From assembly GCA_019636615.1 (NCBI GenBank), contig JAHBXF010000002.1, positions 746,001 through 810,000 of the forward strand: a stretch of 64,000 bases of DNA, given 5' to 3'. The stretch is from Phycisphaeraceae bacterium (GTDB lineage: Bacteria > Planctomycetota > Phycisphaerae > Phycisphaerales > UBA1924). Below the pieces are notes generated by a model that was not told the DNA's origin, did no database searches, and worked only from the letters and a program-made list of their open reading frames with translations. Positions 1 to 64,000 of the stretch are shown here, one piece after another (positions within the stretch are counted from its first letter, which is position 1; every line of letters begins with the position of its first letter). A program made the position numbers and the translations under genes.

Positions 1-292
1 CGCCCGAGTCGGTGAGAATCGGCCCGTGCCAGTTCATGAACTTGTGCACGCCGCCCAGACGCGAGATGAGTTCCGGGCCGGGGCGGAGCAGCAGGTGGTA
101 GGTGTTGTTGAGAACGATCTGCGCGCCGGTCTGGGCCACCAGTTCAGGCGCGATGCCCTTGACGCTGGCCCGTGTGCCGACGGGCATGAACGCGGGCGTG
201 TCAAACACACCGTGGGGCGTCGTCACCCTGCCGCGCCGGGCGAGTGTTCTGCGTGATCTGGCCGACACGGTGAAGCCCAGTGGCGAGGGCAT
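1..292 (-). CDS. tgt: Queuine tRNA-ribosyltransferase (N-terminal part, cut by window edge)
   Basis: Exchanges guanine 34 of tRNAs with GUN anticodons for a queuosine precursor (cytoplasm, tRNA modification). Only the first 97 codons are in the window; the rest lies before base 1. The visible part carries family hallmarks: '[16 protein letters not shown]', '[13 protein letters not shown]' and, at the window edge, 'GPILTDSG', which holds the conserved active-site Asp. The ATG at 290-292 overlaps the stop of the upstream rhomboid gene by one base (TGATG), so the two are probably translationally coupled. The reading frame was missed by simple ORF calling because it runs off the edge. Identity is firm from the motifs; completeness cannot be judged here. 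Confidence 0.9.
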
Positions 293-1245
293 CAACCACG
301 CCCCGCGCTGCGGCTGCTGTCGGTGGCTCGTCGCAGAGTCTCTTTTTCTTCGACACTCAGGCTCTGCAGGCCCTCGGCACGGACCTTCGCAAGTATGCGG
401 TCGACCTCCTGATCTGATGGTCGCGAGGCCGCCTGCGGGCGAGCGGGTGATGAACGGGGCGGATCGATCCGCGAGACCCGTGCGCGGCTTTTCGTCCCCT
501 TGCGGGAGTTGCTGAACACGTCGAAGAAGTCTCGCAGAAGGTGCGCATGCCGGATGAAGAAGTACCCGGCGATCGCCCCGCCGATGTGCGCGGCATCACC
601 GCCGGCGTTATTGCCGCCGAAAATGAGGTTGGCCAGCGCAAGCCCGACATAGGCATACGCCATGATCTTCAGCCGCATGGGGATCGGCGGGAAGATGAGT
701 TGCACCACCACGTTGGGGGCGATGTACGCGCACGCCATGATCACGCCGAAAACACCGGCCGAGGCGCCGATGAGCGGGGTTTTCACATTGGTGAAGAGCA
801 GCACAGGAACCTGCTTCATGCCCATGCTCAGCAGCACCGTGCCCAGAACATTGAGGATGAAGTACATGAGACCGCCGAAAACGCCGCACGTGAGGTAGAA
901 GGCCAGGTATCGCCGGCTTCCAAGGTGCTGCTCCACCATCGAGCCGAACATGTAGAGCCCGAGCATGTTGAAAAAGATGTGCCAGATGTCGGCGTGCAGG
1001 AACTGGAAGGTGAGGAAACGCCAGAACTCAAGCCCGCCGCCCGAGTGCCAGATCACGTGGTGGGTCGAAAAATGACCGTACTCGCCCAGGGTTCGAGCCG
1101 CGGTCTGGTTCATCGCCATCAGCACGAACACGCCGATGTTGATGATCATCAGCCATGTGTTGGCCGAAAAGCCGGCGCCCAGGCCGCCCCGACGCCCGAA
1201 GCCGCCCATGCTCTGCCGCGAATACTGTCTGTCGTAAATGCCCAT
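292..1245 (-). CDS. Rhomboid family intramembrane serine protease
   Basis: Polytopic inner-membrane protease predicted to cleave substrates inside the bilayer. Length 317 aa. The catalytic dyad is visible: Ser162 in 'GASAG' (160-164) and His220 in '[13 protein letters not shown]'. The upstream H84-x4-H89-x3-N93 motif of the oxyanion region is intact. At least six hydrophobic segments lie between about 30 and 230. A charged, Pro/Arg-rich linker (240-280) leads to a C-terminal helix '[16 protein letters not shown]', a tail common on planctomycete rhomboids. It is the upstream partner of tgt with a one-base stop/start overlap. The substrate cannot be inferred. Active by motif content. Confidence 0.93.
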
Positions 1246-1346
1246 GATCTCTGTGGTTGTGTGCGTGTCTCAGGTCGGCTGTTCTGGCCCGGGCAACGGC
1301 AGGAAGCGTGCTGCGCGGGCCCCAGAAGCGTATCGCCGGGATCTCA

Positions 1347-1928
1347 TCAGGTATTTGGGAGTACGGCTTTACGGGTATCGAGCAGCCCGAGCCGATCGGC
1401 CCAGAGCAGTGTCAGGATGGTCTTGGCGTCGCTCACGCGGCCTTCGGCGAGCATGGCCATGACCCTCTCCACTGGCAGGGGATGAACCGTCAGGCGCTCG
1501 TCGGGTTCGAGGCGTTGGCCGACGTGGGTGAGGTCTGTCGCCAGAAAGGCGTGCATGAGTTCGTTGCTCAGGCCCGGGGATGTGTGGAACGTCAGAAGGG
1601 GCGTGAGCGTTGCCGCGGAGTGCCCGGCCTCTTCCTCCAGTTCGCGTGCAGCGCATGCGGCGGGGTCTTCGCCTGCCTCCAGCGTGCCCGCGGGGAGTTC
1701 CCACAGCCAGTCCTCCACGCTCGCACGCCAGTTGCGGATGAGCAGCACCTGGGGCCCTGCCGGGGTCTGGAGCAAGGGCAGAATGATCACCGCCCCGGGG
1801 TGGCGCACGCACTCGCGGTAGAGGATTCCACCCCCGGGAGATATCACGGCCAGACGCTCGAAATCGAACTTAGCCCCTTTATGGAGAAGGGTGCGTTCGA
1901 CAGAAGGAATCGCGGAGTTAGTCTGCAC
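1347..1928 (-). CDS. Nudix hydrolase, ADP-ribose pyrophosphatase-like
   Basis: Cytoplasmic Mg-dependent hydrolase of nucleoside-diphosphate derivatives, most like ADP-ribose/ADP-sugar pyrophosphatase (NudF). With a GTG start at 1928 the protein has 193 residues and a complete Nudix box at about 81-103 (GTLEAGE then AARELEEEAGH, the GX5EX7REUXEEXGU pattern). The preceding 'LIRNWRASVEDWLWELPAG' matches the ADP-ribose pyrophosphatase subfamily. The frame stays open upstream to an ATG at 2018, but that would overlap the divergent ABC gene that begins at 1949, so the GTG start is preferred. Only 20 bp separate the two divergent start codons, leaving little room for separate promoters; the start could lie still further in. 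Substrate is inferred. Confidence 0.85.
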   Translation of the reverse strand: MQTNSAIPSVERTLLHKGAKFDFERLAVISPGGGILYRECVRHPGAVIILPLLQTPAGPQVLLIRNWRASVEDWLWELPAGTLEAGEDPAACAARELEEEAGHSAATLTPLLTFHTSPGLSNELMHAFLATDLTHVGQRLEPDERLTVHPLPVERVMAMLAEGRVSDAKTILTLLWADRLGLLDTRKAVLPNT

Positions 1929-1948
1929 GAACCTATCGTACCGGCCCG

Positions 1949-2821
1949 ATGCCCACCCCACCCCCAACCCCCTCCGCGACCAGTCACCCCGGCACGGGTG
2001 CTGCCGGGGCGGTCTCACCGATCATCAGCCTTCGCGGGGTGTGCAAGAAGTTTGGTGAGCAGGTGGTGCTCGATCACTTCGATCTCGACATCGAACCCGC
2101 CCGGACGACCGTGATCATGGGGCCGTCGGGGTGCGGCAAGTCCGTCACCCTCAAGCACATTGTCGGGCTGCTCAAGCCCGACGCGGGCACCGTCACCTTC
2201 GATGGACGTCGCACCGACATGCTCGGCGAGCGTGAGTTGATCCCGGTACGGCTGCAGATCGGCCTGCTCTTTCAGATGTCGGCCCTTTTTGACTCCATGA
2301 CCATCGGCGAGAACATCGAGTTTCCGCTGCTTGAGCACACGCGGCTGACCCGCCCCGAACGGTCGATGCAGGTGCGAGAGGCCCTGCGGCTGGTGGATAT
2401 GGACGGTGTTGAGGCCAAGTTGCCCTCGCAACTCTCGGGCGGACAGCGCAAGCGCGTGGCCCTCGCCCGCGCCATCGTGCTCAGGCCGCGCGTGGTGCTC
2501 TATGACGAGCCCACGACCGGCCTCGATCCGGTGCGATCAGACGGCATCAACGAACTGATCATCAAACTGAAAAGAACGCTGGGAATGACCAACGTGGTGG
2601 TGACCCACGACATCGTCTCGGCGCGCAAGATCGCCGACAGGGTCGTGATGATGCTGGGCGGGCGGATCGTCGCTTCCGGAACGTTCGACCAGATCGCCTC
2701 GTGCAGAGACAGGCGGGTCGTGAACTTTCTTGAAGGCCGCTACGACAGAGAAGAAGACGACGAACAGAAACTCATCGAAAGCACGCCCGGCCTTCCGGGC
2801 GTTGGAAGGGCCGCTCAATGA
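1949..2821 (+). CDS. mlaF: ABC transporter ATP-binding protein, MlaF/Mkl-like
   Basis: ATPase of an MCE-type lipid transporter that moves phospholipids between inner and outer membranes. Length 290 aa. Walker A 'GPSGCGKS' (58-65), signature 'LSGGQ' (162-166) and Walker B 'VVLYDEPT' (182-189) are all intact. The Q-loop region 'LLFQMSALFDSMTIGENI' is typical of MlaF. A Pro/Thr-rich leader of about 25 residues precedes the domain, so a later start is possible. The stop overlaps the start of the MlaD-like gene (ATGA at 2818-2821). No MlaE permease gene is adjacent. Confidence 0.9.
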   Translation: MPTPPPTPSATSHPGTGAAGAVSPIISLRGVCKKFGEQVVLDHFDLDIEPARTTVIMGPSGCGKSVTLKHIVGLLKPDAGTVTFDGRRTDMLGERELIPVRLQIGLLFQMSALFDSMTIGENIEFPLLEHTRLTRPERSMQVREALRLVDMDGVEAKLPSQLSGGQRKRVALARAIVLRPRVVLYDEPTTGLDPVRSDGINELIIKLKRTLGMTNVVVTHDIVSARKIADRVVMMLGGRIVASGTFDQIASCRDRRVVNFLEGRYDREEDDEQKLIESTPGLPGVGRAAQ

Positions 2822-3858
2822 AACCGATCGTCAGAGATTTCATGGTCGGGCTCACCGCGCTCCTGGGCGTGGGCGGGCTCCTCTTCGCGCTCATGTTCTT
2901 CGGCGAACTCACCTTCGAGCGTCAATACGAGTTCCGCGTGCGCCTGGCCAACGCCAACGGCCTGCAGCAGTCTTCGCGGGTGACGATGAACGGCGTGAGC
3001 ATCGGGCAGATCAGAAAAACCGCCGTGCTCCCGCCGGACATCGGCGGGGTGGAACTCACCGTGAGCGTGAAACGTGGGATCGACATCCCGCGGCTGGCGG
3101 AAATCAGCGTGGAACGCGGGCTCATCGGCGATGCGTCCCTTGACTTTGTCATCCCCGCATTCCTCTCGGTTGAACAGCGTGCCGACGCCGTGCGCGAGGG
3201 GGACGTCTTTGAAGGCGGCAGCCCCACCACGATGTTCGACCGCATCGCGAAGACCGTCGAGGGCCCCCTCTCCAAACTCAGCGACACCGTGGACAAGTTC
3301 GACAGGCTCGTGGAGGTCTACACCAACGTCGGCGAGCGCATCGCGGCCGAACTCGAGCCACGGACGCAGGCCGACCTTGATGCCGGCCAGAGGCCCAACC
3401 TCTTCACCGCGATCGAGAAACTCGATGTGGCCCTGGCCTCTGCCAACACCTGGCTCACCGACGAAGACCTGCGTGCTTCGGTCAAGCAGACCATTACCGA
3501 CGCCCAGACGATGCTCAACGACGCCAGCGAGGCGGCCAGGCAGATCAAGGCGAGCGCCGAGTCAGCCGACCGCACCCTCGCGGATGTAGGCGAGGGGGTG
3601 GCGGACGCCCGGCGTCGCATCGAGACGCTGGGCGATCAGGCCGCGGGGCTGCTTGCGCAGGCCGAGCAGGCCGCGGGAACACTTCACCAGTTGCTCGACG
3701 AAACCTCGAAGGGCCGCGGCACCGTGGGCCAGTTGATGAAGAACCCGGATCTGTACAACTCGCTGCACGATGCCACCCGAAGGCTCGAGAAGACGCTCGT
3801 TGAAGTGCAGTTGCTCATCGAGCAGTACAAGGCGGAAGGGATCAAACTCCGCCTGTGA
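2818..3858 (+). CDS. mlaD: MCE/MlaD family substrate-binding protein
   Basis: Periplasmic, membrane-anchored lipid-binding subunit. Length 346 aa. One N-terminal membrane segment (about 8-27), then an MCE domain (about 38-118, with 'VRLANANGLQQSSRVTMNGV' and 'ISVERGLIGDASLDF'), then a long Ala/Glu/Gln-rich helical region (about 150-346) like the tunnel-forming helices of larger MCE proteins. It is translationally coupled to the MlaF-like ATPase. MlaD proteins form hexameric rings; this one is longer than E. coli MlaD (about 183 aa), closer to mycobacterial Mce subunits. The missing permease must be elsewhere in the genome or be a distant partner. Confidence 0.88.
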   Translation: MKPIVRDFMVGLTALLGVGGLLFALMFFGELTFERQYEFRVRLANANGLQQSSRVTMNGVSIGQIRKTAVLPPDIGGVELTVSVKRGIDIPRLAEISVERGLIGDASLDFVIPAFLSVEQRADAVREGDVFEGGSPTTMFDRIAKTVEGPLSKLSDTVDKFDRLVEVYTNVGERIAAELEPRTQADLDAGQRPNLFTAIEKLDVALASANTWLTDEDLRASVKQTITDAQTMLNDASEAARQIKASAESADRTLADVGEGVADARRRIETLGDQAAGLLAQAEQAAGTLHQLLDETSKGRGTVGQLMKNPDLYNSLHDATRRLEKTLVEVQLLIEQYKAEGIKLRL

Positions 3859-3910
3859 CCGGCACCCCGCGAACATAGCCTCGGGGGCACGCTCCGCAGA
3901 GCCGTGCCGG
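3859..3910. terminator. Possible inverted repeat between convergent genes
   Basis: CCGGCAC at 3859-3865 pairs with GTGCCGG at 3904-3910 across a 38-base loop, in the 59 bp between the convergent mlaD and permease genes. The loop is long and there is no T-run, so this is only a weak terminator candidate. Confidence 0.25.
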
Positions 3911-3917
3911 CGGGCGG

Positions 3918-5249
3918 TCAATCGTGCCGGAGCGACTCGATCGGGTCTTGTTGCGATGCACGCAGCGCGGGGTAGATGCCGAACACCAGCCCCGTCACCG
4001 TGGCCACACCGAAACTGATGATGATCGACCACGCCGTCACGTGGGTGGGCAGCGCGGCGTCCATCTGGAAAAACTGCCCGATGAGCGGCATCGAGGGCAG
4101 ACGCGGCACGAGCCAGTCGACCACCACCGACCCGCCCACGCCCAGCGCCACGCCCAGCAGCCCGCCGATGGCCGAGAGAACGCTCGTCTCGACCAGGAAC
4201 TGCCAGAGGATGTGTTTACGGGTGGCCCCGATGGCGCGTCGGATGCCGATCTCGCGAGTGCGTTCGGTCACGCTGGCGAGCATGATGTTCATGATGCCGA
4301 TGCCGCCGACGAGCAGCGAGATGCCCGCCACGGCACCGAAGACAAGGTTGTAGGTGAGTTGTGTCTTGCGCGCGTTTTCGAGCAGTTCGTAGGGCACGAT
4401 GATGTTCACGTCCGGCATGCCCGGGTGGCGCACTTCCATGATGCGGCGCAGCAGTTGCGAGGCGCTGATCACCGTTTCACGGTCGCGCACCATGATGTAG
4501 ACCTCTGAAACCTGCGTCTCGTTGGCCTGGAAGGCGCCCGACTGCCCGCGAACAACAAGATCACCAAAGGTCTCGCGAGCGGTGGTCAGCGGGATGTGAA
4601 TGTCAAGGTTGAGGTCTCGCCCGATGAGCGCGCCGCCCGCGCCGCCGGCCAGGCCGATGGGCGCCAGCACGCCAATAACGGTGAAGACGCGCGTGTCGAT
4701 CCGCAGGGTCTGCCCCACCGGGTCTTCCAGCGGGAAGAACTGCTTGGCGATTTCGCTGCCGATCACGGCCACCATGGCCCGCTGCTGCATATCCGACTCG
4801 GCGAGGTATCGCCCACGCTCCATCCGCAGATTGGCCACGCGCGGCAGGTCAGGCGTAGTGCCGAAGGCCTGGCTCGTCTTGCGGATCGCCCCGCGAAGAA
4901 CCTGCCCTCCCACTTCTTTCAGGGGAACAATGGCCTCAACGTCCGGGAAGTTCTCGCGGATGACCTCGAAGTCGGCGCGGGTGATGCCGAACCGCGAGAG
5001 CCAGGCCTGACGCTGCCCGCTCTGCTGATTCTGCGTTTCGGGGGGCTTCTGCGAACGGGCGATGATGTTGCGGGCGCCCAGCACCTCGATGCGGGCGAGC
5101 GCATCGCGCTTCGCCCCTTCACCCAGGCTGCTCATGATGATCACCGCCGCGACGCCGAAGACGATGCCCAGGGCGGTGAGGATCGACCGCAGGAGCCGAA
5201 GGCGAAGATTGGAAAGGCCCAATCGGATGGTTTCAAGAAGGAAAGTCAT
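3918..5249 (-). CDS. MacB/FtsX-type ABC transporter permease
   Basis: Inner-membrane permease of the MacB superfamily, which couples cytoplasmic ATP hydrolysis to mechanical work on periplasmic or outer-membrane substrates. Length 443 aa. One N-terminal membrane helix (about 20-42) is followed by a large MacB-type periplasmic domain (about 50-290) and three C-terminal helices. The cytoplasmic coupling motif 'ERTREIGIRRAIGATRKHI' is present. The cognate ATPase is not fused and not adjacent (the MlaF-like gene points the other way and has its own partner). Similar stand-alone permeases pair with LolD-like ATPases and HlyD-type adaptors. Substrate unknown. Confidence 0.88.
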   Translation of the reverse strand: MTFLLETIRLGLSNLRLRLLRSILTALGIVFGVAAVIIMSSLGEGAKRDALARIEVLGARNIIARSQKPPETQNQQSGQRQAWLSRFGITRADFEVIRENFPDVEAIVPLKEVGGQVLRGAIRKTSQAFGTTPDLPRVANLRMERGRYLAESDMQQRAMVAVIGSEIAKQFFPLEDPVGQTLRIDTRVFTVIGVLAPIGLAGGAGGALIGRDLNLDIHIPLTTARETFGDLVVRGQSGAFQANETQVSEVYIMVRDRETVISASQLLRRIMEVRHPGMPDVNIIVPYELLENARKTQLTYNLVFGAVAGISLLVGGIGIMNIMLASVTERTREIGIRRAIGATRKHILWQFLVETSVLSAIGGLLGVALGVGGSVVVDWLVPRLPSMPLIGQFFQMDAALPTHVTAWSIIISFGVATVTGLVFGIYPALRASQQDPIESLRHD

Positions 5250-5369
5250 GAACTGGACGATAGTTTAGTGCGAACAGAGAGCAGAAGCACGCCCGGGAAC
5301 GTCTCGGCATCGTGTCTTCGGCCACACCCCCCGCCCGGATCCGCATTTTCCCTTTTTCAGAGCCCACCT

Positions 5370-5684
5370 GTGCCCGAGCACCCCTCCAATGTCCGCCCCG
5401 CGTGCCGAGTCGAGGTTGAACTCGAGCGGGAACTGCCGCGCGGCTGGGTGTACGAGGTTGTCGTGCATGTCGACGGCTCCGCCCCGTCACGCCATACGGT
5501 GACCCTGGCCTGGTGCGACCACGACTACTGGAGCGGGGGACGCTCGTGCCCTTCGAAGGTCGTTCAGGCGGCGCTTGAATACGCCCTTGAACGCACGACC
5601 CAGATCCTGCCCGCGGTCTTTGATGCCGCGCGTATCCGGCGTTGGCTGCCCGAGATCGACACCGATCTGCGCGTGGACCCGTGA
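5370..5684 (+). CDS. Small conserved-looking hypothetical protein
   Basis: A 104-residue protein from a GTG start at 5370; I do not recognise the family. The chain has alternating beta-like segments ('WVYEVVVHVDG', 'RHTVTLAWCDHDYWSGG') followed by a helical C-terminus ('VQAALEYALERTTQILP'), consistent with a compact alpha/beta fold. The upstream part of the same open frame is antisense to the permease and is not considered coding. It is divergent from the permease (120 bp between) and convergent with the acyl-CoA synthetase. No clear ribosome-binding site precedes the GTG. Cytoplasmic, function unknown. Confidence 0.6.
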   Translation: MPEHPSNVRPACRVEVELERELPRGWVYEVVVHVDGSAPSRHTVTLAWCDHDYWSGGRSCPSKVVQAALEYALERTTQILPAVFDAARIRRWLPEIDTDLRVDP

Positions 5685-5696
5685 CGGGCAACACAC

Positions 5697-7178
5697 TCAT
5701 CCCTGCTCAGCGCCGGGCAACTGGGCCTTGAGTTCTCGCCTCATGATCTTGCCGGTGGGGTTGCGGGGCAGCGCCTCAACACGCACGATGCCGGTGGGCA
5801 CCTTGTACCCCGCGAGGTGCTCGCGGCACCACGAGAGCAGCGTTTTCTCATGAAACTCGGCGCCCTCGGCGGTTTCCACGAAGGCGAAGGGAAGTTCGCC
5901 ACGCATCGGGTCGTGCATGCCGATGACCGCGCTGGCGCTCACCGAAGGGTGCTGATTGAGCACCTCCTCGATCTCCCGCGGGAAGACGTTTTCACCACCG
6001 ACGATGATCATTTCCTTCAGGCGTCCCGTGATGTACAGGTGTCCATCGTGGTCGAACCGACCAATGTCTCCGGTGCGGAAGAACCCGTCAGGGGTGAAGA
6101 CATCGCGGGTCTGCTCCGGGAGTTTGTAGTACCCCTTCATCACGTTGGGGCCCGAGATCTGAATCTCGCCCTCCTCTCCCGGCGCCACCGCCCGCCCCGT
6201 GGCGGGGTCCACGATCCGCTGCACCACGCGGGGCAGGGGCATGCCCACCGACCGGGGCCGCCACTCGCCGGGGCGGCACCAGTTCGTCACGGGTGACGTT
6301 TCCGTCAGGCCGTACCCTTCGTTGATCGTCACGCCGAACCGCTCGCGGAAGCCGGTAAGGACGGCCTCGGAAAGCGGCTCGCCCCCAGATACCACCACCC
6401 GCAGTGACCTGAAATCGTCCGGCCCCGCGTCTTTCACGGTCATCAGCGCGTTGTACATCGACGGGATGGCCACGAGGATCGTCGGGCGGTGTTCGCGGAT
6501 GAGTTTGATGATTCTGGAGGGGACAAACCTGGCCGAGTAGATGGTCTTTCGGCCCACCATCAGCGGCAGGAGGGTCAACACCGTCAGACCGAAACTGTGG
6601 AACTGCGGCAACACGCCCAGGAGCGAATCGGCGGGTTGAAAATCGATCCAATCCGTGACCTGGCCGACATTCGCGGTGAGGTTCCCGTGCGTCAGCATCA
6701 CGCCCTTGGGCTTGCCGCTTGTGCCCGATGTGTAGAGCAGCACCGCCAGGTCTTCATCCGACGCGGAGCGGGGCCACACCGGGTCGGGGATGCCCCGGAA
6801 ATCGAGTTCGTCCATCTTGATCCAGCGGCCCACGTTGGGGGGGGTGCCAAGGTGTTCGAGCATGGGACCAACGGTGACCACGGTGTCGGTGCCGCAGTCA
6901 TCGATGACGTACTGAAGTTCCCCCGGTTTGAGCAGGAAGTTCAGCGGCACCACAACTTTTCCCAGCATCCAACCCGCCAGGGCCGCGACAGGGAAAGCCC
7001 CGCTGCTGGGGATCATCACCCCCACCGTCGGCGTCTGGCACGAGGCCCGGATGGCACCCGCGACGTGGAGCGCCGCCACAAGCAACTCAGCGGCCCGGTA
7101 TGAGCGGCGGTCGTCCACGGCGGCGGTGCGCAAGGGTGAGGCAAGACAACGGCGGATGATGGGCCAGTGCACACTCAC
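5697..7178 (-). CDS. AMP-dependent acyl-CoA synthetase/ligase
   Basis: Activates a carboxylic acid as an acyl-adenylate and transfers it to CoA or an acyl carrier protein. Length 493 aa. Adenylation motifs are in order: P-loop 'YTSGTSGKPKG' (149-159), 'YGLTETSP', 'RTGDIGRFD' and the C-terminal catalytic Lys477 in 'PTGKIMRREL'. No membrane segment or signal peptide. It stands alone, convergent with the small gene before it and divergent from the SPOR lipoprotein. A long-chain fatty acid substrate is most likely from general similarity, but the acid is not determined by the sequence. Confidence 0.9.
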   Translation of the reverse strand: MSVHWPIIRRCLASPLRTAAVDDRRSYRAAELLVAALHVAGAIRASCQTPTVGVMIPSSGAFPVAALAGWMLGKVVVPLNFLLKPGELQYVIDDCGTDTVVTVGPMLEHLGTPPNVGRWIKMDELDFRGIPDPVWPRSASDEDLAVLLYTSGTSGKPKGVMLTHGNLTANVGQVTDWIDFQPADSLLGVLPQFHSFGLTVLTLLPLMVGRKTIYSARFVPSRIIKLIREHRPTILVAIPSMYNALMTVKDAGPDDFRSLRVVVSGGEPLSEAVLTGFRERFGVTINEGYGLTETSPVTNWCRPGEWRPRSVGMPLPRVVQRIVDPATGRAVAPGEEGEIQISGPNVMKGYYKLPEQTRDVFTPDGFFRTGDIGRFDHDGHLYITGRLKEMIIVGGENVFPREIEEVLNQHPSVSASAVIGMHDPMRGELPFAFVETAEGAEFHEKTLLSWCREHLAGYKVPTGIVRVEALPRNPTGKIMRRELKAQLPGAEQG

Positions 7179-7266
7179 AGCGAGATCGACGCTCCTTTCC
7201 CGTGCCCGGGGCTCCCGGGGCGGGTATGCTACACGTGTTCAGGGACGAACGCCGACGGAGGTACCC

Positions 7267-8100
7267 ATGCGGATCAGGATTGATTCTCTGCGCCTGCTGT
7301 TCACATCTCTCCTGGCGGCGGTCGTTTTGACCGGCTGCGCCGGCTCGGGAAGCGGCTCGAAGGCCGACTATGTCGCCGCCTACCAGAGCGGCCGCTACAG
7401 CGAGGCCTTCGAGTCGGCCTCTCGCCAGGCTACGGTCGGGAGCGGGCCCCGCCGAGAGAAAGCCTCGCTCATCGCCGGGCTTTCGGCGCACGCACTCAGC
7501 CGAAACGACGACGCGGTGAAGTTTCTTTCCCCTGTTCAGAACAGCAGCGACAACGCCATCGCCGGCGAAGCAGGCGCCACCCTCGGTCTGATCGCGGCCG
7601 AGCGTGCTCAGCACGAGCAAGCGGCCGAGTTGCTCGTGAAAGCCGGCCGTAAACTCGACGGCGACAACGCCGCGCGGGCGTTCATGTACGCCGGCGACTC
7701 GTACAAGTCGCTGCGGAAAGACACCGAAGCGCGCGGCATGTGGGCGCTGGCTCAGACGAAAGTACAGAACGACAGCAACCTGCGCGTGCTCATCGGCGAT
7801 CGGCTCAGAACGTCAACGCCCGGGGCATCTCCCAGCCAACCCACAAGCCCCACCCAACCCGGCACGGGGGCGGTGCGCCACACGGTGCAGGTCGGCGCGT
7901 TCAGCAGTTTCACCAACGCACAGCGGGAACTTTCCCGCTATCGCAGTTACGGCAACGCCCGTGTGGTAGAAATCACCTCGCGCGACGGGAAAAAACTCTT
8001 CGCGGTGCGCATCGGCCAATACGCCACCCGTGCAGAGGCCGAACGGATCCGTCAGAACATCGGCGGTGGTGCCACAATCACGACTACCGCGGGCGAGTGA
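7267..8100 (+). CDS. SPOR-domain lipoprotein
   Basis: Predicted lipoprotein of 277 aa: signal peptide with lipobox LTGC (Cys24), a helical repeat region resembling TPRs (about 35-180), a Pro/Ser/Thr-rich linker (about 185-200) and a C-terminal SPOR domain (about 203-272, 'RHTVQVGAFSSFTNAQREL'). SPOR domains bind denuded peptidoglycan glycans at division or remodelling sites, so a cell-envelope role is likely. GGAGG at 7257-7261 sets the ATG at 7267. The frame continues upstream, antisense to the synthetase gene; that part is not coding. Confidence 0.87.
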   Translation: MRIRIDSLRLLFTSLLAAVVLTGCAGSGSGSKADYVAAYQSGRYSEAFESASRQATVGSGPRREKASLIAGLSAHALSRNDDAVKFLSPVQNSSDNAIAGEAGATLGLIAAERAQHEQAAELLVKAGRKLDGDNAARAFMYAGDSYKSLRKDTEARGMWALAQTKVQNDSNLRVLIGDRLRTSTPGASPSQPTSPTQPGTGAVRHTVQVGAFSSFTNAQRELSRYRSYGNARVVEITSRDGKKLFAVRIGQYATRAEAERIRQNIGGGATITTTAGE

Positions 8101-8119
8101 GCCCATTTCGCCGGGTTCG

Positions 8120-8141
8120 CGGCATGGTTGCATCCATGCCG
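8120..8141 (+). terminator. Hairpin downstream of SPOR gene
   Basis: CGGCATGG (8120-8127) and CCATGCCG (8134-8141) form a perfect 8-bp stem around a six-base loop, 20 bp after the SPOR stop. No T-run follows, so it could be a terminator or an operator for the next gene. Confidence 0.4.
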
Positions 8142-8200
8142 GCCATCGATCGGTATAGATCCGGTGTGCGCTGCCGGTACGCCATGCACAGGAGTTGATC

Positions 8201-9256
8201 ATGCGCGGCAATCAGACCTTCGCCAGAGCACGCGGCGTGCTCGCCGTGTCGCTCGCTCTTGTTTCAGTTGCTCCCACGGCGGTCGCGCAGATGCGAGCGC
8301 CGGCCACCCACGTGCAGGACACATCCCCAGCCCCGGACTGGCTCAAAGCCCTTTCGATAGATCCCGAGAGTTCCGCGGCCAGGGCCTACGCCGATCACCA
8401 GGCAAGGCGAAAGGCCGCCGAGCGTGAGTTGCGGCAACTGCGCATCCGGCATTTCGGCGCGATCCGCAACACCGCCATCCGGCAGGAAGGCATCCTGAAA
8501 CTGCGAACGTACAGCGACCCCGCGCTCTTCCCGCTGATGCTCGAGATTTACCAGCGTGAAGGCATGGATGTTCGCACCGCGCTGCTCGACCACTTCCACG
8601 ACGCGGGCAACGACGAGGGGGACGCCGCCCTGGCATGGACAGCGATCATGGACAGCGACGAAGCGGTGAGAGCGCTCGCTACGCAGCGATTGACCTCGCG
8701 CACACGCCGCTCGGGCGACGCGATGACCCGCGTGAAGTTCGCCATCTACGAGGGCTTCCGGGGCCAGAACAACGAGACGAAGATCTCGGCCGCGAACCTC
8801 GCCGCCAACCTGAACCTGATCGATGTGATCCCGTGGTTGATCAACTCGCAGGTGACCGGTGCCCCCAGACAGCAAGTGACATCATCCGGCGGCCCCGGCT
8901 CGCCCACGGGCGCTCTGGCGTGGATTCTCGTGGGTCAGCAGACAGCGTTCGTAAGCGATCTGCAGCCGGTGGTCGGCAACAACGCCGTCGCCTTTGACCC
9001 TCAACTGAGCGTCATCACCACGGGCACGCTGCTGCGCGTGATCGACGCCGCGGTGGTCACGTACCACATCGACCTTCACAACATTCTTGTAGACTGGACG
9101 ACGCGGGAATGGGGCCAACCCACAGGACCGCTGGGGTACAACATCCCGGCGTGGCGGCAGTGGTACACCGAGCGGTTCCTGCCGGACCTCGCCGCGCGAG
9201 ATGCGGCACGCCGAGAGGCCGAGGCGCTGGCCCGTCAGAACGAACAGCGTCCATAG
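8201..9256 (+). CDS. Secreted helical-repeat (HEAT-like) hypothetical protein
   Basis: A 351-residue protein with a signal peptide (about 1-27, ending 'TAVAQ') and then an all-helical chain. The segment at about 80-180 ('LKLRTYSDPALFPLMLEIYQ', then 'DSDEAVRALATQRL') looks like HEAT repeats, which act as protein-interaction scaffolds. The C-terminal third is different ('HNILVDWTTREWGQPTGPLG') and unrecognised. A GGAG box at 8191-8194 selects the ATG at 8201. It is convergent with acpS, with 16 bp between. Periplasmic location is inferred from the signal peptide; function unknown. Confidence 0.75.
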   Translation: MRGNQTFARARGVLAVSLALVSVAPTAVAQMRAPATHVQDTSPAPDWLKALSIDPESSAARAYADHQARRKAAERELRQLRIRHFGAIRNTAIRQEGILKLRTYSDPALFPLMLEIYQREGMDVRTALLDHFHDAGNDEGDAALAWTAIMDSDEAVRALATQRLTSRTRRSGDAMTRVKFAIYEGFRGQNNETKISAANLAANLNLIDVIPWLINSQVTGAPRQQVTSSGGPGSPTGALAWILVGQQTAFVSDLQPVVGNNAVAFDPQLSVITTGTLLRVIDAAVVTYHIDLHNILVDWTTREWGQPTGPLGYNIPAWRQWYTERFLPDLAARDAARREAEALARQNEQRP

Positions 9257-9272
9257 CGTGCGCTCGATCGGC

Positions 9273-9674
9273 TTAGACCCGCCCATGCACCGAGTCGCCC
9301 ACGGCGATCACGGACGCCATGGCCAGGGTGTCGGTGTGCGAAAGCGAGAGGATCATCCGGGCGATTCCCCTCTGCGAGGCGATCTGTGCCGCTCTGCCGT
9401 GCAGCGCGAGCGTGGGTTCCCCGCTGGGCGTGCGCACGATCTCAACATCAGTCCATGACAGGCCCTGCGAGAGCCCCGTGCCCAGCGCCTTGAACGCGGC
9501 TTCTTTGGCCGCGAAGCGCGCGGCGAGATGCTCGGCCTCACGGCGGCCGGCGGCGGCGTATTCAAGTTCCGCCGGCGTAAAAACTCGTTCACGGAATCGC
9601 TCGGGATGCTGCGCGAGCATCTCCGCGATGCGCGCCACCTCGACGAGATCAACCCCGTGTGAGACCACGTGCAT
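9273..9674 (-). CDS. acpS: Holo-[acyl-carrier-protein] synthase
   Basis: Transfers 4'-phosphopantetheine from CoA to apo-ACP, needed for fatty acid synthesis. Length 133 aa, normal for the AcpS family. The metal-binding residues are present: Asp9 in 'GVDLVEV' and Glu58 in 'AARFAAKEAAFKALG'. It is the last gene of the leftward chaperone-associated run, five bases after fmdB, so probably co-transcribed with it. Confidence 0.95.
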   Translation of the reverse strand: MHVVSHGVDLVEVARIAEMLAQHPERFRERVFTPAELEYAAAGRREAEHLAARFAAKEAAFKALGTGLSQGLSWTDVEIVRTPSGEPTLALHGRAAQIASQRGIARMILSLSHTDTLAMASVIAVGDSVHGRV

Positions 9675-9679
9675 CGGCT

Positions 9680-10057
9680 TTAGCCTTTGGTTGCCGGCTT
9701 CTTGCTCTTCGCCCTCTTCGCCAGCGCCTTCACCGGGCGTGCCGGCGCAGCCTTTTCCGATGCTGCATCGGGCTTGGCCGGTGCGGGGTCTGGTTTGGGG
9801 GCGGGTTCCGCCGTGGCGGCTGCGCCGTCAGCGGGCTTGGGTGCGTCGGCCTGCGCGGCCTGCTTGTACGCCTCTGATCGGTAATCGGTCTGATAGAACC
9901 CAGAACCCTTGAAGATGACCGCGGCGCCGGTGCCGAAGAGTCGTTCGAGGGTGTTCTTCGCGCACTTGGGGCACTTGCGCAGCGCCCTGTCTTTCATCGA
10001 CTGAAAGTGCTCAAACTGATGGCTGCACGCACCGCATCGGTAGTCGTATGTCGGCAT
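9680..10057 (-). CDS. FmdB family zinc-ribbon protein
   Basis: A small zinc-ribbon protein of 125 aa. The N-terminal FmdB-type ribbon 'MPTYDYRCGAC' uses Cys8/Cys11 and Cys29/Cys32 as the probable zinc ligands. Residues 60-125 are a low-complexity Ala/Pro/Lys tail that is basic at the end and may be disordered or nucleic-acid binding. FmdB ribbons are usually called putative regulators; no target can be assigned. It lies between grpE and acpS in the same direction. Confidence 0.88.
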   Translation of the reverse strand: MPTYDYRCGACSHQFEHFQSMKDRALRKCPKCAKNTLERLFGTGAAVIFKGSGFYQTDYRSEAYKQAAQADAPKPADGAAATAEPAPKPDPAPAKPDAASEKAAPARPVKALAKRAKSKKPATKG

Positions 10058-10106
10058 GGTTCACACTCCACTCTCCGCCACGCCTGCGCCGCAGGCCGGG
10101 GCTAGG

Positions 10107-10718
10107 TTACTCCGTGGGCGCCACCGATACCTTCGCCGGCCGCAGCACCCGCTCACAACCACCGCCGGTCGAGAGAAGGAAACCGGCCTGGAACGTGGCC
10201 ACAACGCGGCCCGGGTCTACACCATCGGCGGACTGCTGCATGACGGCTTCATGAACGCCGGGCTTGAACTCGTCGTTGGGTTCCGGGCGGATCAGTCGCA
10301 CGCCCTGCTGATGGAGCACCCTGAGCAGTTCTTCGCGGATGACCTTGACCCCGTCGATGATCTGCTGGGCCGACGCCGTGGCGGGGTCCTGGTTCACCGC
10401 CATGTCGAAGTGGTCCACAATCCCCACGACGGCCGAGACAACCTTCGAAGCGCCCTCGATGCGTGCCGCTTCCTCGTTCTGAAAGGCGCGGCGCTGGTAG
10501 TTCTGAAAGTCGGCCATCAGGCGCAGGGTGCGCTGGCGGGCCTCTTCGAGTTCCGCTGCCAGCCTCGCGAGTTCATCGGGGTCGCCGGGCTGTTCTGAAA
10601 CATCGAAGCCTGACTGATCATCCATGTGCATCCCCTCTTCGTGACGGGTCTGGCCTTCGTGGCTTGTGTCCGCGGTGTCTTTGTCTGTGTTCATGTTTTT
10701 CTTCCGCCAGAACGGCAT
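10107..10718 (-). CDS. grpE: Nucleotide exchange factor GrpE
   Basis: Co-chaperone that releases ADP from DnaK. Length 203 aa: a disordered acidic N-terminus (1-45), a long coiled coil (about 48-90, 'ELARLAAELEEARQRTLRLM') and the C-terminal beta domain (about 140-200). A GGAG box lies just before the ATG at 10718; a second ATG eight codons later is possible. It lies 22 bp downstream of dnaJ in an order (dnaJ then grpE) unlike the common grpE-dnaK-dnaJ. DnaK itself is not in the window. Confidence 0.93.
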   Translation of the reverse strand: MPFWRKKNMNTDKDTADTSHEGQTRHEEGMHMDDQSGFDVSEQPGDPDELARLAAELEEARQRTLRLMADFQNYQRRAFQNEEAARIEGASKVVSAVVGIVDHFDMAVNQDPATASAQQIIDGVKVIREELLRVLHQQGVRLIRPEPNDEFKPGVHEAVMQQSADGVDPGRVVATFQAGFLLSTGGGCERVLRPAKVSVAPTE

Positions 10719-10740
10719 GGGTTACTCCACAGTGGCGGGA

Positions 10741-11889
10741 TCAACTTCCGAAGAGATCCTTGACTTTTTTCCAGAAGCCATCCCGCTCGGGGAGGACTGA
10801 CTTTTCTTCTGTGGTCGCGTACTCGCGGAGCAACTGCTCCTGCTTTGCTGAGAGTTTGCGCGGCACCTCGATCTTCACCACCACACCCAGATCACCCCGG
10901 CGTCCGCCGCGCAAGTTGGGCAGGCCCGACCCGTCGATCTTAAAACCGTGGCCGTGCTGCGTGCCCGCGGGGACCGTGAGAGGCTTGGGCCCGTCGAGCG
11001 TAGGGACTTCAATCTCGGCCCCCAGCGCGGCCTGCGTGAAGCTGATGGGCATTTCGAGGATCAGGTGATCACCTTCGCGGTGATAGAGTGAGTGCTTCTG
11101 CACACGCACGACCACGTGAAGGTCGCCGCGCATGCCCTGACCTTCCGGGGAGGCCTCGGGCGGCGGCGGTTCGCCTTCGCCCGAGACGCGGATGGCCTGG
11201 CCGTCCTGGATTCCAGGAGGAATCTTGACACTCAATGATCGTGACTTTGGTGTGCGCCCCTTGCCGCGGCACGAATCGCAGAAATCGGTGATGACCTGCC
11301 CGCGTCCACCGCAGGCCGGACAGGCCACAACCATGCGGAACATGCCGCCCAACCCCGACTGCTGCACCCGCCCCTGGCCGCCGCACGTGGGGCACTTCGC
11401 CGGCTTGCTGCCGGGCTTGGCGCCGGAACCCGTGCATGATGTGCAGATGTCGAGCCGGGTGAAACTCACATCGCGCTCGCACCCGTTGAGGACTTCTTCG
11501 AGTGAGATCGATACCTCTGTTTCAAGATCGAAGCCCCTGGCCTGACCCCGACGGCCACCCCCCGCACGCCCACCGCCGAACCCCTGGAAGATGTCGTTGA
11601 ACATCGAGAAGATGTCGGTGGGATCCATCCGGGAGAAGTCGTGCGCGGCCGCGCCCCGCCCGCGCAGCCCCTCATGACCGTACTGGTCGTAGATCGAGCG
11701 TTTCTGCTCGTCCGCGAGGATCTCGTACGCCTCGGCGGCTTCCTTGAACTTCTGTTCGGCCTCGGCGTCTCCCGGGTTACGGTCGGGGTGGTACTTCATC
11801 GCGAGACGGCGATAGGCACGCTTGATCTCTTCCGCATCGGCGGTCTTCTCGATGCCGAGGATCTCGTAGTAGTCGCGGGTGGTGGGCAT
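10741..11889 (-). CDS. dnaJ: Chaperone DnaJ (type I Hsp40)
   Basis: Hsp70 co-chaperone that delivers substrates and stimulates DnaK ATPase. Length 382 aa. The J domain (1-70) has the essential His34-Pro35-Asp36. It is followed by a Gly/Phe-rich linker (about 98-120), a zinc domain with four CxxCxGxG motifs starting at Cys149, Cys166, Cys190 and Cys204, and the C-terminal peptide-binding domains. All type I elements are present. Its start lies nine bases after the stop of the Fic gene, indicating co-transcription. Confidence 0.96.
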
Positions 11890-11898
11890 CTGTTGTTC

Positions 11899-12693
11899 TC
11901 AGTTGCTGCCGATGAGATTGATGATGGAATGTTCGAGGCTTGAGCCAACGAACGCCGTGAAGGGGATCGGGTTGTCGGAGTTTGCTTCTTCCAAAGCCGC
12001 GAGGTACTCGGCACGCCGTTCGAACTCGATGATTGTGAGCGGGCAGCCGCGACGGAGCAGGTGGTAGTTCATCAGCAGGCGAGCGGTTCGGCCGTTGCCA
12101 TCGTTGAAAGGACGGATGGCGACGGAGTTGTAGTGGAGCTCGGCGGCCTGTGTCGCAGGGTGTACGCCCGAACGATTCGCGAGCGAAATCATCGCAGGGA
12201 TAAGCCGGTCGAACTTCTGGCCGCCGGGGGGCACATAGCGAGCGCCCTTGATGAGCACCCGCTCCGAACGGAAGCGGCCCGCGTGTATCGCATCGATGTC
12301 GGCCAGTACCTGGGTGTGGATTTCGGGGATGTCGGTATCGGCAAGCGGCGTCCCGGGCGAACGCTCATCTGACCAGGTTTCAACGAGGCGGATCGCCCTG
12401 TCATGGTTGCGAGCCTCGTCAACCTCACGCAGTGGCTTGCTCCCTGCTGGTGTCTGGCCTTCGAGAATCAACTGCGTATCGCGGAGGGTGAGGGTGCTGC
12501 CCTCGATGGCGTTGGAGTGATAGGTGAGTTCGACCCGTAGTGCGTCGACCGAGTTGGAGAGGATACCGGCTCGCATCGCTGCGGCTTGACAGCGAGCGTG
12601 CGTGGCGTCGAGGCTCGCGAGCGCGGCTCGAACCACAGGGGCCTTGTCATCGAAGGCCAGAAGTGGCTCGGGGATGTTGCTCGTGACCGTCAT
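11899..12693 (-). CDS. Fic-domain protein with catalytic His replaced by Arg
   Basis: A 264-residue Fic-family protein. Fic enzymes usually transfer AMP to target hydroxyls through an HxFx(D/E)GNGRxxR loop. Here the loop reads 'RPFNDGNGRTAR' from residue 194: the invariant His is Arg (codon CGT, plus-strand acg at 12112-12114), while all other loop residues are kept. The N-terminal inhibitory motif [S/T]xxxE[G/N] is present as 'SNAIEG' (60-65), making this a class II Fic. Start at 12693 chosen because it follows the CPCC gene stop by four bases; the frame extends further upstream, overlapping that gene. Located between a CPCC protein and dnaJ-grpE. AMP transfer is expected to be lost or altered; regulatory or alternative chemistry is possible. 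Confidence 0.87.
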   Translation of the reverse strand: MTVTSNIPEPLLAFDDKAPVVRAALASLDATHARCQAAAMRAGILSNSVDALRVELTYHSNAIEGSTLTLRDTQLILEGQTPAGSKPLREVDEARNHDRAIRLVETWSDERSPGTPLADTDIPEIHTQVLADIDAIHAGRFRSERVLIKGARYVPPGGQKFDRLIPAMISLANRSGVHPATQAAELHYNSVAIRPFNDGNGRTARLLMNYHLLRRGCPLTIIEFERRAEYLAALEEANSDNPIPFTAFVGSSLEHSIINLIGSN

Positions 12694-12697
12694 ACCG

Positions 12698-12988
12698 CTA
12701 CTTCCAGTAAACTCTGGGGATAACTTGTTCGGCCGGCGTGCGCGCCATTGCGGGGCTCGGGGGGAGATGAACGTCCGTAAGGGCATTCGACACTCGAAGC
12801 CTTGCGTCCTGAAGCGACTCTCTGTTCGCGCCGCCTGCGTACGAAGGGTCACACCATTGAACTTCATCGTCTTCCCAACTACAGACATCGCAGATCTCAA
12901 ACGATTCAGGCGGAGTTGAGAGGAGGGTGTGCCACCCGCAGCATGGGCACGCGTATCGACCGATATCGTTGCGGGGCCACTCGTTCAT
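12698..12988 (-). CDS. CPCC-type cysteine-rich (zinc-binding) protein
   Basis: A 96-residue protein of the cysteine-rich CPCC family. The motif 'YACPCCGWHTL' (Cys14, Cys16, Cys17), then 'EICDVCSWEDD' (Cys33, Cys36) and 'GGANRESLQDAR' fit the family well; the cysteines probably bind zinc. Family members occur in many genomes, including near polymorphic toxin immunity genes, but no function is established. ATG at 12988 chosen; the open frame extends to 13063. Four bases separate it from the Fic gene, so the two form a pair. Immediately upstream lies a strong hairpin. Confidence 0.82.
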   Translation of the reverse strand: MNEWPRNDIGRYACPCCGWHTLLSTPPESFEICDVCSWEDDEVQWCDPSYAGGANRESLQDARLRVSNALTDVHLPPSPAMARTPAEQVIPRVYWK

Positions 12989-12992
12989 GAAT

Positions 12993-13023
12993 CGGGCCCA
13001 CGGTCTCTCGACTCGTGGGCCCG
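12993..13023 (-). terminator. Strong hairpin between groEL1 and the CPCC gene
   Basis: CGGGCCCACG (12993-13002) pairs perfectly over 10 bp with CGTGGGCCCG (13014-13023) around an 11-base loop. It lies 51 bases past the groEL1 stop and five bases before the CPCC start codon. No T-run follows. It may attenuate read-through from groEL1 or hide the CPCC ribosome-binding region. Confidence 0.55.
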
Positions 13024-13073
13024 TAGTGACTCGTGAGGTGTCAGAGCGCTGGCCCGGACACACATGGGCAGGA

Positions 13074-14690
13074 TCAGACCACCGCGCCCGTCGCAGACTT
13101 GGCGTCTTCCTTCAGGTCGGTGATGAGCACGTCGGTGGTGAGCATGAGGCCCGCGACACTCGCGGCGTTGATGAGGGCGGTCTTGGCGACGAGCGCGGCG
13201 TCGATAATGCCCGCTTTCACCAGGTCGGTGTACTCGCCGGTGGCGGCGTTGAGGCCGTTCGCGCCCTTGAGTTCCTTGACGCGTTCGATGACGAGGTCGC
13301 CGTCGAAGCCCGCGTTCTCGGCGATCTGGGCGATGGGCGCCTCGACCGCCTTGGCGACGATCTCGAAGCCCAGGCGTTCATCCTCGGACTTCGACTTCTT
13401 GGCCGCGGCGCGGACGGCATCCTGCGTGCGGAGCAGCGCGACGCCGCCCCCGGGGACGAACCCTTCCTTGGCGGCGGCGCGGGTGCTCTTGAGCGCGTCG
13501 TCGACAAGATCTTTCGTGGCCTTCATGACGGTCTCGGTCGCGCCGCCCACGGAGATGATGGCGACACCGCTGGTGAGTTTCGCCAGACGCTCCATGAGTT
13601 TCTCGCGGTCGTACTCGCTGGTGGATTTCTCGTGCTGGGCGCGGATCTGCGCGGCCCGTGCCTCGATCTCCTTCTTCTTGCCGGCGCCCTCGATGATCGT
13701 GGTGTCGTCTTTGGTGATAACGAGTTTCTTGGCGCGTCCGAGTTCGCCGAGTTCAACGCTCTCGAGTTGGCGGCCGAGGTCTTCGCTGAGGAACGAGCCG
13801 CCCGTCAGCACGGCGATGTCGCCGAGCATGGCCTTGCGGCGGTCGCCGAAGCCGGGGGCCTTGACGGCGCAGATCTTGAGCATGCCGCGCAGACGGTTGA
13901 CCACGAGGGTGGCGAGCGCTTCGTTCTCAACCTCTTCGGCGATGATCAGCAGGGGCTTGCCGGAGGTGGCGACCTTGTTGAGCAGCGGGAGAAGATCGGG
14001 CAGGTTGCTGATCTTCTTCTCGCAGATCAGGATGTAGGCGTCTTCGAGCACGCACTCGGCCGTCTTGGGGTTGGTCATGAAGTACGGCGAGAGGTAGCCC
14101 TTGTCGAACTGCATGCCCTCGACATAGTCGAGGGTTGTGGTGGCGGCTTTGCCGTCTTCGATCTCGACAACGCCCTCCGCGCCGACCTTGCTGATGGCCT
14201 CGGCGATGATCTCGCCGACGTTCGCGTCGTGGTTTGCCGAGACCGATGCCACCTTGCGGTAGTCATCCTTGCCCTTGCACTTCACGGCCATCTCGTCGAT
14301 GGCGGCGGAGGCCGCCTCGGCGGCCTTGTTGATGCCGCGCTGGAGAAGAACGGGGTTGGCGCCGGCGGTGACGTGGCGCAGGCCCTCGGTGAAGATGGCC
14401 TGGGCGAGCACGGTCGCGGCGGTGGTGCCGTCGCCGGCCTTGTCGGCCGTCTTCTTGGCTACCTCGTTGACCATCTTGGCGCCCATGGCCTGGAAGGGCT
14501 CGGGGAGGCTGACTTCCTTGGAGACCGAGACGCCGTCCTTGGTCACGTGGGGGCTGCCGTACGACTTTTCGATGACAACGTGCCGGCCGCTTGGGCCCAT
14601 GGTGCACTTGACGGCTTCGGCGAGCCTATCAACGCCGCGCTTCATCTCGGCGAGGGCGGCGTCTTTGAACATGATCTGCTTGGTGGACAT
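13074..14690 (-). CDS. groEL: Chaperonin GroEL, paralogue 1 (no GGM tail)
   Basis: 60-kDa chaperonin, forms the double-ring folding chamber with GroES. Length 538 aa, full for the family. ATP-site motif '[11 protein letters not shown]', 'GYLSPYF' and 'GGGVALLR' are present. Unlike standard GroEL it lacks the C-terminal Gly-Gly-Met tail and ends in 'KSATGAVV'. It follows groES by 114 bp in the same direction, with GAGGAT before the ATG. A second, divergent GroEL lies 1.2 kb away. Loss of the tail, and weaker similarity than paralogue 2 to the consensus, suggest a specialised client set. Confidence 0.95.
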
Positions 14691-14804
14691 GTGGGATCCT
14701 CATGGAACGGGTGCCGAACGCAGAGCGTGGGCACCTGGTGAGCACATCGCGCCTTGGGCGGACGTGCGGTTCGGGCGGGCTTGGGTGGAGCGTGCGGAGC
14801 AGGA

Positions 14805-15095
14805 TCAGCCGACGATAACGCCGAGGAGTTCGGACTCGCGGAGGATGAGGTGCTTTTCACCCTTGATCTCGACCTCGGTGCCGGCGTATTTGCCGTAGAC
14901 CACGGTGTCGCCGATCTTGACGCTCATCTCGGCGCGTTTACCGTTTTCGAGGCGCTTGCCGGGGCCGGCCGAGGTGACCTTGCCGCGCACGGGCTTTTCT
15001 TTGGAAGACTCGGGAAGGTAGATGCCCGAGGCGGTTTTGCTCTCGGCTTCGATGGGCTTGACAAGAACGCGGTCTTCAAGAGGCTTGACGGCCAT
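14805..15095 (-). CDS. groES: Co-chaperonin GroES
   Basis: 10-kDa lid of the GroEL chamber. From the ATG at 15095 it has 96 residues, normal length. N-terminal 'MAVKPLEDRVLVKP', mobile loop region 'ESKTASGIYLP' and the C-terminal 'KHLILRESELLGVI' are typical. An in-frame ATG further upstream (15176) would add an atypical leader and is rejected. GGAG lies 13 bases upstream of the chosen start. No CIRCE heat-shock operator was seen upstream. It is followed by groEL1. Confidence 0.96.
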   Translation of the reverse strand: MAVKPLEDRVLVKPIEAESKTASGIYLPESSKEKPVRGKVTSAGPGKRLENGKRAEMSVKIGDTVVYGKYAGTEVEIKGEKHLILRESELLGVIVG

Positions 15096-15182
15096 GACTG
15101 ATGATCTCCGTTTGAAACGTGGTGAAACCGGTGTGGTGAGAAGCGCCGGGCCTGTGTATTGCACACGAGGCATCAACGCTTG

Positions 15183-15872
15183 CTATGGCTGGCGAGCGGC
15201 GGCACGCGCCTTGAGGATGAGCCCCAGGACCGAACCGCCGATGATGAACGCGAACAGGACGAAGAGAATCGCCGCGGTGTAGTCGCGGACGACCGGGATG
15301 TTGCCGAAGGCATGCCCCACCGCGATCCATGGCAGCGTCCAGAGCAGGCTGCCAATGGCCGAGAAGAGCACGAAGCGGCGAAGAGACATGCGGGAAAGCC
15401 CCGCGACGAGCGGGACCAGCATACGCATGAAGGGAACGAACCTCGCGAAGCAGACCGCCATGCCTCCACGGCCTTCGAAGAAGGCGTGAGCCCGGCCGAT
15501 CTGCTGGGGGTTGAGGAGCATGTGCGCGAGCCTGCTCAACCTGGTTGGTGCGGCCAGGGGGTCCTTCGATGCCCACCATGTGCGGTCCAGGCGAGAGGCG
15601 AAGAAGCGGCCGATGCCGTAGTTGCTGCAGTTGCCGATGAAGGCCGCAAGAACAATCACCGCCGCGGCGATCGGAGAACTGAGGACACCCTTGCCCCCCA
15701 GCGCCCCAACGGCCAGCAACAACGAATCGCCCGGCAGGAACGCCAGAACAACCAGCCCCGTCTCGGCAAAGATGATCAGCCCAACCACAATGTACACCCA
15801 CGGGCCCAGCGCATCGGCGGCGTCGCCGAGGTGCTGATCCAGTTGGAGCACAAACTGGTTGAAGGTGTCCAT
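15183..15872 (-). CDS. DedA/VTT-family membrane protein
   Basis: Polytopic inner-membrane protein of 229 aa in the DedA family, members of which are implicated in undecaprenyl-phosphate or phospholipid flipping and in membrane homeostasis. Conserved elements include 'FAETGLVVLAFLPGDSLL' (with the membrane-embedded Glu and Asp) and 'FARFVPFMRMLVPLVAGLSR', whose Arg residues are required in studied members. Five or six membrane segments. It lies between groEL2 and groES in the same direction, an odd place that suggests read-through rather than chaperonin function. Confidence 0.9.
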   Translation of the reverse strand: MDTFNQFVLQLDQHLGDAADALGPWVYIVVGLIIFAETGLVVLAFLPGDSLLLAVGALGGKGVLSSPIAAAVIVLAAFIGNCSNYGIGRFFASRLDRTWWASKDPLAAPTRLSRLAHMLLNPQQIGRAHAFFEGRGGMAVCFARFVPFMRMLVPLVAGLSRMSLRRFVLFSAIGSLLWTLPWIAVGHAFGNIPVVRDYTAAILFVLFAFIIGGSVLGLILKARAAARQP

Positions 15873-15923
15873 TCATGGCCTGATACACGAAGCCGTTGAT
15901 CTGGGGTGGTGGGACAGAGTGGA

Positions 15924-18014
<2,091 letters not shown>

Positions 18015-18034
18015 TCAAATCCCCCGGCGCGGCT

Positions 18035-18053
18035 CCCGACTCTGCAAGTCGGG
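18035..18053 (+). promoter_or_regulatory. Inverted repeat upstream of radical SAM gene
   Basis: CCCGACT (18035-18041) and AGTCGGG (18047-18053) pair around a five-base loop, followed by CTTT. About 47 bases upstream of the radical SAM start; either a leader hairpin or an operator. Confidence 0.35.
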
Positions 18054-18099
18054 CTTTCGGAATTGGACAGGCAGCGCTGCCACGTGCAACCAGCAGGGC

Positions 18100-19023
18100 A
18101 TGTGTCGGTATCTCCCTTCAACAGAGATGGAGTATCCGTCACCAATCCCAACGCGTGGACCAACTGCCTTCGAGCGGGAGTCGGTGGTCGAACGCGCTGC
18201 CATGGCCCTGACCATGCTCCGGGCATGCTCTTTCTGCGAGATCCGTTGTGGGGCAGACCGAACCCGGGATGATGCCAGACCCCCGTGCCTCGCCGGCGCT
18301 CGTACCTGGTGCTTCAAGCGGCATGTGTCGTATGCAGAAGAGACGGAACTGGTGCCCAGTTACATGGTGTATCTGAGCGCCTGCAACTTCCGATGCCGGT
18401 TCTGCGTGCAGGCCCCCGCCTGTTTCACTCCCGACGAAGGGGCAGCGCTTGACCCCGCCCAGGCGGCCGAGGACTTTTCACGCGCGGTGAGAATGGGCGC
18501 CCGGAGCATCAACCTGCTCGGCGGGGAGCCGAGTGTGCACGCTCACACCATTCTTGCGGTCGCCGCGGAGGCGCAGCGGCGGGGCGAAGCCTTGCCGCTT
18601 GTGCTCAACACCAACATGTACATGACGCCCGGCGTGATCGACCTCCTCGACGGGGTGATCCGCACGTATGTGGCCGATCTGAAGTTCGGCAACGACACGT
18701 GCGCCGAGCGCATCGCCGGGATCACGGATTACACACGGATCGTCTATCGCAATCTGCTGCACGCCGCGGCGGGGTCGCGCGTGATTGTGCGGCACCTGCT
18801 CATGCCAGGGCACACCGACTGCTGCCTGCGGCCGACACTGACCTGGATGCGGCAGAACCTGCCCGAGGCACCGTTCACGCTCATGACCGGGTATGTACCC
18901 GAGTATCTGGCCGCGCCGACGGGATCCTGCGATGCCCAAGGGTTGTCACGCCTGCTGAGCACTGAAGAGGTGCGAGACGCCGAATCGCTTGTGGCGAACG
19001 CGGGCGTGAGGAGGTCGGCATGA
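18100..19023 (+). CDS. Radical SAM protein, PflX-like (COG1313-type)
   Basis: A 307-residue radical SAM enzyme. The [4Fe-4S] motif CxxxCxxC is 'CNFRCRFC' with Cys95, Cys99 and Cys102. An N-terminal cysteine pair 'CSFCEIRCG' (43-51) and further Cys63 and Cys71 match the extra metal-binding region of PflX-like proteins, which resemble pyruvate-formate-lyase activating enzymes but have no proven substrate. 'INLLGGEPSVH' is the GGE SAM-binding motif. Start is uncertain: ATGs at 18100, 18127 and further in are all possible, and no strong ribosome site distinguishes them. It opens an eight-gene rightward operon; its stop overlaps the next start (ATGA at 19020). Confidence 0.85.
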   Translation: MCRYLPSTEMEYPSPIPTRGPTAFERESVVERAAMALTMLRACSFCEIRCGADRTRDDARPPCLAGARTWCFKRHVSYAEETELVPSYMVYLSACNFRCRFCVQAPACFTPDEGAALDPAQAAEDFSRAVRMGARSINLLGGEPSVHAHTILAVAAEAQRRGEALPLVLNTNMYMTPGVIDLLDGVIRTYVADLKFGNDTCAERIAGITDYTRIVYRNLLHAAAGSRVIVRHLLMPGHTDCCLRPTLTWMRQNLPEAPFTLMTGYVPEYLAAPTGSCDAQGLSRLLSTEEVRDAESLVANAGVRRSA

Positions 19024-19355
19024 GCAGCCGACACAACGCTACGAACCGCATGAGGCTGCACCTGGGCGACCACCACGCCGACGGCAGCAACGCCATGGGC
19101 GAGGGGCTGAGCGTCACCATTCGCATTGCGCCCGACGGCCGCGTGTACTTCTACGACATTCCTCCGGGGCTGGTCGGCGTCTTCGAGACGCTCCGTGGCT
19201 GTGCCTCCACTCCTCAGTCGAGCGTTTCACCGTGCCGGACGCGTGACGCCGATCCTGCAACACCCAGCCTGGCCACCCCGGCGGAGTGCGGCGATGGCTG
19301 CTTGCCTCATCCCGCCACCTCAAGTTGTGCCGTCAGCAAAGCGATCGACCAATGA
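19020..19355 (+). CDS. Small hypothetical protein of the Ycf46 operon
   Basis: A 111-residue protein overlapping both neighbours by ATGA junctions (start 19020, stop 19355), the main evidence that it is real. The middle has a beta-rich segment 'LSVTIRIAPDGRVYFYDIPP' (about 30-49) resembling the short DUF2997-like fold 'I.I..DG.V'. The C-terminal half is Cys/Ser/Pro-rich ('CASTPQSSVSPCRTRDADP') and may be disordered or metal-binding. Family not recognised. Confidence 0.65.
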   Translation: MSSRHNATNRMRLHLGDHHADGSNAMGEGLSVTIRIAPDGRVYFYDIPPGLVGVFETLRGCASTPQSSVSPCRTRDADPATPSLATPAECGDGCLPHPATSSCAVSKAIDQ

Positions 19356-21094
19356 CCATGCAACCTACTCAACCCCCACGCCACGTGCCAACCGACACCA
19401 ACGGAGCCCGCAAGCCGGACCAGGCGGTGGCAAGGCCAGGACCGGCCGCGCAGGACACGGGGGGAATGAGGCATGCTGCGCCGACACCCGAGAAACCCAA
19501 CGCCACGTGCAAGCCGACTGGCCGACAGACCAGAGCGGCGAACGCGACGCACGATGAGTTGGACCTCTTGATCAGGGCTCGCTACGCCGTGCTGTATGTC
19601 GTGAGTTGGGAAGAGGCCCGCGTGGAAGAGCACCTGGCCCGAATCGCCAAAGAGAGGGGGAAGGAACTGCATATCTGGTCTGTCACGGGCGGCATGCGCC
19701 GGCACGGCGCCGGCAACGCGGCGCGCACGCACAAGGGCATCGCCGAACCCTTGGCCGCGCTTGAAACGGTGATTGACCACAAAGAACCGGCGATCTATCT
19801 CTTCGAAGACTTCCACGCGTTCATAACAGGGAGCGTGTGCAATGTTCACGTGGTTCGCAAGGTGCGAGAGGTGGCCCGGGCGCTGGCCGACAGTTACAAG
19901 ACGCTGGTGATCTGCGCACCGCTGGTGAACCTTGCGCCAGATCTCGAGAAAGACGTGACGGTGATCGATTACTCCCTGCCCGGTCCCGAAGAGATCAACT
20001 CGCTGCTCGACAAGGTTCAGGCCGACGTGGCCGACCACCCATCGCTGCATGTTGATCTTGACGCGCAGAGCCGCGAGGCGATCGTTCGCGCCGCCGGCGG
20101 CCTGACCCTGCAGGAGGCGGAGAACGTCTTCGCCAAGACGCTGGTGAACGACGGCACCCTTTCGGGCCAGGATGTCTCCACGGTCTTTGCCGAAAAACAG
20201 CAGATCGTGCGAAAGAGCGGGCTGCTGGAGTATTACGGCGCGGATTCTCACCTGGGCGACATCGGCGGGCTAGACCACCTGAAAGACTGGCTGCGCAAGC
20301 GTGCCGCGGCCTTTACGCGCCGAGCGCAGGAGTTCGGTCTGCCGTCACCGAAGGGCGTGCTGCTTGTCGGTGTTCAGGGGTGCGGCAAGAGCCTGTGCGC
20401 CAAGGCCGTGAGCCGCGAGTGGAACATGCCGCTGCTGCGGTTCGACGTGGGGCGGATGTTCTCGAGCCTGGTTGGATCTTCCGAGAGCAATGTGCGGCGG
20501 GCGATCGCCGTGGCCGAGAGCGTGAGCCCGGCGGTGCTCTGGGTTGACGAGATCGACAAGGCGATGTCGGGCAGCGCCAGTTCGGGCGGAAGCGACGGCG
20601 GCACCACCGCCCGCGTCATGAGCACCTTTCTGACGTGGCTGAGCGAGAAGACCAAGCCCGTCTTTGTGGTGGCCACGGCCAACGACATATCGGCCCTGCC
20701 CCCTGAACTCCTGCGCAAAGGCCGCCTGGACGAGATCTTCTTTGTAGACCTGCCCAACGCGTCAGAGCGGAGGTTGATCCTCGAGATTCACCTCTCGAAG
20801 CGCAACCGAAACCCGCGGGGCTTTGACTTTGACAGGCTCGTCGAGGCGAGCGAGGGGTTCAGCGGCGCCGAGATCGAACAAGCCATCATCAGCGCCCTCT
20901 ATGACGTCTTCTACAGCGAGCGTGACCTCACCACGGCCGACCTGCTGGTGAGCCTGCGCGAAACGGTGCCGCTGTCACGCACCATGAGCGAGCGCATCGC
21001 CTCGCTGCGTGCCTGGGCGGACGGACGCGCCAGACCCGCGAGCCCATCGGGCAAGGCCGACACGAACATCAACAGGCGAAAACTGGAGATCTGA
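19352..21094 (+). CDS. AAA ATPase, Ycf46-like
   Basis: A 580-residue AAA+ ATPase. The disordered N-terminus (1-65) is followed by a degenerate AAA-like module (about 66-290, no Walker A) and an active AAA module (about 300-540): Walker A 'GVQGCGKS' (340-347), Walker B 'VLWVDEID' (395-402), sensor 1 'ATAND' (441-445) and Arg455/Arg458 in 'RKGRLDE' as likely arginine fingers. This two-part architecture is that of Ycf46, found in cyanobacteria and some plastids. ATG at 19352 overlaps the upstream stop. The next gene encodes a DUF1257 (Ycf35) protein. Likely a remodelling ATPase in the cytoplasm; partner unknown. Confidence 0.87.
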
Positions 21095-21097
21095 CCC

Positions 21098-21117
21098 GCC
21101 GCGGCCAAGGCCGCGGC
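21098..21117. repeat. GC-rich palindrome after the AAA gene
   Basis: GCCGCGGCC (21098-21106) and GGCCGCGGC (21109-21117) are perfect 9-base arms with AA between. It starts three bases after the AAA stop. It could be a REP-like dispersed palindrome or a transcript-processing hairpin that sets unequal expression within the operon. Confidence 0.5.
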
Positions 21118-21135
21118 ACTACCTCTGGAGTATGC

Positions 21136-21606
21136 ATGAGTACCGTGTGTGTTCTGACGCCCATCGTGGTTGGTTCCTGGCCGATGATCGCCAACGCGGT
21201 GGCGGGCGCCGCCGCGTCGATGGGGTTCTCGGTGCTCTCCTCCAACGTGGCGACGCCCGAGGGCGTGAGCGATGCGACGCTGCACGAGCGAGTGGTGGTT
21301 GACGTTCCCAACAGCGACGTCGTGAAAGAAGCGATGGACGGCGGGCAGGAGATGGTGATCGCGCGCGACGGGGTCACCCTGCGTTTCGGGATCGACGAAC
21401 GCGGTCGGTGCACGGTGTGCGCGTCGGGCAAGGGCTTGAGCAAGCGGCGGCTGACGGAGATCGCCGAGGCGGTCTCGGGGCGTGTCGTGCAGCAGTTCGC
21501 CTATCACAAACTCATGGCGGAGTTGAAGCAAAGACGATTCACCGTGGTGCAGGAGCACGTCGCGGGAGATGAGTCCATCCAGTTGCGTGTCGTGATCGAC
21601 CGCTGA
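21136..21606 (+). CDS. DUF1257 (Ycf35-like) protein
   Basis: A 156-residue protein of the DUF1257/Ycf35 family. The C-terminal part 'VVQQFAYHKLMAELKQRRFT' followed by 'VVQEHVAGDESIQLRVVI' is the family signature; the middle 'VIARDGVTLRFGIDERGR' is also typical. No function is established. The family co-occurs with Ycf46 and DUF2997 proteins in cyanobacteria, so the neighbours here support the assignment. Cytoplasmic, no membrane segments. Confidence 0.83.
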   Translation: MSTVCVLTPIVVGSWPMIANAVAGAAASMGFSVLSSNVATPEGVSDATLHERVVVDVPNSDVVKEAMDGGQEMVIARDGVTLRFGIDERGRCTVCASGKGLSKRRLTEIAEAVSGRVVQQFAYHKLMAELKQRRFTVVQEHVAGDESIQLRVVIDR

Positions 21607-21634
21607 TTTCTTGTGAGCCCCGCCGGAGCCGAGC

Positions 21635-21850
21635 ATGAAGAAGCCGCAGTTCGACATTTCCATCGCCAAGGACGGAAGCGTGAAGATCAAAGTAAGCGGG
21701 GTTTCGGGGCAGGAGTGTGTTCGGCTCACGGACATGCTGGCGCAGATGATCGGCCGCGAGGATTCCCGCTCGTTGACATCAGAGTATCTCGGCGGCGGCG
21801 GCGATGTTCGCATCAACAGCACCGTCGACGCGCACATCCGCGAAGGATGA
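21635..21850 (+). CDS. DUF2997 family small protein
   Basis: A 71-residue protein. The beta-hairpin 'FDISIAKDGSVKIKVSGVSG' then 'ECVRLTDMLAQMIG' fits the DUF2997 pattern of a short beta-hairpin plus helix. Such proteins sit next to DUF1257 genes elsewhere. Function unknown. It lies 28 bp after the DUF1257 gene and 28 bp before the signal-peptidase-like gene. Confidence 0.8.
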   Translation: MKKPQFDISIAKDGSVKIKVSGVSGQECVRLTDMLAQMIGREDSRSLTSEYLGGGGDVRINSTVDAHIREG

Positions 21851-21878
21851 ACCTCGCCGAAGACCGGACGGAGTCTGC

Positions 21879-22988
21879 ATGGAGTGCCCGAGTTGCCAGT
21901 TCCACAACATGCCGGGAAGTCGCGCGTGCGTTCGCTGCGGGACGGGGCTCGACCTTTCGGGCGTTGACTTCGTTCCGCCACGGGCGAGCGGCTCGATGGC
22001 GGTTCGCGGCGTTCGCACCCGGGCCGATCGAGCCGTCACCATCGCCGGAAACTTCTGGCTGGCGCTCTCGAACCAGATTCACCTGGCGCCTTTCAACCTG
22101 AGACACGTGACCGCGGGGGATCTCGCGGCCTCGATCATCCCCGGGCTGGGCCATGCTCGCAGCGGCCGCCGCGAGACGGGGCGAGTGATCTTCGCAGTTT
22201 GGACAGCATCGCTGGCGCTGACCTGCCTGAGTGTTGGCACCAACTGGTTCTGGCTTTTCGCGACGCTCGTGATCGGCACACACTGCACCACGATCAACCT
22301 GCTGCTGATGGACGACCTGCGGGGTCTTTCGATACCGCGCCGGGTCTTTATCGGCATGGGTGTGTATCTCACGCTCATGCTGCTGGTGTACATGCCCGTG
22401 TGGTGGGCCGCATCACAGGCTGGCACGCTGTACACCATCCCGCCTGGTGTCGGCGGCCGCAGCGTTCGGCCAGGCGACACACTGCTGCTTTCTTCACACT
22501 GGACGCGGCGACCACCCGAACGAGGAGACCTTGTCCGCGCCACATACCCCGCCCTCACGGGAAACGGCATGTACTTCTACCGGCTCGACACGGTCGATCG
22601 GATCGTGGGAATGCCGGGAGATTCTGTCGTCATCCGCAAGGGCGTCATCTACCTGAACCACGAACCGATGCCCCCAGAAACCGCGCCGCTGGATGCGCTG
22701 CCCTATGACCTCGAACTCGATCTGGTCTGCCCTGAAAACTACGCGATCGTGATTCCGAGCGCGGCTCGATGGCAGAGCACGGCGAACGCCGACTTCGCGG
22801 TGAACCATCGTTCCTACTACATCGCCAACCGTCACATGGTGCCACTCGACGAGATTTTCGGCCGCGTCTTGCTCCGTGTGCGTCCCCTCACGCGTGCCGG
22901 GGCTGTCAGACCCGCGCCGGCGCCGCTGGCAGAGCCCCACGAGTCGAACTCCCCCACCACGCACACAACGTCTGCATCGCCCGGATGA
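21879..22988 (+). CDS. Zinc-ribbon membrane protein with degenerate S26 signal-peptidase domain
   Basis: A 369-residue protein from the ATG at 21879 (GGAG nine bases before). N-terminal zinc ribbon with Cys3/Cys6 and Cys17/Cys20. Then three to four membrane segments (about 110-215). The C-terminal domain resembles signal peptidase I: 'SVRPGDTLLLS', 'RGDLVRATYP' and 'DRIVGMPGDSVVIRKG'. In active S26 enzymes a Lys precedes the R-V-V-G-L-P-G-D block; here Asp occupies that place ('DRIVGMPGD'), and the Ser region is shortened, so peptidase activity is doubtful. May instead bind a peptide or act as an assembly factor for the adjacent PilT machine. Confidence 0.75.
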   Translation: MECPSCQFHNMPGSRACVRCGTGLDLSGVDFVPPRASGSMAVRGVRTRADRAVTIAGNFWLALSNQIHLAPFNLRHVTAGDLAASIIPGLGHARSGRRETGRVIFAVWTASLALTCLSVGTNWFWLFATLVIGTHCTTINLLLMDDLRGLSIPRRVFIGMGVYLTLMLLVYMPVWWAASQAGTLYTIPPGVGGRSVRPGDTLLLSSHWTRRPPERGDLVRATYPALTGNGMYFYRLDTVDRIVGMPGDSVVIRKGVIYLNHEPMPPETAPLDALPYDLELDLVCPENYAIVIPSAARWQSTANADFAVNHRSYYIANRHMVPLDEIFGRVLLRVRPLTRAGAVRPAPAPLAEPHESNSPTTHTTSASPG

Positions 22989-22991
22989 CAC

Positions 22992-23780
22992 ATGGCAGGA
23001 CGATTTTCAAACCTGGAAGTCACACAGTCGCGCGAGGACACGTCTCCGGTGGTCAAGCCCGCCGCCGGGGAGCCGGTGAGATACGCCGCCGATTTTCTCA
23101 GGCGCGCCGAGGATCTGTATGAGAATGGTGAGTTTGAACCCGCGCTGCAGCACTACACCAGGGCCCTTGGTCAAGACCGCACGCTCGTGGCCGCGTGGGT
23201 GGGCCAGGTGCGCATGCTGCTGGAGCTGGGCGAGTGCATCGAGGCGAGAATGTGGGGCGAGAAAGCCTGCGAACTCTTCCGCGGCAACGGAGACCTGACC
23301 GCCACCAGAGCGCACGCGTGCCAGCGGCTGCGTGATTTCGGGCGTGCTGTGGCGCTGAGCGATGCCTCGATCTCGGCGCCCGGTTCATCGTCGTACCGCT
23401 GGATCGTGCGGGGTGAGGTGATGCTCGCCGAGAATCCACGGCTGGCCAGCGACTGTTTCAGGCGCGCACTCTCGGAGCCCGGCGCGGGCTGGTTTGAAAG
23501 GGTCACGATCGCCCGTTGTTCTCTGTACCAGCAACAACCAACCACGGCGGTTGAACACGCCACCGAGGCCGTAGGGCTGCGGCCGGGGCATCACTACCCC
23601 TGGTTTATTCTCGGGCAGGTTCAGCAGGCCCTGGGCCTGTCGAGGCAGGCGTACGCCAGTTATCAGCGCTCGTTGCAGATTCACCCAAGGGGCCCCGCGA
23701 GCCTGGCGCTGCGGGCGCTGTCGTCACGGTCGCTGGGCCAAAGACTGCAAGACACCTTCAGGAGACTCTTCGGGTCATGA
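22992..23780 (+). CDS. TPR-repeat protein
   Basis: A 262-residue soluble protein with several tetratricopeptide repeats, e.g. 'RRAEDLYENGEFEPALQHYT' (about 37-56) and 'LGQVQQALGLSRQAYASYQR' (about 210-229). TPRs mediate protein-protein contacts. No signal peptide, so probably cytoplasmic, where it could link the operon's ATPases. It starts three bases after the previous stop and overlaps the PilT gene by ATGA. Confidence 0.8.
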   Translation: MAGRFSNLEVTQSREDTSPVVKPAAGEPVRYAADFLRRAEDLYENGEFEPALQHYTRALGQDRTLVAAWVGQVRMLLELGECIEARMWGEKACELFRGNGDLTATRAHACQRLRDFGRAVALSDASISAPGSSSYRWIVRGEVMLAENPRLASDCFRRALSEPGAGWFERVTIARCSLYQQQPTTAVEHATEAVGLRPGHHYPWFILGQVQQALGLSRQAYASYQRSLQIHPRGPASLALRALSSRSLGQRLQDTFRRLFGS

Positions 23781-24829
23781 ATCTCAAGACTCTGCTGCTC
23801 TCGGCACGCAAACACGACGCGAGCGATATCCACGTGCTGGTCGGCCTTCCGCCGCTGTTTCGCATCCACGGCGAGATCGTCGCCAGCAAGGGCGCCTCTG
23901 TGGAAAGCCGCCAGGTCGACGGGCTGCTGGGTGACTGCCTGAACGAAGAACAGATGAACAGGCTGAAGAAAGACTGGCAACTCTGCTTCAGTGTCCACTT
24001 CGCCGATATCGGCAGGGCCCGTGTGACCGTCTACCGCCGCAACGGTCTGCACGAACTGAGCGTGCGCATGGCCGAGCCGATCATCCGCACCAGGGAAGAA
24101 CTCGCCTTGCCCGCCATCGTTGAGGATCTTGCACGAAAGCCCAACGGCCTCGTCATCCTCACGGGCCCGACGGGCGCGGGCAAGACCACCACGCTGCACT
24201 ACATGCTCGACCTCATCAACGCAGAAAGAGCGGCCAAAGTGGTTACGCTGGAAGACCCGATCGAGTATGTGCACGCCTTCAAGCGGTCCATCATTGTGCA
24301 GCAGGAACTGCTCACCGATACCAAGGACTTCGCCTCGTCTTTGCGGCACGTGCTCCGCCAGGATCCTGATGTGATCGCGGTGGGCGAGATGCGCGACAAA
24401 GACTCCATCCACACAGCCCTGCACGCCGCGGAAACCGGCCACCTGGTCATCGCCACCCTGCACACACCCGGCGCGGTCGATGTGGTCCAGCGGCTGGTCT
24501 CGGCGTTCCCTGGCGGTCAGCAGGAAGAGGTTCAGTATCTGCTTTCGAACGTGCTGCAGGGCGTCATCGCCCAGCAACTGCTGCCCAAAGCCGCCTCGAA
24601 GGGCCGGATCGTCTGCTGCGAGATTCTCATCGGCACGCCCGCGGTACGCCACCACATCCGCGAGGGTGACACGCATCAGTTGTACGGTGAGATCCAGGCG
24701 GGAAGACGTGCCGGCATGGTCACGCTCGATCATTCACTGCTCGAACTCTATCACCGCGGCGAGATTACCTACGACACCGCCGTGACACACGCACGAAACG
24801 CCGAGAGCATCAAACGGCGCGCCGGATGA
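23777..24829 (+). CDS. PilT-like type IV pilus retraction ATPase
   Basis: A 350-residue secretion/pilus ATPase of the PilT/PilU class. N-terminal PAS-like domain 'DASDIHVLVGLPPLFRIHGE' (15-34), Walker A 'GPTGAGKTTTL' near 135, Asp box 'TLEDPIEYVH', Walker B 'RQDPDVIAVGEMRD' and His box 'TGHLVIATLHTPGA'. The C-terminal AIRxxIREG-like motif reads 'VRHHIREGDTHQL'. PilT retracts pili at the inner membrane; here it is the last gene of the Ycf46 operon rather than in a pil cluster. It may serve the pilus/secretion genes at 58.8-64 kb, or act only with its operon. Confidence 0.92.
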   Translation: MNLKTLLLSARKHDASDIHVLVGLPPLFRIHGEIVASKGASVESRQVDGLLGDCLNEEQMNRLKKDWQLCFSVHFADIGRARVTVYRRNGLHELSVRMAEPIIRTREELALPAIVEDLARKPNGLVILTGPTGAGKTTTLHYMLDLINAERAAKVVTLEDPIEYVHAFKRSIIVQQELLTDTKDFASSLRHVLRQDPDVIAVGEMRDKDSIHTALHAAETGHLVIATLHTPGAVDVVQRLVSAFPGGQQEEVQYLLSNVLQGVIAQQLLPKAASKGRIVCCEILIGTPAVRHHIREGDTHQLYGEIQAGRRAGMVTLDHSLLELYHRGEITYDTAVTHARNAESIKRRAG

Positions 24830-24864
24830 GATCTCGGGGCGTTCGGTCGCCGGGCAAGATTCCG

Positions 24865-24876
24865 GATGGTACCATC
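24865..24876. promoter_or_regulatory. 12-bp perfect palindrome before the universal stress gene
   Basis: GATGGTACCATC is a perfect palindrome ending four bases before the preferred start at 24881, covering the ribosome-binding region. It is a candidate operator. Confidence 0.35.
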
Positions 24877-24880
24877 GGGT

Positions 24881-25828
24881 ATGGACAGCCTTACCTCCAT
24901 CGTCGCGGGGATCGATTTCAGCCCATGCTCTGCGACCGCGCTGTCGCAGGCCCTGCGCATCGCGGCGTGGAACCGCTCGGCCGTGAGCGCGTTGCACGTC
25001 GCCGAGCCGATGGTGGAGTTTCTGCCCGATCCCATGATCTTTCCCGCGCCCATGCTGGGGGTGCAGGCCGACCCGGCAGAGACGGCCCGCAACGCCTGGC
25101 CCGGGTTCGCCTCCGGCGTGACCGGGAAGCAGACCGTGTCTCTCGAGATCGCCGTTGGCGCTCCGGTGCTTGAGACGGTGCGTTATGTGCAGGAGCAGAA
25201 GGCGGACCTGCTGATTCTGGGCGCCTACGGCGACGTTGAGAAGTCCGCGGGCGTGGGTATTTTCGCCGGGTCGTGCGTGCAACGCGTTGGTGTGCGGGTG
25301 ATGCTCGTTCGCAAGGAACACGCCGGGCCTTTCAAGAGCGTGCTTGCCTGCGTGGACTTCTCTCCGACATCCCTCGAATCGGTCGAAACCGCGGCAAGGA
25401 TCGCGGCGCAAGACGGTGCCGCGCTCCACATCATCCACGTCTTCCGCGAGCCGTGGTCAAAGATGTCGCCCAAAGCGCCCGACCCGCTGGCCTCTCCGGA
25501 GTTTCAGCAGAAATACCGCGACGCCATCGTGCAGCACATGCGTGAGTTCCTCACGCCGCTCGAACACGAACTCGCCTTCGCGAAACCCGTGCTGCACGCG
25601 GTGGGCAACGACGCGGCCTCGCGCGGCATTCTCGCGGCGGCCTCGCTGGAATCCTGCGACCTCATCGTGCTCGGCGCCACAGGTCGGTCGGCGTGGAAGC
25701 AAGTCATGCTCGGCAGCACCGTCGCCCGGGTGCTTCGTGAAGCGCCCACGTCGCTGCTCATCGTGCCGCGCGCCGAAGAATCGGCCGGCGGCACTCCGGC
25801 GGGTGCCGGCGAGCCGGGCTCGAACTAA
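24881..25828 (+). CDS. Universal stress protein, tandem UspA domains
   Basis: A 315-residue cytoplasmic protein of two UspA domains (about 1-145 and 150-300). The ATP-binding pattern G-2x-G-9x-GS is intact in the second domain ('GATGRSAWKQVMLGS'). In the first it is partly kept ('GAYGDVEKSAGVGIFAGS'). Likely binds nucleotide and takes part in stress response. The start could be the ATG at 24866 (five residues more); 24881 matches the usual Usp N-terminus better. Convergent with DUF444. Confidence 0.9.
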   Translation: MDSLTSIVAGIDFSPCSATALSQALRIAAWNRSAVSALHVAEPMVEFLPDPMIFPAPMLGVQADPAETARNAWPGFASGVTGKQTVSLEIAVGAPVLETVRYVQEQKADLLILGAYGDVEKSAGVGIFAGSCVQRVGVRVMLVRKEHAGPFKSVLACVDFSPTSLESVETAARIAAQDGAALHIIHVFREPWSKMSPKAPDPLASPEFQQKYRDAIVQHMREFLTPLEHELAFAKPVLHAVGNDAASRGILAAASLESCDLIVLGATGRSAWKQVMLGSTVARVLREAPTSLLIVPRAEESAGGTPAGAGEPGSN

Positions 25829-25855
25829 AACTTTGTCCGCGTTGCTGGCGGGATG

Positions 25856-25870
25856 GCGCCCGGAGGGCGC
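25856..25870. terminator. Hairpin between convergent usp and DUF444 genes
   Basis: GCGCCC (25856-25861) and GGGCGC (25865-25870) with loop GGA, in the 51-bp convergent gap. No T-run in either direction; candidate bidirectional terminator. Confidence 0.4.
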
Positions 25871-25879
25871 GGCGACCGC

Positions 25880-26998
25880 TCACCGGCCGGCCATGAAGAA
25901 ACTCTTGAGTGAGTCGAGGAGGTCTTCTCGCCCGCCGACCTTGCTCGTGATCAACCTGGGCCCGGATTCATCGGGATCGCCCCCGGGGAATGACTCGTGG
26001 AGCACATTGATGAAACTGCCGCTTCCATAGGCCGAAGCGACCTGGCAGTAGCCGAACATGTTCGCGATCGGCAGCAGGTCTTCCTGCAGGATCTTCACGC
26101 AGAGGCGGTTGTCGCTGTCGCTCGAGTTATCGCCGTCTGAAAAGTGGAACAGGTAGATGTTCCAGTCGTTTGGGTCGTAGTGGCTTTCGATCAGTTCCTT
26201 GCAGCACTGAAGGGCAGAACTGATCCTCGTGCCGCCGTCTTCTCGCACTGAGAAGAACGTTTTTTTGTCTACTTCCTGCGCCCTGACGTCGTGGACGATG
26301 TACCTGCTCTCGATCCCTTCATAGTTGCGGCGCAGCCACGCGTCGATCCAGAACGCCTCGAGACGAACGAGCTCTTTCTGCTCGTCGCCCATCGAGCCCG
26401 AAACGTCCATCATGTACACGATCACCGCGTTGCTCTGCGGCTTTTTGACCTCGTTCCACGTGCGGAACCTCAGGTCGTTGCGGATGGGGATGATCACCGG
26501 GTTCTCGGGGTCATACTGCCCCATGGCCAACTGGCGCTTGAGTGCCTCGCGGTAGGTGCGCTTGAAGTGCCGGAGCGATGCCGGCCCGACAGGGCGGATA
26601 CCGGTGTATTTATCGCGGATCGTGGTGATCCGGTGCTGGCCTCGCGGCCTGATGCGCGGCAACCGCAGTTCTTCCCCGAGAATGTCGGCGAGTTCTTCGA
26701 GCGTGACATCGACCTCGAGGATGTGGCGTCCTTCCTGTTCACCCCCCTGGCCCTTCTGGCCCTGACCCGGCTGCCCGACCGCCTCGCCCTCTTCCCCTTC
26801 GCCCATGCCAACGCCGCCCGAGTTGTCGCCGTATCGGAAGGTGGGGATATCGATGTCGTGGATGGGAATCGAGACGACGCGCCTGCCTTCACGCCCGAGG
26901 AGATCGCCGCGGCTGATGAAACGCCGTAGATCCTTGCGGATCTTGCCGTGCACGATCTGGCGGAACCGCTGATGGTCCTGTTCGATGCTGCTGATCAT
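25880..26998 (-). CDS. DUF444 (YeaH/YhbH) von Willebrand-like protein
   Basis: A 372-residue protein of the DUF444 family (E. coli YeaH, Bacillus YhbH). 'IVHGKIRKDLRRFIS' at the N-terminus and 'YMMDVSGSMGDEQKELVR', a MIDAS-type metal site, are hallmarks. A Gly/Glu/Gln-rich linker (about 62-92) is typical. The ATG at 26998 fits the family start 'MISSIEQDHQRF'. In many bacteria the gene stands with prkA and spoVR in a stress/stationary-phase set; neither neighbour is present here. Precise biochemical role unproven. Confidence 0.9.
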   Translation of the reverse strand: MISSIEQDHQRFRQIVHGKIRKDLRRFISRGDLLGREGRRVVSIPIHDIDIPTFRYGDNSGGVGMGEGEEGEAVGQPGQGQKGQGGEQEGRHILEVDVTLEELADILGEELRLPRIRPRGQHRITTIRDKYTGIRPVGPASLRHFKRTYREALKRQLAMGQYDPENPVIIPIRNDLRFRTWNEVKKPQSNAVIVYMMDVSGSMGDEQKELVRLEAFWIDAWLRRNYEGIESRYIVHDVRAQEVDKKTFFSVREDGGTRISSALQCCKELIESHYDPNDWNIYLFHFSDGDNSSDSDNRLCVKILQEDLLPIANMFGYCQVASAYGSGSFINVLHESFPGGDPDESGPRLITSKVGGREDLLDSLKSFFMAGR

Positions 26999-27185
26999 CG
27001 CGCGATCGCCTCCCGGGGCTGTGCTGGCGGGCCGATGCGTGCCCACACCACACACCTATACGACTTCGGGCGGCCCGCGGATCGACTGAACAGGAAGGTG
27101 TCAAGCCGGGGTGAGTTTGACGATCGAACCATCGGGCCACCCCCGCACGGGGCAGGCACCTCAGCGGGTCGCTCTGCAGCGTCTT

Positions 27186-27779
27186 TCAGGCTTTCGCACG
27201 GTTGGCACCGGGGACCCACAACACATCCGACTCGCCCCGGTTGTTTGCAACCCGCGAGAGCACAAACAGCAGGTCGCTGAGCCTGTTGAGGTACTTGATG
27301 CCCTCGGGCGCAACCTCGGCCCCGCGTGTGCGCATGAGATCCACCGCGATCCGTTCTGCACGCCGTACAACCGTTCGCGCCACGTGCAGCGCGGCGGCGA
27401 GGGGGGTTCCGCCGGGAAGGATGAAACTCGACAAAGGCGCCAAGCCCTCGTTGAACCGATCGATCGCCTTCTCGATTCGAAGCGTCTGCCCCGGCACAAT
27501 CCTGAGGGCCGCCGCGCTGCTCTCACCGGGTTGCACTGGGGTGGCAAGATCGGCGCCGAGGTCAAAGAGATCCTGCTGGATGTCACGCAGCACACCGAGA
27601 ATCTCATTGGCGCCAGAGGCCTCGGCCGCGACAACCGCGACGCCGATGGCCGCGTTCGCCTCGTCTACAGTGCCGTATGCCTCGACACGCAGATCGGTCT
27701 TGGACACCCGCTGCCCAGTGACTAGGCCGGTCGTGCCGTCGTCGCCGGTGCGTGTGTAAATCTTGGTCAGTTTCACCAT
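27186..27779 (-). CDS. Cob(I)alamin adenosyltransferase, PduO/MMAB type
   Basis: Adenosylates cob(I)alamin with ATP to make coenzyme B12. Length 197 aa from the ATG at 27779. Signatures: 'IYTRTGDDGTTGL' (ATP-binding N-terminus), 'VEAYGTVDEANAAIG' and 'VRRAERIAVDL'. It forms trimers in studied members. It is divergent from recJ with 62 bp between starts. No other cobalamin genes are in the window, so it probably serves salvage or a B12-dependent mutase elsewhere. Confidence 0.94.
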   Translation of the reverse strand: MVKLTKIYTRTGDDGTTGLVTGQRVSKTDLRVEAYGTVDEANAAIGVAVVAAEASGANEILGVLRDIQQDLFDLGADLATPVQPGESSAAALRIVPGQTLRIEKAIDRFNEGLAPLSSFILPGGTPLAAALHVARTVVRRAERIAVDLMRTRGAEVAPEGIKYLNRLSDLLFVLSRVANNRGESDVLWVPGANRAKA

Positions 27780-27841
27780 GTTCTGGGCTCCTCGCATCGA
27801 AGTTGCGTACGCTGACCGTACGCCACGCAAGGCCGCCCCGC

Positions 27842-29641
27842 ATGACACTCACCGACCAGCACCAAACCGAAACAACACCGCCGAGCCGTGGAATACGCGG
27901 GGTGTGGATTCCCCGTCTTGAAGGGTCTTCGCCCGGGCTCTCGTCCCACCCGCTTGTGCAGCGGATCCTGATCGGCCGGGGGCTTGCCACACAGGAAACG
28001 CTGGAAACGTTCCTCAACCCGACACTGCGGCAACTGCACGACCCTTCGCTGATGCCGGACATGGACAAAGCCGCGGCGCGCCTCATCGAAGCGTTGCGGC
28101 GCGATGAGAAAATCGCGATCTACGGCGACTACGACGTTGATGGGGTTTCGGCCACGGCGATTCTGTACCACACATTCCGCGCCCTGGCACCATCGTGCGA
28201 CCCTGTGTGCTACGTGCCTCACCGGCTTGAAGAGGGGTATGGGCTGAACACCGAGGCCATCCGCGAACTGGGCGACGCGGGCGCACGGGTCATTGTCACG
28301 GTAGACTGCGGAGTGACCGCCATCGAGCCGGCGCAGGCCGCACGTGCGCTGGGCATCGATCTGATCATCACCGACCACCACAACCCACCCCAGACCTCGG
28401 CGGACCTGCCGGAGGCCTACGCGGTGGTTCACCCGCGTCACCCAGAGTCGGATTACCCGTTCGGAGAACTGTGTGGCGCGGCGGTCGCCTTCAAACTCGC
28501 CTGGCGACTGGCGACGATGTGGTGCGGCGCGGAGAAGGTGTCTGACCAACTGAGGGCGTTGCTCCTGGACATGCTTCCCTTAGCGGCCCTTGGAGTCATC
28601 GCCGACATTGTGCCGCTTGTAGACGAGAACCGTGTGATCGCCCGGGCCGGCCTGACACGGATCAAAAACACACCCCTGCCCGGGCTCAGGGCCCTGATGG
28701 AGGCCTCGGGGCTTTCCGGAGAAGCGGTCGATGCCGAGGATGTGGGCTTCAAACTGGGGCCGCGGCTCAACGCGTGCGGACGCATGGGGCACGCGCGCGA
28801 AGCCGTGGAACTGTTGACCACCGCCCGGGGCGAGCGCGCGATGGACATCGCCCGACTGCTCACCCGTCTCAACGAGTCTCGGCGCGCCACCGAACGGGCG
28901 ATCTTCGAACAGGCGCTCGAACTTGCCGAGACCAAGGGCATGACGGGCCCCGACAGGCGCGCGATCGTGCTGGCGCATGAGGGTTGGCACGCGGGGGTGG
29001 TCGGCATAGTGTGCTCGCGCCTGGTAGAACGGTTCCACCGCCCCACGGTTCTGCTCTCGATCGATGGGGATACATGCCATGGTTCCGCACGCTCGATCGA
29101 CGGCTTCAACCTTCACCAGGCCCTGACCGAGTGCTCGCGGTTTCTGTCCACCTACGGGGGGCACGACATGGCCGCGGGGATGAAACTTCCCCTGGCCAAC
29201 CTTCAGCCATTCTCTGATTCGTTTGTGGAGGTGTGCAACGCCGCGCTGCGGCCGCATGACCTTGTCGCCAACTACCGCTACGACGGCGACGTGTCGCTCG
29301 CGGAACTCACGATGCGTGAGGTCCGCGCTCTGGGCGCCATCAGCCCCTTCGGCCGGAGCAACCCCGCGGTTACCGTGAGACTGCGCGGGGTGCGTGTGGC
29401 CGGGTCGCCCGGCACGTTCGGCCAGTACAACAAGCACCTGGAACTCTTTGTCTCACCGGGCCCCGGCCAGGCGGCGCTTCGCTGCATCGGGTGGCACTGG
29501 GCCGAGCGACGATCGCTCATCCCGCAGGGGGCGACGATCGACGCGCTCGTGCGGCCTCAGATCAACACGTGGGGCAAAGGACGCGTCGAAGCCGAACTCG
29601 TGGACGTGATGGTCCACGAGCCCGGCTCGACTGAGTCGTGA
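27842..29641 (+). CDS. recJ: Single-stranded-DNA-specific exonuclease RecJ
   Basis: 5'-3' ssDNA exonuclease for recombination and mismatch repair. Length 599 aa. DHH-domain motifs 'IYGDYDVDGVSAT' (93-105, Asp96, Asp98, Asp100), 'VTVDCG' (152-157) and 'TDHHNP' (177-182) supply the metal ligands. The DHHA1 motif 'GGHDMAAGM' and a C-terminal OB-like domain follow. Start at 27842 chosen over an upstream ATG that would be antisense to the adenosyltransferase. Complete. Confidence 0.95.
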   Translation: MTLTDQHQTETTPPSRGIRGVWIPRLEGSSPGLSSHPLVQRILIGRGLATQETLETFLNPTLRQLHDPSLMPDMDKAAARLIEALRRDEKIAIYGDYDVDGVSATAILYHTFRALAPSCDPVCYVPHRLEEGYGLNTEAIRELGDAGARVIVTVDCGVTAIEPAQAARALGIDLIITDHHNPPQTSADLPEAYAVVHPRHPESDYPFGELCGAAVAFKLAWRLATMWCGAEKVSDQLRALLLDMLPLAALGVIADIVPLVDENRVIARAGLTRIKNTPLPGLRALMEASGLSGEAVDAEDVGFKLGPRLNACGRMGHAREAVELLTTARGERAMDIARLLTRLNESRRATERAIFEQALELAETKGMTGPDRRAIVLAHEGWHAGVVGIVCSRLVERFHRPTVLLSIDGDTCHGSARSIDGFNLHQALTECSRFLSTYGGHDMAAGMKLPLANLQPFSDSFVEVCNAALRPHDLVANYRYDGDVSLAELTMREVRALGAISPFGRSNPAVTVRLRGVRVAGSPGTFGQYNKHLELFVSPGPGQAALRCIGWHWAERRSLIPQGATIDALVRPQINTWGKGRVEAELVDVMVHEPGSTES

Positions 29642-29657
29642 TCGGCGAGCGGCCCGG

Positions 29658-30878
29658 TTACTCTCCGATGGCCGCGAGCAACTGCGCTGCCGCGGCGTCG
29701 TTGGGGTTTCGCTGAAGCGCCGCGCGGTAACTCTGGCGGGCCTGCTCGATCATGCGAAGGTCTTGCTGGGTCATTCCGAGCAGCACCAGGCTCTCTGAAG
29801 ACTGGTCAAGACCGACGGCGATCTGGAAGGCGACGAGGGCCTCTTGCTGCTCGCCCATTCGCCTGGCGAGCAAGCCTCGAAGCACGTGCCCGTCGGCAGA
29901 TCGCGGCTGAATCGCCGTGAGGCGTGTGGCCGCGGTCTTGAGCCGCATGTTGTCACGCAGGACGTAGGCGACCTGACCCAGGCCCCGCCATGCATCCGCG
30001 TCGGCGCTGCCGGCCTGGTCGCGCGTCAACCGAACGTAGATCTCGCGTGCTTCCACGTACCGCTGAAGGTGCACAAGGCAGTGCGCCCGCACGTGCATCA
30101 GGTCTCGCCGGCCAGCGTTCTCAGACACGGCAAGCAGGCGGGCGAATGTGCGCTCTGCTTCGGCGAACTTGCCCAGATCCATCTGCACCCGTGCCAGCGA
30201 CTCGGCGATGGAATCATCGTCCGGCGCGAGCAGACGTGCCTCGCCGAAGAAGAGTTCCGCGGCGGGCAGGTCACGCTCAAGAAGCGCGATGTGCCCGAGC
30301 ACCTGGCGGATTCCCGCATTGTTGATGAAGCGTTCTTCAAAGCCGGAGAGATACCGCTTGGCTTCGTCGAGCCGCCCAAGATCAACCATGACTTCCGCGG
30401 CCGCGATGCAGTATTGAGGGTTGGTCTGGTCGTTCACGGCGGCCTTGAGGTAGTGATTCAGCGCACGCTCGTGACGCGCCACACGCTCGGCGAGCACGCC
30501 CTGGAAGTACTCGGCCTCGGCGTTGCTGGGGTCGCGGGTGAGCGCGTCCTCAAAGCAGCCGGTGGCTTTGTCGAGGTCGTTCATCTCAAGGAAGATGCGC
30601 CCTCGCAGCACGTGGGTCTTGGCGACTTTGTCGTTGAGCGACACCGAGAAGTCGGCGTGCCGGCGGGCCTTTTCAAGATCGCCCGCGTAGAACGCCTGCG
30701 AAGCCATCTGGAACTCGGTCGCGGCTTTCATGCTGGCCATCTTCTCTTTGGCCGCGGAGACATGCTTGGTCGTGTGCTTGCCTTGCTTTGCACACCCTGT
30801 CACGCCAACGCCCGAGAACACCAGGCCAACTCCGAGCATGACCGCCGCCGCCGACATGATCCCAGGACGCGTCTTCAT
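29658..30878 (-). CDS. TPR-repeat lipoprotein
   Basis: A 406-residue predicted lipoprotein: signal peptide with VTGC lipobox (Cys29) and then about nine TPRs (e.g. 'ASQAFYAGDLEKARRHADFS', 'LGMTQQDLRMIEQARQSYRA'). GAGGAG lies about eight bases before the ATG at 30878. It lies 131 bp downstream of a secretin gene in the same direction. TPR lipoproteins such as PilF/PilW serve as secretin pilotins, so it may assist assembly of that secretin; this is an inference from order and architecture. Confidence 0.83.
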   Translation of the reverse strand: MKTRPGIMSAAAVMLGVGLVFSGVGVTGCAKQGKHTTKHVSAAKEKMASMKAATEFQMASQAFYAGDLEKARRHADFSVSLNDKVAKTHVLRGRIFLEMNDLDKATGCFEDALTRDPSNAEAEYFQGVLAERVARHERALNHYLKAAVNDQTNPQYCIAAAEVMVDLGRLDEAKRYLSGFEERFINNAGIRQVLGHIALLERDLPAAELFFGEARLLAPDDDSIAESLARVQMDLGKFAEAERTFARLLAVSENAGRRDLMHVRAHCLVHLQRYVEAREIYVRLTRDQAGSADADAWRGLGQVAYVLRDNMRLKTAATRLTAIQPRSADGHVLRGLLARRMGEQQEALVAFQIAVGLDQSSESLVLLGMTQQDLRMIEQARQSYRAALQRNPNDAAAAQLLAAIGE

Positions 30879-31009
30879 GTGTGACTCCTCGCTGCTTTCC
30901 GACCCTGAAAAGAAGATCCGCCGCGCCCTTGTGACGGGGCGCGGCGGATGATTCATCGGTACAGCGGTCTGGGTGGTTCAGCCCGTTTGTAGTGATCGCA
31001 ACGATTCGT

Positions 31010-33388
31010 TCAACGCTGGCCGGCGGGGTCCATGACCTCACCACTCACACCGGTGAACTGCGGCATCACGGTGCCCGCGGGGCGGCCGGCCCAGAAAGCG
31101 CCGAAGAAGCCGTCTGCCCCAAGCCAAAGCCTGCCGAACTCTGTGGTTGATGCCTGCCCGCTCGGGAGCGTTGCGGTGTCCACCTGCGGATTCGTGGAAA
31201 GGGTTGCCAGACCGTTCGAGAAATCTGGCTGTCCCATCGCGGCAACGCCTGATTGAGTGTCCGCGGCCGTCGGGAGGGCCTGTTCGTTGAAGGTTGTCCC
31301 AGAGAGACCCTGATGCGTGTCGAGTGCCGCCTGGCTCTGCGATTCAACCTGAGTGAACTGATCCCCGCTCAGGCCGCTCGCAGGCGCGGCGTTGAAGACG
31401 CCTGATTCGGCGGGCTGCACGAAACCGCTGCCCGCGGGCGTGTCGATCCATGCCGGAACCATCGAGCCCGGAGCCGTCTGTGAGAACCTGGCCGATGGCG
31501 CGGGGAGGGATGATCGACGGTTGCCGCCGGTGGCTTCGCCGTGGATGATGTGCTCGAGCATGCTGCGGCCCGGGCTGCGAGCCGCCGGCCCGCCAAGACG
31601 CTCACGGAGTTCCATCGCCTCGGGCTGAGAGGCGTTGAGGCGCAGTGAACGCTCGACCTTCCACATGGCCTTCTCGGTGTTGCCTTCGGTCGCCAGTCGC
31701 TCGGCCTCGACGTTCAGACGACCTGTCATGCGGTCGCGGCTCCACCGCAGGACACCCTCGCGGGCACCGGCGCGGGCACGGTCGACAAAGTCCATGCCCC
31801 GCCGACCGGCATCGGTCAGCGACTGATCATTGACGATCGTGGGCGTGATGAGGAAGATGATCTCGCTGCGTTCGGTCTCATCCTCGGTGCCGCGGAAGGC
31901 GTTGCCGATGATCGGGATGTCGCCCAGGAAGGGGATCTGCCGGCGGGTCGAGACGGTTGACTCCCGGAAGAGGCCGCCAAGTACAATGGTCTGACCATCG
32001 CGGACCATGACGTTGGTTGTCAGTTCGTTGGTGATCTCGTCGGGGATGGTCACGGCGGCGCCGCTGGCATCCTTTACGTCACGGATCACGGCCTCGGAGA
32101 CCTGGGGCTTAAGTTCCATGCGGATCATGCCGTCGGGCGTGACGAACGGACGCACGTACAACTGCGTGCCCGTGTCGAGGAACTCGACGGTCTGTGTGGT
32201 GGCGGTGTCGGTCGACGTCGTGCTGAGATAACCCACCTTGCGGCCCACCAGCACCCGCGCGGCCTGGCGGTTGAGCGTGAGCACCTTGGGGTTCGAGAGC
32301 ACGGTGGCGTCGGTCACTTCGTCGAGCACGCGGAGGAAGACCGAGACATCGTTGCTGACGATGCCGACCTTGAGCCCGCCGGGGCCGGATGTGTTCCCGA
32401 CGTTGCTGCCGATGGCCGTGCCGCCGCGGTCTGCGGGAAGCACATCACCGCCGTTTTTGCCGCCGAGCAGCGCGTTGGGCCCGACCAGAGGACCACCGAT
32501 GTTCACAAAGTCGCCGAAGTTCATGTTGGCCACGATGGCGAAGTCAACGCCGAAGGCGTTCGCCTCGTTGAGGGTCGTCTGCAGGATCGTCGCTTCGATC
32601 AGCACCTGCGCGGGGCGGGTGTCGATCTGGCGAATGAGCATCTCGATCTCCGCGACGTTCTCTTCGTAGTCGTAGATCACAATGGTGGAAGCCAGGGCGT
32701 ATTCCTCGTTGCCCACGGGCACGTCAGACATCGAAGGAAAGCCCGCGGCCTTGCCGTTGGTCTTGATCTGGCCGCCCTCGCTCAGCAGCGGCTTGACAAA
32801 CTCAGCCGCGTCGATCGCGCTGAGGTAGTTCATGCTGATCGCCTTGCTCACCCGCTGCTTGTTGGCCTTCTCGATGGCCACGATCTCATCGAGCGTGTAG
32901 ACGTAGATGAAGTTGCCGTCCTCGATGTAGCCGTAGCCGTTGACGTTCAGGATGGCATCGAGCGCCTCGAAGAACGTCACCCCGTACAGGTTCGCCGTGA
33001 CGCGCGCCGAGACGTTCTTGCTCGCCACGATGTTCCGCTGGCTCTGGATGCTGAGCATCTCAAGCACGGCGGAGAGATCTTCATCGCTCACGTGCAGGTC
33101 AACGATGCTGTTGTCGTCGATGTACACCTTCTCCTGCGCTCCACCCCCGGCTCGGCCGCCGTGGATCAGTGCGCCCCGTGAGTGCTGAGGCACTGCGCCG
33201 GCAGGCTGGGCGGCGGGCGGCTCGCCCATACGCATCGACCCCTGCATCGACGGCTGGCCGTTGCCGCCATACTGAGCAAGTGCGACACTCGCGCCCGCAA
33301 CCGCGACAAGAGCCGCGGCAAGACGTGCGCTGCTCAACGAACCGCTGCGCTGCGACCGCCGGGACACGATGCAATTCTTCTGGTGCAT
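31010..33388 (-). CDS. Secretin (GspD/PilQ superfamily) with C-terminal extension
   Basis: Outer-membrane secretin, 792 aa. Signal peptide (about 1-38), Gly/Pro linker, STN/N0-like domain (about 95-165), one N1-like domain (about 180-256) and the secretin barrel domain (about 260-520) with 'VLSNPKVLTLNRQAARVLVG' and 'VMVRDGQTIVLGGLFRES'. Residues 525-792 form an unusual extension: a TPR-like helical part ('MWKVERSLRLNASQPEAMEL') then a 180-residue Gln/Ser/Thr/Ala-rich tail. GAGG precedes the ATG. The neighbour is a TPR lipoprotein. It is of ordinary size and quite unlike the giant secretin at 45-58.7 kb. Which machine it serves is unclear. Confidence 0.9.
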   Translation of the reverse strand: MHQKNCIVSRRSQRSGSLSSARLAAALVAVAGASVALAQYGGNGQPSMQGSMRMGEPPAAQPAGAVPQHSRGALIHGGRAGGGAQEKVYIDDNSIVDLHVSDEDLSAVLEMLSIQSQRNIVASKNVSARVTANLYGVTFFEALDAILNVNGYGYIEDGNFIYVYTLDEIVAIEKANKQRVSKAISMNYLSAIDAAEFVKPLLSEGGQIKTNGKAAGFPSMSDVPVGNEEYALASTIVIYDYEENVAEIEMLIRQIDTRPAQVLIEATILQTTLNEANAFGVDFAIVANMNFGDFVNIGGPLVGPNALLGGKNGGDVLPADRGGTAIGSNVGNTSGPGGLKVGIVSNDVSVFLRVLDEVTDATVLSNPKVLTLNRQAARVLVGRKVGYLSTTSTDTATTQTVEFLDTGTQLYVRPFVTPDGMIRMELKPQVSEAVIRDVKDASGAAVTIPDEITNELTTNVMVRDGQTIVLGGLFRESTVSTRRQIPFLGDIPIIGNAFRGTEDETERSEIIFLITPTIVNDQSLTDAGRRGMDFVDRARAGAREGVLRWSRDRMTGRLNVEAERLATEGNTEKAMWKVERSLRLNASQPEAMELRERLGGPAARSPGRSMLEHIIHGEATGGNRRSSLPAPSARFSQTAPGSMVPAWIDTPAGSGFVQPAESGVFNAAPASGLSGDQFTQVESQSQAALDTHQGLSGTTFNEQALPTAADTQSGVAAMGQPDFSNGLATLSTNPQVDTATLPSGQASTTEFGRLWLGADGFFGAFWAGRPAGTVMPQFTGVSGEVMDPAGQR

Positions 33389-33705
33389 GATTCGACCTCT
33401 TCAACCTCTGTGGGGGATGCGTCTGTTGGGCCCTCGCGTGCGACCGCCGCGCGCCGCGCCGTCTCTTTGTCGTCTGTGTTGAAGAGCGACTTTGCAACAA
33501 CCCTGCGGGAGAGTGCGAATGCGCGGCCGGATACCCCGTGCACCCCTTCCACACGGCCCGCAAGGCCATCACACCCCGGCGGTCTAGGGCTTCCTGCCCG
33601 CCCTATCCGGCTGAGCCCGTATGGGTGTGGCGACACTCAGGGCACAGCCCGCACGCCCCCCCACGTATGCAATCCTCTCAGGGTCATCTACCGCGTGGCC
33701 ACAAC
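33389..33705. other. Intergenic region upstream of the first secretin
   Basis: A 317-bp stretch between the MBL hydrolase gene and the secretin gene, both leftward. It should contain the secretin promoter and leader. I found no convincing promoter pair, hairpin terminator or small gene. Confidence 0.5.
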
Positions 33706-34371
33706 TCACCCTCGCACAAACGGGTTGCCCAGCCGTTCTTGCGCGATGGTCGTGTCGGGCCCGTGCCCCGGGAGCACTCTGGTGTCACCCGGCAGGGTGT
33801 AGAGTTTCTCGCGGATGGAAGCCGCGAGCGTCTCGAATCGGGACCCCGGGAAGTCAGTCCGGCCGATCGAACCCGCAAAGAGGGCATCACCCACAATGGC
33901 AAGCCCGAGCCCCGGTTCATACAGGGCGATACCGCCGGGAGAGTGCCCCGGGGTGTGCAGTACAGTCCATCGCGTCTGTCCAAGGGCGAGAACCTCGCCA
34001 TCCAGGAGCAGGCGGTCTGGTCCGGGCGCGGTGACAGGCACCCCGGCGAAGGCGCTCAGATTGAGTTCGGGGTCACCGAGCCACCGCTCTTCATCCTTGT
34101 GAATCCATACCGGGGTCTTCGGGAATGCGGTCAGCACCGCCGCCACCCCGGCGATGTGGTCTAAGTGAGCATGGGTGAGCACCACTGCCAGCGGCTTCCA
34201 ACCACCCTTACGTACAGCCTCGATCAGCGGCTCTGGTCCCATACCGGCGTCAACCACCCAACAGACCCCCTCCCGGGTGTCGGCAACCACATAGCAGTTT
34301 GTCTCGTATGGCCCCAACGTGAACCGTTGAATGCGGATATGGGAAGCGGCGGGCTGTGACTCGTCGGGCAT
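33706..34371 (-). CDS. MBL-fold metallo-hydrolase, glyoxalase II-like
   Basis: A 221-residue cytoplasmic hydrolase from the ATG at 34371. Metal motif 'THAHLDH' (His67, His69, Asp71, His72), 'HTPGHSPGG', 'VGDALFAGSIGRTDFPGS' and 'LPGHGPDT' give a complete binuclear site. The 'GSIGRTDFPG' segment is typical of the YcbL/glyoxalase II-like subgroup. The frame is open upstream to 34608 but the family start matches 34371. Divergent from the cupin pseudogene. Confidence 0.92.
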   Translation of the reverse strand: MPDESQPAASHIRIQRFTLGPYETNCYVVADTREGVCWVVDAGMGPEPLIEAVRKGGWKPLAVVLTHAHLDHIAGVAAVLTAFPKTPVWIHKDEERWLGDPELNLSAFAGVPVTAPGPDRLLLDGEVLALGQTRWTVLHTPGHSPGGIALYEPGLGLAIVGDALFAGSIGRTDFPGSRFETLAASIREKLYTLPGDTRVLPGHGPDTTIAQERLGNPFVRG

Positions 34372-34459
34372 CCTTGATGATAGATCTGACACCCCGATCC
34401 ACGCCTCGGGGGGTGAAGGGCCGATACGCTTTCTGTCGCAAGGTCCGGAGTCAACACCC

Positions 34460-34827
34460 ATGCCCGTCCGAAGGATCCACGATTGCCCACTGAACCCTGT
34501 TGCCATGGATGGTGTTCGTGGCGCGAGCACGGCTCTGATGCGCGGCCGCGAGCATGAGGCACCGTACTTCTCGTCCCGGCACTTCCTCGTCCAGTCGGGC
34601 GTCCACACACCCCGTCACGGCCATGATGACGAGCATGAGGTCTATGTGGTAAAGGCATGGGCACAGTTTGTCTGGAAGGCCGTGAACAGCCTCCGGGTCC
34701 CGGCGATGTGGTCTTCATCCCGCCAGACGAGCCCTTCCAGTTCAAAGCCGACACCGCCTCGTCGCACCGGATTTTCTGTCTTGTACCCGTGAAACGCAAC
34801 TGCGGAGCCCCAACCCCGGGTAGTTGA
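34460..34827 (+). pseudogene. Cupin-domain protein, interrupted by a frameshift
   Basis: Two adjacent frames together make one cupin of about 122 residues. From ATG 34460 the first part reads 'GVHTPRHGHDDEHEVYVVK', the metal-binding cupin motif 1. Near 34651-34656 (run AAAGG) the frame breaks. Continuing one frame back gives 'GMGTVCLEGREQPPGPGDVV' and 'FIPPDEPFQFKADTASSHRI', motif 2, ending at TGA 34825-34827. One missing base in the AAAGG run explains it. Left unrepaired, the first frame runs to 34792 with an unrelated tail. Either a true inactivating mutation or a sequencing/assembly error. Small cupins of this kind bind a metal in the cytoplasm. Confidence 0.8.
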
Positions 34828-34880
34828 TCCACCCGGCGCTCACCCGCCGAGAACGCACCCCGAGCCCACCAGGAGACTTC

Positions 34881-35849
34881 ATGCCCCAACGCGCCAAGCA
34901 AGGCAGGAACGAGCCAACACGCAACACGGCCTCGCACTCGAAGCGCGGGGCGATCCTTCTCATGCTCGTGATTCTGTATGGTTCCGCGCTGGGCCTGAGC
35001 GTCTACCTGGCCTGGAACGGACACTATGCACTGGGGGCAGGCGGGGCCCTGTTGGTGCTCACCCTTTCCCCGGTCGCCTTCGGCCTGGCCCTCTCGGGTG
35101 GCGCCAGGCAACTCTCAGAGCGTGTGGATGAGATCACGCGCATGGTCCGCGAGTTTACCGATCTGGCCGCGCTCTCGGAGGATGCCCGCCGTGTGCTGAG
35201 CCGCAAGAACGACCGCGAGCTTCTCTCGCAGGCGATCGAAGAGGATATCGCGAACCAGAGTTGGGATTCAGCAATGATCCTGGTGAAGGAACTCGCCGAC
35301 CGGTTCGGCTTCCGCACCGAGGCGGAAGACTACCGGCGCAAAATCGAGATGGCCCGTGCGCAAACCCTGGACACGGAAGTCTCGGAAGCCATCGCGTACC
35401 TCGACGGCCTGATCATTCAGCGTCGCTGGGAAGCCGCGCACGCCGACGCCGCGCGGCTTCTCAGGCTGTACCCAGACTCCCCCCGCGTCTTTGGCCTGCG
35501 GGCTCGCATCGAGCAGGCGCAGCGGTCCTGCAAAGAAGACCTCGAACGGCGTTTCCTGCTCGCCGCCAAAGAGGGCAAGGTGGAGGAAGCGGTCGCCCTG
35601 CTCAAAGAGTTAGACGCCTATCTCACCCCGCTCGAAGCCGAACCGCTGCGCGAACTGGCGCGAGGGGTGATCACCAAAGCGAAGGAGAACCTGGGGGCCC
35701 AGTTCAAACTCGCCGTGCAAGACCGCGACTGGCGGGAAGCGGCTCGCCTGGGAGAGCGGATCATCAATGACTTTCCCAACACCCGCATGGCGGCCGAGAT
35801 CCGCGATGTCATCGACGGCATCCGTATCCGTGCCAGCGCGATGGTGTGA
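34881..35849 (+). CDS. Membrane-anchored helical-repeat protein
   Basis: A 322-residue protein. A basic N-terminus (1-22) precedes two membrane segments (about 24-46 and 50-72), then a cytoplasmic or periplasmic helical region of TPR-like character ('YLDGLIIQRRWEAAHADAAR', 'LAVQDRDWREAARLGERIIN'). AGGAG at 34871-34875 fixes the start at 34881. It lies 27 bp upstream of ribH and may be co-transcribed. Family unrecognised; a scaffold role is plausible. Confidence 0.75.
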   Translation: MPQRAKQGRNEPTRNTASHSKRGAILLMLVILYGSALGLSVYLAWNGHYALGAGGALLVLTLSPVAFGLALSGGARQLSERVDEITRMVREFTDLAALSEDARRVLSRKNDRELLSQAIEEDIANQSWDSAMILVKELADRFGFRTEAEDYRRKIEMARAQTLDTEVSEAIAYLDGLIIQRRWEAAHADAARLLRLYPDSPRVFGLRARIEQAQRSCKEDLERRFLLAAKEGKVEEAVALLKELDAYLTPLEAEPLRELARGVITKAKENLGAQFKLAVQDRDWREAARLGERIINDFPNTRMAAEIRDVIDGIRIRASAMV

Positions 35850-35876
35850 CCCCGGCCCTTCTACCATCGCCTCTTC

Positions 35877-36431
35877 ATGGCAAAGAAAGCACCCCGCCGT
35901 ACAACGTCCGCCGAGCCCCCTCGCGTCGCCATCGTCTGGAGCCGCTACAACGCATCCGTGACCGAGCCGATGCTCGACGGTGCCGCGGACGAGTTTACCC
36001 GCAGATTCGGCACAGGCACCGGCCTGACGGTGATCCCGGCGCCCGGAGCATTCGAGGTTGTCGCGTTGGCGCTGGCCGCCGCGGACAGTGGCCGCTTTGA
36101 CGGGGTCGCCGCGCTGGGGTGCATCATCAAGGGTGAAACGACCCACGATCACCACCTCGCCAGGGCCGTGGCGCACGGCTTGGTTCATGTCACCCTTCAG
36201 ACCGGCATCCCCACGGCGTTCGGGGTGCTCACCACGAACACCGCCGCGCAGGCCAGGGCCCGGGCCGGCGGCAAGAAGGGCAACAAAGGCGCCGAGGCGA
36301 TGTCCGCGCTGCTCGACACCATCGCCGCATCACAGGCAGTTCTCGGGCACGCGAGCACGCCGCTCACGGCCGTTTCAACACATGGCGCCGTCACGGCCAA
36401 GCCGGACAAAGCCAAGGGGCGACGCCGATGA
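35877..36431 (+). CDS. ribH: 6,7-dimethyl-8-ribityllumazine synthase
   Basis: Penultimate riboflavin step: condenses the aminouracil with dihydroxybutanone phosphate. Length 184 aa. Motifs 'PGAFEVV' (56-62), 'GCIIKGETTHDHH' with catalytic His90, and 'PTAFGVLTTNT' are present. It has a basic N-terminal leader and an extended Lys/Arg-rich C-terminus beyond the usual 155 residues. Stop overlaps the nusB start (ATGA at 36428). No other rib genes are nearby. Confidence 0.94.
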   Translation: MAKKAPRRTTSAEPPRVAIVWSRYNASVTEPMLDGAADEFTRRFGTGTGLTVIPAPGAFEVVALALAAADSGRFDGVAALGCIIKGETTHDHHLARAVAHGLVHVTLQTGIPTAFGVLTTNTAAQARARAGGKKGNKGAEAMSALLDTIAASQAVLGHASTPLTAVSTHGAVTAKPDKAKGRRR

Positions 36432-37012
36432 ACGACAAGTTCGACCAACTGAGACAACTGGCCTATAGCGGCGTGTACATGCTCCCGGGGGCGGGCGAGA
36501 ACCCCGACCTGGCAGATCCCGCGGCGCTCGAGTCGCTTACCCCCGCGCAGCGTGACAAAGTTCATCAGATCGCCCTCCGCAGGCTTGCTTTCCAGATTCT
36601 CTTTGAGATGGACGCACGCAGCCTCATCGATGAGCGCTTTGTCCACGAGTGCATCGCCACGGTCGAAGGGCTTGGGCCGGTAGCCGCCAGCCACGTGGCT
36701 GACCGGGTGCTCGGCGCCTGGCGTGCGAGAGGACAGGCCGACGCGGCCTTCGCCCGGCTCGCGCCCGAGTGGCCCACCCACCGCCTGGCCAGTGTTGATC
36801 GTGCCATCCTCCGACTGGCGCACCACGAACTGAGCGCGGGCTTGTCACCCCCGGCGGTCTGTATATCCGAGGCCGTGGAACTCACCAAGCACTTCAGCAC
36901 CGAACGCTCCCCCGCCTTTGTCAACGCGTTGCTCGACCGCGTCTCGAAAGACCTTCAGACTCTGGGTGACTCGCCCTCGCCCGGCGAAACCGCCGGAGAG
37001 AGCCAGGCATGA
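36428..37012 (+). CDS. nusB: Transcription antitermination protein NusB
   Basis: RNA-binding factor for rRNA antitermination, partner of NusE (S10). Length 194 aa, longer than the typical 140 because of an N-terminal extension of about 40 residues. Core 'RRLAFQILFEMDARSLI', 'ASVDRAILRLAHHELSAG' and 'AVELTKHFSTERSPAFVNAL' are diagnostic. Start and stop each overlap neighbours (ribH, ftsY) by ATGA, so the three genes form one operon; ribH-nusB is a common bacterial order. Confidence 0.94.
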   Translation: MNDKFDQLRQLAYSGVYMLPGAGENPDLADPAALESLTPAQRDKVHQIALRRLAFQILFEMDARSLIDERFVHECIATVEGLGPVAASHVADRVLGAWRARGQADAAFARLAPEWPTHRLASVDRAILRLAHHELSAGLSPPAVCISEAVELTKHFSTERSPAFVNALLDRVSKDLQTLGDSPSPGETAGESQA

Positions 37013-37941
37013 GTTTTTTCAGATCACTCACCGACAAACTCAAGAAAGGGCTGGAAAAAACCCGTGAAGCCCTGGTGGTCGGCGCGCAGGGCCTGCGCGG
37101 TTTTCTGCTCGGGCGCACTCTCGATGAATCACTCATCGCGGAACTTGAAAAGCGCCTGATTCAGGCCGACGTGGGCGTGCAGACCACGCAGCGCCTCATC
37201 GACGGCGTGCGTGCAGACTTCCGCTCGGGTGCGCTAAAGAACGGCGATCAGGTGCTCGAGTACCTCAAGACTTCGCTCAAGGCCATGTGGCCCCCGCAAG
37301 ACCGCGCGCTGGCGCGTGCCGACACCGGCCCCACCGTGATCCTCATGACCGGCGTCAATGGCGTGGGAAAGACCACGAGCATCGCCAAACTCTGCCGCGA
37401 ACTGACGTCTCGCCAACACCGCGTGCTGCTCGGCGCGTGCGATACGTTCCGTGCTGGGGCCGTGGCTCAACTCGAGACCTGGGCCGAGCGCCTGGGCGTC
37501 GAAGTAGTCAAGGGCCAGCAGGGTGGCGACCCCGCGGCGGTCGCCTTCGACGCGTGCACCGCGGCGAAAGCCCGAAGTGTCGATTACCTCATCCTGGACA
37601 CCGCGGGGCGCCTGCAGACCCAGGATCCGCTGATGCGTCAACTCGCCAAGATCCGATCCGTCGTCGCAAGGCAGATCCCGGGGGCCCCGCACGAAACGCT
37701 CCTTGTGCTCGATGCAACCAGCGGCCAGAACGCCCTGCGCCAGGCAGAGGAGTTCAACAAGTCTGCGCAGGTCACGGGCATTTTTCTCTCCAAACTCGAC
37801 GGAACGGCCAAGGGCGGCATCGTGATCGCCATCCGCGAGGCAACGTCCATCCCCGTCAAGTTTGTAGGCCTGGGCGAAACGCCCGATGATGTTCAACCCT
37901 TCGACCCCGAGGCTTTCGTCGAAGCAATGTTCGCCGCCTGA
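37009..37941 (+). CDS. ftsY: Signal recognition particle receptor FtsY
   Basis: GTPase that docks the SRP-ribosome complex at the inner membrane. Length 310 aa: N domain (1-95), G domain with P-loop 'GVNGVGKTT' (115-123), 'DTFRAGA', 'DTAGRLQ' (197-203) and 'KLDGTAKGG'. The acidic A domain of E. coli FtsY is absent, as in many bacteria; the amphipathic N-terminus 'SFFRSLTDKLKKGLEKTRE' may bind the membrane instead. Last gene of ribH-nusB-ftsY. Confidence 0.95.
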   Translation: MSFFRSLTDKLKKGLEKTREALVVGAQGLRGFLLGRTLDESLIAELEKRLIQADVGVQTTQRLIDGVRADFRSGALKNGDQVLEYLKTSLKAMWPPQDRALARADTGPTVILMTGVNGVGKTTSIAKLCRELTSRQHRVLLGACDTFRAGAVAQLETWAERLGVEVVKGQQGGDPAAVAFDACTAAKARSVDYLILDTAGRLQTQDPLMRQLAKIRSVVARQIPGAPHETLLVLDATSGQNALRQAEEFNKSAQVTGIFLSKLDGTAKGGIVIAIREATSIPVKFVGLGETPDDVQPFDPEAFVEAMFAA

Positions 37942-37962
37942 GGCCCCCCCGCCCACAGACGC

Positions 37963-39045
37963 TCAGTTCCCGACATACTTCGCGTAGACGCCGCGCGCGG
38001 CCTCCGGGCCGCCCGCGCCACGCACGATCGCGCGGCCGTCTGCGAAGACTGTCAACTCGATGCCGCCTTCCTTCGACCGAGGCTCATCAATGCTGACTCG
38101 TAGAAAGGCGGCGTTCTGCACCACGTGACCAACACGCGCCAGCCTCCCTGCAAGATCCGCGAGCCGAACGCCCTCGCTCGACCGTGCCGGCCACACTTGC
38201 ACCGCGTCAGACCCGCAATACTGCGTCGCCTCCTCGTCGTGGGCATCGTCGAGAAACTCCAGCCTTCCGCCGACACAACAGACACAGCCCGCGGCCTTGT
38301 GCATCAACAGTCTGCGTTGCTGACCGCTCCAGATATCAAAGTCGATCAATCCATGCCCGCTCGCCGCGGGGCCATCCACGATGCAGCGCATCGCCATGGA
38401 GGCCTGGTGGGCACCCACCATCGCCACGGCCGGGCCAAGCACCCCCGCGGTGTCGCACGTCGGCGAAGTGCCCGGCGGAGGCGGATCGGGAAAGATGCAG
38501 CGAAGGCACGGCCCGCCCGCCCCGGGTGCGAAGATGGCGCACATTCCTCGAACGCCGATCACGCCCCCATACACATAGGGCACGCCGAGTTTCACCGCGC
38601 AGTCATTGAGCAGATATCGCGTATGGAAGTTGTCTGTACCGTCGATGATGATCGCGCCCGCGGCATCAATCTCACCCCGCCCGCCCAGGGCTTGCGTGAG
38701 AATCTGCAGTGCGTTTCGGGCGCGCAAGTCCGCCGTGATCGCGTGGACCTGTATCGCAGAGTTGACCGCGTTCAGGCGGCTCTGGGCCGCGCAGGCCTTC
38801 GAATGCCCCCCGGCCGCGTCTCGCTCATCAAAGAGCGTTTGCCGCTGCAGGTTGCTGAGTTCAACCACGTCACGATCGATCAGTGTGAGCGACCCCACCC
38901 CGGCGCGTGCCAGGAGATCGGCCGACTGACACCCGAGGGCACCGACACCGACAACAACGACGTGCGCCGCCGCCAATCGCGCCTGCCCGGCCTCACCAAT
39001 CACGGGCACGAGCGCCTGCCTGCTGTATCGGTGGTGCTGTGGCAT
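37963..39045 (-). CDS. ThiF/MoeB family E1-like adenylyltransferase
   Basis: Activates the C-terminal Gly-Gly of a ubiquitin-like sulfur carrier (ThiS/MoaD type) by adenylation. Length 360 aa. ATP-binding 'VVGVGALGCQSADLLARAG' (about 32-50), 'DRDVVELSNLQRQ' and 'DGTDNFHTRYLLND' are family motifs; 'CLRCIFP' and 'CVCC' supply the zinc cysteines; 'CDTAGVLGP' holds the probable catalytic Cys. The C-terminal ~80 residues diverge from the usual rhodanese domain. No sulfur carrier gene is adjacent. Confidence 0.9.
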   Translation of the reverse strand: MPQHHRYSRQALVPVIGEAGQARLAAAHVVVVGVGALGCQSADLLARAGVGSLTLIDRDVVELSNLQRQTLFDERDAAGGHSKACAAQSRLNAVNSAIQVHAITADLRARNALQILTQALGGRGEIDAAGAIIIDGTDNFHTRYLLNDCAVKLGVPYVYGGVIGVRGMCAIFAPGAGGPCLRCIFPDPPPPGTSPTCDTAGVLGPAVAMVGAHQASMAMRCIVDGPAASGHGLIDFDIWSGQQRRLLMHKAAGCVCCVGGRLEFLDDAHDEEATQYCGSDAVQVWPARSSEGVRLADLAGRLARVGHVVQNAAFLRVSIDEPRSKEGGIELTVFADGRAIVRGAGGPEAARGVYAKYVGN

Positions 39046-39070
39046 ACTCGATCAAGCGTATGCGAGAGCC

Positions 39071-39106
39071 AAAAACCAAACGCCCCGGGGCCGAAGCACC
39101 GGGGCG
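39071..39106 (-). terminator. Intrinsic terminator after rpsL-rpsG
   Basis: Read on the minus strand, CGCCCCGG and CCGGGGCG (39099-39106 and 39081-39088) form a perfect 8-bp GC stem with a TTCG-containing loop, followed by TTTGGTTTTT. It lies 33 bases past the rpsG stop. This is the most convincing terminator in the window. Confidence 0.75.
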
Positions 39107-39138
39107 GGAAAGTGGTGACGTGTTGACCTCTGCGTGGG

Positions 39139-39633
39139 TCAGGCGAAGTGCGCGAAGGCGCGGTTGGCCTCTGCCATGCGGTGCGTCTGGTCACGGGTCT
39201 GCATGGCCTTGCCCTGGCCCTGGGCCGCCTGATACAGCTCGTCGGCGAGGCGGCTGGCCATCGGGCGGCCACGCTCGCTGCGTGCGGCCTCGAGAATCCA
39301 GCGGAAGGCCAGACTCTGCTGACGCTTGCGGTTCACCTGCATGGGAACCTGGTAGTTGGCACCACCGATGCGCTTGCTGCGCACTTCGACGAACGGCTTC
39401 ACGTTGTCGATGGCCCGCTGGAATACCTCGATCGCTTCCTTGGGGGCTTCCGGCGCGGTTTCTTTGGCGAGTTTGCCGTTGATGATCTCGAAGCAGTCGT
39501 AGACGATGCGCTGCGCCACGGACTTCTTGCCGTCCTGCATGACACAGTTGATGAAGCGTGCCAAAACCCGGTCGTTGTACCGTGGGTCGGGACGAAGTTG
39601 AGACTCAGCGCTTGTGAAACGTTTTCCGCCCAT
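39139..39633 (-). CDS. rpsG: 30S ribosomal protein S7
   Basis: Primary 16S rRNA-binding protein that nucleates the 30S head. Length 164 aa, slightly above the usual 156. Motifs 'FINCVMQDGKKSVAQRIVYD', 'VEVRSKRIGGANYQVP' and 'RWILEAARSERGRPM' are diagnostic. It lies 212 bp downstream of rpsL in the same direction; fusA and tuf, often next in the str operon, do not follow within the window. Confidence 0.97.
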   Translation of the reverse strand: MGGKRFTSAESQLRPDPRYNDRVLARFINCVMQDGKKSVAQRIVYDCFEIINGKLAKETAPEAPKEAIEVFQRAIDNVKPFVEVRSKRIGGANYQVPMQVNRKRQQSLAFRWILEAARSERGRPMASRLADELYQAAQGQGKAMQTRDQTHRMAEANRAFAHFA

Positions 39634-39845
39634 CTGATACTCCTTCGGCTGGGGAGCCTCGCGAGAGACCCCTGCTCGTTCACCGCGGCGGGCGGGCTGC
39701 CCGTTTTCCCGCGATTACTGCCCCGACGTCTGTTCCGCGGCACCATGCCGCGATTCGTCGCCGGATGATTCTTTGATTGTGGGTGGCGTGACCAGAGGGC
39801 CGCATTGAACCGGGCATGCCCGCCCGAGCGAAACGCGGCCGAAGA

Positions 39846-40220
<375 letters not shown>

Positions 40221-40423
40221 GCGGCGGAACCATCCGGAAACGACTGACACCTTGGAAACAAGAAACTGCGCCGAAAAGTCGTGCGAGAGATCCACGCGGC
40301 GTGCCAGAGGCACGCGAACTCTCGTTCGCGGCGTCCAGACACGCGGCCCCAGAGACGGTGAGTGGGTGAAAACACCTCGCCCAGACGTCGGCCCGGACGG
40401 CAAGCCGCCCGAGCAGGGTCGAG

Positions 40424-40452
40424 AGGATAGGAACCTACTCGATTCCAGACAA
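40424..40452 (-). promoter_or_regulatory. Sigma-70-type promoter of rpsL-rpsG
   Basis: On the minus strand TTGTCT (-35, 40447-40452) and TATCCT (-10, 40424-40429) are separated by exactly 17 bp, each matching four of six consensus positions. Transcription would start near 40417, giving a leader of about 197 nt before the rpsL start at 40220. Confidence 0.5.
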
Positions 40453-40546
40453 GCCCATGGCCCCCAAACACTTCCATCCAGCGTGCCAAGCCCAACCGCC
40501 AGCCCCTCGATCCGGCTCCGATCGGCACCCCACTACCCCCTAATCT

Positions 40547-40562
40547 TGAACAAACCTTAACA
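40547..40562 (+). promoter_or_regulatory. Possible Pho-box-like direct repeat before pstS
   Basis: TGAACA (40547-40552) and TTAACA (40557-40562) form an imperfect direct repeat with a 10-base period in an AT-rich patch about 74 bases upstream of pstS. This resembles PhoB/PhoP half-site spacing but the match is weak. Confidence 0.2.
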
Positions 40563-40635
40563 ATTCAGGACGCGGACTGTGGCGGGGGCTGCCCATAATC
40601 CTTCACTTGGACCACCCTCCCATCGCGAGATCCAC

Positions 40636-41661
40636 ATGAACCACCGCATCACACTCTTGTTCGCGTTCTATTCGGCACTCGTCCTGTTCATGCACGCTCC
40701 GGCACATGCCCAGACAATGGTACGGATTGATGGCTCCAGCACGGTGTACCCGATCATCGAGGCCGTTGCTGAAGAGTTCCAGGCCAAGCGTGAGCACCGC
40801 GGCATCAAAGTCACGGTGGGTATTTCCGGCACCGGCGGCGGGTTCAAGAAGTTCGTACGCGGCGAGATCGACATCTCGAACGCGTCGAGGCCCATCCTCG
40901 TCAACGAACTGCTCGAGGCACGCCAGAACGGCATCGAGTTCATCGAGTTGCCTGTGGCGTTCGACGCGTTGACCGTGGTGGTCAACCCCCGCAATGACTT
41001 CGTCACGCAGATCACCGTTGATGAACTGCGGAAGATGTGGGAGCCGGCCGCCCAGGGCAAGGTGATGCGCTGGAATCAGGTCAACCCCTCCTGGCCGGAC
41101 GAAAACCTGAACCTGTACGGCGCAGGCTCTGACAGCGGCACGTTCGACTACTTCACCGAAGCCGTGAACGGCAAGGCCAAGAGCAGCCGCGGCGATTTTA
41201 CCGCCAGCGAGGACGACAACACGCTCGTGCAGGGAGTCTCACGCGATCGTCTGGCCATCGGCTATTTCGGCTACGCCTATTACGCCGAGAACAAGGACAA
41301 ACTCAAAGCGCTCGCTATCGTGAACCCGGCCACCGGCAAAGCCGTGTATCCCAGCGAAGCCGCGGTGAAGGACGGCACCTATGCCCCGATGTCCCGCCCA
41401 GCGTTCATCTACGTCAACAAGAAGTCGCTTGAGAAGTCCGAAGTCCGTCGATTCGTCGAGTTCCTTCTCAAAGAGGGCGCCCCGCTCGTGGAAGAGGTGA
41501 AGTACGTGCCTCTCCCCGCCGAAGCCTATGAAAAGGCTCTGGACCGGGTGCGCAAACTCGAGACCGGCACCGCTTTCGGCGGTCACAACATCGCGGGGCT
41601 CCACATCGACGAGATCTTCTCGCGCCCGCTGAGCAACGATGTCTCTGATTCGCCCCGCTGA
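40636..41661 (+). CDS. pstS: Phosphate ABC transporter substrate-binding protein PstS
   Basis: Periplasmic high-affinity phosphate-binding protein. Length 341 aa with signal peptide 1-25 (ends 'PAHAQ'). Phosphate-contact segments 'IDGSSTVYPI' (about 30-39), 'GISGTGGGFKKF' and 'GAGSDSGTFDYF' are present. 'AIGYFGYAYYAENKDKLKAL' is typical of the PstS subgroup that keeps a longer C-lobe. First gene of pstSCAB; no phoU follows. ATG at 40636. Confidence 0.95.
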   Translation: MNHRITLLFAFYSALVLFMHAPAHAQTMVRIDGSSTVYPIIEAVAEEFQAKREHRGIKVTVGISGTGGGFKKFVRGEIDISNASRPILVNELLEARQNGIEFIELPVAFDALTVVVNPRNDFVTQITVDELRKMWEPAAQGKVMRWNQVNPSWPDENLNLYGAGSDSGTFDYFTEAVNGKAKSSRGDFTASEDDNTLVQGVSRDRLAIGYFGYAYYAENKDKLKALAIVNPATGKAVYPSEAAVKDGTYAPMSRPAFIYVNKKSLEKSEVRRFVEFLLKEGAPLVEEVKYVPLPAEAYEKALDRVRKLETGTAFGGHNIAGLHIDEIFSRPLSNDVSDSPR

Positions 41662-41793
41662 CGCTGCAGGCGGCTGAGACTCCCCACCCCACGGCCGGAC
41701 CCAACACCGACCCGCTCCCCCGGGCTACCGTTGCCCGAAAGTGGATTCTCTCCCCACGTCCCCCCCTTCGGATTCGTGTCCCTGTCGCCGCGC

Positions 41794-42735
41794 ATGAGCA
41801 AGGCCGCCACGACGCCCGTGACTCTCGCCCCCGCCGCCGCGGCGGCCGGGTCGCTGCGCAGAAACAAGCGCTACGCGGCCGTCGCCGAGGTGGTTCTCTT
41901 TCTCGCCGCGGCATCTTCGGTGCTGATCACCATCGGTATTGTCGCGGTGCTGACATACGAGTCGGCATCCTTCTTCGAGCACGTCAGCGTCCGCGAGTTT
42001 CTCACCGGCCGCGAGTGGACCCCCCTGTTCGAACCGCCGAAGTTCGGCATCCTGCCGCTCCTGAGCGGCACGCTCGTGACCACCGCGGTGGCGTTGTGCG
42101 TCGCCATTCCCGCCGGAACCATCATCGCGGTCTGGCTGAGCGAGTATGCGCCGTACAAGTTCCGCGAGGCTCTCAAGCCCGCGCTGGAACTGCTCAGCGC
42201 CGTGCCCACCGTGGTCTTCGGCTACTTCGCGCTGCAACTGGTGACGCCCCTTCTGCAGAAAATCATCCCGGGGTTGCCCGGCTTCAACATGCTCTCGGCG
42301 GGGCTGGTCATGGGCGTGATGATCATCCCCTACGTTGCGTCGCTGAGCGAAGACGCGATGCGTGCCGTGCCCATCGCGCTGCGTGAGGGTGCGTACGCCA
42401 TGGGCGCCACCCGGGTGCAGACCGCGTGGAAGGTCGTCTTTCCCGCGGCCCTTTCCGGCATCAGCGCCGCGTACATTCTTGCCGTGGCGCGCGCCCTGGG
42501 CGAAACGATGGTCGTGGCCATCGCCGCGGGCCAGGAGCCCACACTCACCATCGACCCTCGTGACAAGGCCGAAACCATTTCCGCCTTCATCGTGCGTGCC
42601 AGCCTGGGCGACCAGCCGCACGGGAGCATCGGCTACCAGTCGATCTTCGCCGCGGGCCTTTCGCTCGCGTTGATGACGCTGGTCTTCAACATCGCCGGGT
42701 TTTTCCTCAGGCGACGCTTCAGGGAGGCCTATTGA
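41794..42735 (+). CDS. pstC: Phosphate ABC transporter permease PstC
   Basis: Inner-membrane phosphate channel subunit. Length 313 aa from ATG 41794; a GTG seven codons... upstream in frame is an alternative start (41776). N-terminal helix (about 32-55), then five more membrane segments. The coupling region 'LREGAYAMGATRVQTAWKVV' faces PstB. Stop overlaps the pstA start by one base (TGATG at 42733-42737). Confidence 0.94.
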   Translation: MSKAATTPVTLAPAAAAAGSLRRNKRYAAVAEVVLFLAAASSVLITIGIVAVLTYESASFFEHVSVREFLTGREWTPLFEPPKFGILPLLSGTLVTTAVALCVAIPAGTIIAVWLSEYAPYKFREALKPALELLSAVPTVVFGYFALQLVTPLLQKIIPGLPGFNMLSAGLVMGVMIIPYVASLSEDAMRAVPIALREGAYAMGATRVQTAWKVVFPAALSGISAAYILAVARALGETMVVAIAAGQEPTLTIDPRDKAETISAFIVRASLGDQPHGSIGYQSIFAAGLSLALMTLVFNIAGFFLRRRFREAY

Positions 42736-44039
42736 TGGCAACCCTCACAGACGCCCACATCAGCGGCATCGCCCGCCGCAGACGAATCGACCTGTGCTTT
42801 GCCGTCGCGGGTGCTGTCGTATTGACGCTCGCGCTGGGCGTGCTGGTGGCGCTGGTCACCAATCTCGCCAAAGACGGCGCGGCACGGCTCGGGTGGGATT
42901 TCCTGACCTCCTTTCCATCCCGCCGCGCGGGGGATGCGGGGGTGAAATCGGCCATCGTGGGCACCGCACTGGTCATGTTCGTGACGGCGTGCACGGCCAT
43001 CCCTCTGGGGATCGCCGCCGGGCTGTATCTCGAGGAATACGCCCGCAAGAACTGGTTCACCGCGATTGTGGAGATCAACATCGCCAACCTCGCGGGCGTG
43101 CCGTCGATCATCTGGGGGCTTATGGCGCTGGGCCTTTTCGTTTACTGGATGAACCTTGGCCGGAGCATCCTCACGGCCGGGCTCACGCTGGGCCTTCTGG
43201 TGTTGCCGATCGTGATCGTCGCAACGCGGGAAGCGGTGCGCGCCATTCCTCAGATCATCCGTGAAGCGAGTTACGCCTGCGGCGCCACGCGTCTGCAGAC
43301 CGTGTGGCACCACATCCTGCCCTACTCGCTCAGCGGCATCATCACCGGGTCGATCATCGCGCTCTCACGCGCCATCGGCGAGACCGCGCCGCTGATCACC
43401 ATCGGCGCGCTCACCTACATCGCGTTCCTCCCGCCTCCGCCCTTTGGCGAACGCCCCTGGCACTACGACGTCGAATCTCGAGCGACTTTCGACACGGCGC
43501 AGCGCACGCAGCCACTTGAGGACGTCAGCCGGGACATCTCCGGGTCGCATGACTCACCCACGCCCTCGCTGCGTGACGGTGAGATCACGTTCGCCTGGCG
43601 CCTTGACCCCGGAACACCGATCACCCAGAGCAGGCTGAGCCTGCCGCTTTCAAGCGGCTCCATGTCGCTGTCGGATCTGGTCTCGGCCATCGACGCCGAC
43701 GAAAACCTTGCCGCGACCATCTCTCGCGCGGGGCGCCTGCGCATCACGGCAGACGCGCCGGGCGAAGATCCAGGGGAGTTCTGCATCACCAACGACACGA
43801 CCGGGCTCATCGAGGCTTTCTCGATCGCCCCCGGAGGCGGACGCTACGGCGCCACCGACTGGATCATGTCCGAGTTCACGGTGCTGCCGATCCAGATGTT
43901 CAACTGGGTGTCTCGCCCGGATTCCCGCTTTCAGGTCAACGCCGCCGCGACAGGGCTTGTGCTGCTCACGCTCACGCTCATGATGAACGGCATCGCGATA
44001 TGGCTGCGGTATCGGCTGCGGAGGTCGATCTCATGGTAA
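42735..44039 (+). CDS. pstA: Phosphate ABC transporter permease PstA with periplasmic insert
   Basis: Second phosphate channel subunit. Length 434 aa, about 140 longer than usual. Residues 1-233 and 379-434 match PstA ('[20 protein letters not shown]' coupling loop; '[15 protein letters not shown]' and last helix). Between them, residues about 234-378 (43434-43868) form an extra domain in the last periplasmic loop, with beta-rich segments '[20 protein letters not shown]' and '[19 protein letters not shown]', reminiscent of flagellin-type IN motifs. The start ATG at 42735 overlaps the pstC stop. The insert is in frame with no break, so the gene appears functional. Confidence 0.92.
43434..43868 (+). 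other. Insert domain of PstA
   Basis: This segment codes for the approximately 145 residues absent from ordinary PstA, placed in the final periplasmic loop. It starts after the proline run 'FLPPPPFGE' and ends before '[11 protein letters not shown]'. It has predicted beta strands and no membrane segment. Confidence 0.7.
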
Positions 44040-44926
44040 CGACCCCCACCCCCTCCGAGAACACCGGGAGCAACCAGATGAACGCAGCCGCTGATGTCTC
44101 GCCGCTGGTCGCGTCGATGGCTCTTCCTCAGCCACTCCCGAGCGATTTCGAACCGGCCCAGAGCCCGACCATCAAAGCGGTGGCCGAAAACCTGCACTTC
44201 CATTACGGCAAGTTTCATGCGCTCAAGGGCGTGTCGCTGCCGATCATGCAGAACCAGATCACGGCGCTCATCGGGCCGTCCGGGTGCGGCAAGAGCACGT
44301 TCCTGCGGTGCTTCAACCGCATGCACGACCTCTACCCCAACAGCACCTACCAGGGGGCCATCCGTCTGCTGCCCGACGACATCAACCTTGTCGGGCCGGG
44401 CATCGATCCCATCGCCGTGCGCATGCGCATCAGCATGGTCTTTCAGAAGCCCAACCCCTTCCCGAAGTCGATCTTCGAGAACGTGGCCTTCAGCCTCCGG
44501 GTTCGGGGGGGCTTCAGCAGGTCGGAAATCTCTGACGAGGTCGAACGCTCGCTCCGCAGCGCGGCGCTCTGGGATGAAACCAAAGACAGGCTGCACGAAC
44601 CCGCCAACAAACTCTCGGGCGGCCAGCAGCAGCGGTTGTGCATCGCACGCTCACTCGCCAGCCACCCGGAAATTATCCTCTTCGATGAGCCAACGTCAGC
44701 GCTCGACCCCAAGGCCACGCGCCGCATCGAAGAACTCATGACCGAGATCAAAAGTCAGGTGACGGTGCTCGTCGTCACGCACAACATGCAGCAGGCCTCG
44801 CGCGTCTCAGACTACACCGCGTTCATGTACCTCGGGGAACTCATCGAGTACGGGCCCACGGCCAAGGTCTTCCAGAACCCGGCGAACCAACTCACCGAAG
44901 AGTACATCTCCGGCCGATTCGGCTGA
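44033..44926 (+). CDS. pstB: Phosphate ABC transporter ATP-binding protein PstB
   Basis: ATPase that drives phosphate import. From ATG 44033 (seven-base overlap with pstA) it has 297 aa; ATG 44078 would remove a 15-residue leader. Walker A 'GPSGCGKST', '[18 protein letters not shown]' (PstB-type Q loop), signature '[16 protein letters not shown]' and Walker B '[13 protein letters not shown]' are intact. C-terminal 'EYISGRFG' is the usual PstB ending. Last gene of pstSCAB. Confidence 0.96.
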
Positions 44927-44938
44927 GTGACGGTTGAA

Positions 44939-45451
44939 TCACCTGCCGATCGAGAGCGTGTTGGGCTTGGCCTGAACGCGTTGCCCCTCCATCGACGTGA
45001 ATGCACCGATGACATCGACCGATTGCTTCGGCAGGCGGTCTGTGCCCCCGTCTTCGAGCAGGCTCATGCGGAACGTATAGCCCGGGCCGGGAGCGGCCGA
45101 GATCTGCGCCCGTCTCGCGGTCTCCGGCGGAATTCTCCACGCCCGAACGACCTCGCCGCTGGTATTCACCAGCCGGAACTCAAACGAGCCAGCAATTGCA
45201 ACGCTTCTGGGATAGGGGCTCTGGTCAAAGATGTAGACCGTGACCACGAACGTATCCGGGTAGCCGTTGCCGTCGCTGTCGTCGGGCAGGTTGGTTGCCA
45301 TGAACAAGCCGCCCGGGCGGGGCTCGCTCGGGGGCGGGCCGATCGTGGGCTTGCTGTTCGATCCCGAGTTGTCTGCCACACAGCCGCCGAGCAGGAGTAT
45401 CGCGGCTGCCACCACCCCCCGTGCTGCGGCATTGATGAGTTCGGGTTTCAT
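44939..45451 (-). CDS. Small lipoprotein coupled to the giant secretin
   Basis: A 170-residue predicted lipoprotein from ATG 45451, which overlaps the giant secretin stop by ATGA. Signal peptide ends in lipobox LGGC (Cys27). The mature part begins with a Ser/Pro/Gly-rich linker and then a beta-rich domain: 'FVVTVYIFDQSPYPRSVAI', 'SFEFRLVNTSGEVVRAWRIP', 'YTFRMSLLEDGG'. 'DDSDGNGYPD' resembles a calcium-binding loop of the thrombospondin type 3 kind. Position and outer-membrane targeting make it a candidate secretin pilotin or accessory factor; no pilotin family was recognised. Confidence 0.75.
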   Translation of the reverse strand: MKPELINAAARGVVAAAILLLGGCVADNSGSNSKPTIGPPPSEPRPGGLFMATNLPDDSDGNGYPDTFVVTVYIFDQSPYPRSVAIAGSFEFRLVNTSGEVVRAWRIPPETARRAQISAAPGPGYTFRMSLLEDGGTDRLPKQSVDVIGAFTSMEGQRVQAKPNTLSIGR

Positions 45452-48400
45452 GGGCGAGGTCCCATCGGCTCCCTGCGCGGCGGCGGGGCTGTCGTCGGTG
45501 TAATCCGCACGCTCGGCGACTGGTCTTCGATGACCGCGGGCCCGCCGCTGGGCCCCGATGGACCGGCCGGGTCGGTGATGGGCCAGTCTGAATGGTGCTG
45601 TTCGGGGGGCCATGGCCAGTCGCTCGCGCCGTCGCCCGGCTGGCTTGTTTTCTGCCGCAGATTCTTCACGTCTTCACGGATGCGTTCGAGATAATCGAGC
45701 ACGCGAGTGGGGTCTTCCATGCGATCGACAGACTGGTCTGTGATGGCCCCGACCGTCACTTCAGACGACCCCACAACGCCCGGGATGATGCGGGGCGTGA
45801 CGATCACGAGCAGTTCGGTCTTACGGGCCTCGTCTTGCTTGCTGCGGAACGGAAGGCCGATGACAGGAATATCACCGATGATGGGCACCTTGGTGCGACG
45901 CTGCTCCATGGTGGTCTGAATAAGACCGCCGATGACGATGGACTGCCCATCCTTCACCGTGACCACGGTGTCAACGCTCCGCTTCGAGATGACCGGGGCG
46001 GTCTGGTCTCGGTTGATCTGCGTGGTGCGGTTGGTCAGTTGGGAGATGGAGGGGCTGATCTCCATGCGCACGAAACCGTCGTCGCTGATCGAGGGCGTCA
46101 CGTTCATGATGATGCCCACCGGGATGCGCTCGACGGACGAAATTAGCGTGCCGACATTGCTGCGCTCGGTGCTGCCCGCGACACCGATCTCATCGCCTAC
46201 GTTGATCTCGGCGGGCTGATTGTTGTTCACCGTGACCTGCGGGTTGCTCAGCACCTCGAGTTTGCCCTGCGCTTCGAGCGCACGCACGAGAATGCCAAAG
46301 TCGGCCGATGTCACCGAGAGGTTCGGCACGCCCAGCGCGGTGGCGACCCCCGAGCCCGCCCCCAGGAACCCGATCCGCGCGGCATCGCCGCCGAGGGGCC
46401 CGATGTTGAAGTCCATGCCCCACTGCTGGCTGTTGTCGAGCGTGACTTCGGCCAGAAGCACCTGGATCATCACCTGCGGGGGCGGCGTGTCGAGTTCCTG
46501 CACGATGCCCAGCACGGCGGACATATACCGCGGCGAGGTTGAGATGACCAGTTTGTTCGATTTCTCATCGCCCACCACGGTCACTTCCTGCTCGAGACGA
46601 CGCATGAGCGAGCCGGTGAGCTGCGGTCCCAGTGTGGACCGCTCGGCATCGACTTCGCCGCGGAAGTAACTGCGCAGGGTTGTTTCGATCTCTTTGGCTT
46701 TCGCGTTGCGGAGGTTGTAGACGCGGCGCTCGCGGTCATTGGCCTGAATGGCGTCGATCTCCTGGATGATCTGACGCACCAGCGCGAGGTACTCGTCCGT
46801 GCCAGAGACGATGAGCGTGTTGGTGCGCAGGTCGACGGCGATCGAGAGTTGCTGACGCTCATCGGGCACCGCCGTGACCGACGTGCCCGCGAGCGAGGCC
46901 GTGTCAGAAACGTCTTCTCCGGCCGCATCCATCCGTCGCTGCCCCGCGGGCAGCAGAACCATGGCGTTGCCCCGCTGCTCGAGCCTGAACGTGTCTCGCA
47001 GCAGGTCGGCCATCTGGCGAGCATCGGCGTTCACCAGCGTGAAACGCTCGATTTTCCGTGCGCCCGCCGATGACCGCTCGATGTCCTCGATCATTTCAGA
47101 GATCAACGCGACCATCGGGTCGGGGGCCGTGATCCAGATCGAGTTGGTGCGGGGGTCGGCGGTCAGCGTGACCTGATCGCGGATGGCGCCGTCGATCTCC
47201 GCCTCGGTGGGCGGGCGGCCGGTCTGGCCGACGATGTCGCCCGCGACCCGATCACGCAGGAACATCAGCCGCGTGGCCTGCCTGGCCCCAACGCCGCTGC
47301 CACCGCCGACGGGCCGGCCCGCGATGACCGACTGAACAAGGTTCACCACTTCAGAGGCGTTCGCGCTCTTGAGTTCGATCCAGCGGATCTGCTGTCGCGC
47401 CGCGACCTCGGCGCTGTCCAGACGCTTCGAGAGCGCGCGAAGTTCGATCATGTCCTGCTCATTGCCGGAAATGATCAACGAGTTCAAACGCTCGTTGGGC
47501 GTCACCGAGACCGCGCCGGGCCCTCTGCGCTGCAACTCACGCTCGATATAGAGCCCGTTGAGTGAGACCGCGACCTCGGCGGCACGCGCCTTGCTCAACT
47601 GCACAATATCGACGCGCTCACCGGCGGCGAGTTTGGCCGAATCGGCCGTGAGCGCGGCGACAAGTTCTCGCACAACCTGCAGGTTCTCGTCGCTGCACGC
47701 CACGATGAGCATGTTGCTCGTCGGTTCGGCCTCGATGCTGAACGCATCCAGCGGCGTGCGAACCGCGCCCCCCTGGGCCGCCGCCGAGATCCGCTCACGC
47801 ATCAGCCGGTCGATGCGCGGGGCGAGTTGCCGAACGTCAGCATTCGTCACCGGGATGACGTGCAGCCCGACCGAGAAGTTGCTCTGGTCGCTGTCCAGCG
47901 TGGCGATCATGCCTTCGAGCACGGCGAAGGTGCGGTGGCTGGTCGTCACGACCAGCGAGTTGGTGCGCTGGTCTGGCGTCACGACCAGCCTGTCCTCGGG
48001 CCGCTGATCGGGGAGCGTCTCTCGCTGGCGGAAGACATCGCGGAGCATCGCCGCCACGCGGTCTGCCGCGGCGTTGCGCAGCGGGAAGATGCGCACCGTG
48101 TTGGCGGCAGAGGCCGCCTCAACGTCGAGCATCCCCGCGAGCGCCTTGACGACTTTGAGATTCGCCGGCGTGCCGACAACGATCAGCGCATTGAGCTGTT
48201 CATCCGCGCTGATCACAAGCCCTGTGACGGGCGCGAACAGGTCTGCCTGAACCGTGTTGTTCTTGTCGGCGGGGTTGACGGGCGCTCCGTCGATGGACAT
48301 GCGGAGACGGCCGAACTGCCTTTGCAAACCCATCGCATCGGGCGAGAGCGTGAGGCCGCGAACAAGCACTTCCTGGAGTTTGCGCGCGAGCACGGTGGCG

Positions 48401-51400
48401 TCCGCGTGCTTCATGGGCAGAATGAGCGGCTCGATCCAGTTTGCCGCGCGATCGCTGTCGAGGTCTTTGACGAGCACCTCGACCAGCGCGACCGCCTCTT
48501 CTCGGCCGGCCACAATGAGCGTGTTCGTGCGGTCGTCAACGGTCACGGCGATGTCGCCCGCCAGCGCCTGCCCGGTGGCCGTGGGCGGCAGGCCCTGCCG
48601 CCGGGTGCCGGGCAGCCGACGCAGCGCCTCGCCCTGGCTGAACAACTGGTCGACAACTTGTTTCACGCGCGTCGAAGAGGCGTTGGAGAGCGTGAAGATG
48701 CGCACGATGACCGCGTCGCCGATGGGGAGCGTGTCGAGCAGTTTCACGACCTCGCGTACCGCTTCGATGTTGGCGGGGGTCGATGAAGCAACGATGGCGT
48801 TCGCTTCGACATCCGCCACAAGCCGTATGGGCTTGCTGAGGTCAAAGGCGGCCGCCGGCTGATCCAGCCCCGAGCGCGATATCCCAAGCCGGCGAACATG
48901 CTCAGCCAGCGCCCTGGCTGGCCCGGTATCGACCGCCTGATCGGTGCCGGTGCGCAGCATGGCAGTCAGCGTTTGAACCAGCGGCCCCGCGGAGGCCATC
49001 CGAAGTGGGATGAACGCCATGGACTGCGTGCTGTCGACCGGCGCCGCATCGATCGCCTTGACGAGTGATTCAAGCGTTCTCGCGTCCGCCGGCCCGCCGA
49101 TGACGGCGATCGCACGCCGGCTGGAAAGAGTCACGATGGTGACCGGCTCAGAAACGATGCCCGGACGATCGGGCGCCTGCGGCCTGCTCACGCCCATCTC
49201 GTCGAGGGTGCGCTTGATGTCCGCGGGCGCGTTGTTGGTGATGTCGATGATCGTGACACTCTGCCCAAGGCCCCCCAGGGGCCCCGCGGCACCGTCTCCA
49301 TCCGCGCCGTCCTGTCCCGGGGGCAGCATGTCGAGTTCACGCACAACGCGGGTGATTTCGACAAGCAGCCGCTCGCTGCAGGCAACCACCAGCGAGTTGC
49401 TGCTGCGATCAATCTCGATGGCGATGGTCTCTCCGAGTTGACGTGCTGTCTCGCCGAAGGTCGTCAGGAGCGTTTGCCGCAGCCTGCCCGCGGGAACGTG
49501 GCGCAGGCGGATGACGTGCGGCAGGATCCGTCCGGCGGCCCCTTGATCCTGCAGCGCCTCGGCCAGGGCCTTGATCTGCAGGAACTTCTCTTCATCCGCT
49601 CGCACGATGAGACTCCCCGACGCGTCGTCGCCCACGATGACAACGCTGCGCGGCCCGGTGACACCCGAGGGTCCAGCCCCTGGCCCACGCTCCGGACGGG
49701 GCATGAACATGTCCCGCAGGGTCGCTGCGATGGTCGATGGCTTGCCGGTGCGAAGCGGGATGATTCGTGCCGCGGGCATGTTCGCAAAGCCCGCAACATC
49801 CAGTTGCTTCACAACCTCGGTGATGCGTTCCATGTCGCGTGAGGCGGCAAAGATGATCAGCGAGTTGGTGATGGTTTCGGCGGATATCGTGGGCGGTGCC
49901 TCGATCTCGGCCAGGGCGGTCGCCTCGGTAACGCCCGTCGCTCGCCGGTCAGCGGCCTGACGCTGCGCCATCATCGCCTGCTGGCGCTGCGCCTGCTCCA
50001 GTGGGGCACGGAAGCCTTCGTTGAGTGCGCGGGCAATTCCCGCCGCGTCCGAGTACGTGAGCGGGATGACGGCAAGACGCCGCCGCGTGTCGTACTCCTT
50101 CGTGTCGAGTTTTTCGAGCAGCGCACGGATGCCCTGCCATTCGCCCGCATCGGCGCGGATCACCAGCGAGTTGCTCAGCGGGTCGGGCAGCACAGTGACT
50201 GTTCTGGCCGCGGGGCTCGCCGCCTCCATCGCATATCGCCCGTAGAAGACGCGCAGCGCCGTTGCGGTCTGCTCGGCGTTGGCATACTCGAGTTTCACAA
50301 ACTCGGTGGTCCTCGCGTCGCCGGCGGGGGTGTCGAGTTCTGCGATGATCTTCTCGATCTCTTCGATCTGATCCGCCGGCGCGTAAAGCGTGATCGCATT
50401 GTCCTGCAGTGAATAGTCCACCGAGGCATCAGGGTCGTTCGGGTTGCGGGGCCTGGCACGCAGCACCTGCCGCACGGTCGATGCCACGTCCATCGCGTCG
50501 GCCGCTTTCAGACGGTACCGCCTGAAGACCGAGCCGCTCCGCACCGGTTCCTGATCGATCTTGCGTACCTGCTCCATCACCAACGCGATCGCCTCGCGGC
50601 TTCCCGTCAGCATGAGTGAGTTGCTGCGAACCACGGGCGTCACAGTGACCTTCACGTTCGCGGGCAGCGCGGCACGGATCGCCTGCGCGACGTCCTGCGC
50701 CCGTGCTGTCGCCAACGGCACCGTTTCGATATTCACATCCTCGGCACGCGGCGGCGCATCGATCTGCCTGAGCAACGCCGCGATTTCGTCAAACGACGCG
50801 GCGGAGGCCGAAAGAATCACCGAGTTCGTGCTCGGCTGGGGCGTGACGATCACACGCTCCTGCCCTGCTTCCCGCTGGCCGTACATGGTCCTGAGCACAT
50901 CCGAAGCGTCTCTCGCGGTGGCGTTCTGCAGCACGAACACTTCGATGCGACGATCTTTCCCCGCCTCGGGCTGATCGATCTGCGCGACAAGGTCATTCAC
51001 CGTGCCCAGTTCGCTCTCGGGCCCGGCGACGAGGAGCACGTTGCCGTCTGCCGAACCAACGATGTTGATCGGCGGCGCGTCAAGGCCCTGCGCCCGCGCA
51101 CGATCGGCGAAGAACTGCCGCAGGTTGCTGGCGACCCGGTCGGCACGCGCGTGGCTGAGCGTGATCGCCTCGATTTTTCTCGCTTCTGTCGCGTCGGCAG
51201 AGTCCAGTTGTGCGATATACGAAACCGCTTTCTCGACGTTCTCGCCCTTGCCGGCAAGAATGAGCGCTCGTCGCTGGCGGTCGATCTGAACCAGAACCCC
51301 CGCGGGGTCTGGCCCTCGCCACGGTCGCCAGCCGGGCGTCGAGAAGGCCCGTTCGAGAACTGACCTCAACGCGGCCAGGTCTGCCGTACGCACTTCCACC

Positions 51401-54400
51401 GAGCGTACGACCGTCTCGGCACGCCCCGACGCGGGCTGGTCCATCGCGGAGATGAGCCGCTCGACCACTTCGATCTGTTCACCCTTGCCGATGAGAATGA
51501 TGCTGTTTGATGGCTCGTTGGTCTCGATGTACAGGTGCTGATCATCGCCCTGCTGCTGCCGCCCGCCGCCCCAGACTGAAGTCCAGCGGATCTCGTCGGC
51601 GATGTTGCGCAGCGACTCTCCAAGTTCGCTCACGCTCGCGTGGCGCAGCGCCACAATGCGGAACTGGAAATCCTGAACCGGCGTCGGGCTGTCGAACGTG
51701 GCCACGAGCGACTTGACCTGCTCAAAGTCTTCATCCGCCGCCGCGACAAGCACAGTCCCGGTTCGCTTGTCTCCGGCGACGGCCACCCGGTTCGTCACAC
51801 GCTGTCCTGGGCGAGAAGAGGCATTGGCACGCTCGGTGAAAAACCGCTGCAACGCCGCCGCGACCACGGCCGCGTCGGCGCGTTCGAGTTTCACGGCTCG
51901 CACGGGCAGCCCGCTGGTCTCCGCCGCGTCGATCTGTGCGATCAACGAGCGAACCCGCTCCATCTCATCCTTGGGCGCCCTCACCACGAGCAGGCTAGAG
52001 CCATCCTGGGCAGAGATCCGCAGGCGGTCCTTTTTCGCGGCATCCCGCCCGATGATCACCTCGTCGATGGCTCTCTGGATCGTGCTGGGCGTCGCCTGCT
52101 GAAGCGTGAAGACGGCAGTCTCCTGCGAAGGGTCCTCCACACTCGCGTCGCTGGTTTCGAGCAAACGCACAACATCCTGGTGTTGGCCCGCCGTCGCCGC
52201 GACGAGAAGGCTGTTCGTGCGATCTTCGGCGATGAACCGTGGCGTGGGAGTATCGGTGGCGCCCGCGAACTGCCGCTGGGCATCAAAGGCGGACTGGAGC
52301 GTGCGCGCCATGTCCGCAGACCTCGCGTACGTCAGCGAATACCGCCGGATCGCCATCCGGTGGCGCGTCGGCGTCTGGTCGAGCGTTTCGATGAACCTGT
52401 CGAGCACCGCGAGGGCTTCGCTGGGCGCGGCGATGATCAGCGAAGAGCCTGATGGATCTGCCACCGCTCGCACGCTTGCGGGGTCGATTCGCATCGGTTC
52501 GGCCCCCTCGATCGCGACATCGAGCATGCGCGTGCGACGGGCCTGGGCCCCGCGGGGGTCTTCCGCGAAGAGATCGCGGATCGCCTGCATGGCACGCGCG
52601 GCGGTGATGTTCTCGAGCGGATACACCTTCACCGCGACGGTTCGCGCCGTGTCCATCTGGGCGATGCTGGTGATCAGCATCCCCACCGTCTCAAAGTCGG
52701 TATCGTTGCTCAGCACGATCAGCGCGCCACCGGCAGGATCGGCGAGAACACTCACCGGCCCGGTGAAACCCCCGCCCGCGGCTCCGGCGCGGCCCACTTG
52801 GGTGATCGTCTGCTGCAACAGCGACGCCAGGCCGCTGGCCTCGACGCCCCTCGGCAAGGCGACAACCCGCACGCCAACCGGCTCTGACGGCATTTCTCGC
52901 TGCAACTGTTCAGCGAGCGCGGCAAGCCGCTCGGTCTGGCGAGGGGCACCGATGAGAAGCAGTGTATTGGTGCCGGGATCAACGGCGATCGTGATCTGAT
53001 CATCCGCCGATTCGTCTTCCGAAACCACGGCTTTCACAGTCGGCTTCGCGGGAGTAACGCTCTGCTGCGCCGCCGGCGGCTCGGCCTGTTGCGGAGACTC
53101 AGCCCCCGACGCCCGGGCCAGAGGTGCCGGATTCTGCGACACCGGCGGGTCTTCATGGGCTGATTCGCCCGCGAACGCTTCGGGCGCTTCGACGACCACC
53201 GTACCGAAGACAATCGCGCTCAAGGCCAGCGCACGCCAGTCGCCGCCCGCGGCCGCCTGCTGCGATGTTCGCTCAACTCCTGATGGGCTCAGCATCGATC
53301 GCCCTCCCGGTTGGGTCTCTTCACCGCTGTGCCTCATGCTCTGCTTCTTGGGAGCGCCGCCCCCGCCGCCGGGCGTGGGTTCGTCCGGGTCTGTGTTCTC
53401 TCCACCGTTGGTGCGTGACTTCTGACGGCGCAGAAGTTCATCGGTCGTGAGAACCTCGACCTTGGCCCCGCCGCTCTGCTCGCTCATGCGGCGCAGCGTG
53501 CGTGCGAGCATCTCGGCATCAACTTTCGAGCGATCGACGGGCACCATGCGCATCTGACGGGTGCTCATCGCCGCTGCTTTGTCCAGCGTGCCAGCGAGTT
53601 CTTCGATGGTTGCCATCTGCTGCGCGGTCGCGCGAACAATCAGCGAGTTGCTCACCGCATCGACGCGAACCGTCGGGGCCGCCGCCGTCGATGCGTCTTC
53701 CTCAAAGACCGCCGCGATGTTTGCCGCGAACTGCGCGGCCTCGGCGTTGCGCAGGGTGATCACACGCAGTTGCCGCTGCGCACCTTCGTTTGATTCCGCT
53801 CGGTCGAGCGATTCCACGACCTGCACCGCCAGGTCGAGCATCGCCGTGGGCCCGCTGACGACAACCGCGTTCGTGCGCGGATCCGCGGCCACCCGCACGC
53901 GCGGGCGTTCTTCGGCGCCACGCGAGAGCGCCTGAACCCTCGCCCACTCGGGCAGCCTGTCGAGCGCCGACTCGCGTGCCAGCACGCCTTCGAGCACCGG
54001 CGCGAGCGCCTCGGCGCGGCCGTGCTTGAGCACGATGGTGCGAACCCCGACGCCATCCTTATCCGCGGCAACATCGAGCGAGTTCACCAGCGACTCGGCT
54101 CTTTCGATCTGCGTACGTGTGCCGACCACCACCAGCGTGTTGCTCGCGGCCTCCGGCGTCACCGTCGCCTCGGGCTCGCCGGCGACGCTCTGCGCGCGAA
54201 CCGCCTGCGAGACCGCGGCCGCCGCGCTCTCGGCGCTGCCGCGCAGCATACGGAACACACGCACCTCGGGGGCCCCCGCGACCGATTCAGAGTCGAGAGA
54301 CTTGATCAGGCCGTCGGCCACTGCGAGGATCTCTCGCGACGCGGTCACCAGAAGCGTGTTCGACGGCGCATCCGCGGTCACCTCGACCAGGTTCACGTCG

Positions 54401-57400
54401 TCGGGCACCGGAGTACCCGAAGCCCGCGCCGCCTCTCTGGCCCGCCCCGAGAGCACCCGCTCGACAAGCGGCTGCATGCGCTCCGCCCTGGCGCGCACGA
54501 GCGCGTACATCTTCAGTTCAGAGTTGGTCTCAACCCATGAATCAACACGCTTGACCACCTCTTCAACGTGCGTGAAGATCGCCTGAGGGCCGCTGACGAT
54601 CAGCGTTCGAGTGCCCGGCTCTGAAGATATCGTCACGGGCGCGCGGGCAGACTGTCCCGCGTTGCCGAGCGAACCGCTGGAGGCGAGTGTGCGCAGCGTG
54701 CCCGCCAGTGTGTTCACGTCGGCCCTGGTCAGCCGGTACGTGCGCACGAGCAGATCTTCCGTCATCTGCGCCTGGTCAAGACTCTTGACGATCTGCTCGA
54801 AGCCCGCCAGCCGCTTCGCCGGGGCATCAACGATGAGCGAGTTTGTCGCCCTGTCGGCCCGCACCACCACTTCGCGCGGGGGCCTGAGGTCCGGCCTGGG
54901 CTGGCGTGTGCGCGGGTCCAGGGGCATCTGAGGCTCGGGGAACATCTGGTCGATGGTCTGAGCCAGTTCTTCGGCCCTGGCGACTCGAAGCGGAAAGATC
55001 CTGATTTCTCGGCCCTCTCCACCAGTGGCGTCCGTCTCGTTGAGTTCATCAACGATCGCCTCGATCTCGGGTAGAAGATCCGCGTGCGCAGAGACCACGA
55101 GAGTGTTTGTGCCCGGGTCTGCCTCGATATTCACCGGCTGCTTGCCGCGCTGCTCGATCGGTCTGCGGTCATACTCCCTCTGAAGCACCGCCGCCATGTT
55201 CTGAGCGTCGGTAGACCGCAGTTTGAGAATCCGCATCGGCGGCTTCTCGGCGCTCTGGCGAGCGTCAAGGCTGCGTGCGAGGGCCTCGATCACCGCCATC
55301 TGCCCGGGCTGGGCGGCCACCATGATCGAGTTTGTCGATTCGATCGCTTCGATCACCGGCTCTGGCCCGCCCCGGATCATCATCGTCTCGCTGCTGGCGA
55401 CCATGTCCGAGAGAAACGCCACAACCTCTTCGGCCCTGGCCAGCCGCATCTCGATCAGCCGGACCTCTCTCGCCGGGCCGGCCTGCCGCTGAAGTTCGTC
55501 CATCACCCTGGTGAAACGATCCATCGCGTCTTTGTCGGCCACAACCATCAGCGAGTTGCTCGTCTCGTCAACGGTGATGTCGACAGGGTTCGCGTCCGGG
55601 ATCTGGCTGACCTGCGCCTGATAGATCTCTGTGGCACGGTCACGCACCTTCGCCGCCTTCTCGTTGGCGATCGGGAAGATCCTCAGCGATTTCTCCACCG
55701 GGGCCAGCGCAAGATCAGAGAGCACCTGTTCCACGGTCGAGAACGTGTGGTCGTCGCCCGCCACGATCAATGTGGCGCTCTTGGGCTCGACTTCGATCAG
55801 CACCTGCACGGGCTGCTTGCCGGTCTGCGCGGGCTCAGAGAGAATGCCGCGCTGCGCCATCGATCGCAGCGTGGCCGCCACAGCGTCCAGGCTCGCGCCC
55901 TTGACGTGGTATGTGCGCAGCGTCGCTCGCACGGGCATCTCGACGCGGTCGAGTTTCGCGGCCAGTTCACGCAGCGCCTCCATCCGTTCCGCCGGCGCGT
56001 CGATGATGATCGCGTTGCTCTGCGGTTCGGCAGAGACCTGCACCTCGCGCGGCTGCTTGAGCCAGGGCTGCGGCCGGCCCAGCCGATCGGTCGGCACCGG
56101 CGGCTCGGGGTAGAGCCTGTCGAGCGCCGCCGCGACATCCACCGCCTTGGCCACCTTCAGCGGGAAGATCTCGGTCACACGCTTGGCGGTGGCGCGATCA
56201 CGGTTGATCTCTTCGACAAAGTCCCTGATCTCCTCGAAGAGGTCGGGGTGCGCCGAGACAATCAGCGTGTTGGTCGCGGCGTCCGCGCGAACGTCGACGG
56301 GCTTGGCCGCGCGGTCGGCCTGCGGTCTGCGGTTGTACTGCTCGACCAGCATCGCGGCAATGGCCGGCGCCTCGGCGCTGCGCACCTGAAGAAGTTTCAG
56401 CGCCGGCGGCGTGCCGCTCTCGAGCCTGTCGATCCGTTCGAGCAACTCGGCCACAACACCGTGCTGCGCATCCTCGGCGGTGACGAGGATCGAGTTGGTG
56501 CGCTCGATCACCCGCAGCGTCGGCGGCGGCACGCGCCTCGCCGGGTCGGCGGGTTCGGCCTCACGCAGGAGCGCGGTAAGGTCTTCGATGGCTCGCGGGG
56601 CGGCGATGTTCTTGACATCAAGCACGCGGGTCCGTCGTTCGGGGGGCGAGAACTGCTGCACCTGAGTCAGAGTTTCAGCAAACATCGCCACGCCGCCGGC
56701 AGAGCCGGAGATCACGACGCTTCCCGAAACCTCGTCGAGCTCCGTGGTGATCGGCCCGGCCTCCTGGGCGGTCCGTCCCCTGGCGCGTTGTTCATACAGC
56801 GATGTCGCGCGTTCGATGGCTCCCTTGGGGTCGGTGCCGCTCAATCGCAGGATGCGGACATCGCGCCCCCGCACATCCGGCGCATCGACCTGCTCGATCA
56901 GCCCCTTGATGACCGCGAACTGCGACGAAGCCGCACGCACAATGAGTGTGCGCATCTCATCGAGCGCCTCGAACTGCGGAGCCTGCACCGGCGCACCGCC
57001 GCCTTCGAGCATCGCCGGCGCGAGCCTGGCCAGTTTCGAGGCGGCCACACTGGGCGCGACCGACTCGAGCGTGAACAGCCGCGTCTCGACAGCGCCGGCC
57101 AGCGACGTCCGAACCGTTCGCAGCACACCCTCAAATCTGGCCTGCGCCTCGGCGCTGCCCACAACCGTCGCCACACCCGTTTCGCCCTCCACCGAGAGCG
57201 CGATCCGCAGGGCCGGCGTATCGGCGGTGGTGTCGTACAGCGCTTTCGCGGCCTCAAGGGCCCGGGCGGTCGTGGAGGCATCAAGCCGCAGCAGACGCAC
57301 CTCGCGCTGCCCGGTGGTCGGCGTGTCGAACGCCTCAACAAGCCCGCTGATCATCGTCACGTCGCTGTCGTTGCCCAGGATCACCAGCGATCGCCCATCC

Positions 57401-58698
57401 GGCGAGGCCGTATACCTCAGCAGCCCGCGTGTGGGCCCGAGCATCTTCGCCAGCAGTTGCTCCGCCTGAGCCGCCGTGATGTGCTCGAGCGCGACCGAAA
57501 CCGAGCGCCGTTCCTGACGCATCCCGCCCTGACCGCCCATCGCAGGATCGGCCTGCCGCAGCAGATCCTCTGCCTGCGCCAGCAGGTTTGCCGGGCCGAC
57601 GATCGACAGCCGGCCGGTGTCGGGCAGCGCGATCACTGTCGGACGGCGCCGGGGCTCAAGGCCGGCAAAGAGTTGATTGACCTGCGCCGCGCCCGCCTCG
57701 GGCGTGATGCCCGAGAGGGCAAACGTCGCCATGCGCACATCGCCGGCGCTTTCAGGAACGTCGAGCAGCGCGATGAGTTCTTCAACCGTTTTGATCCGGC
57801 CCTGGGTGCCCACCGCGACGATGGCGTTCGTGCGAGGATCGGCGGCCAACTGCACGCCGGTAACCTGCTGTTCCTGAATCGTCCGTTTCTGCCCGTCCTT
57901 GTCCACGATGACCGTCGTTACCCGCTCACCGACCAGCCCCCTGAGCGCCACGAGCACGGCGTCGCTCTGCGCGTGCTTGAGCGGAAAGAGTCGAAAGGCA
58001 GAATCAACCGGACGTACCGAATCGATCGCGCGCACCACCTCACGAATGCGACGCACCTGCGCCGCGGTCTCCACGATCACGACCATGTTCTGCACCGGTG
58101 CCGCGAAGACGCCGCCGAACCCCCCCACCATCGGCCTGATCTGCTCCGCCACCAACTCTGCGCGGGCGTTGTCGAGCGGGATGTTCACCGTGACGATGGT
58201 GTCCGGGGTCGCCTCCTCCAACTGTTCGACCGACACAACCGGGCTGGGCCGCTTCATCGAGTCCTGGATCGTCGCCAGGTAGAGGTACTGATCCTGCCGC
58301 CGAAGATGAACGCCGAACCTCTGTAGGTTGAGGTTCAAGATCGACAACGCATCCTGAACGCTGTAGGCCGTCGGGCTCACAAAGGTGATGGTGCCCTGTG
58401 GGGCCGGGGCCTCATAGATGATCGGCACCCCGGTCTGGCGCGCAAAGAAGTCCAGCACCTGGTCGATGGCGGCATCTTTGAAGTTGAAGGTCACCACCGC
58501 GCCCGAGGGCGCGGCCGGTGGCGCGGCACTGGCTTCGGGGGCCGGGGCGGGTGTCGGCTGCGCGGGCGCAGGGGCCGGGGCTTCAGGCTGGCCGGCAGTC
58601 TCTTCCTGGGCCATGGCGGCCGTCAACGGCAACGCCAGTCCTGCGCAGGCCGCCAGAGATCGAATCAAACCCGCTCGGGTGCGTGCCTTCCGCTGCAT
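45448..58698 (-). CDS. Giant secretin with about 46 N1-like periplasmic repeats
   Basis: A 4416-residue outer-membrane secretin, several times normal size. Signal peptide (about 1-30, 'AAMAQEE'), Ala/Pro linker (31-65), STN/N0 domain (about 67-145), then about 46 repeats of 65-110 residues (168-4073), each with a beta-alpha-beta-beta-alpha pattern and a core like 'DPRTNAIVAVGTQGRI' or 'ERTNSILVTAEDAQ'. Residues 4074-4330 are the secretin domain: 'VLSNPQVTVNNNQPAEINVG', 'PVGIIMNVTPSISDDG', 'VTVKDGQSIVIGGLIQ' and 'VPIIGDIPVIGLPFRSK'. A linker (about 1757-1899) splits the array. GAGGAGA precedes ATG 58698; the frame is uninterrupted for 13.2 kb. Operon context is PilMN, PilOP, GspI/J/K. Secretins form 12-15-mer pores; the long array should make an extended periplasmic stack. 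Confidence 0.93.
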   Translation of the reverse strand: MQRKARTRAGLIRSLAACAGLALPLTAAMAQEETAGQPEAPAPAPAQPTPAPAPEASAAPPAAPSGAVVTFNFKDAAIDQVLDFFARQTGVPIIYEAPAPQGTITFVSPTAYSVQDALSILNLNLQRFGVHLRRQDQYLYLATIQDSMKRPSPVVSVEQLEEATPDTIVTVNIPLDNARAELVAEQIRPMVGGFGGVFAAPVQNMVVIVETAAQVRRIREVVRAIDSVRPVDSAFRLFPLKHAQSDAVLVALRGLVGERVTTVIVDKDGQKRTIQEQQVTGVQLAADPRTNAIVAVGTQGRIKTVEELIALLDVPESAGDVRMATFALSGITPEAGAAQVNQLFAGLEPRRRPTVIALPDTGRLSIVGPANLLAQAEDLLRQADPAMGGQGGMRQERRSVSVALEHITAAQAEQLLAKMLGPTRGLLRYTASPDGRSLVILGNDSDVTMISGLVEAFDTPTTGQREVRLLRLDASTTARALEAAKALYDTTADTPALRIALSVEGETGVATVVGSAEAQARFEGVLRTVRTSLAGAVETRLFTLESVAPSVAASKLARLAPAMLEGGGAPVQAPQFEALDEMRTLIVRAASSQFAVIKGLIEQVDAPDVRGRDVRILRLSGTDPKGAIERATSLYEQRARGRTAQEAGPITTELDEVSGSVVISGSAGGVAMFAETLTQVQQFSPPERRTRVLDVKNIAAPRAIEDLTALLREAEPADPARRVPPPTLRVIERTNSILVTAEDAQHGVVAELLERIDRLESGTPPALKLLQVRSAEAPAIAAMLVEQYNRRPQADRAAKPVDVRADAATNTLIVSAHPDLFEEIRDFVEEINRDRATAKRVTEIFPLKVAKAVDVAAALDRLYPEPPVPTDRLGRPQPWLKQPREVQVSAEPQSNAIIIDAPAERMEALRELAAKLDRVEMPVRATLRTYHVKGASLDAVAATLRSMAQRGILSEPAQTGKQPVQVLIEVEPKSATLIVAGDDHTFSTVEQVLSDLALAPVEKSLRIFPIANEKAAKVRDRATEIYQAQVSQIPDANPVDITVDETSNSLMVVADKDAMDRFTRVMDELQRQAGPAREVRLIEMRLARAEEVVAFLSDMVASSETMMIRGGPEPVIEAIESTNSIMVAAQPGQMAVIEALARSLDARQSAEKPPMRILKLRSTDAQNMAAVLQREYDRRPIEQRGKQPVNIEADPGTNTLVVSAHADLLPEIEAIVDELNETDATGGEGREIRIFPLRVARAEELAQTIDQMFPEPQMPLDPRTRQPRPDLRPPREVVVRADRATNSLIVDAPAKRLAGFEQIVKSLDQAQMTEDLLVRTYRLTRADVNTLAGTLRTLASSGSLGNAGQSARAPVTISSEPGTRTLIVSGPQAIFTHVEEVVKRVDSWVETNSELKMYALVRARAERMQPLVERVLSGRAREAARASGTPVPDDVNLVEVTADAPSNTLLVTASREILAVADGLIKSLDSESVAGAPEVRVFRMLRGSAESAAAAVSQAVRAQSVAGEPEATVTPEAASNTLVVVGTRTQIERAESLVNSLDVAADKDGVGVRTIVLKHGRAEALAPVLEGVLARESALDRLPEWARVQALSRGAEERPRVRVAADPRTNAVVVSGPTAMLDLAVQVVESLDRAESNEGAQRQLRVITLRNAEAAQFAANIAAVFEEDASTAAAPTVRVDAVSNSLIVRATAQQMATIEELAGTLDKAAAMSTRQMRMVPVDRSKVDAEMLARTLRRMSEQSGGAKVEVLTTDELLRRQKSRTNGGENTDPDEPTPGGGGGAPKKQSMRHSGEETQPGGRSMLSPSGVERTSQQAAAGGDWRALALSAIVFGTVVVEAPEAFAGESAHEDPPVSQNPAPLARASGAESPQQAEPPAAQQSVTPAKPTVKAVVSEDESADDQITIAVDPGTNTLLLIGAPRQTERLAALAEQLQREMPSEPVGVRVVALPRGVEASGLASLLQQTITQVGRAGAAGGGFTGPVSVLADPAGGALIVLSNDTDFETVGMLITSIAQMDTARTVAVKVYPLENITAARAMQAIRDLFAEDPRGAQARRTRMLDVAIEGAEPMRIDPASVRAVADPSGSSLIIAAPSEALAVLDRFIETLDQTPTRHRMAIRRYSLTYARSADMARTLQSAFDAQRQFAGATDTPTPRFIAEDRTNSLLVAATAGQHQDVVRLLETSDASVEDPSQETAVFTLQQATPSTIQRAIDEVIIGRDAAKKDRLRISAQDGSSLLVVRAPKDEMERVRSLIAQIDAAETSGLPVRAVKLERADAAVVAAALQRFFTERANASSRPGQRVTNRVAVAGDKRTGTVLVAAADEDFEQVKSLVATFDSPTPVQDFQFRIVALRHASVSELGESLRNIADEIRWTSVWGGGRQQQGDDQHLYIETNEPSNSIILIGKGEQIEVVERLISAMDQPASGRAETVVRSVEVRTADLAALRSVLERAFSTPGWRPWRGPDPAGVLVQIDRQRRALILAGKGENVEKAVSYIAQLDSADATEARKIEAITLSHARADRVASNLRQFFADRARAQGLDAPPINIVGSADGNVLLVAGPESELGTVNDLVAQIDQPEAGKDRRIEVFVLQNATARDASDVLRTMYGQREAGQERVIVTPQPSTNSVILSASAASFDEIAALLRQIDAPPRAEDVNIETVPLATARAQDVAQAIRAALPANVKVTVTPVVRSNSLMLTGSREAIALVMEQVRKIDQEPVRSGSVFRRYRLKAADAMDVASTVRQVLRARPRNPNDPDASVDYSLQDNAITLYAPADQIEEIEKIIAELDTPAGDARTTEFVKLEYANAEQTATALRVFYGRYAMEAASPAARTVTVLPDPLSNSLVIRADAGEWQGIRALLEKLDTKEYDTRRRLAVIPLTYSDAAGIARALNEGFRAPLEQAQRQQAMMAQRQAADRRATGVTEATALAEIEAPPTISAETITNSLIIFAASRDMERITEVVKQLDVAGFANMPAARIIPLRTGKPSTIAATLRDMFMPRPERGPGAGPSGVTGPRSVVIVGDDASGSLIVRADEEKFLQIKALAEALQDQGAAGRILPHVIRLRHVPAGRLRQTLLTTFGETARQLGETIAIEIDRSSNSLVVACSERLLVEITRVVRELDMLPPGQDGADGDGAAGPLGGLGQSVTIIDITNNAPADIKRTLDEMGVSRPQAPDRPGIVSEPVTIVTLSSRRAIAVIGGPADARTLESLVKAIDAAPVDSTQSMAFIPLRMASAGPLVQTLTAMLRTGTDQAVDTGPARALAEHVRRLGISRSGLDQPAAAFDLSKPIRLVADVEANAIVASSTPANIEAVREVVKLLDTLPIGDAVIVRIFTLSNASSTRVKQVVDQLFSQGEALRRLPGTRRQGLPPTATGQALAGDIAVTVDDRTNTLIVAGREEAVALVEVLVKDLDSDRAANWIEPLILPMKHADATVLARKLQEVLVRGLTLSPDAMGLQRQFGRLRMSIDGAPVNPADKNNTVQADLFAPVTGLVISADEQLNALIVVGTPANLKVVKALAGMLDVEAASAANTVRIFPLRNAAADRVAAMLRDVFRQRETLPDQRPEDRLVVTPDQRTNSLVVTTSHRTFAVLEGMIATLDSDQSNFSVGLHVIPVTNADVRQLAPRIDRLMRERISAAAQGGAVRTPLDAFSIEAEPTSNMLIVACSDENLQVVRELVAALTADSAKLAAGERVDIVQLSKARAAEVAVSLNGLYIERELQRRGPGAVSVTPNERLNSLIISGNEQDMIELRALSKRLDSAEVAARQQIRWIELKSANASEVVNLVQSVIAGRPVGGGSGVGARQATRLMFLRDRVAGDIVGQTGRPPTEAEIDGAIRDQVTLTADPRTNSIWITAPDPMVALISEMIEDIERSSAGARKIERFTLVNADARQMADLLRDTFRLEQRGNAMVLLPAGQRRMDAAGEDVSDTASLAGTSVTAVPDERQQLSIAVDLRTNTLIVSGTDEYLALVRQIIQEIDAIQANDRERRVYNLRNAKAKEIETTLRSYFRGEVDAERSTLGPQLTGSLMRRLEQEVTVVGDEKSNKLVISTSPRYMSAVLGIVQELDTPPPQVMIQVLLAEVTLDNSQQWGMDFNIGPLGGDAARIGFLGAGSGVATALGVPNLSVTSADFGILVRALEAQGKLEVLSNPQVTVNNNQPAEINVGDEIGVAGSTERSNVGTLISSVERIPVGIIMNVTPSISDDGFVRMEISPSISQLTNRTTQINRDQTAPVISKRSVDTVVTVKDGQSIVIGGLIQTTMEQRRTKVPIIGDIPVIGLPFRSKQDEARKTELLVIVTPRIIPGVVGSSEVTVGAITDQSVDRMEDPTRVLDYLERIREDVKNLRQKTSQPGDGASDWPWPPEQHHSDWPITDPAGPSGPSGGPAVIEDQSPSVRITPTTAPPPRREPMGPRP
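45451..46479 (-). other. Secretin barrel domain of the giant protein
   Basis: Residues 4074-4416: the conserved gate/barrel region (about 257 residues) and a Pro/Trp-rich tail ending '.PGPRP'-like. It resembles ordinary GspD/PilQ secretins. Stored here with the high coordinate first because it is read leftward; the span is 45451 to 46479. Confidence 0.85.
46480..58197 (-). repeat. Array of about 46 secretin N1-like domain repeats
   Basis: Protein-level tandem repeats with average spacing near 85 residues. Each unit begins with a strand such as 'RIFPL' or 'RVITL', then a helix containing A-x2-V/L-A-x2-L, a variable loop, then 'V.ADPRTN.LIV.A' and a closing helix ending in 'I..LD'. Identity between most units is low, so the repeats are old. 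The count is by eye and may be off by a few. Confidence 0.8.
52981..53430 (-). other. Internal linker with signal-peptide-like segment in the giant secretin
   Basis: Residues about 1757-1899 contain no N1 repeat. They are Gly/Pro/Gln/Ser/Glu-rich, with a hydrophobic segment 'RALALSAIVFGTVVV' followed by 'APEAFAGESA' (53158-53241), which looks like a signal peptide with an AxA cleavage site. It splits the second half of one repeat from its first half. Confidence 0.7.
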
Positions 58699-58857
58699 GC
58701 ACGTCTCCTCTTCCGCAACGGGGAATCGGGCCCAGTCCAGGCCAGAGACCCATCCGCGGTCATTCTGATGTGCCCACGAGACGAGAAAATCGAACACTCT
58801 CGCCCGCCGAAGCGGGCCCATCACCCCCATCCGCCCGTTCCGGTCGGACAGAGGTGC

Positions 58858-59862
58858 TCATCGCGACTGTATCGGCCCCGCCGGGGTGCGTGCGGCCAGG
58901 GTCTGGCCATTCCTAACCTCAAACTGTTCGCCATTGATCTCGACAACCGCGGTTTCGCCAGAGGCGCTGACCAGCACGGCGTCCAGCACACGCCCCCCGG
59001 GCGAGAGCGTGAGCCGCTGACCATTTTTGAGATTTTGAAAAAAGACCTCCGCCCCCTCCCGCCCCATCAGCACCCCTGTCAGCCGCCAATCCTCATAGGG
59101 CTGTGGCCGCGGTGCGGGAATCTCGGGCGGCTTCGGTTGCGTGACGTCCGCCGCGGCAACAACCGGCACAACCGGAGCAGGGTCACGTCTGCGGAAGGGT
59201 TGACGCACAGCAAGCGCCGAAGCCACTTGCGCCACCCCTTCGTTCATCGCCATGAAGACCGGCTCGGGGTCTGCCCCCTTCGAGAAGTCCGGCGCATAAA
59301 TCGTCGCGACATCGAGGCGAAGTTCACACCGCTCACGATCCCTCCCCACGGGCTTGATGGAAAAACCTTCGATCCGGTGGATCCACCCCTGAGCCTGCGC
59401 CGTGGCGATCGTCCGAAGCACCTGCTCGAGCGTGCCCGTTCCACGCACACTGCCCCGCACGGCCGCGAAGTCCGCGGGGCGACGCAGCGCGGTTTTGAGC
59501 CCCCGGGGCACGCTCTGCACATTGATCAACGGGTTCGTCTGGGGTTGCGGCTCACCGTGATCAACCGTGATCGATTCAAGTCCTTGTGACTCTGCGATTC
59601 TCGCCAGTCCATCCCGGAACCGGGCGCTCATCGTGTCAAACTTCGGCCCGAGCGTTCTCTCTCCGGCGGCACGAACTCTGTCGGCCACCTTGAACTGATC
59701 CCGCATTTTCCCTTCAAGGTCTGCCGCGGACGTGCGTGAAGCCCGGATCTCATCGAGCAACTTCGCGCGCGGCGTCGCGTAGGCGTTCACGTACACCCCC
59801 CACATCACGCCTGCGACCAGCAGAACTCCCCCGAGCCTGATCAGCGTCTTAGTCCTGTTCAT
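58858..59862 (-). CDS. PilO-PilP-like fusion (GspM/GspC-like) inner-membrane protein
   Basis: A 334-residue inner-membrane protein. One N-terminal membrane helix (about 8-28), a helical and ferredoxin-like periplasmic part (about 35-230, PilO/GspM-like), a Pro-rich linker (about 235-255) and a C-terminal beta domain (about 258-325, 'WRLTGVLMGREGAEVFFQNL') like PilP or the GspC homology region, which docks onto secretin N0. So one polypeptide may join the platform to the secretin. Start overlaps the PilMN stop by ATGA (59859-59862). Assignment rests on architecture and neighbours; sequence identity to known families is low. Confidence 0.72.
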   Translation of the reverse strand: MNRTKTLIRLGGVLLVAGVMWGVYVNAYATPRAKLLDEIRASRTSAADLEGKMRDQFKVADRVRAAGERTLGPKFDTMSARFRDGLARIAESQGLESITVDHGEPQPQTNPLINVQSVPRGLKTALRRPADFAAVRGSVRGTGTLEQVLRTIATAQAQGWIHRIEGFSIKPVGRDRERCELRLDVATIYAPDFSKGADPEPVFMAMNEGVAQVASALAVRQPFRRRDPAPVVPVVAAADVTQPKPPEIPAPRPQPYEDWRLTGVLMGREGAEVFFQNLKNGQRLTLSPGGRVLDAVLVSASGETAVVEINGEQFEVRNGQTLAARTPAGPIQSR

Positions 59863-61445
59863 GGCCGACGCCCCTCCCCGCCCGTTGCCGGGCGGCTCGG
59901 CTGCGTCTCAACCGCCGGGGTCAGCCCGTTGGCGGTGAGTTGAAAGGCAAACTCGGTAGGCACGTCCGGCCCGCGACTTTCCACCTCGTAAAGGCGTGTG
60001 CCCAGCAGCCGTGTTCGCATGTCGGAAGAGATCTCGCGCGAGGTCACCCTGCCGTTGACATCCAGCGTGATGCGGGATGCCGGCCGCCATGACCCGCCCG
60101 GATACGCCCCGCTGGGTGAAAACGACACGCCCAGGGATCCCTTGCCACGAAGTTCGTCCAGTTGTCCAAGGGTCGCGTCGGGCATCTGGTCGACGACATG
60201 GTTGATGTAGCCCATCCAGTCCACCCTGCCCGCCTCCCACTGCTCAAAGTGGCTCACGCGTGCGTGCTGCACGATGAACCCTTCATACTCCTTCCGCACG
60301 CGATCTTCGTTGGCTCTGGCAGCGACGAGTTCGGCACGGAGTTTGCCCAGTTGTTGATCCGCAACCACATACGCCCCCCCGCCCAGCACAATGAGCCCCA
60401 GCACACCCGCCAGCAGCCGCTGTCTCAGCGCTCCGTCATTCGCCTTCGCCCGGCGTGGACGGGCAAAGTCCATCATCGTTCCGCCCTGGCGTGCCTCGAT
60501 CACCATCCCCAGCAGCGCACTCGATCTGGCCCTGTCCTCCTGGCTCACCGAGCCATCGACCTCGGCGAGCCCCTCAGAGCCCGCCGAAACCCAGCCGCAC
60601 CGCAGCGCATCGCCGCAGGCCCGACCCACGGCGTCGGCCAGCGTCGGCTCTCCGACAACCGCGACAGTTTCGATATCAGGCCCTTCGTGAATCGAGCGGT
60701 AGCCCATCCATGTGCGTTTGGCCTCGACCGCCAGCCGCTCTGCGAACGCGCTCTCGCCCGACGCGTCATCGGGGCGAGGGGTATCCGCCGCCCGCGAGAA
60801 CGTGAGCCGGCCATCTTCAACGACCACGAACTCTGTCGAGTTTGCGCCCGCCGCGACACCCAGCACCGCGCCGCCCCGCTTGTGCGACATCTCCGCAAGA
60901 ATCGCGGCGACCCCGAAAGCCCGAAGCCCGATCCTCCCCATCTTCATGCCCGCCGCGCGCACAACCCTGCGGCACCAGTCCACCCGCGAGCCGGGCATCG
61001 CCCCTGCCAGCACCCACAGCGCGGCGCCGTCCCCATGCGGGGCACGCCGCTCATAGGCAAAATCGATCGCCGCGTCGTCCGCCGAGAAGGCCAACTGACG
61101 CATCATCGCCAGGTTCACGGCGCCGACCACATCGGGGTCCACCAGCGATGCTCCCTCGGCCGCAGGAATCGGCAGCGGCCGCAGCACGGCATCGGTCCTC
61201 GATGCCGCGATGATCGCGGACGCCCCTCTGGGCCAGTTCAGCGTGCCGAGTTGTTCTTTGAGCCATCCCCCAACCCGCTCAGCATCATCGGGGCGAACGT
61301 CCGCAGGCAGCGGCAAGAGTGCGTAACCCTTCAGGTGCGGCCGCGCACCCCCGGTTGCGACCCACGCCAGCCCAAGCCGACCGGATTCGAGTTCAAGCAC
61401 GATGGTGTCGCGAGGACCGGGCAACTTCGACCTCCTTGTCAGCAC
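59859..61445 (-). CDS. PilM-PilN fusion (GspL-like) platform protein
   Basis: A 528-residue protein. Residues 1-320 resemble the actin-like ATPase PilM/GspL cytoplasmic domain ('GGAVLGVAAGANSTEFVVVE' near 191-210 as phosphate-binding loop). One membrane helix (about 344-363, 'LLAGVLGLIVLGGGAYVVAD') then a periplasmic coiled coil and ferredoxin-like PilN/GspL domain (about 370-528). GspL naturally has this two-part form, while PilM and PilN are usually separate. It anchors the secretion ATPase to the platform. Leftward operon; gap of 54 bp to the GspK-like gene. Confidence 0.8.
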   Translation of the reverse strand: MLTRRSKLPGPRDTIVLELESGRLGLAWVATGGARPHLKGYALLPLPADVRPDDAERVGGWLKEQLGTLNWPRGASAIIAASRTDAVLRPLPIPAAEGASLVDPDVVGAVNLAMMRQLAFSADDAAIDFAYERRAPHGDGAALWVLAGAMPGSRVDWCRRVVRAAGMKMGRIGLRAFGVAAILAEMSHKRGGAVLGVAAGANSTEFVVVEDGRLTFSRAADTPRPDDASGESAFAERLAVEAKRTWMGYRSIHEGPDIETVAVVGEPTLADAVGRACGDALRCGWVSAGSEGLAEVDGSVSQEDRARSSALLGMVIEARQGGTMMDFARPRRAKANDGALRQRLLAGVLGLIVLGGGAYVVADQQLGKLRAELVAARANEDRVRKEYEGFIVQHARVSHFEQWEAGRVDWMGYINHVVDQMPDATLGQLDELRGKGSLGVSFSPSGAYPGGSWRPASRITLDVNGRVTSREISSDMRTRLLGTRLYEVESRGPDVPTEFAFQLTANGLTPAVETQPSRPATGGEGRRP

Positions 61446-61499
61446 GCCCCCAACCGTTGTCCGCGAAGCATGACGGTATTCACACTCCTCGCCGAATGC

Positions 61500-62975
61500 T
61501 CACGGCCGACGCGTCGGCCGCCACCGCCCGATGCGTGGATCACGCAAGGGAGGCTCGGCCTCTGTTGCCGGGGCAGCCTCCGCCCGCCTCGCGCCGCCTC
61601 TGGGGGCTCGCCCTTCCGCTCGACGGGCAGCGGCTCCTCTGACCGCCTCTGGTTCAGCAGGGCCCGCAATCACCTCCGCCGACGGTTCGAGAGGCCGCTC
61701 GATCGTCGGCCATTCTTCGTCCATTCCTTCGCGCGTGATGCTGCGCATCACGGCCGCGAGATCGTCGTAGGTCGCATCGCGCATGTACGCCACGCGCGGC
61801 CGCGTCGAGGCCACGTCAATCACAGCCTCAAGCACCACCACCCGCCCGGGCCGCCTCGCTTGATCAACCCCGGACGGTTCATCCTCGCGCACCGCCACCA
61901 CCTTCACACGCCATTGCAGACTCCTCACCGTGATGTGATTCACCGCCTGCTCAAAGCCCGCCAGCGGCAAGACCCCCTCGGTCAGGGGCCAGGTCACTTT
62001 GGCCTTCTGCCCCGGCGCGAGCGTCGCACGAGTGCTGACAATCCTCCCCGCGGCGCCGGCGTCGATCCCGGGGACAGACGCCAGCACCGCTTCACTCGCC
62101 GTATTGATGTCGATGAGCCCCGCGATGTACTCGTCGCGAACGAAGGCGACTTCATCAAGAACCGCCGCCCACTGCGCGGTAGGCACCGCGGCACGCCCCA
62201 TCGCACGCACGAGCCCCGCGGGCCGCCTCGGCGGCTGCTGCGACTTCATCGCATCCTCAACGGCCTTGGCCGCTTCGGGCGACAGCCTTGCTCCGAGCGC
62301 TTTGGATTTCGTGTCATCCCACGGGCCCGCGAGAACCAGCCTCCGCCTTCCCGGGCCCGGATCATTGCTCCCATCACCACCCCCCACGCCCACAGTCACC
62401 CCGGGATCGAACGAAAAGACCGTAAAGCGCGACATGCCGTCGTCATCAACCCCGTCCTCAGAATCACTCCCAGCCGGCGTGATCACGTTCAGCGCGGTTT
62501 CGACAGAATCAAAGCCTGTCCCGCGGCTTGCAACCAGCCTCGCGGCGAGTGATGCATCGAAACCAGGCGCGGATGCCAACATCGACTCGGTCGCTGTGTT
62601 CAGGTTCAGCCGCGCGGCTTCTGGCGTGACACGCACACCTTCCTCGGTCAACTCCTCGAACCTCACCACGAACCGTGGTTCACCCTCAGACTCGATCACC
62701 AGGTCGTTCCCCAGCCTGGGGCTGCCCCCCGCGAGCAGTTCATCGCGCTGCGCCGCGAGTCTTTCGGCGGCCAGGCACACGCCAGACCACGCCGCCGCGC
62801 GCAGCCGTCGCTCGAGCCGCTGAGCGTCCACCCCCGCCGCGTAACTGTCCCCCCGGTAGAGAAGCGTTGTGCCAACCAATGCCGCCAGCACAATCATCAC
62901 GAAGACAGCGAACAGCACAGAGCCGCGCCGCCACGCACATCCAGCATGGAGTGTGCAGCACGCCACGCGAGTCAT
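61500..62975 (-). CDS. GspK-like minor pseudopilin
   Basis: A 491-residue protein of the general secretion K family, which caps the pseudopilus tip in type II secretion. N-terminal membrane helix (about 17-40, 'GSVLFAVFVMIVLAALVGTT') and two helix-hairpin modules, 'RLNLNTATESMLASAPGF' and 'GLIDINTASEAVLASVPGID', characteristic of GspK. A Gly/Asp/Ser-rich insert lies between. The C-terminus is Arg/Ala/Pro-rich. The start overlaps the GspJ-like stop by ATGA (62972-62975). Confidence 0.87.
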   Translation of the reverse strand: MTRVACCTLHAGCAWRRGSVLFAVFVMIVLAALVGTTLLYRGDSYAAGVDAQRLERRLRAAAWSGVCLAAERLAAQRDELLAGGSPRLGNDLVIESEGEPRFVVRFEELTEEGVRVTPEAARLNLNTATESMLASAPGFDASLAARLVASRGTGFDSVETALNVITPAGSDSEDGVDDDGMSRFTVFSFDPGVTVGVGGGDGSNDPGPGRRRLVLAGPWDDTKSKALGARLSPEAAKAVEDAMKSQQPPRRPAGLVRAMGRAAVPTAQWAAVLDEVAFVRDEYIAGLIDINTASEAVLASVPGIDAGAAGRIVSTRATLAPGQKAKVTWPLTEGVLPLAGFEQAVNHITVRSLQWRVKVVAVREDEPSGVDQARRPGRVVVLEAVIDVASTRPRVAYMRDATYDDLAAVMRSITREGMDEEWPTIERPLEPSAEVIAGPAEPEAVRGAAARRAEGRAPRGGARRAEAAPATEAEPPLRDPRIGRWRPTRRP

Positions 62976-63613
62976 ACCTCACCCCCGCGGAGCACCGCCG
63001 AAGGCTCTCTGGCATCGGGCACCGCAAAGACGCGCCATCGCTCGGCATCGCCCGAGACTTCAAGTTCCGGCTCTGCCGCCGCGGCCTCGCTCCGTGCGCG
63101 CCAGAGCCGCAACTCGATAGCACCAGGCAGCCGCCCCGCCGCGGCCGCGTCGAACGAATCGTTCCACGCAATCCCGTCCCAATACCGCCACTGCACGCGG
63201 GCTACACCCTCCACCAGCACGCTCCACGGCCCCTCCCCGATGCGCACCTCGACTCGGCGGGATGCAGCATCGAACCTCACCTCGAACGATTCCGCGCCGA
63301 CAAGATCTCCCGGCACCGCAACGCGGCACGGGATCAGCACCGATGATTCATCGCCCTGAAAGGTCATCCCTCCCCGCGCAGCGCTCGCGGTCGCCACGGC
63401 CCGCTCAACATTGCCCATGAGCGACGAGCACGCCGCGTCAAAGCCGATCGCACGGATCATCGCGTCACGCTTGTGCAGCAGTTGCCAGAAAAACGCCGCG
63501 GACGACGAAACCAGAATGCCGATGAGCACCAACGCCAGCAGAACCTCGACGAGTGTGAAAGCAGCGCGCCGTGGGCGCCGACCACGCACCCGAGCATGAA
63601 TCTGGCAGGCCAC
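62972..63613 (-). CDS. GspJ-like prepilin
   Basis: A 213-residue type IV prepilin-like protein. A basic leader (1-17) precedes the class III signal 'AFTLVEVLLALVLIGIL' (18-34), with Glu at mature position 5. The residue before Phe is Ala rather than Gly, still seen in some prepilins. The C-terminal part ('WSVLVEGVARVQWRYWDG') matches GspJ-type minor pseudopilins. It lies three bases from the GspI-like gene. Confidence 0.85.
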   Translation of the reverse strand: MACQIHARVRGRRPRRAAFTLVEVLLALVLIGILVSSSAAFFWQLLHKRDAMIRAIGFDAACSSLMGNVERAVATASAARGGMTFQGDESSVLIPCRVAVPGDLVGAESFEVRFDAASRRVEVRIGEGPWSVLVEGVARVQWRYWDGIAWNDSFDAAAAGRLPGAIELRLWRARSEAAAAEPELEVSGDAERWRVFAVPDAREPSAVLRGGEV

Positions 63614-63616
63614 CGC

Positions 63617-64000
63617 TTACCTCCCGGCGCTCTCAACACGCTCCTCGGGCGGCTCACGCAACCTCACCAGTTGAGAGATCGCGCCCACCGCGGCCTTGCT
63701 TTCGCTCTCTGGTCCACGCCACACCCGCACGGTCATCATCACGGCGCCAGGCTCATCGAGGGGCGTTGTCTGCACGGTTGTATACCAGGCGTCCGGCCCC
63801 TCGGCGGGCGTCGCGCCCCGGTCAAGATCCGGCCGCCACCGCGACACAGCCCCTTGCACAGCCTCGGGCGCAAGAACCCCGGCCTCGACGCACGCGATCG
63901 CGCTGGCGGCAATATCGCTGGCGATATCCGCGCTCTGGGTTTGGCGTGCACGCTCCACCGCGACATCAATCATTGTGAGAATCGCAAGCCCCGCGCCCAC
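63617..64000 (-). CDS. GspI-like minor pseudopilin (partial)
   Basis: The C-terminal 127 residues of a protein whose start lies beyond the window. The visible N-terminal stretch 'GLAILTMIDVAVERARQTQS' then 'IAASAIACVEAG' is the end of a prepilin helix and the GspI-like continuation. The remainder is a small beta domain ('MMTVRVWRG'). Its place directly before GspJ and GspK supports GspI. Confidence 0.75.
   Translation of the reverse strand: MGAGLAILTMIDVAVERARQTQSADIASDIAASAIACVEAGVLAPEAVQGAVSRWRPDLDRGATPAEGPDAWYTTVQTTPLDEPGAVMMTVRVWRGPESESKAAVGAISQLVRLREPPEERVESAGR

What the first reader, a model, noticed from the sequence alone, without database searches (positions are those of the whole stretch)
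45448..58698. A secretin of about 4416 residues with roughly 46 N1-like repeats
The sequence shows a single uninterrupted frame with a signal peptide, an N0/STN domain, about 46 N1-type domains counted by eye, and a normal secretin barrel at the C-terminus. Known secretins (GspD, PilQ, YscC) have one to four N domains. At roughly 2.5 nm per ring, as in known structures, 46 rings would give over 100 nm of periplasmic stack; that is arithmetic, not a measured value. It may bridge an expanded periplasm, project inward as a scaffold, or fold in another way. I know of no described secretin like it.
Basis: partly seen in the sequence, partly recalled or inferred. Interest (0 to 1): 0.95.

Follow-up and report, generated by a model that had tools for sequence, protein, structure and literature searches.

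The report
Giant 46-ring type II secretin
A bacterium related to Phycisphaerales encodes a 4,416-residue form of GspD, the outer-membrane channel of type II secretion, with 46 ring-type domains where ordinary relatives have about three; they would likely stack into a tube over 100 nanometres long, and a whole family of such giants turns out to exist.

Summary
Observation confirmed. Window 45448-58698 (-) is one open frame of 4,416 codons: signal peptide (by eye), GspD-type N0, 46 N1-type (Secretin_N) domains, secretin barrel. Pfam alone finds 40 Secretin_N stretches; an HMM trained here finds 46, and 3 in 14 of 18 ordinary secretins. It ends a gspF-G-H-I-J-K-L-M/C-D operon, so it is the GspD of a type II secretion system. 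It is no assembly expansion: two searches found 334 and 264 homologues, and the 240 listed carry 18-64 N domains. Barrels of 35 giants fall on one branch apart from 15 normal-size GspDs of the class (99/90). Each domain is separately conserved and in order; 119 of 120 near homologues keep 25 domains between a mid-array insert and the barrel, while 9-27 lie before it. Some relatives split the array over two or three genes. A ten-domain slice folds (pLDDT 84) as GspD ring domains. Most likely the domains stack as rings into a conduit of roughly 115-155 nm; stacking, length and function are inferred, and domain packing was not predicted with confidence. The largest count I found in print is six rings (Thermus PilQ). 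New variant of a known kind.

The parts
45448..58698 (-). giant GspD-type secretin, 4416 aa (frame open from 58830)
58609..58698 (-). predicted signal peptide (residues 45-74 of the long frame; cleavage AMA/QE, by eye)
   Evidence: sequence; no signal-peptide program was run
58321..58488 (-). N0 domain (residues 115-170)
   Evidence: PF21305 E 3.4e-4, below cut-off; PDB GspD N0-N2 match 108-359, E 6.6e-6
46477..58182 (-). 46 tandem N1-type (Secretin_N, beta-alpha-beta-beta-alpha) domains, residues 217-4118, mean pitch 85 aa; 42 of 45 linkers are 4-9 aa
   Evidence: fold of residues 2305-3100
52996..53463 (-). loop insert in domain 21 (about residues 1790-1945), Gly/Pro-rich with one hydrophobic stretch; 25 intact domains follow it up to the barrel
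45784..46281 (-). secretin barrel (residues 4184-4349)
   Evidence: PF00263 E 5.5e-49; GspD chains in the PDB
45451..45756 (-). C-terminal Pro-rich tail after the barrel
   Evidence: sequence
58858..59862 (-). predicted GspM-GspC-like fused protein
   Evidence: no Pfam match of its own; its two halves are separate neighbouring ORFs in 6 of 18 normal-secretin loci; of those stand-alone ORFs the M type matches T2SSM_b in 2 of 2 (one over the cut-off), the C type weakly T2SSC in 3 of 8
59859..61445 (-). GspL/PilM-like protein
   Evidence: PF11104 E 0.006, below cut-off; homologue upstream in 49 of 49 loci
61500..62975 (-). GspK
   Evidence: PF03934 E 1.8e-7, over cut-off
62972..63613 (-). GspJ-like pseudopilin; a gene in the I place runs across the window's end, and H, G (T2SSG) and F (T2SSF) follow outside it (L006, G000:C2 809617-812812)
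   Evidence: N_methyl over cut-off, T2SSJ below it

Best explanation
The gene encodes the GspD secretin of a type II secretion operon whose periplasmic part carries 46 N1-type domains instead of about three, and these domains would likely stack as rings into a conduit of roughly 115-155 nm that is predicted to span an unusually wide envelope. Shown here: the domain content, the operon, the family and its single barrel branch, domain-by-domain conservation, a constant 25-domain outer arm and a variable inner arm, and single domains predicted with the fold of GspD rings. Inferred: about 15 chains (as in solved GspDs) assemble into one stack of about 7 MDa; N0 at the inner-membrane end docks on the GspM-GspC-like protein; the pseudopilus made from the operon's pilins works inside the tube as a long piston that pushes secreted proteins out without release into the periplasm; gain or loss of whole domains on the inner side changes the reach.
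For: 46 domains plus N0 and barrel. 42 of 45 linkers are 4-9 aa; the others are 15, 21 and the insert. Homologues of K, L and M (phmmer E up to 0.01) lie upstream in 48 of 49 loci with at least 6 kb of upstream DNA, and the order F-G-K-L-M of those found is kept in 49 of 49. Barrels of 35 giants against 15 normal GspDs of the class: one split, 99/90, 100% of 200 bootstrap trees. Domain i matches domain i: 44-46 of 46 in order in six 46-domain homologues examined; three 41-domain forms examined lack domains 7-11. 25 domains after the insert in 119 of 120 (one of the 120, P0002, is the window's own protein). Slice of residues 2305-3100: pLDDT 83.9, ten beta-alpha-beta-beta-alpha units; of the 8 best Foldseek hits (E 7.5e-10 to 2e-8) seven are GspD-type secretins and one is Deinococcus DR_0774, a type IV pilus-type secretin; single domains lie 1.2-2.3 A from GspD and PilQ domains. 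Split genes in three loci, export signals on nearly every piece by eye. Precedent: Thermus PilQ, six stacked rings, about 35 nm long, in a cell with a periplasm of about 70 nm (PMC5745081, PMC4463427, passages).
Against: pTM of the slice is only 0.35, and 17 of the 19 listed matches with more than 120 aligned residues have rmsd above 10 A, so domain packing is not predicted. No oligomer model could be run; the barrel-end model was never returned. 4 of 9 sampled genomes of the same family have no match at E 1e-60, and ordinary three-domain GspDs occur in other members of the order, so a long reach is not needed by all. No periplasm width is known to me for these bacteria; described Phycisphaeraceae isolates lack crateriform structures (PMC8882080, passages). 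No gspE lies in the operon; ATPase genes are elsewhere.
Confidence: 0.58

Rival explanations
1. Beads on a string: only the barrel and its nearest N domains likely form rings; the rest hang as flexible tethers that hold the inner-membrane machine to the channel and adapt to a periplasm of changing width.
For: pTM 0.35 and high multi-domain rmsd; planctomycete periplasm is variable in width (PMC5394234, passages).
Against: Linkers of 4-9 aa in 42 of 45 junctions leave little freedom; each domain is separately conserved (mean 27-86% per domain over 26 homologues), more than a tether needs; a pseudopilus without a guide over 100 nm is hard to imagine (reasoning, not a result).
Confidence: 0.2
2. 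Scaffold or cargo-store: the rings stack, but the tube does not bridge the two membranes in a straight line; the extra domains mainly bind substrates or envelope partners.
For: Secretin N domains are reported to bind substrates, GspC and the pseudopilus tip (PMC5646246, passages); domains differ strongly from one another (21% mean identity); the domain-21 insert sits at one fixed place.
Against: Length changes fall on the inner side and include whole five-domain blocks, which fits reach better than binding; the operon is that of a T2SS.
Confidence: 0.13
3. Neutral ratchet: domain duplications once accepted cannot be removed; the length has no special function.
For: Counts vary widely between subfamilies (18-64); giant and ordinary-size secretins coexist in the class.
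Against: One barrel branch, fixed 25-domain arm in 119 of 120, per-domain conservation.
Confidence: 0.07
4. Assembly or annotation artefact (repeat expansion, fused frames).
For: None found for this gene; a few relatives show broken frames (L044, L083).
Against: Two-contig genome with an unbroken frame, no tandem DNA repeats, same architecture in other assemblies.
Confidence: 0.01

Closest known systems
GspD/PulD/XcpQ/EpsD, secretin of the type II secretion system
   Same: Barrel (E 3e-46 to a PDB chain), N0-N1-N2 start and last N domain plus barrel at the end; gsp-type operon; ring-domain fold.
   Different: 46 instead of about 3 N1-type domains, 4416 aa instead of about 700-900; GspM and GspC predicted to be fused; loop insert in domain 21.
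PilQ of Thermus thermophilus (six stacked rings N0-N5)
   Same: Would work like it: extra beta-alpha-beta-beta-alpha domains lengthen the periplasmic stack in a wide periplasm (PMC5745081, PMC4463427, PMC8578077, passages).
   Different: Five N1-type domains against 46; type IV pilus/competence secretin, not the last gene of a gsp operon.
Normal-size secretins of the same class (L102-L119)
   Same: F, G and K homologues upstream in 15 of 18 loci; N0, three Secretin_N and barrel in 8 of 8 scanned.
   Different: 685-1090 aa, 3-6 N domains; separate barrel branch for the 15 used; M and C seen as two genes in 6 of 18 loci.
Long planctomycete secretins outside the class (L091 Gemmataceae, L092 Planctomycetaceae)
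   Same: Fall on the giant branch.
   Different: About 2000 aa with 11 and 9 N domains; long branch, placement within the giants only moderately supported (85/82).

Membership tests
T2SS secretin GspD (any length) | C-terminal secretin barrel | tested here: met
   PF00263 E 5.5e-49; best PDB chains are GspD
T2SS secretin GspD (any length) | N0 domain at the periplasmic start | tested here: met
   PDB GspD N0-N1-N2 chains match 108-359, E 6.6e-6 to 2.8e-5; Pfam N0 model only 20.9 bits, below cut-off
T2SS secretin GspD (any length) | N1-type domains between N0 and barrel | tested here: met
   40 Pfam stretches, 46 by own HMM, predicted fold of ten of them
T2SS secretin GspD (any length) | encoded with gspF-K pseudopilin and platform genes | tested here: met
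   T2SSF, T2SSG, T2SSK over cut-off; kept in relatives
T2SS secretin GspD (any length) | operon holds GspE ATPase | tested here: inconclusive
   none among the operon genes scanned; 14 PF00437 matches elsewhere in the genome, partner not identified
T2SS secretin GspD (any length) | GspC-type partner for N0 | tested here: inconclusive
   C half of the preceding gene resembles GspC by eye; T2SSC below cut-off in 3 of 8 stand-alone homologues, not in the window protein
T2SS secretin GspD (any length) | 12- to 16-fold oligomer in the outer membrane | not testable with these tools
   needs purification and cryo-EM
GspD of ordinary size | about three N1-type domains | tested here: not met
   46 here against 3 in 14 of 18 compared secretins; hence filed as a variant
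Type IV pilus secretin PilQ | AMIN domains and pilMNOPQ neighbourhood (definition recalled, from no call) | tested here: not met
   no AMIN in the Pfam scan; neighbours are gsp-type

The most novel reading that the evidence does not exclude
A genetically encoded periplasmic ruler: the longest bacterial secretion conduit known, a 7-MDa tube of some 46 (up to 64) stacked rings, made of an invariant 25-ring outer arm, a mid-tube collar or valve formed by the domain-21 loops, and an inner arm whose ring number evolves in whole-domain steps to fit the envelope; some lineages build the same tube from two or three separately exported proteins.
Probability: 0.35. Interest if true: 0.95.

Novelty: new variant of a known kind. 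Interest (0 to 1): 0.83.

Why it matters
The secretins described in the papers I saw have a few periplasmic rings, six at most; here the same part is repeated about ten-fold and kept domain by domain over many genera. If the rings stack, these bacteria push proteins through a tube far longer than any described, which would bear on how envelopes with large periplasms secrete, on how long a pseudopilus can work, and on how ring number sets the reach of a secretion machine. The natural series (3, 9-11, about 20, 39-50, 64 domains; one-piece and split genes) makes the link between ring number and envelope spacing directly testable.

Tried and rejected
Considered and rejected: assembly expansion; recent amplification of one repeat (mean domain identity 21%); giants as independent expansions of neighbouring normal GspDs (one barrel branch; the first tree, needed 3 changes, which I put down to two wrongly labelled rows: L022, 1469 aa with no N domain, and L044, the last piece of a giant whose frame is broken in its record; I relabelled L044 and dropped L022); mid-array hydrophobic stretch as a membrane span (weak, best 19-residue mean 1.64; above 1.0 in 85 of 120 against 38% of control windows, above 1.4 in 32 of 120 against 7%): left unexplained. 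A regular-expression search for the insert placed it in only 42 of 121 proteins, three of them wrongly, and was replaced by domain matching. Collinearity of P0001 with eight divergent giants is above shuffles but weak (z 2.1-5.3; 0-2 of 100 shuffles reach it). The GspM/C protein gave no useful PDB match. Paper searches for secretins with more than six N domains found none; most subscription journals and preprints are not held. Of 149 sampled genomes of the phylum, the 140 outside the class show at most 21 Secretin_N matches per genome (the tool scored at most 37 first-look candidates per genome).

Dropped before counts: the tree leaves out 9 of 60 rows (six long branches or misfits, three near-copies). 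Domain counts cover the 120 listed of 334 and the 120 listed of 264 hits. Alignment A1 uses 17 of 121 proteins; A2 and A3 use 49 of 60 and 49 of 57 segments found; A4 37 of 51; A5 16 of 18 plus the window. A5 was made from giants, so its scores favour giants.

Full report
1. What is there. The minus-strand frame 45448-58830 is open for 4460 codons; the ATG at 58698, preceded by GGAAGAGGAG and followed by a signal-peptide-like start, gives 4416 residues, 4386 after the apparent cleavage, 470 kDa. Pfam finds Secretin_N 40 times, the secretin barrel at 4184-4349 and a sub-threshold GspD N0 at 115-170. An HMM trained on the repeats finds 46 domains at 217-4118; domain 21 is interrupted by a loop insert. 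Control: the same HMM finds 3 domains in 14 of 18 ordinary secretins and 4-6 in the other four; Pfam gives 3 in 8 of 8 of those scanned. PDB sequence search places residues 108-359 on GspD N0-N1-N2 and 3996-4358 on the last N domain and barrel of GspD. The protein is therefore an ordinary GspD at both ends with about 43 more N1-type domains between.

2. Surroundings. Upstream on the same strand lie a gene of 334 codons, a PilM/GspL-like gene, gspK and a gspJ-like gene, then, across and beyond the window's end, a gene in the I place without a Pfam match, a pilin-like gene, gspG and gspF. Of 75 named loci, 49 (within L027-L090) have the array frame uncut at its start and at least 6 kb upstream; by phmmer with this operon's proteins (E up to 0.01) M and L homologues are there in 49, K, L and M in 48, F, G, K, L and M in 43, all eight in 32, and the order F-G-K-L-M of those found is kept in 49. 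The 334-codon protein looks like GspM fused to GspC: in 6 of 18 loci with normal-size secretins its two halves are separate neighbouring frames; such M-type frames match T2SSM_b in 2 of 2 tested (one over the cut-off), C-type frames match T2SSC below its cut-off in 3 of 8. No gspE is among the operon genes; 14 PF00437 matches lie elsewhere.

3. The family. A search with the whole protein gave 334 homologues, 120 listed, 3580-4897 aa; a second with a distant giant gave 264, 120 listed, up to 6165 aa. Own-HMM counts over the listed proteins run from 18 to 64 domains. Near relatives cluster at 50, 46, 41 and 39-40. In a sample of 140 genomes of the class, 84 have a match at E 1e-60; I take 50 of them as giant-type (348 bits or more; hand count from the listing): 33 with a frame of at least 3000 codons, 5 of 2000-2999, and 12 shorter, among them split genes and contig ends. 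Below that line (343 bits and less, so the score gap is small) no listed frame exceeds 1090 codons. In the window's own family 5 of 9 sampled genomes have it. In 149 genomes of the phylum more than 21 Secretin_N matches occur only in four genomes of the window's family and one of its order. Giant records with titles are Phycisphaerales, Phycisphaeraceae or other Planctomycetota, nearly all metagenome assemblies; two are titled as cyanobacteria; I saw no title naming a cultured strain among them. 12 of the 75 loci have no array of five or more domains.

4. Evolution. A maximum-likelihood tree of 51 barrels puts 35 giant-type rows on one side of a branch and 15 normal GspDs of the class on the other (99/90; 100% of 200 bootstrap trees). 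Six sampled genomes with a giant also have a second match of 814-1018 codons. I infer two long-separated secretin lineages with similar operons. In the 14 proteins of the window's subfamily examined, identity to the best-matching domain is 48-90% on average, against 21% between domains of one protein; three 41-domain homologues lack domains 7-11, one 40-domain form 7-12, and a 50-domain form has four extra after domain 17. Domains 9-11 resemble 14-16 (spacing five), a trace of block duplication. From the insert to the barrel there are 25 domains in 119 of 120 near homologues (23 in the other; P0002, one of the 120, is the window's own protein), while 9-27 lie before it: the outer-membrane arm is constant, the inner-membrane arm variable. 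Against eight distant giants the order of domains is weakly kept (0-2 of 100 shuffles reach the observed score), which agrees with one old long ancestor.

5. Split forms. In L018, L020 and L021 the array is spread over two or three consecutive genes (19+14, 22+12 and 7+14+14 domains), the barrel only on the last, and nearly every piece opens with a signal-peptide-like start by eye. Totals of 33-35 domains are close to one-piece giants. This speaks for modules that can assemble in trans.

6. Fold. Residues 2305-3100 with 49 homologous segments gave mean pLDDT 83.9 and ten beta-alpha-beta-beta-alpha units, the pattern reported for rings N1-N5 of Thermus PilQ (PMC5745081). Seven of the eight best Foldseek matches in the PDB are GspD-type secretins, the other is Deinococcus DR_0774, and single domains superpose on GspD and PilQ domains at 1.2-2.3 A. 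pTM 0.35 and rmsd above 10 A in 17 of 19 listed matches of more than 120 residues mean that the packing of neighbours is not settled. The barrel-end model could not be obtained.

7. How it likely works. Solved GspDs are mostly 15-mers (one search lists 15 chains per entry). Fifteen giant chains would weigh 7.05 MDa. Thermus PilQ with six rings is about 35 nm long and 15 nm wide in a cell with a periplasm of about 70 nm (PMC4463427), and its authors link ring number to periplasm width (PMC5745081). With an assumed 2.5-3.4 nm per ring, 46 rings come to about 115-155 nm; that is arithmetic. Planctomycete periplasm can be greatly enlarged by inward folds of the inner membrane (PMC5394234), though this was shown in species that, from memory, belong to another class, and described Phycisphaeraceae lack the crateriform structures seen there (PMC8882080). 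I therefore favour a transperiplasmic tube that guides a long pseudopilus and keeps substrates from leaking into a wide periplasm. The insert at a fixed place may form a collar or inner gate; this is a guess.

8. Known or new. [quoted passage not shown] A survey of huge proteins names Planctomycetota as rich in them, but the passages I saw name no secretin (PMC11573180). Automatic database names such as type II secretion system protein D exist. I found no paper that describes giant secretins. It is a new variant of a known kind.

Noticed in passing
window 31010-33388 (-): A second, ordinary-size secretin (792 aa; N0, one Secretin_N, barrel) beside a TPR protein (29658-30956); no gsp-type gene among the neighbours scanned.
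   Followed up: partly
L018 130-13912, L020 403-14815, L021 7119-19661: Giant secretin split into two or three consecutive genes, export signal on nearly every piece by eye; P0177 (2593 aa) is listed with Secretin_N and no barrel, though it may be a cut sequence.
   Followed up: partly
L007 744-19250 (-); P0178, P0179, P0180: Even larger relatives: 5812-6169 aa, 61-64 N domains.
   Followed up: partly
window 52996-53463: Loop insert with a moderately hydrophobic stretch in domain 21, at the same place (25 domains from the barrel) in 119 of 120 near homologues; role unknown.
   Followed up: partly
L006 9559-13035 (-): A fungalysin-type M36 metallopeptidase of 1158 aa close to the operon; a possible substrate of the system, untested.
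   Followed up: no
L091 936-7160, L092 5741-11818: Gemmataceae and Planctomycetaceae secretins of about 2000 aa with 11 and 9 N domains, on the giant barrel branch.
   Followed up: partly
window 55084-58326 (+): An antisense frame of 1080 codons inside the giant gene, probably a shadow of GC-rich codon use.
   Followed up: no
genome G000: 14 matches to the T2SSE/PilB ATPase family and five secretins: several type IV filament systems side by side.
   Followed up: no
L051, L076: Records titled as cyanobacteria (Cyanobacteria bacterium CYA, Leptolyngbya sp. PLA1) carry typical giant secretins; the titles are probably wrong.
   Followed up: no
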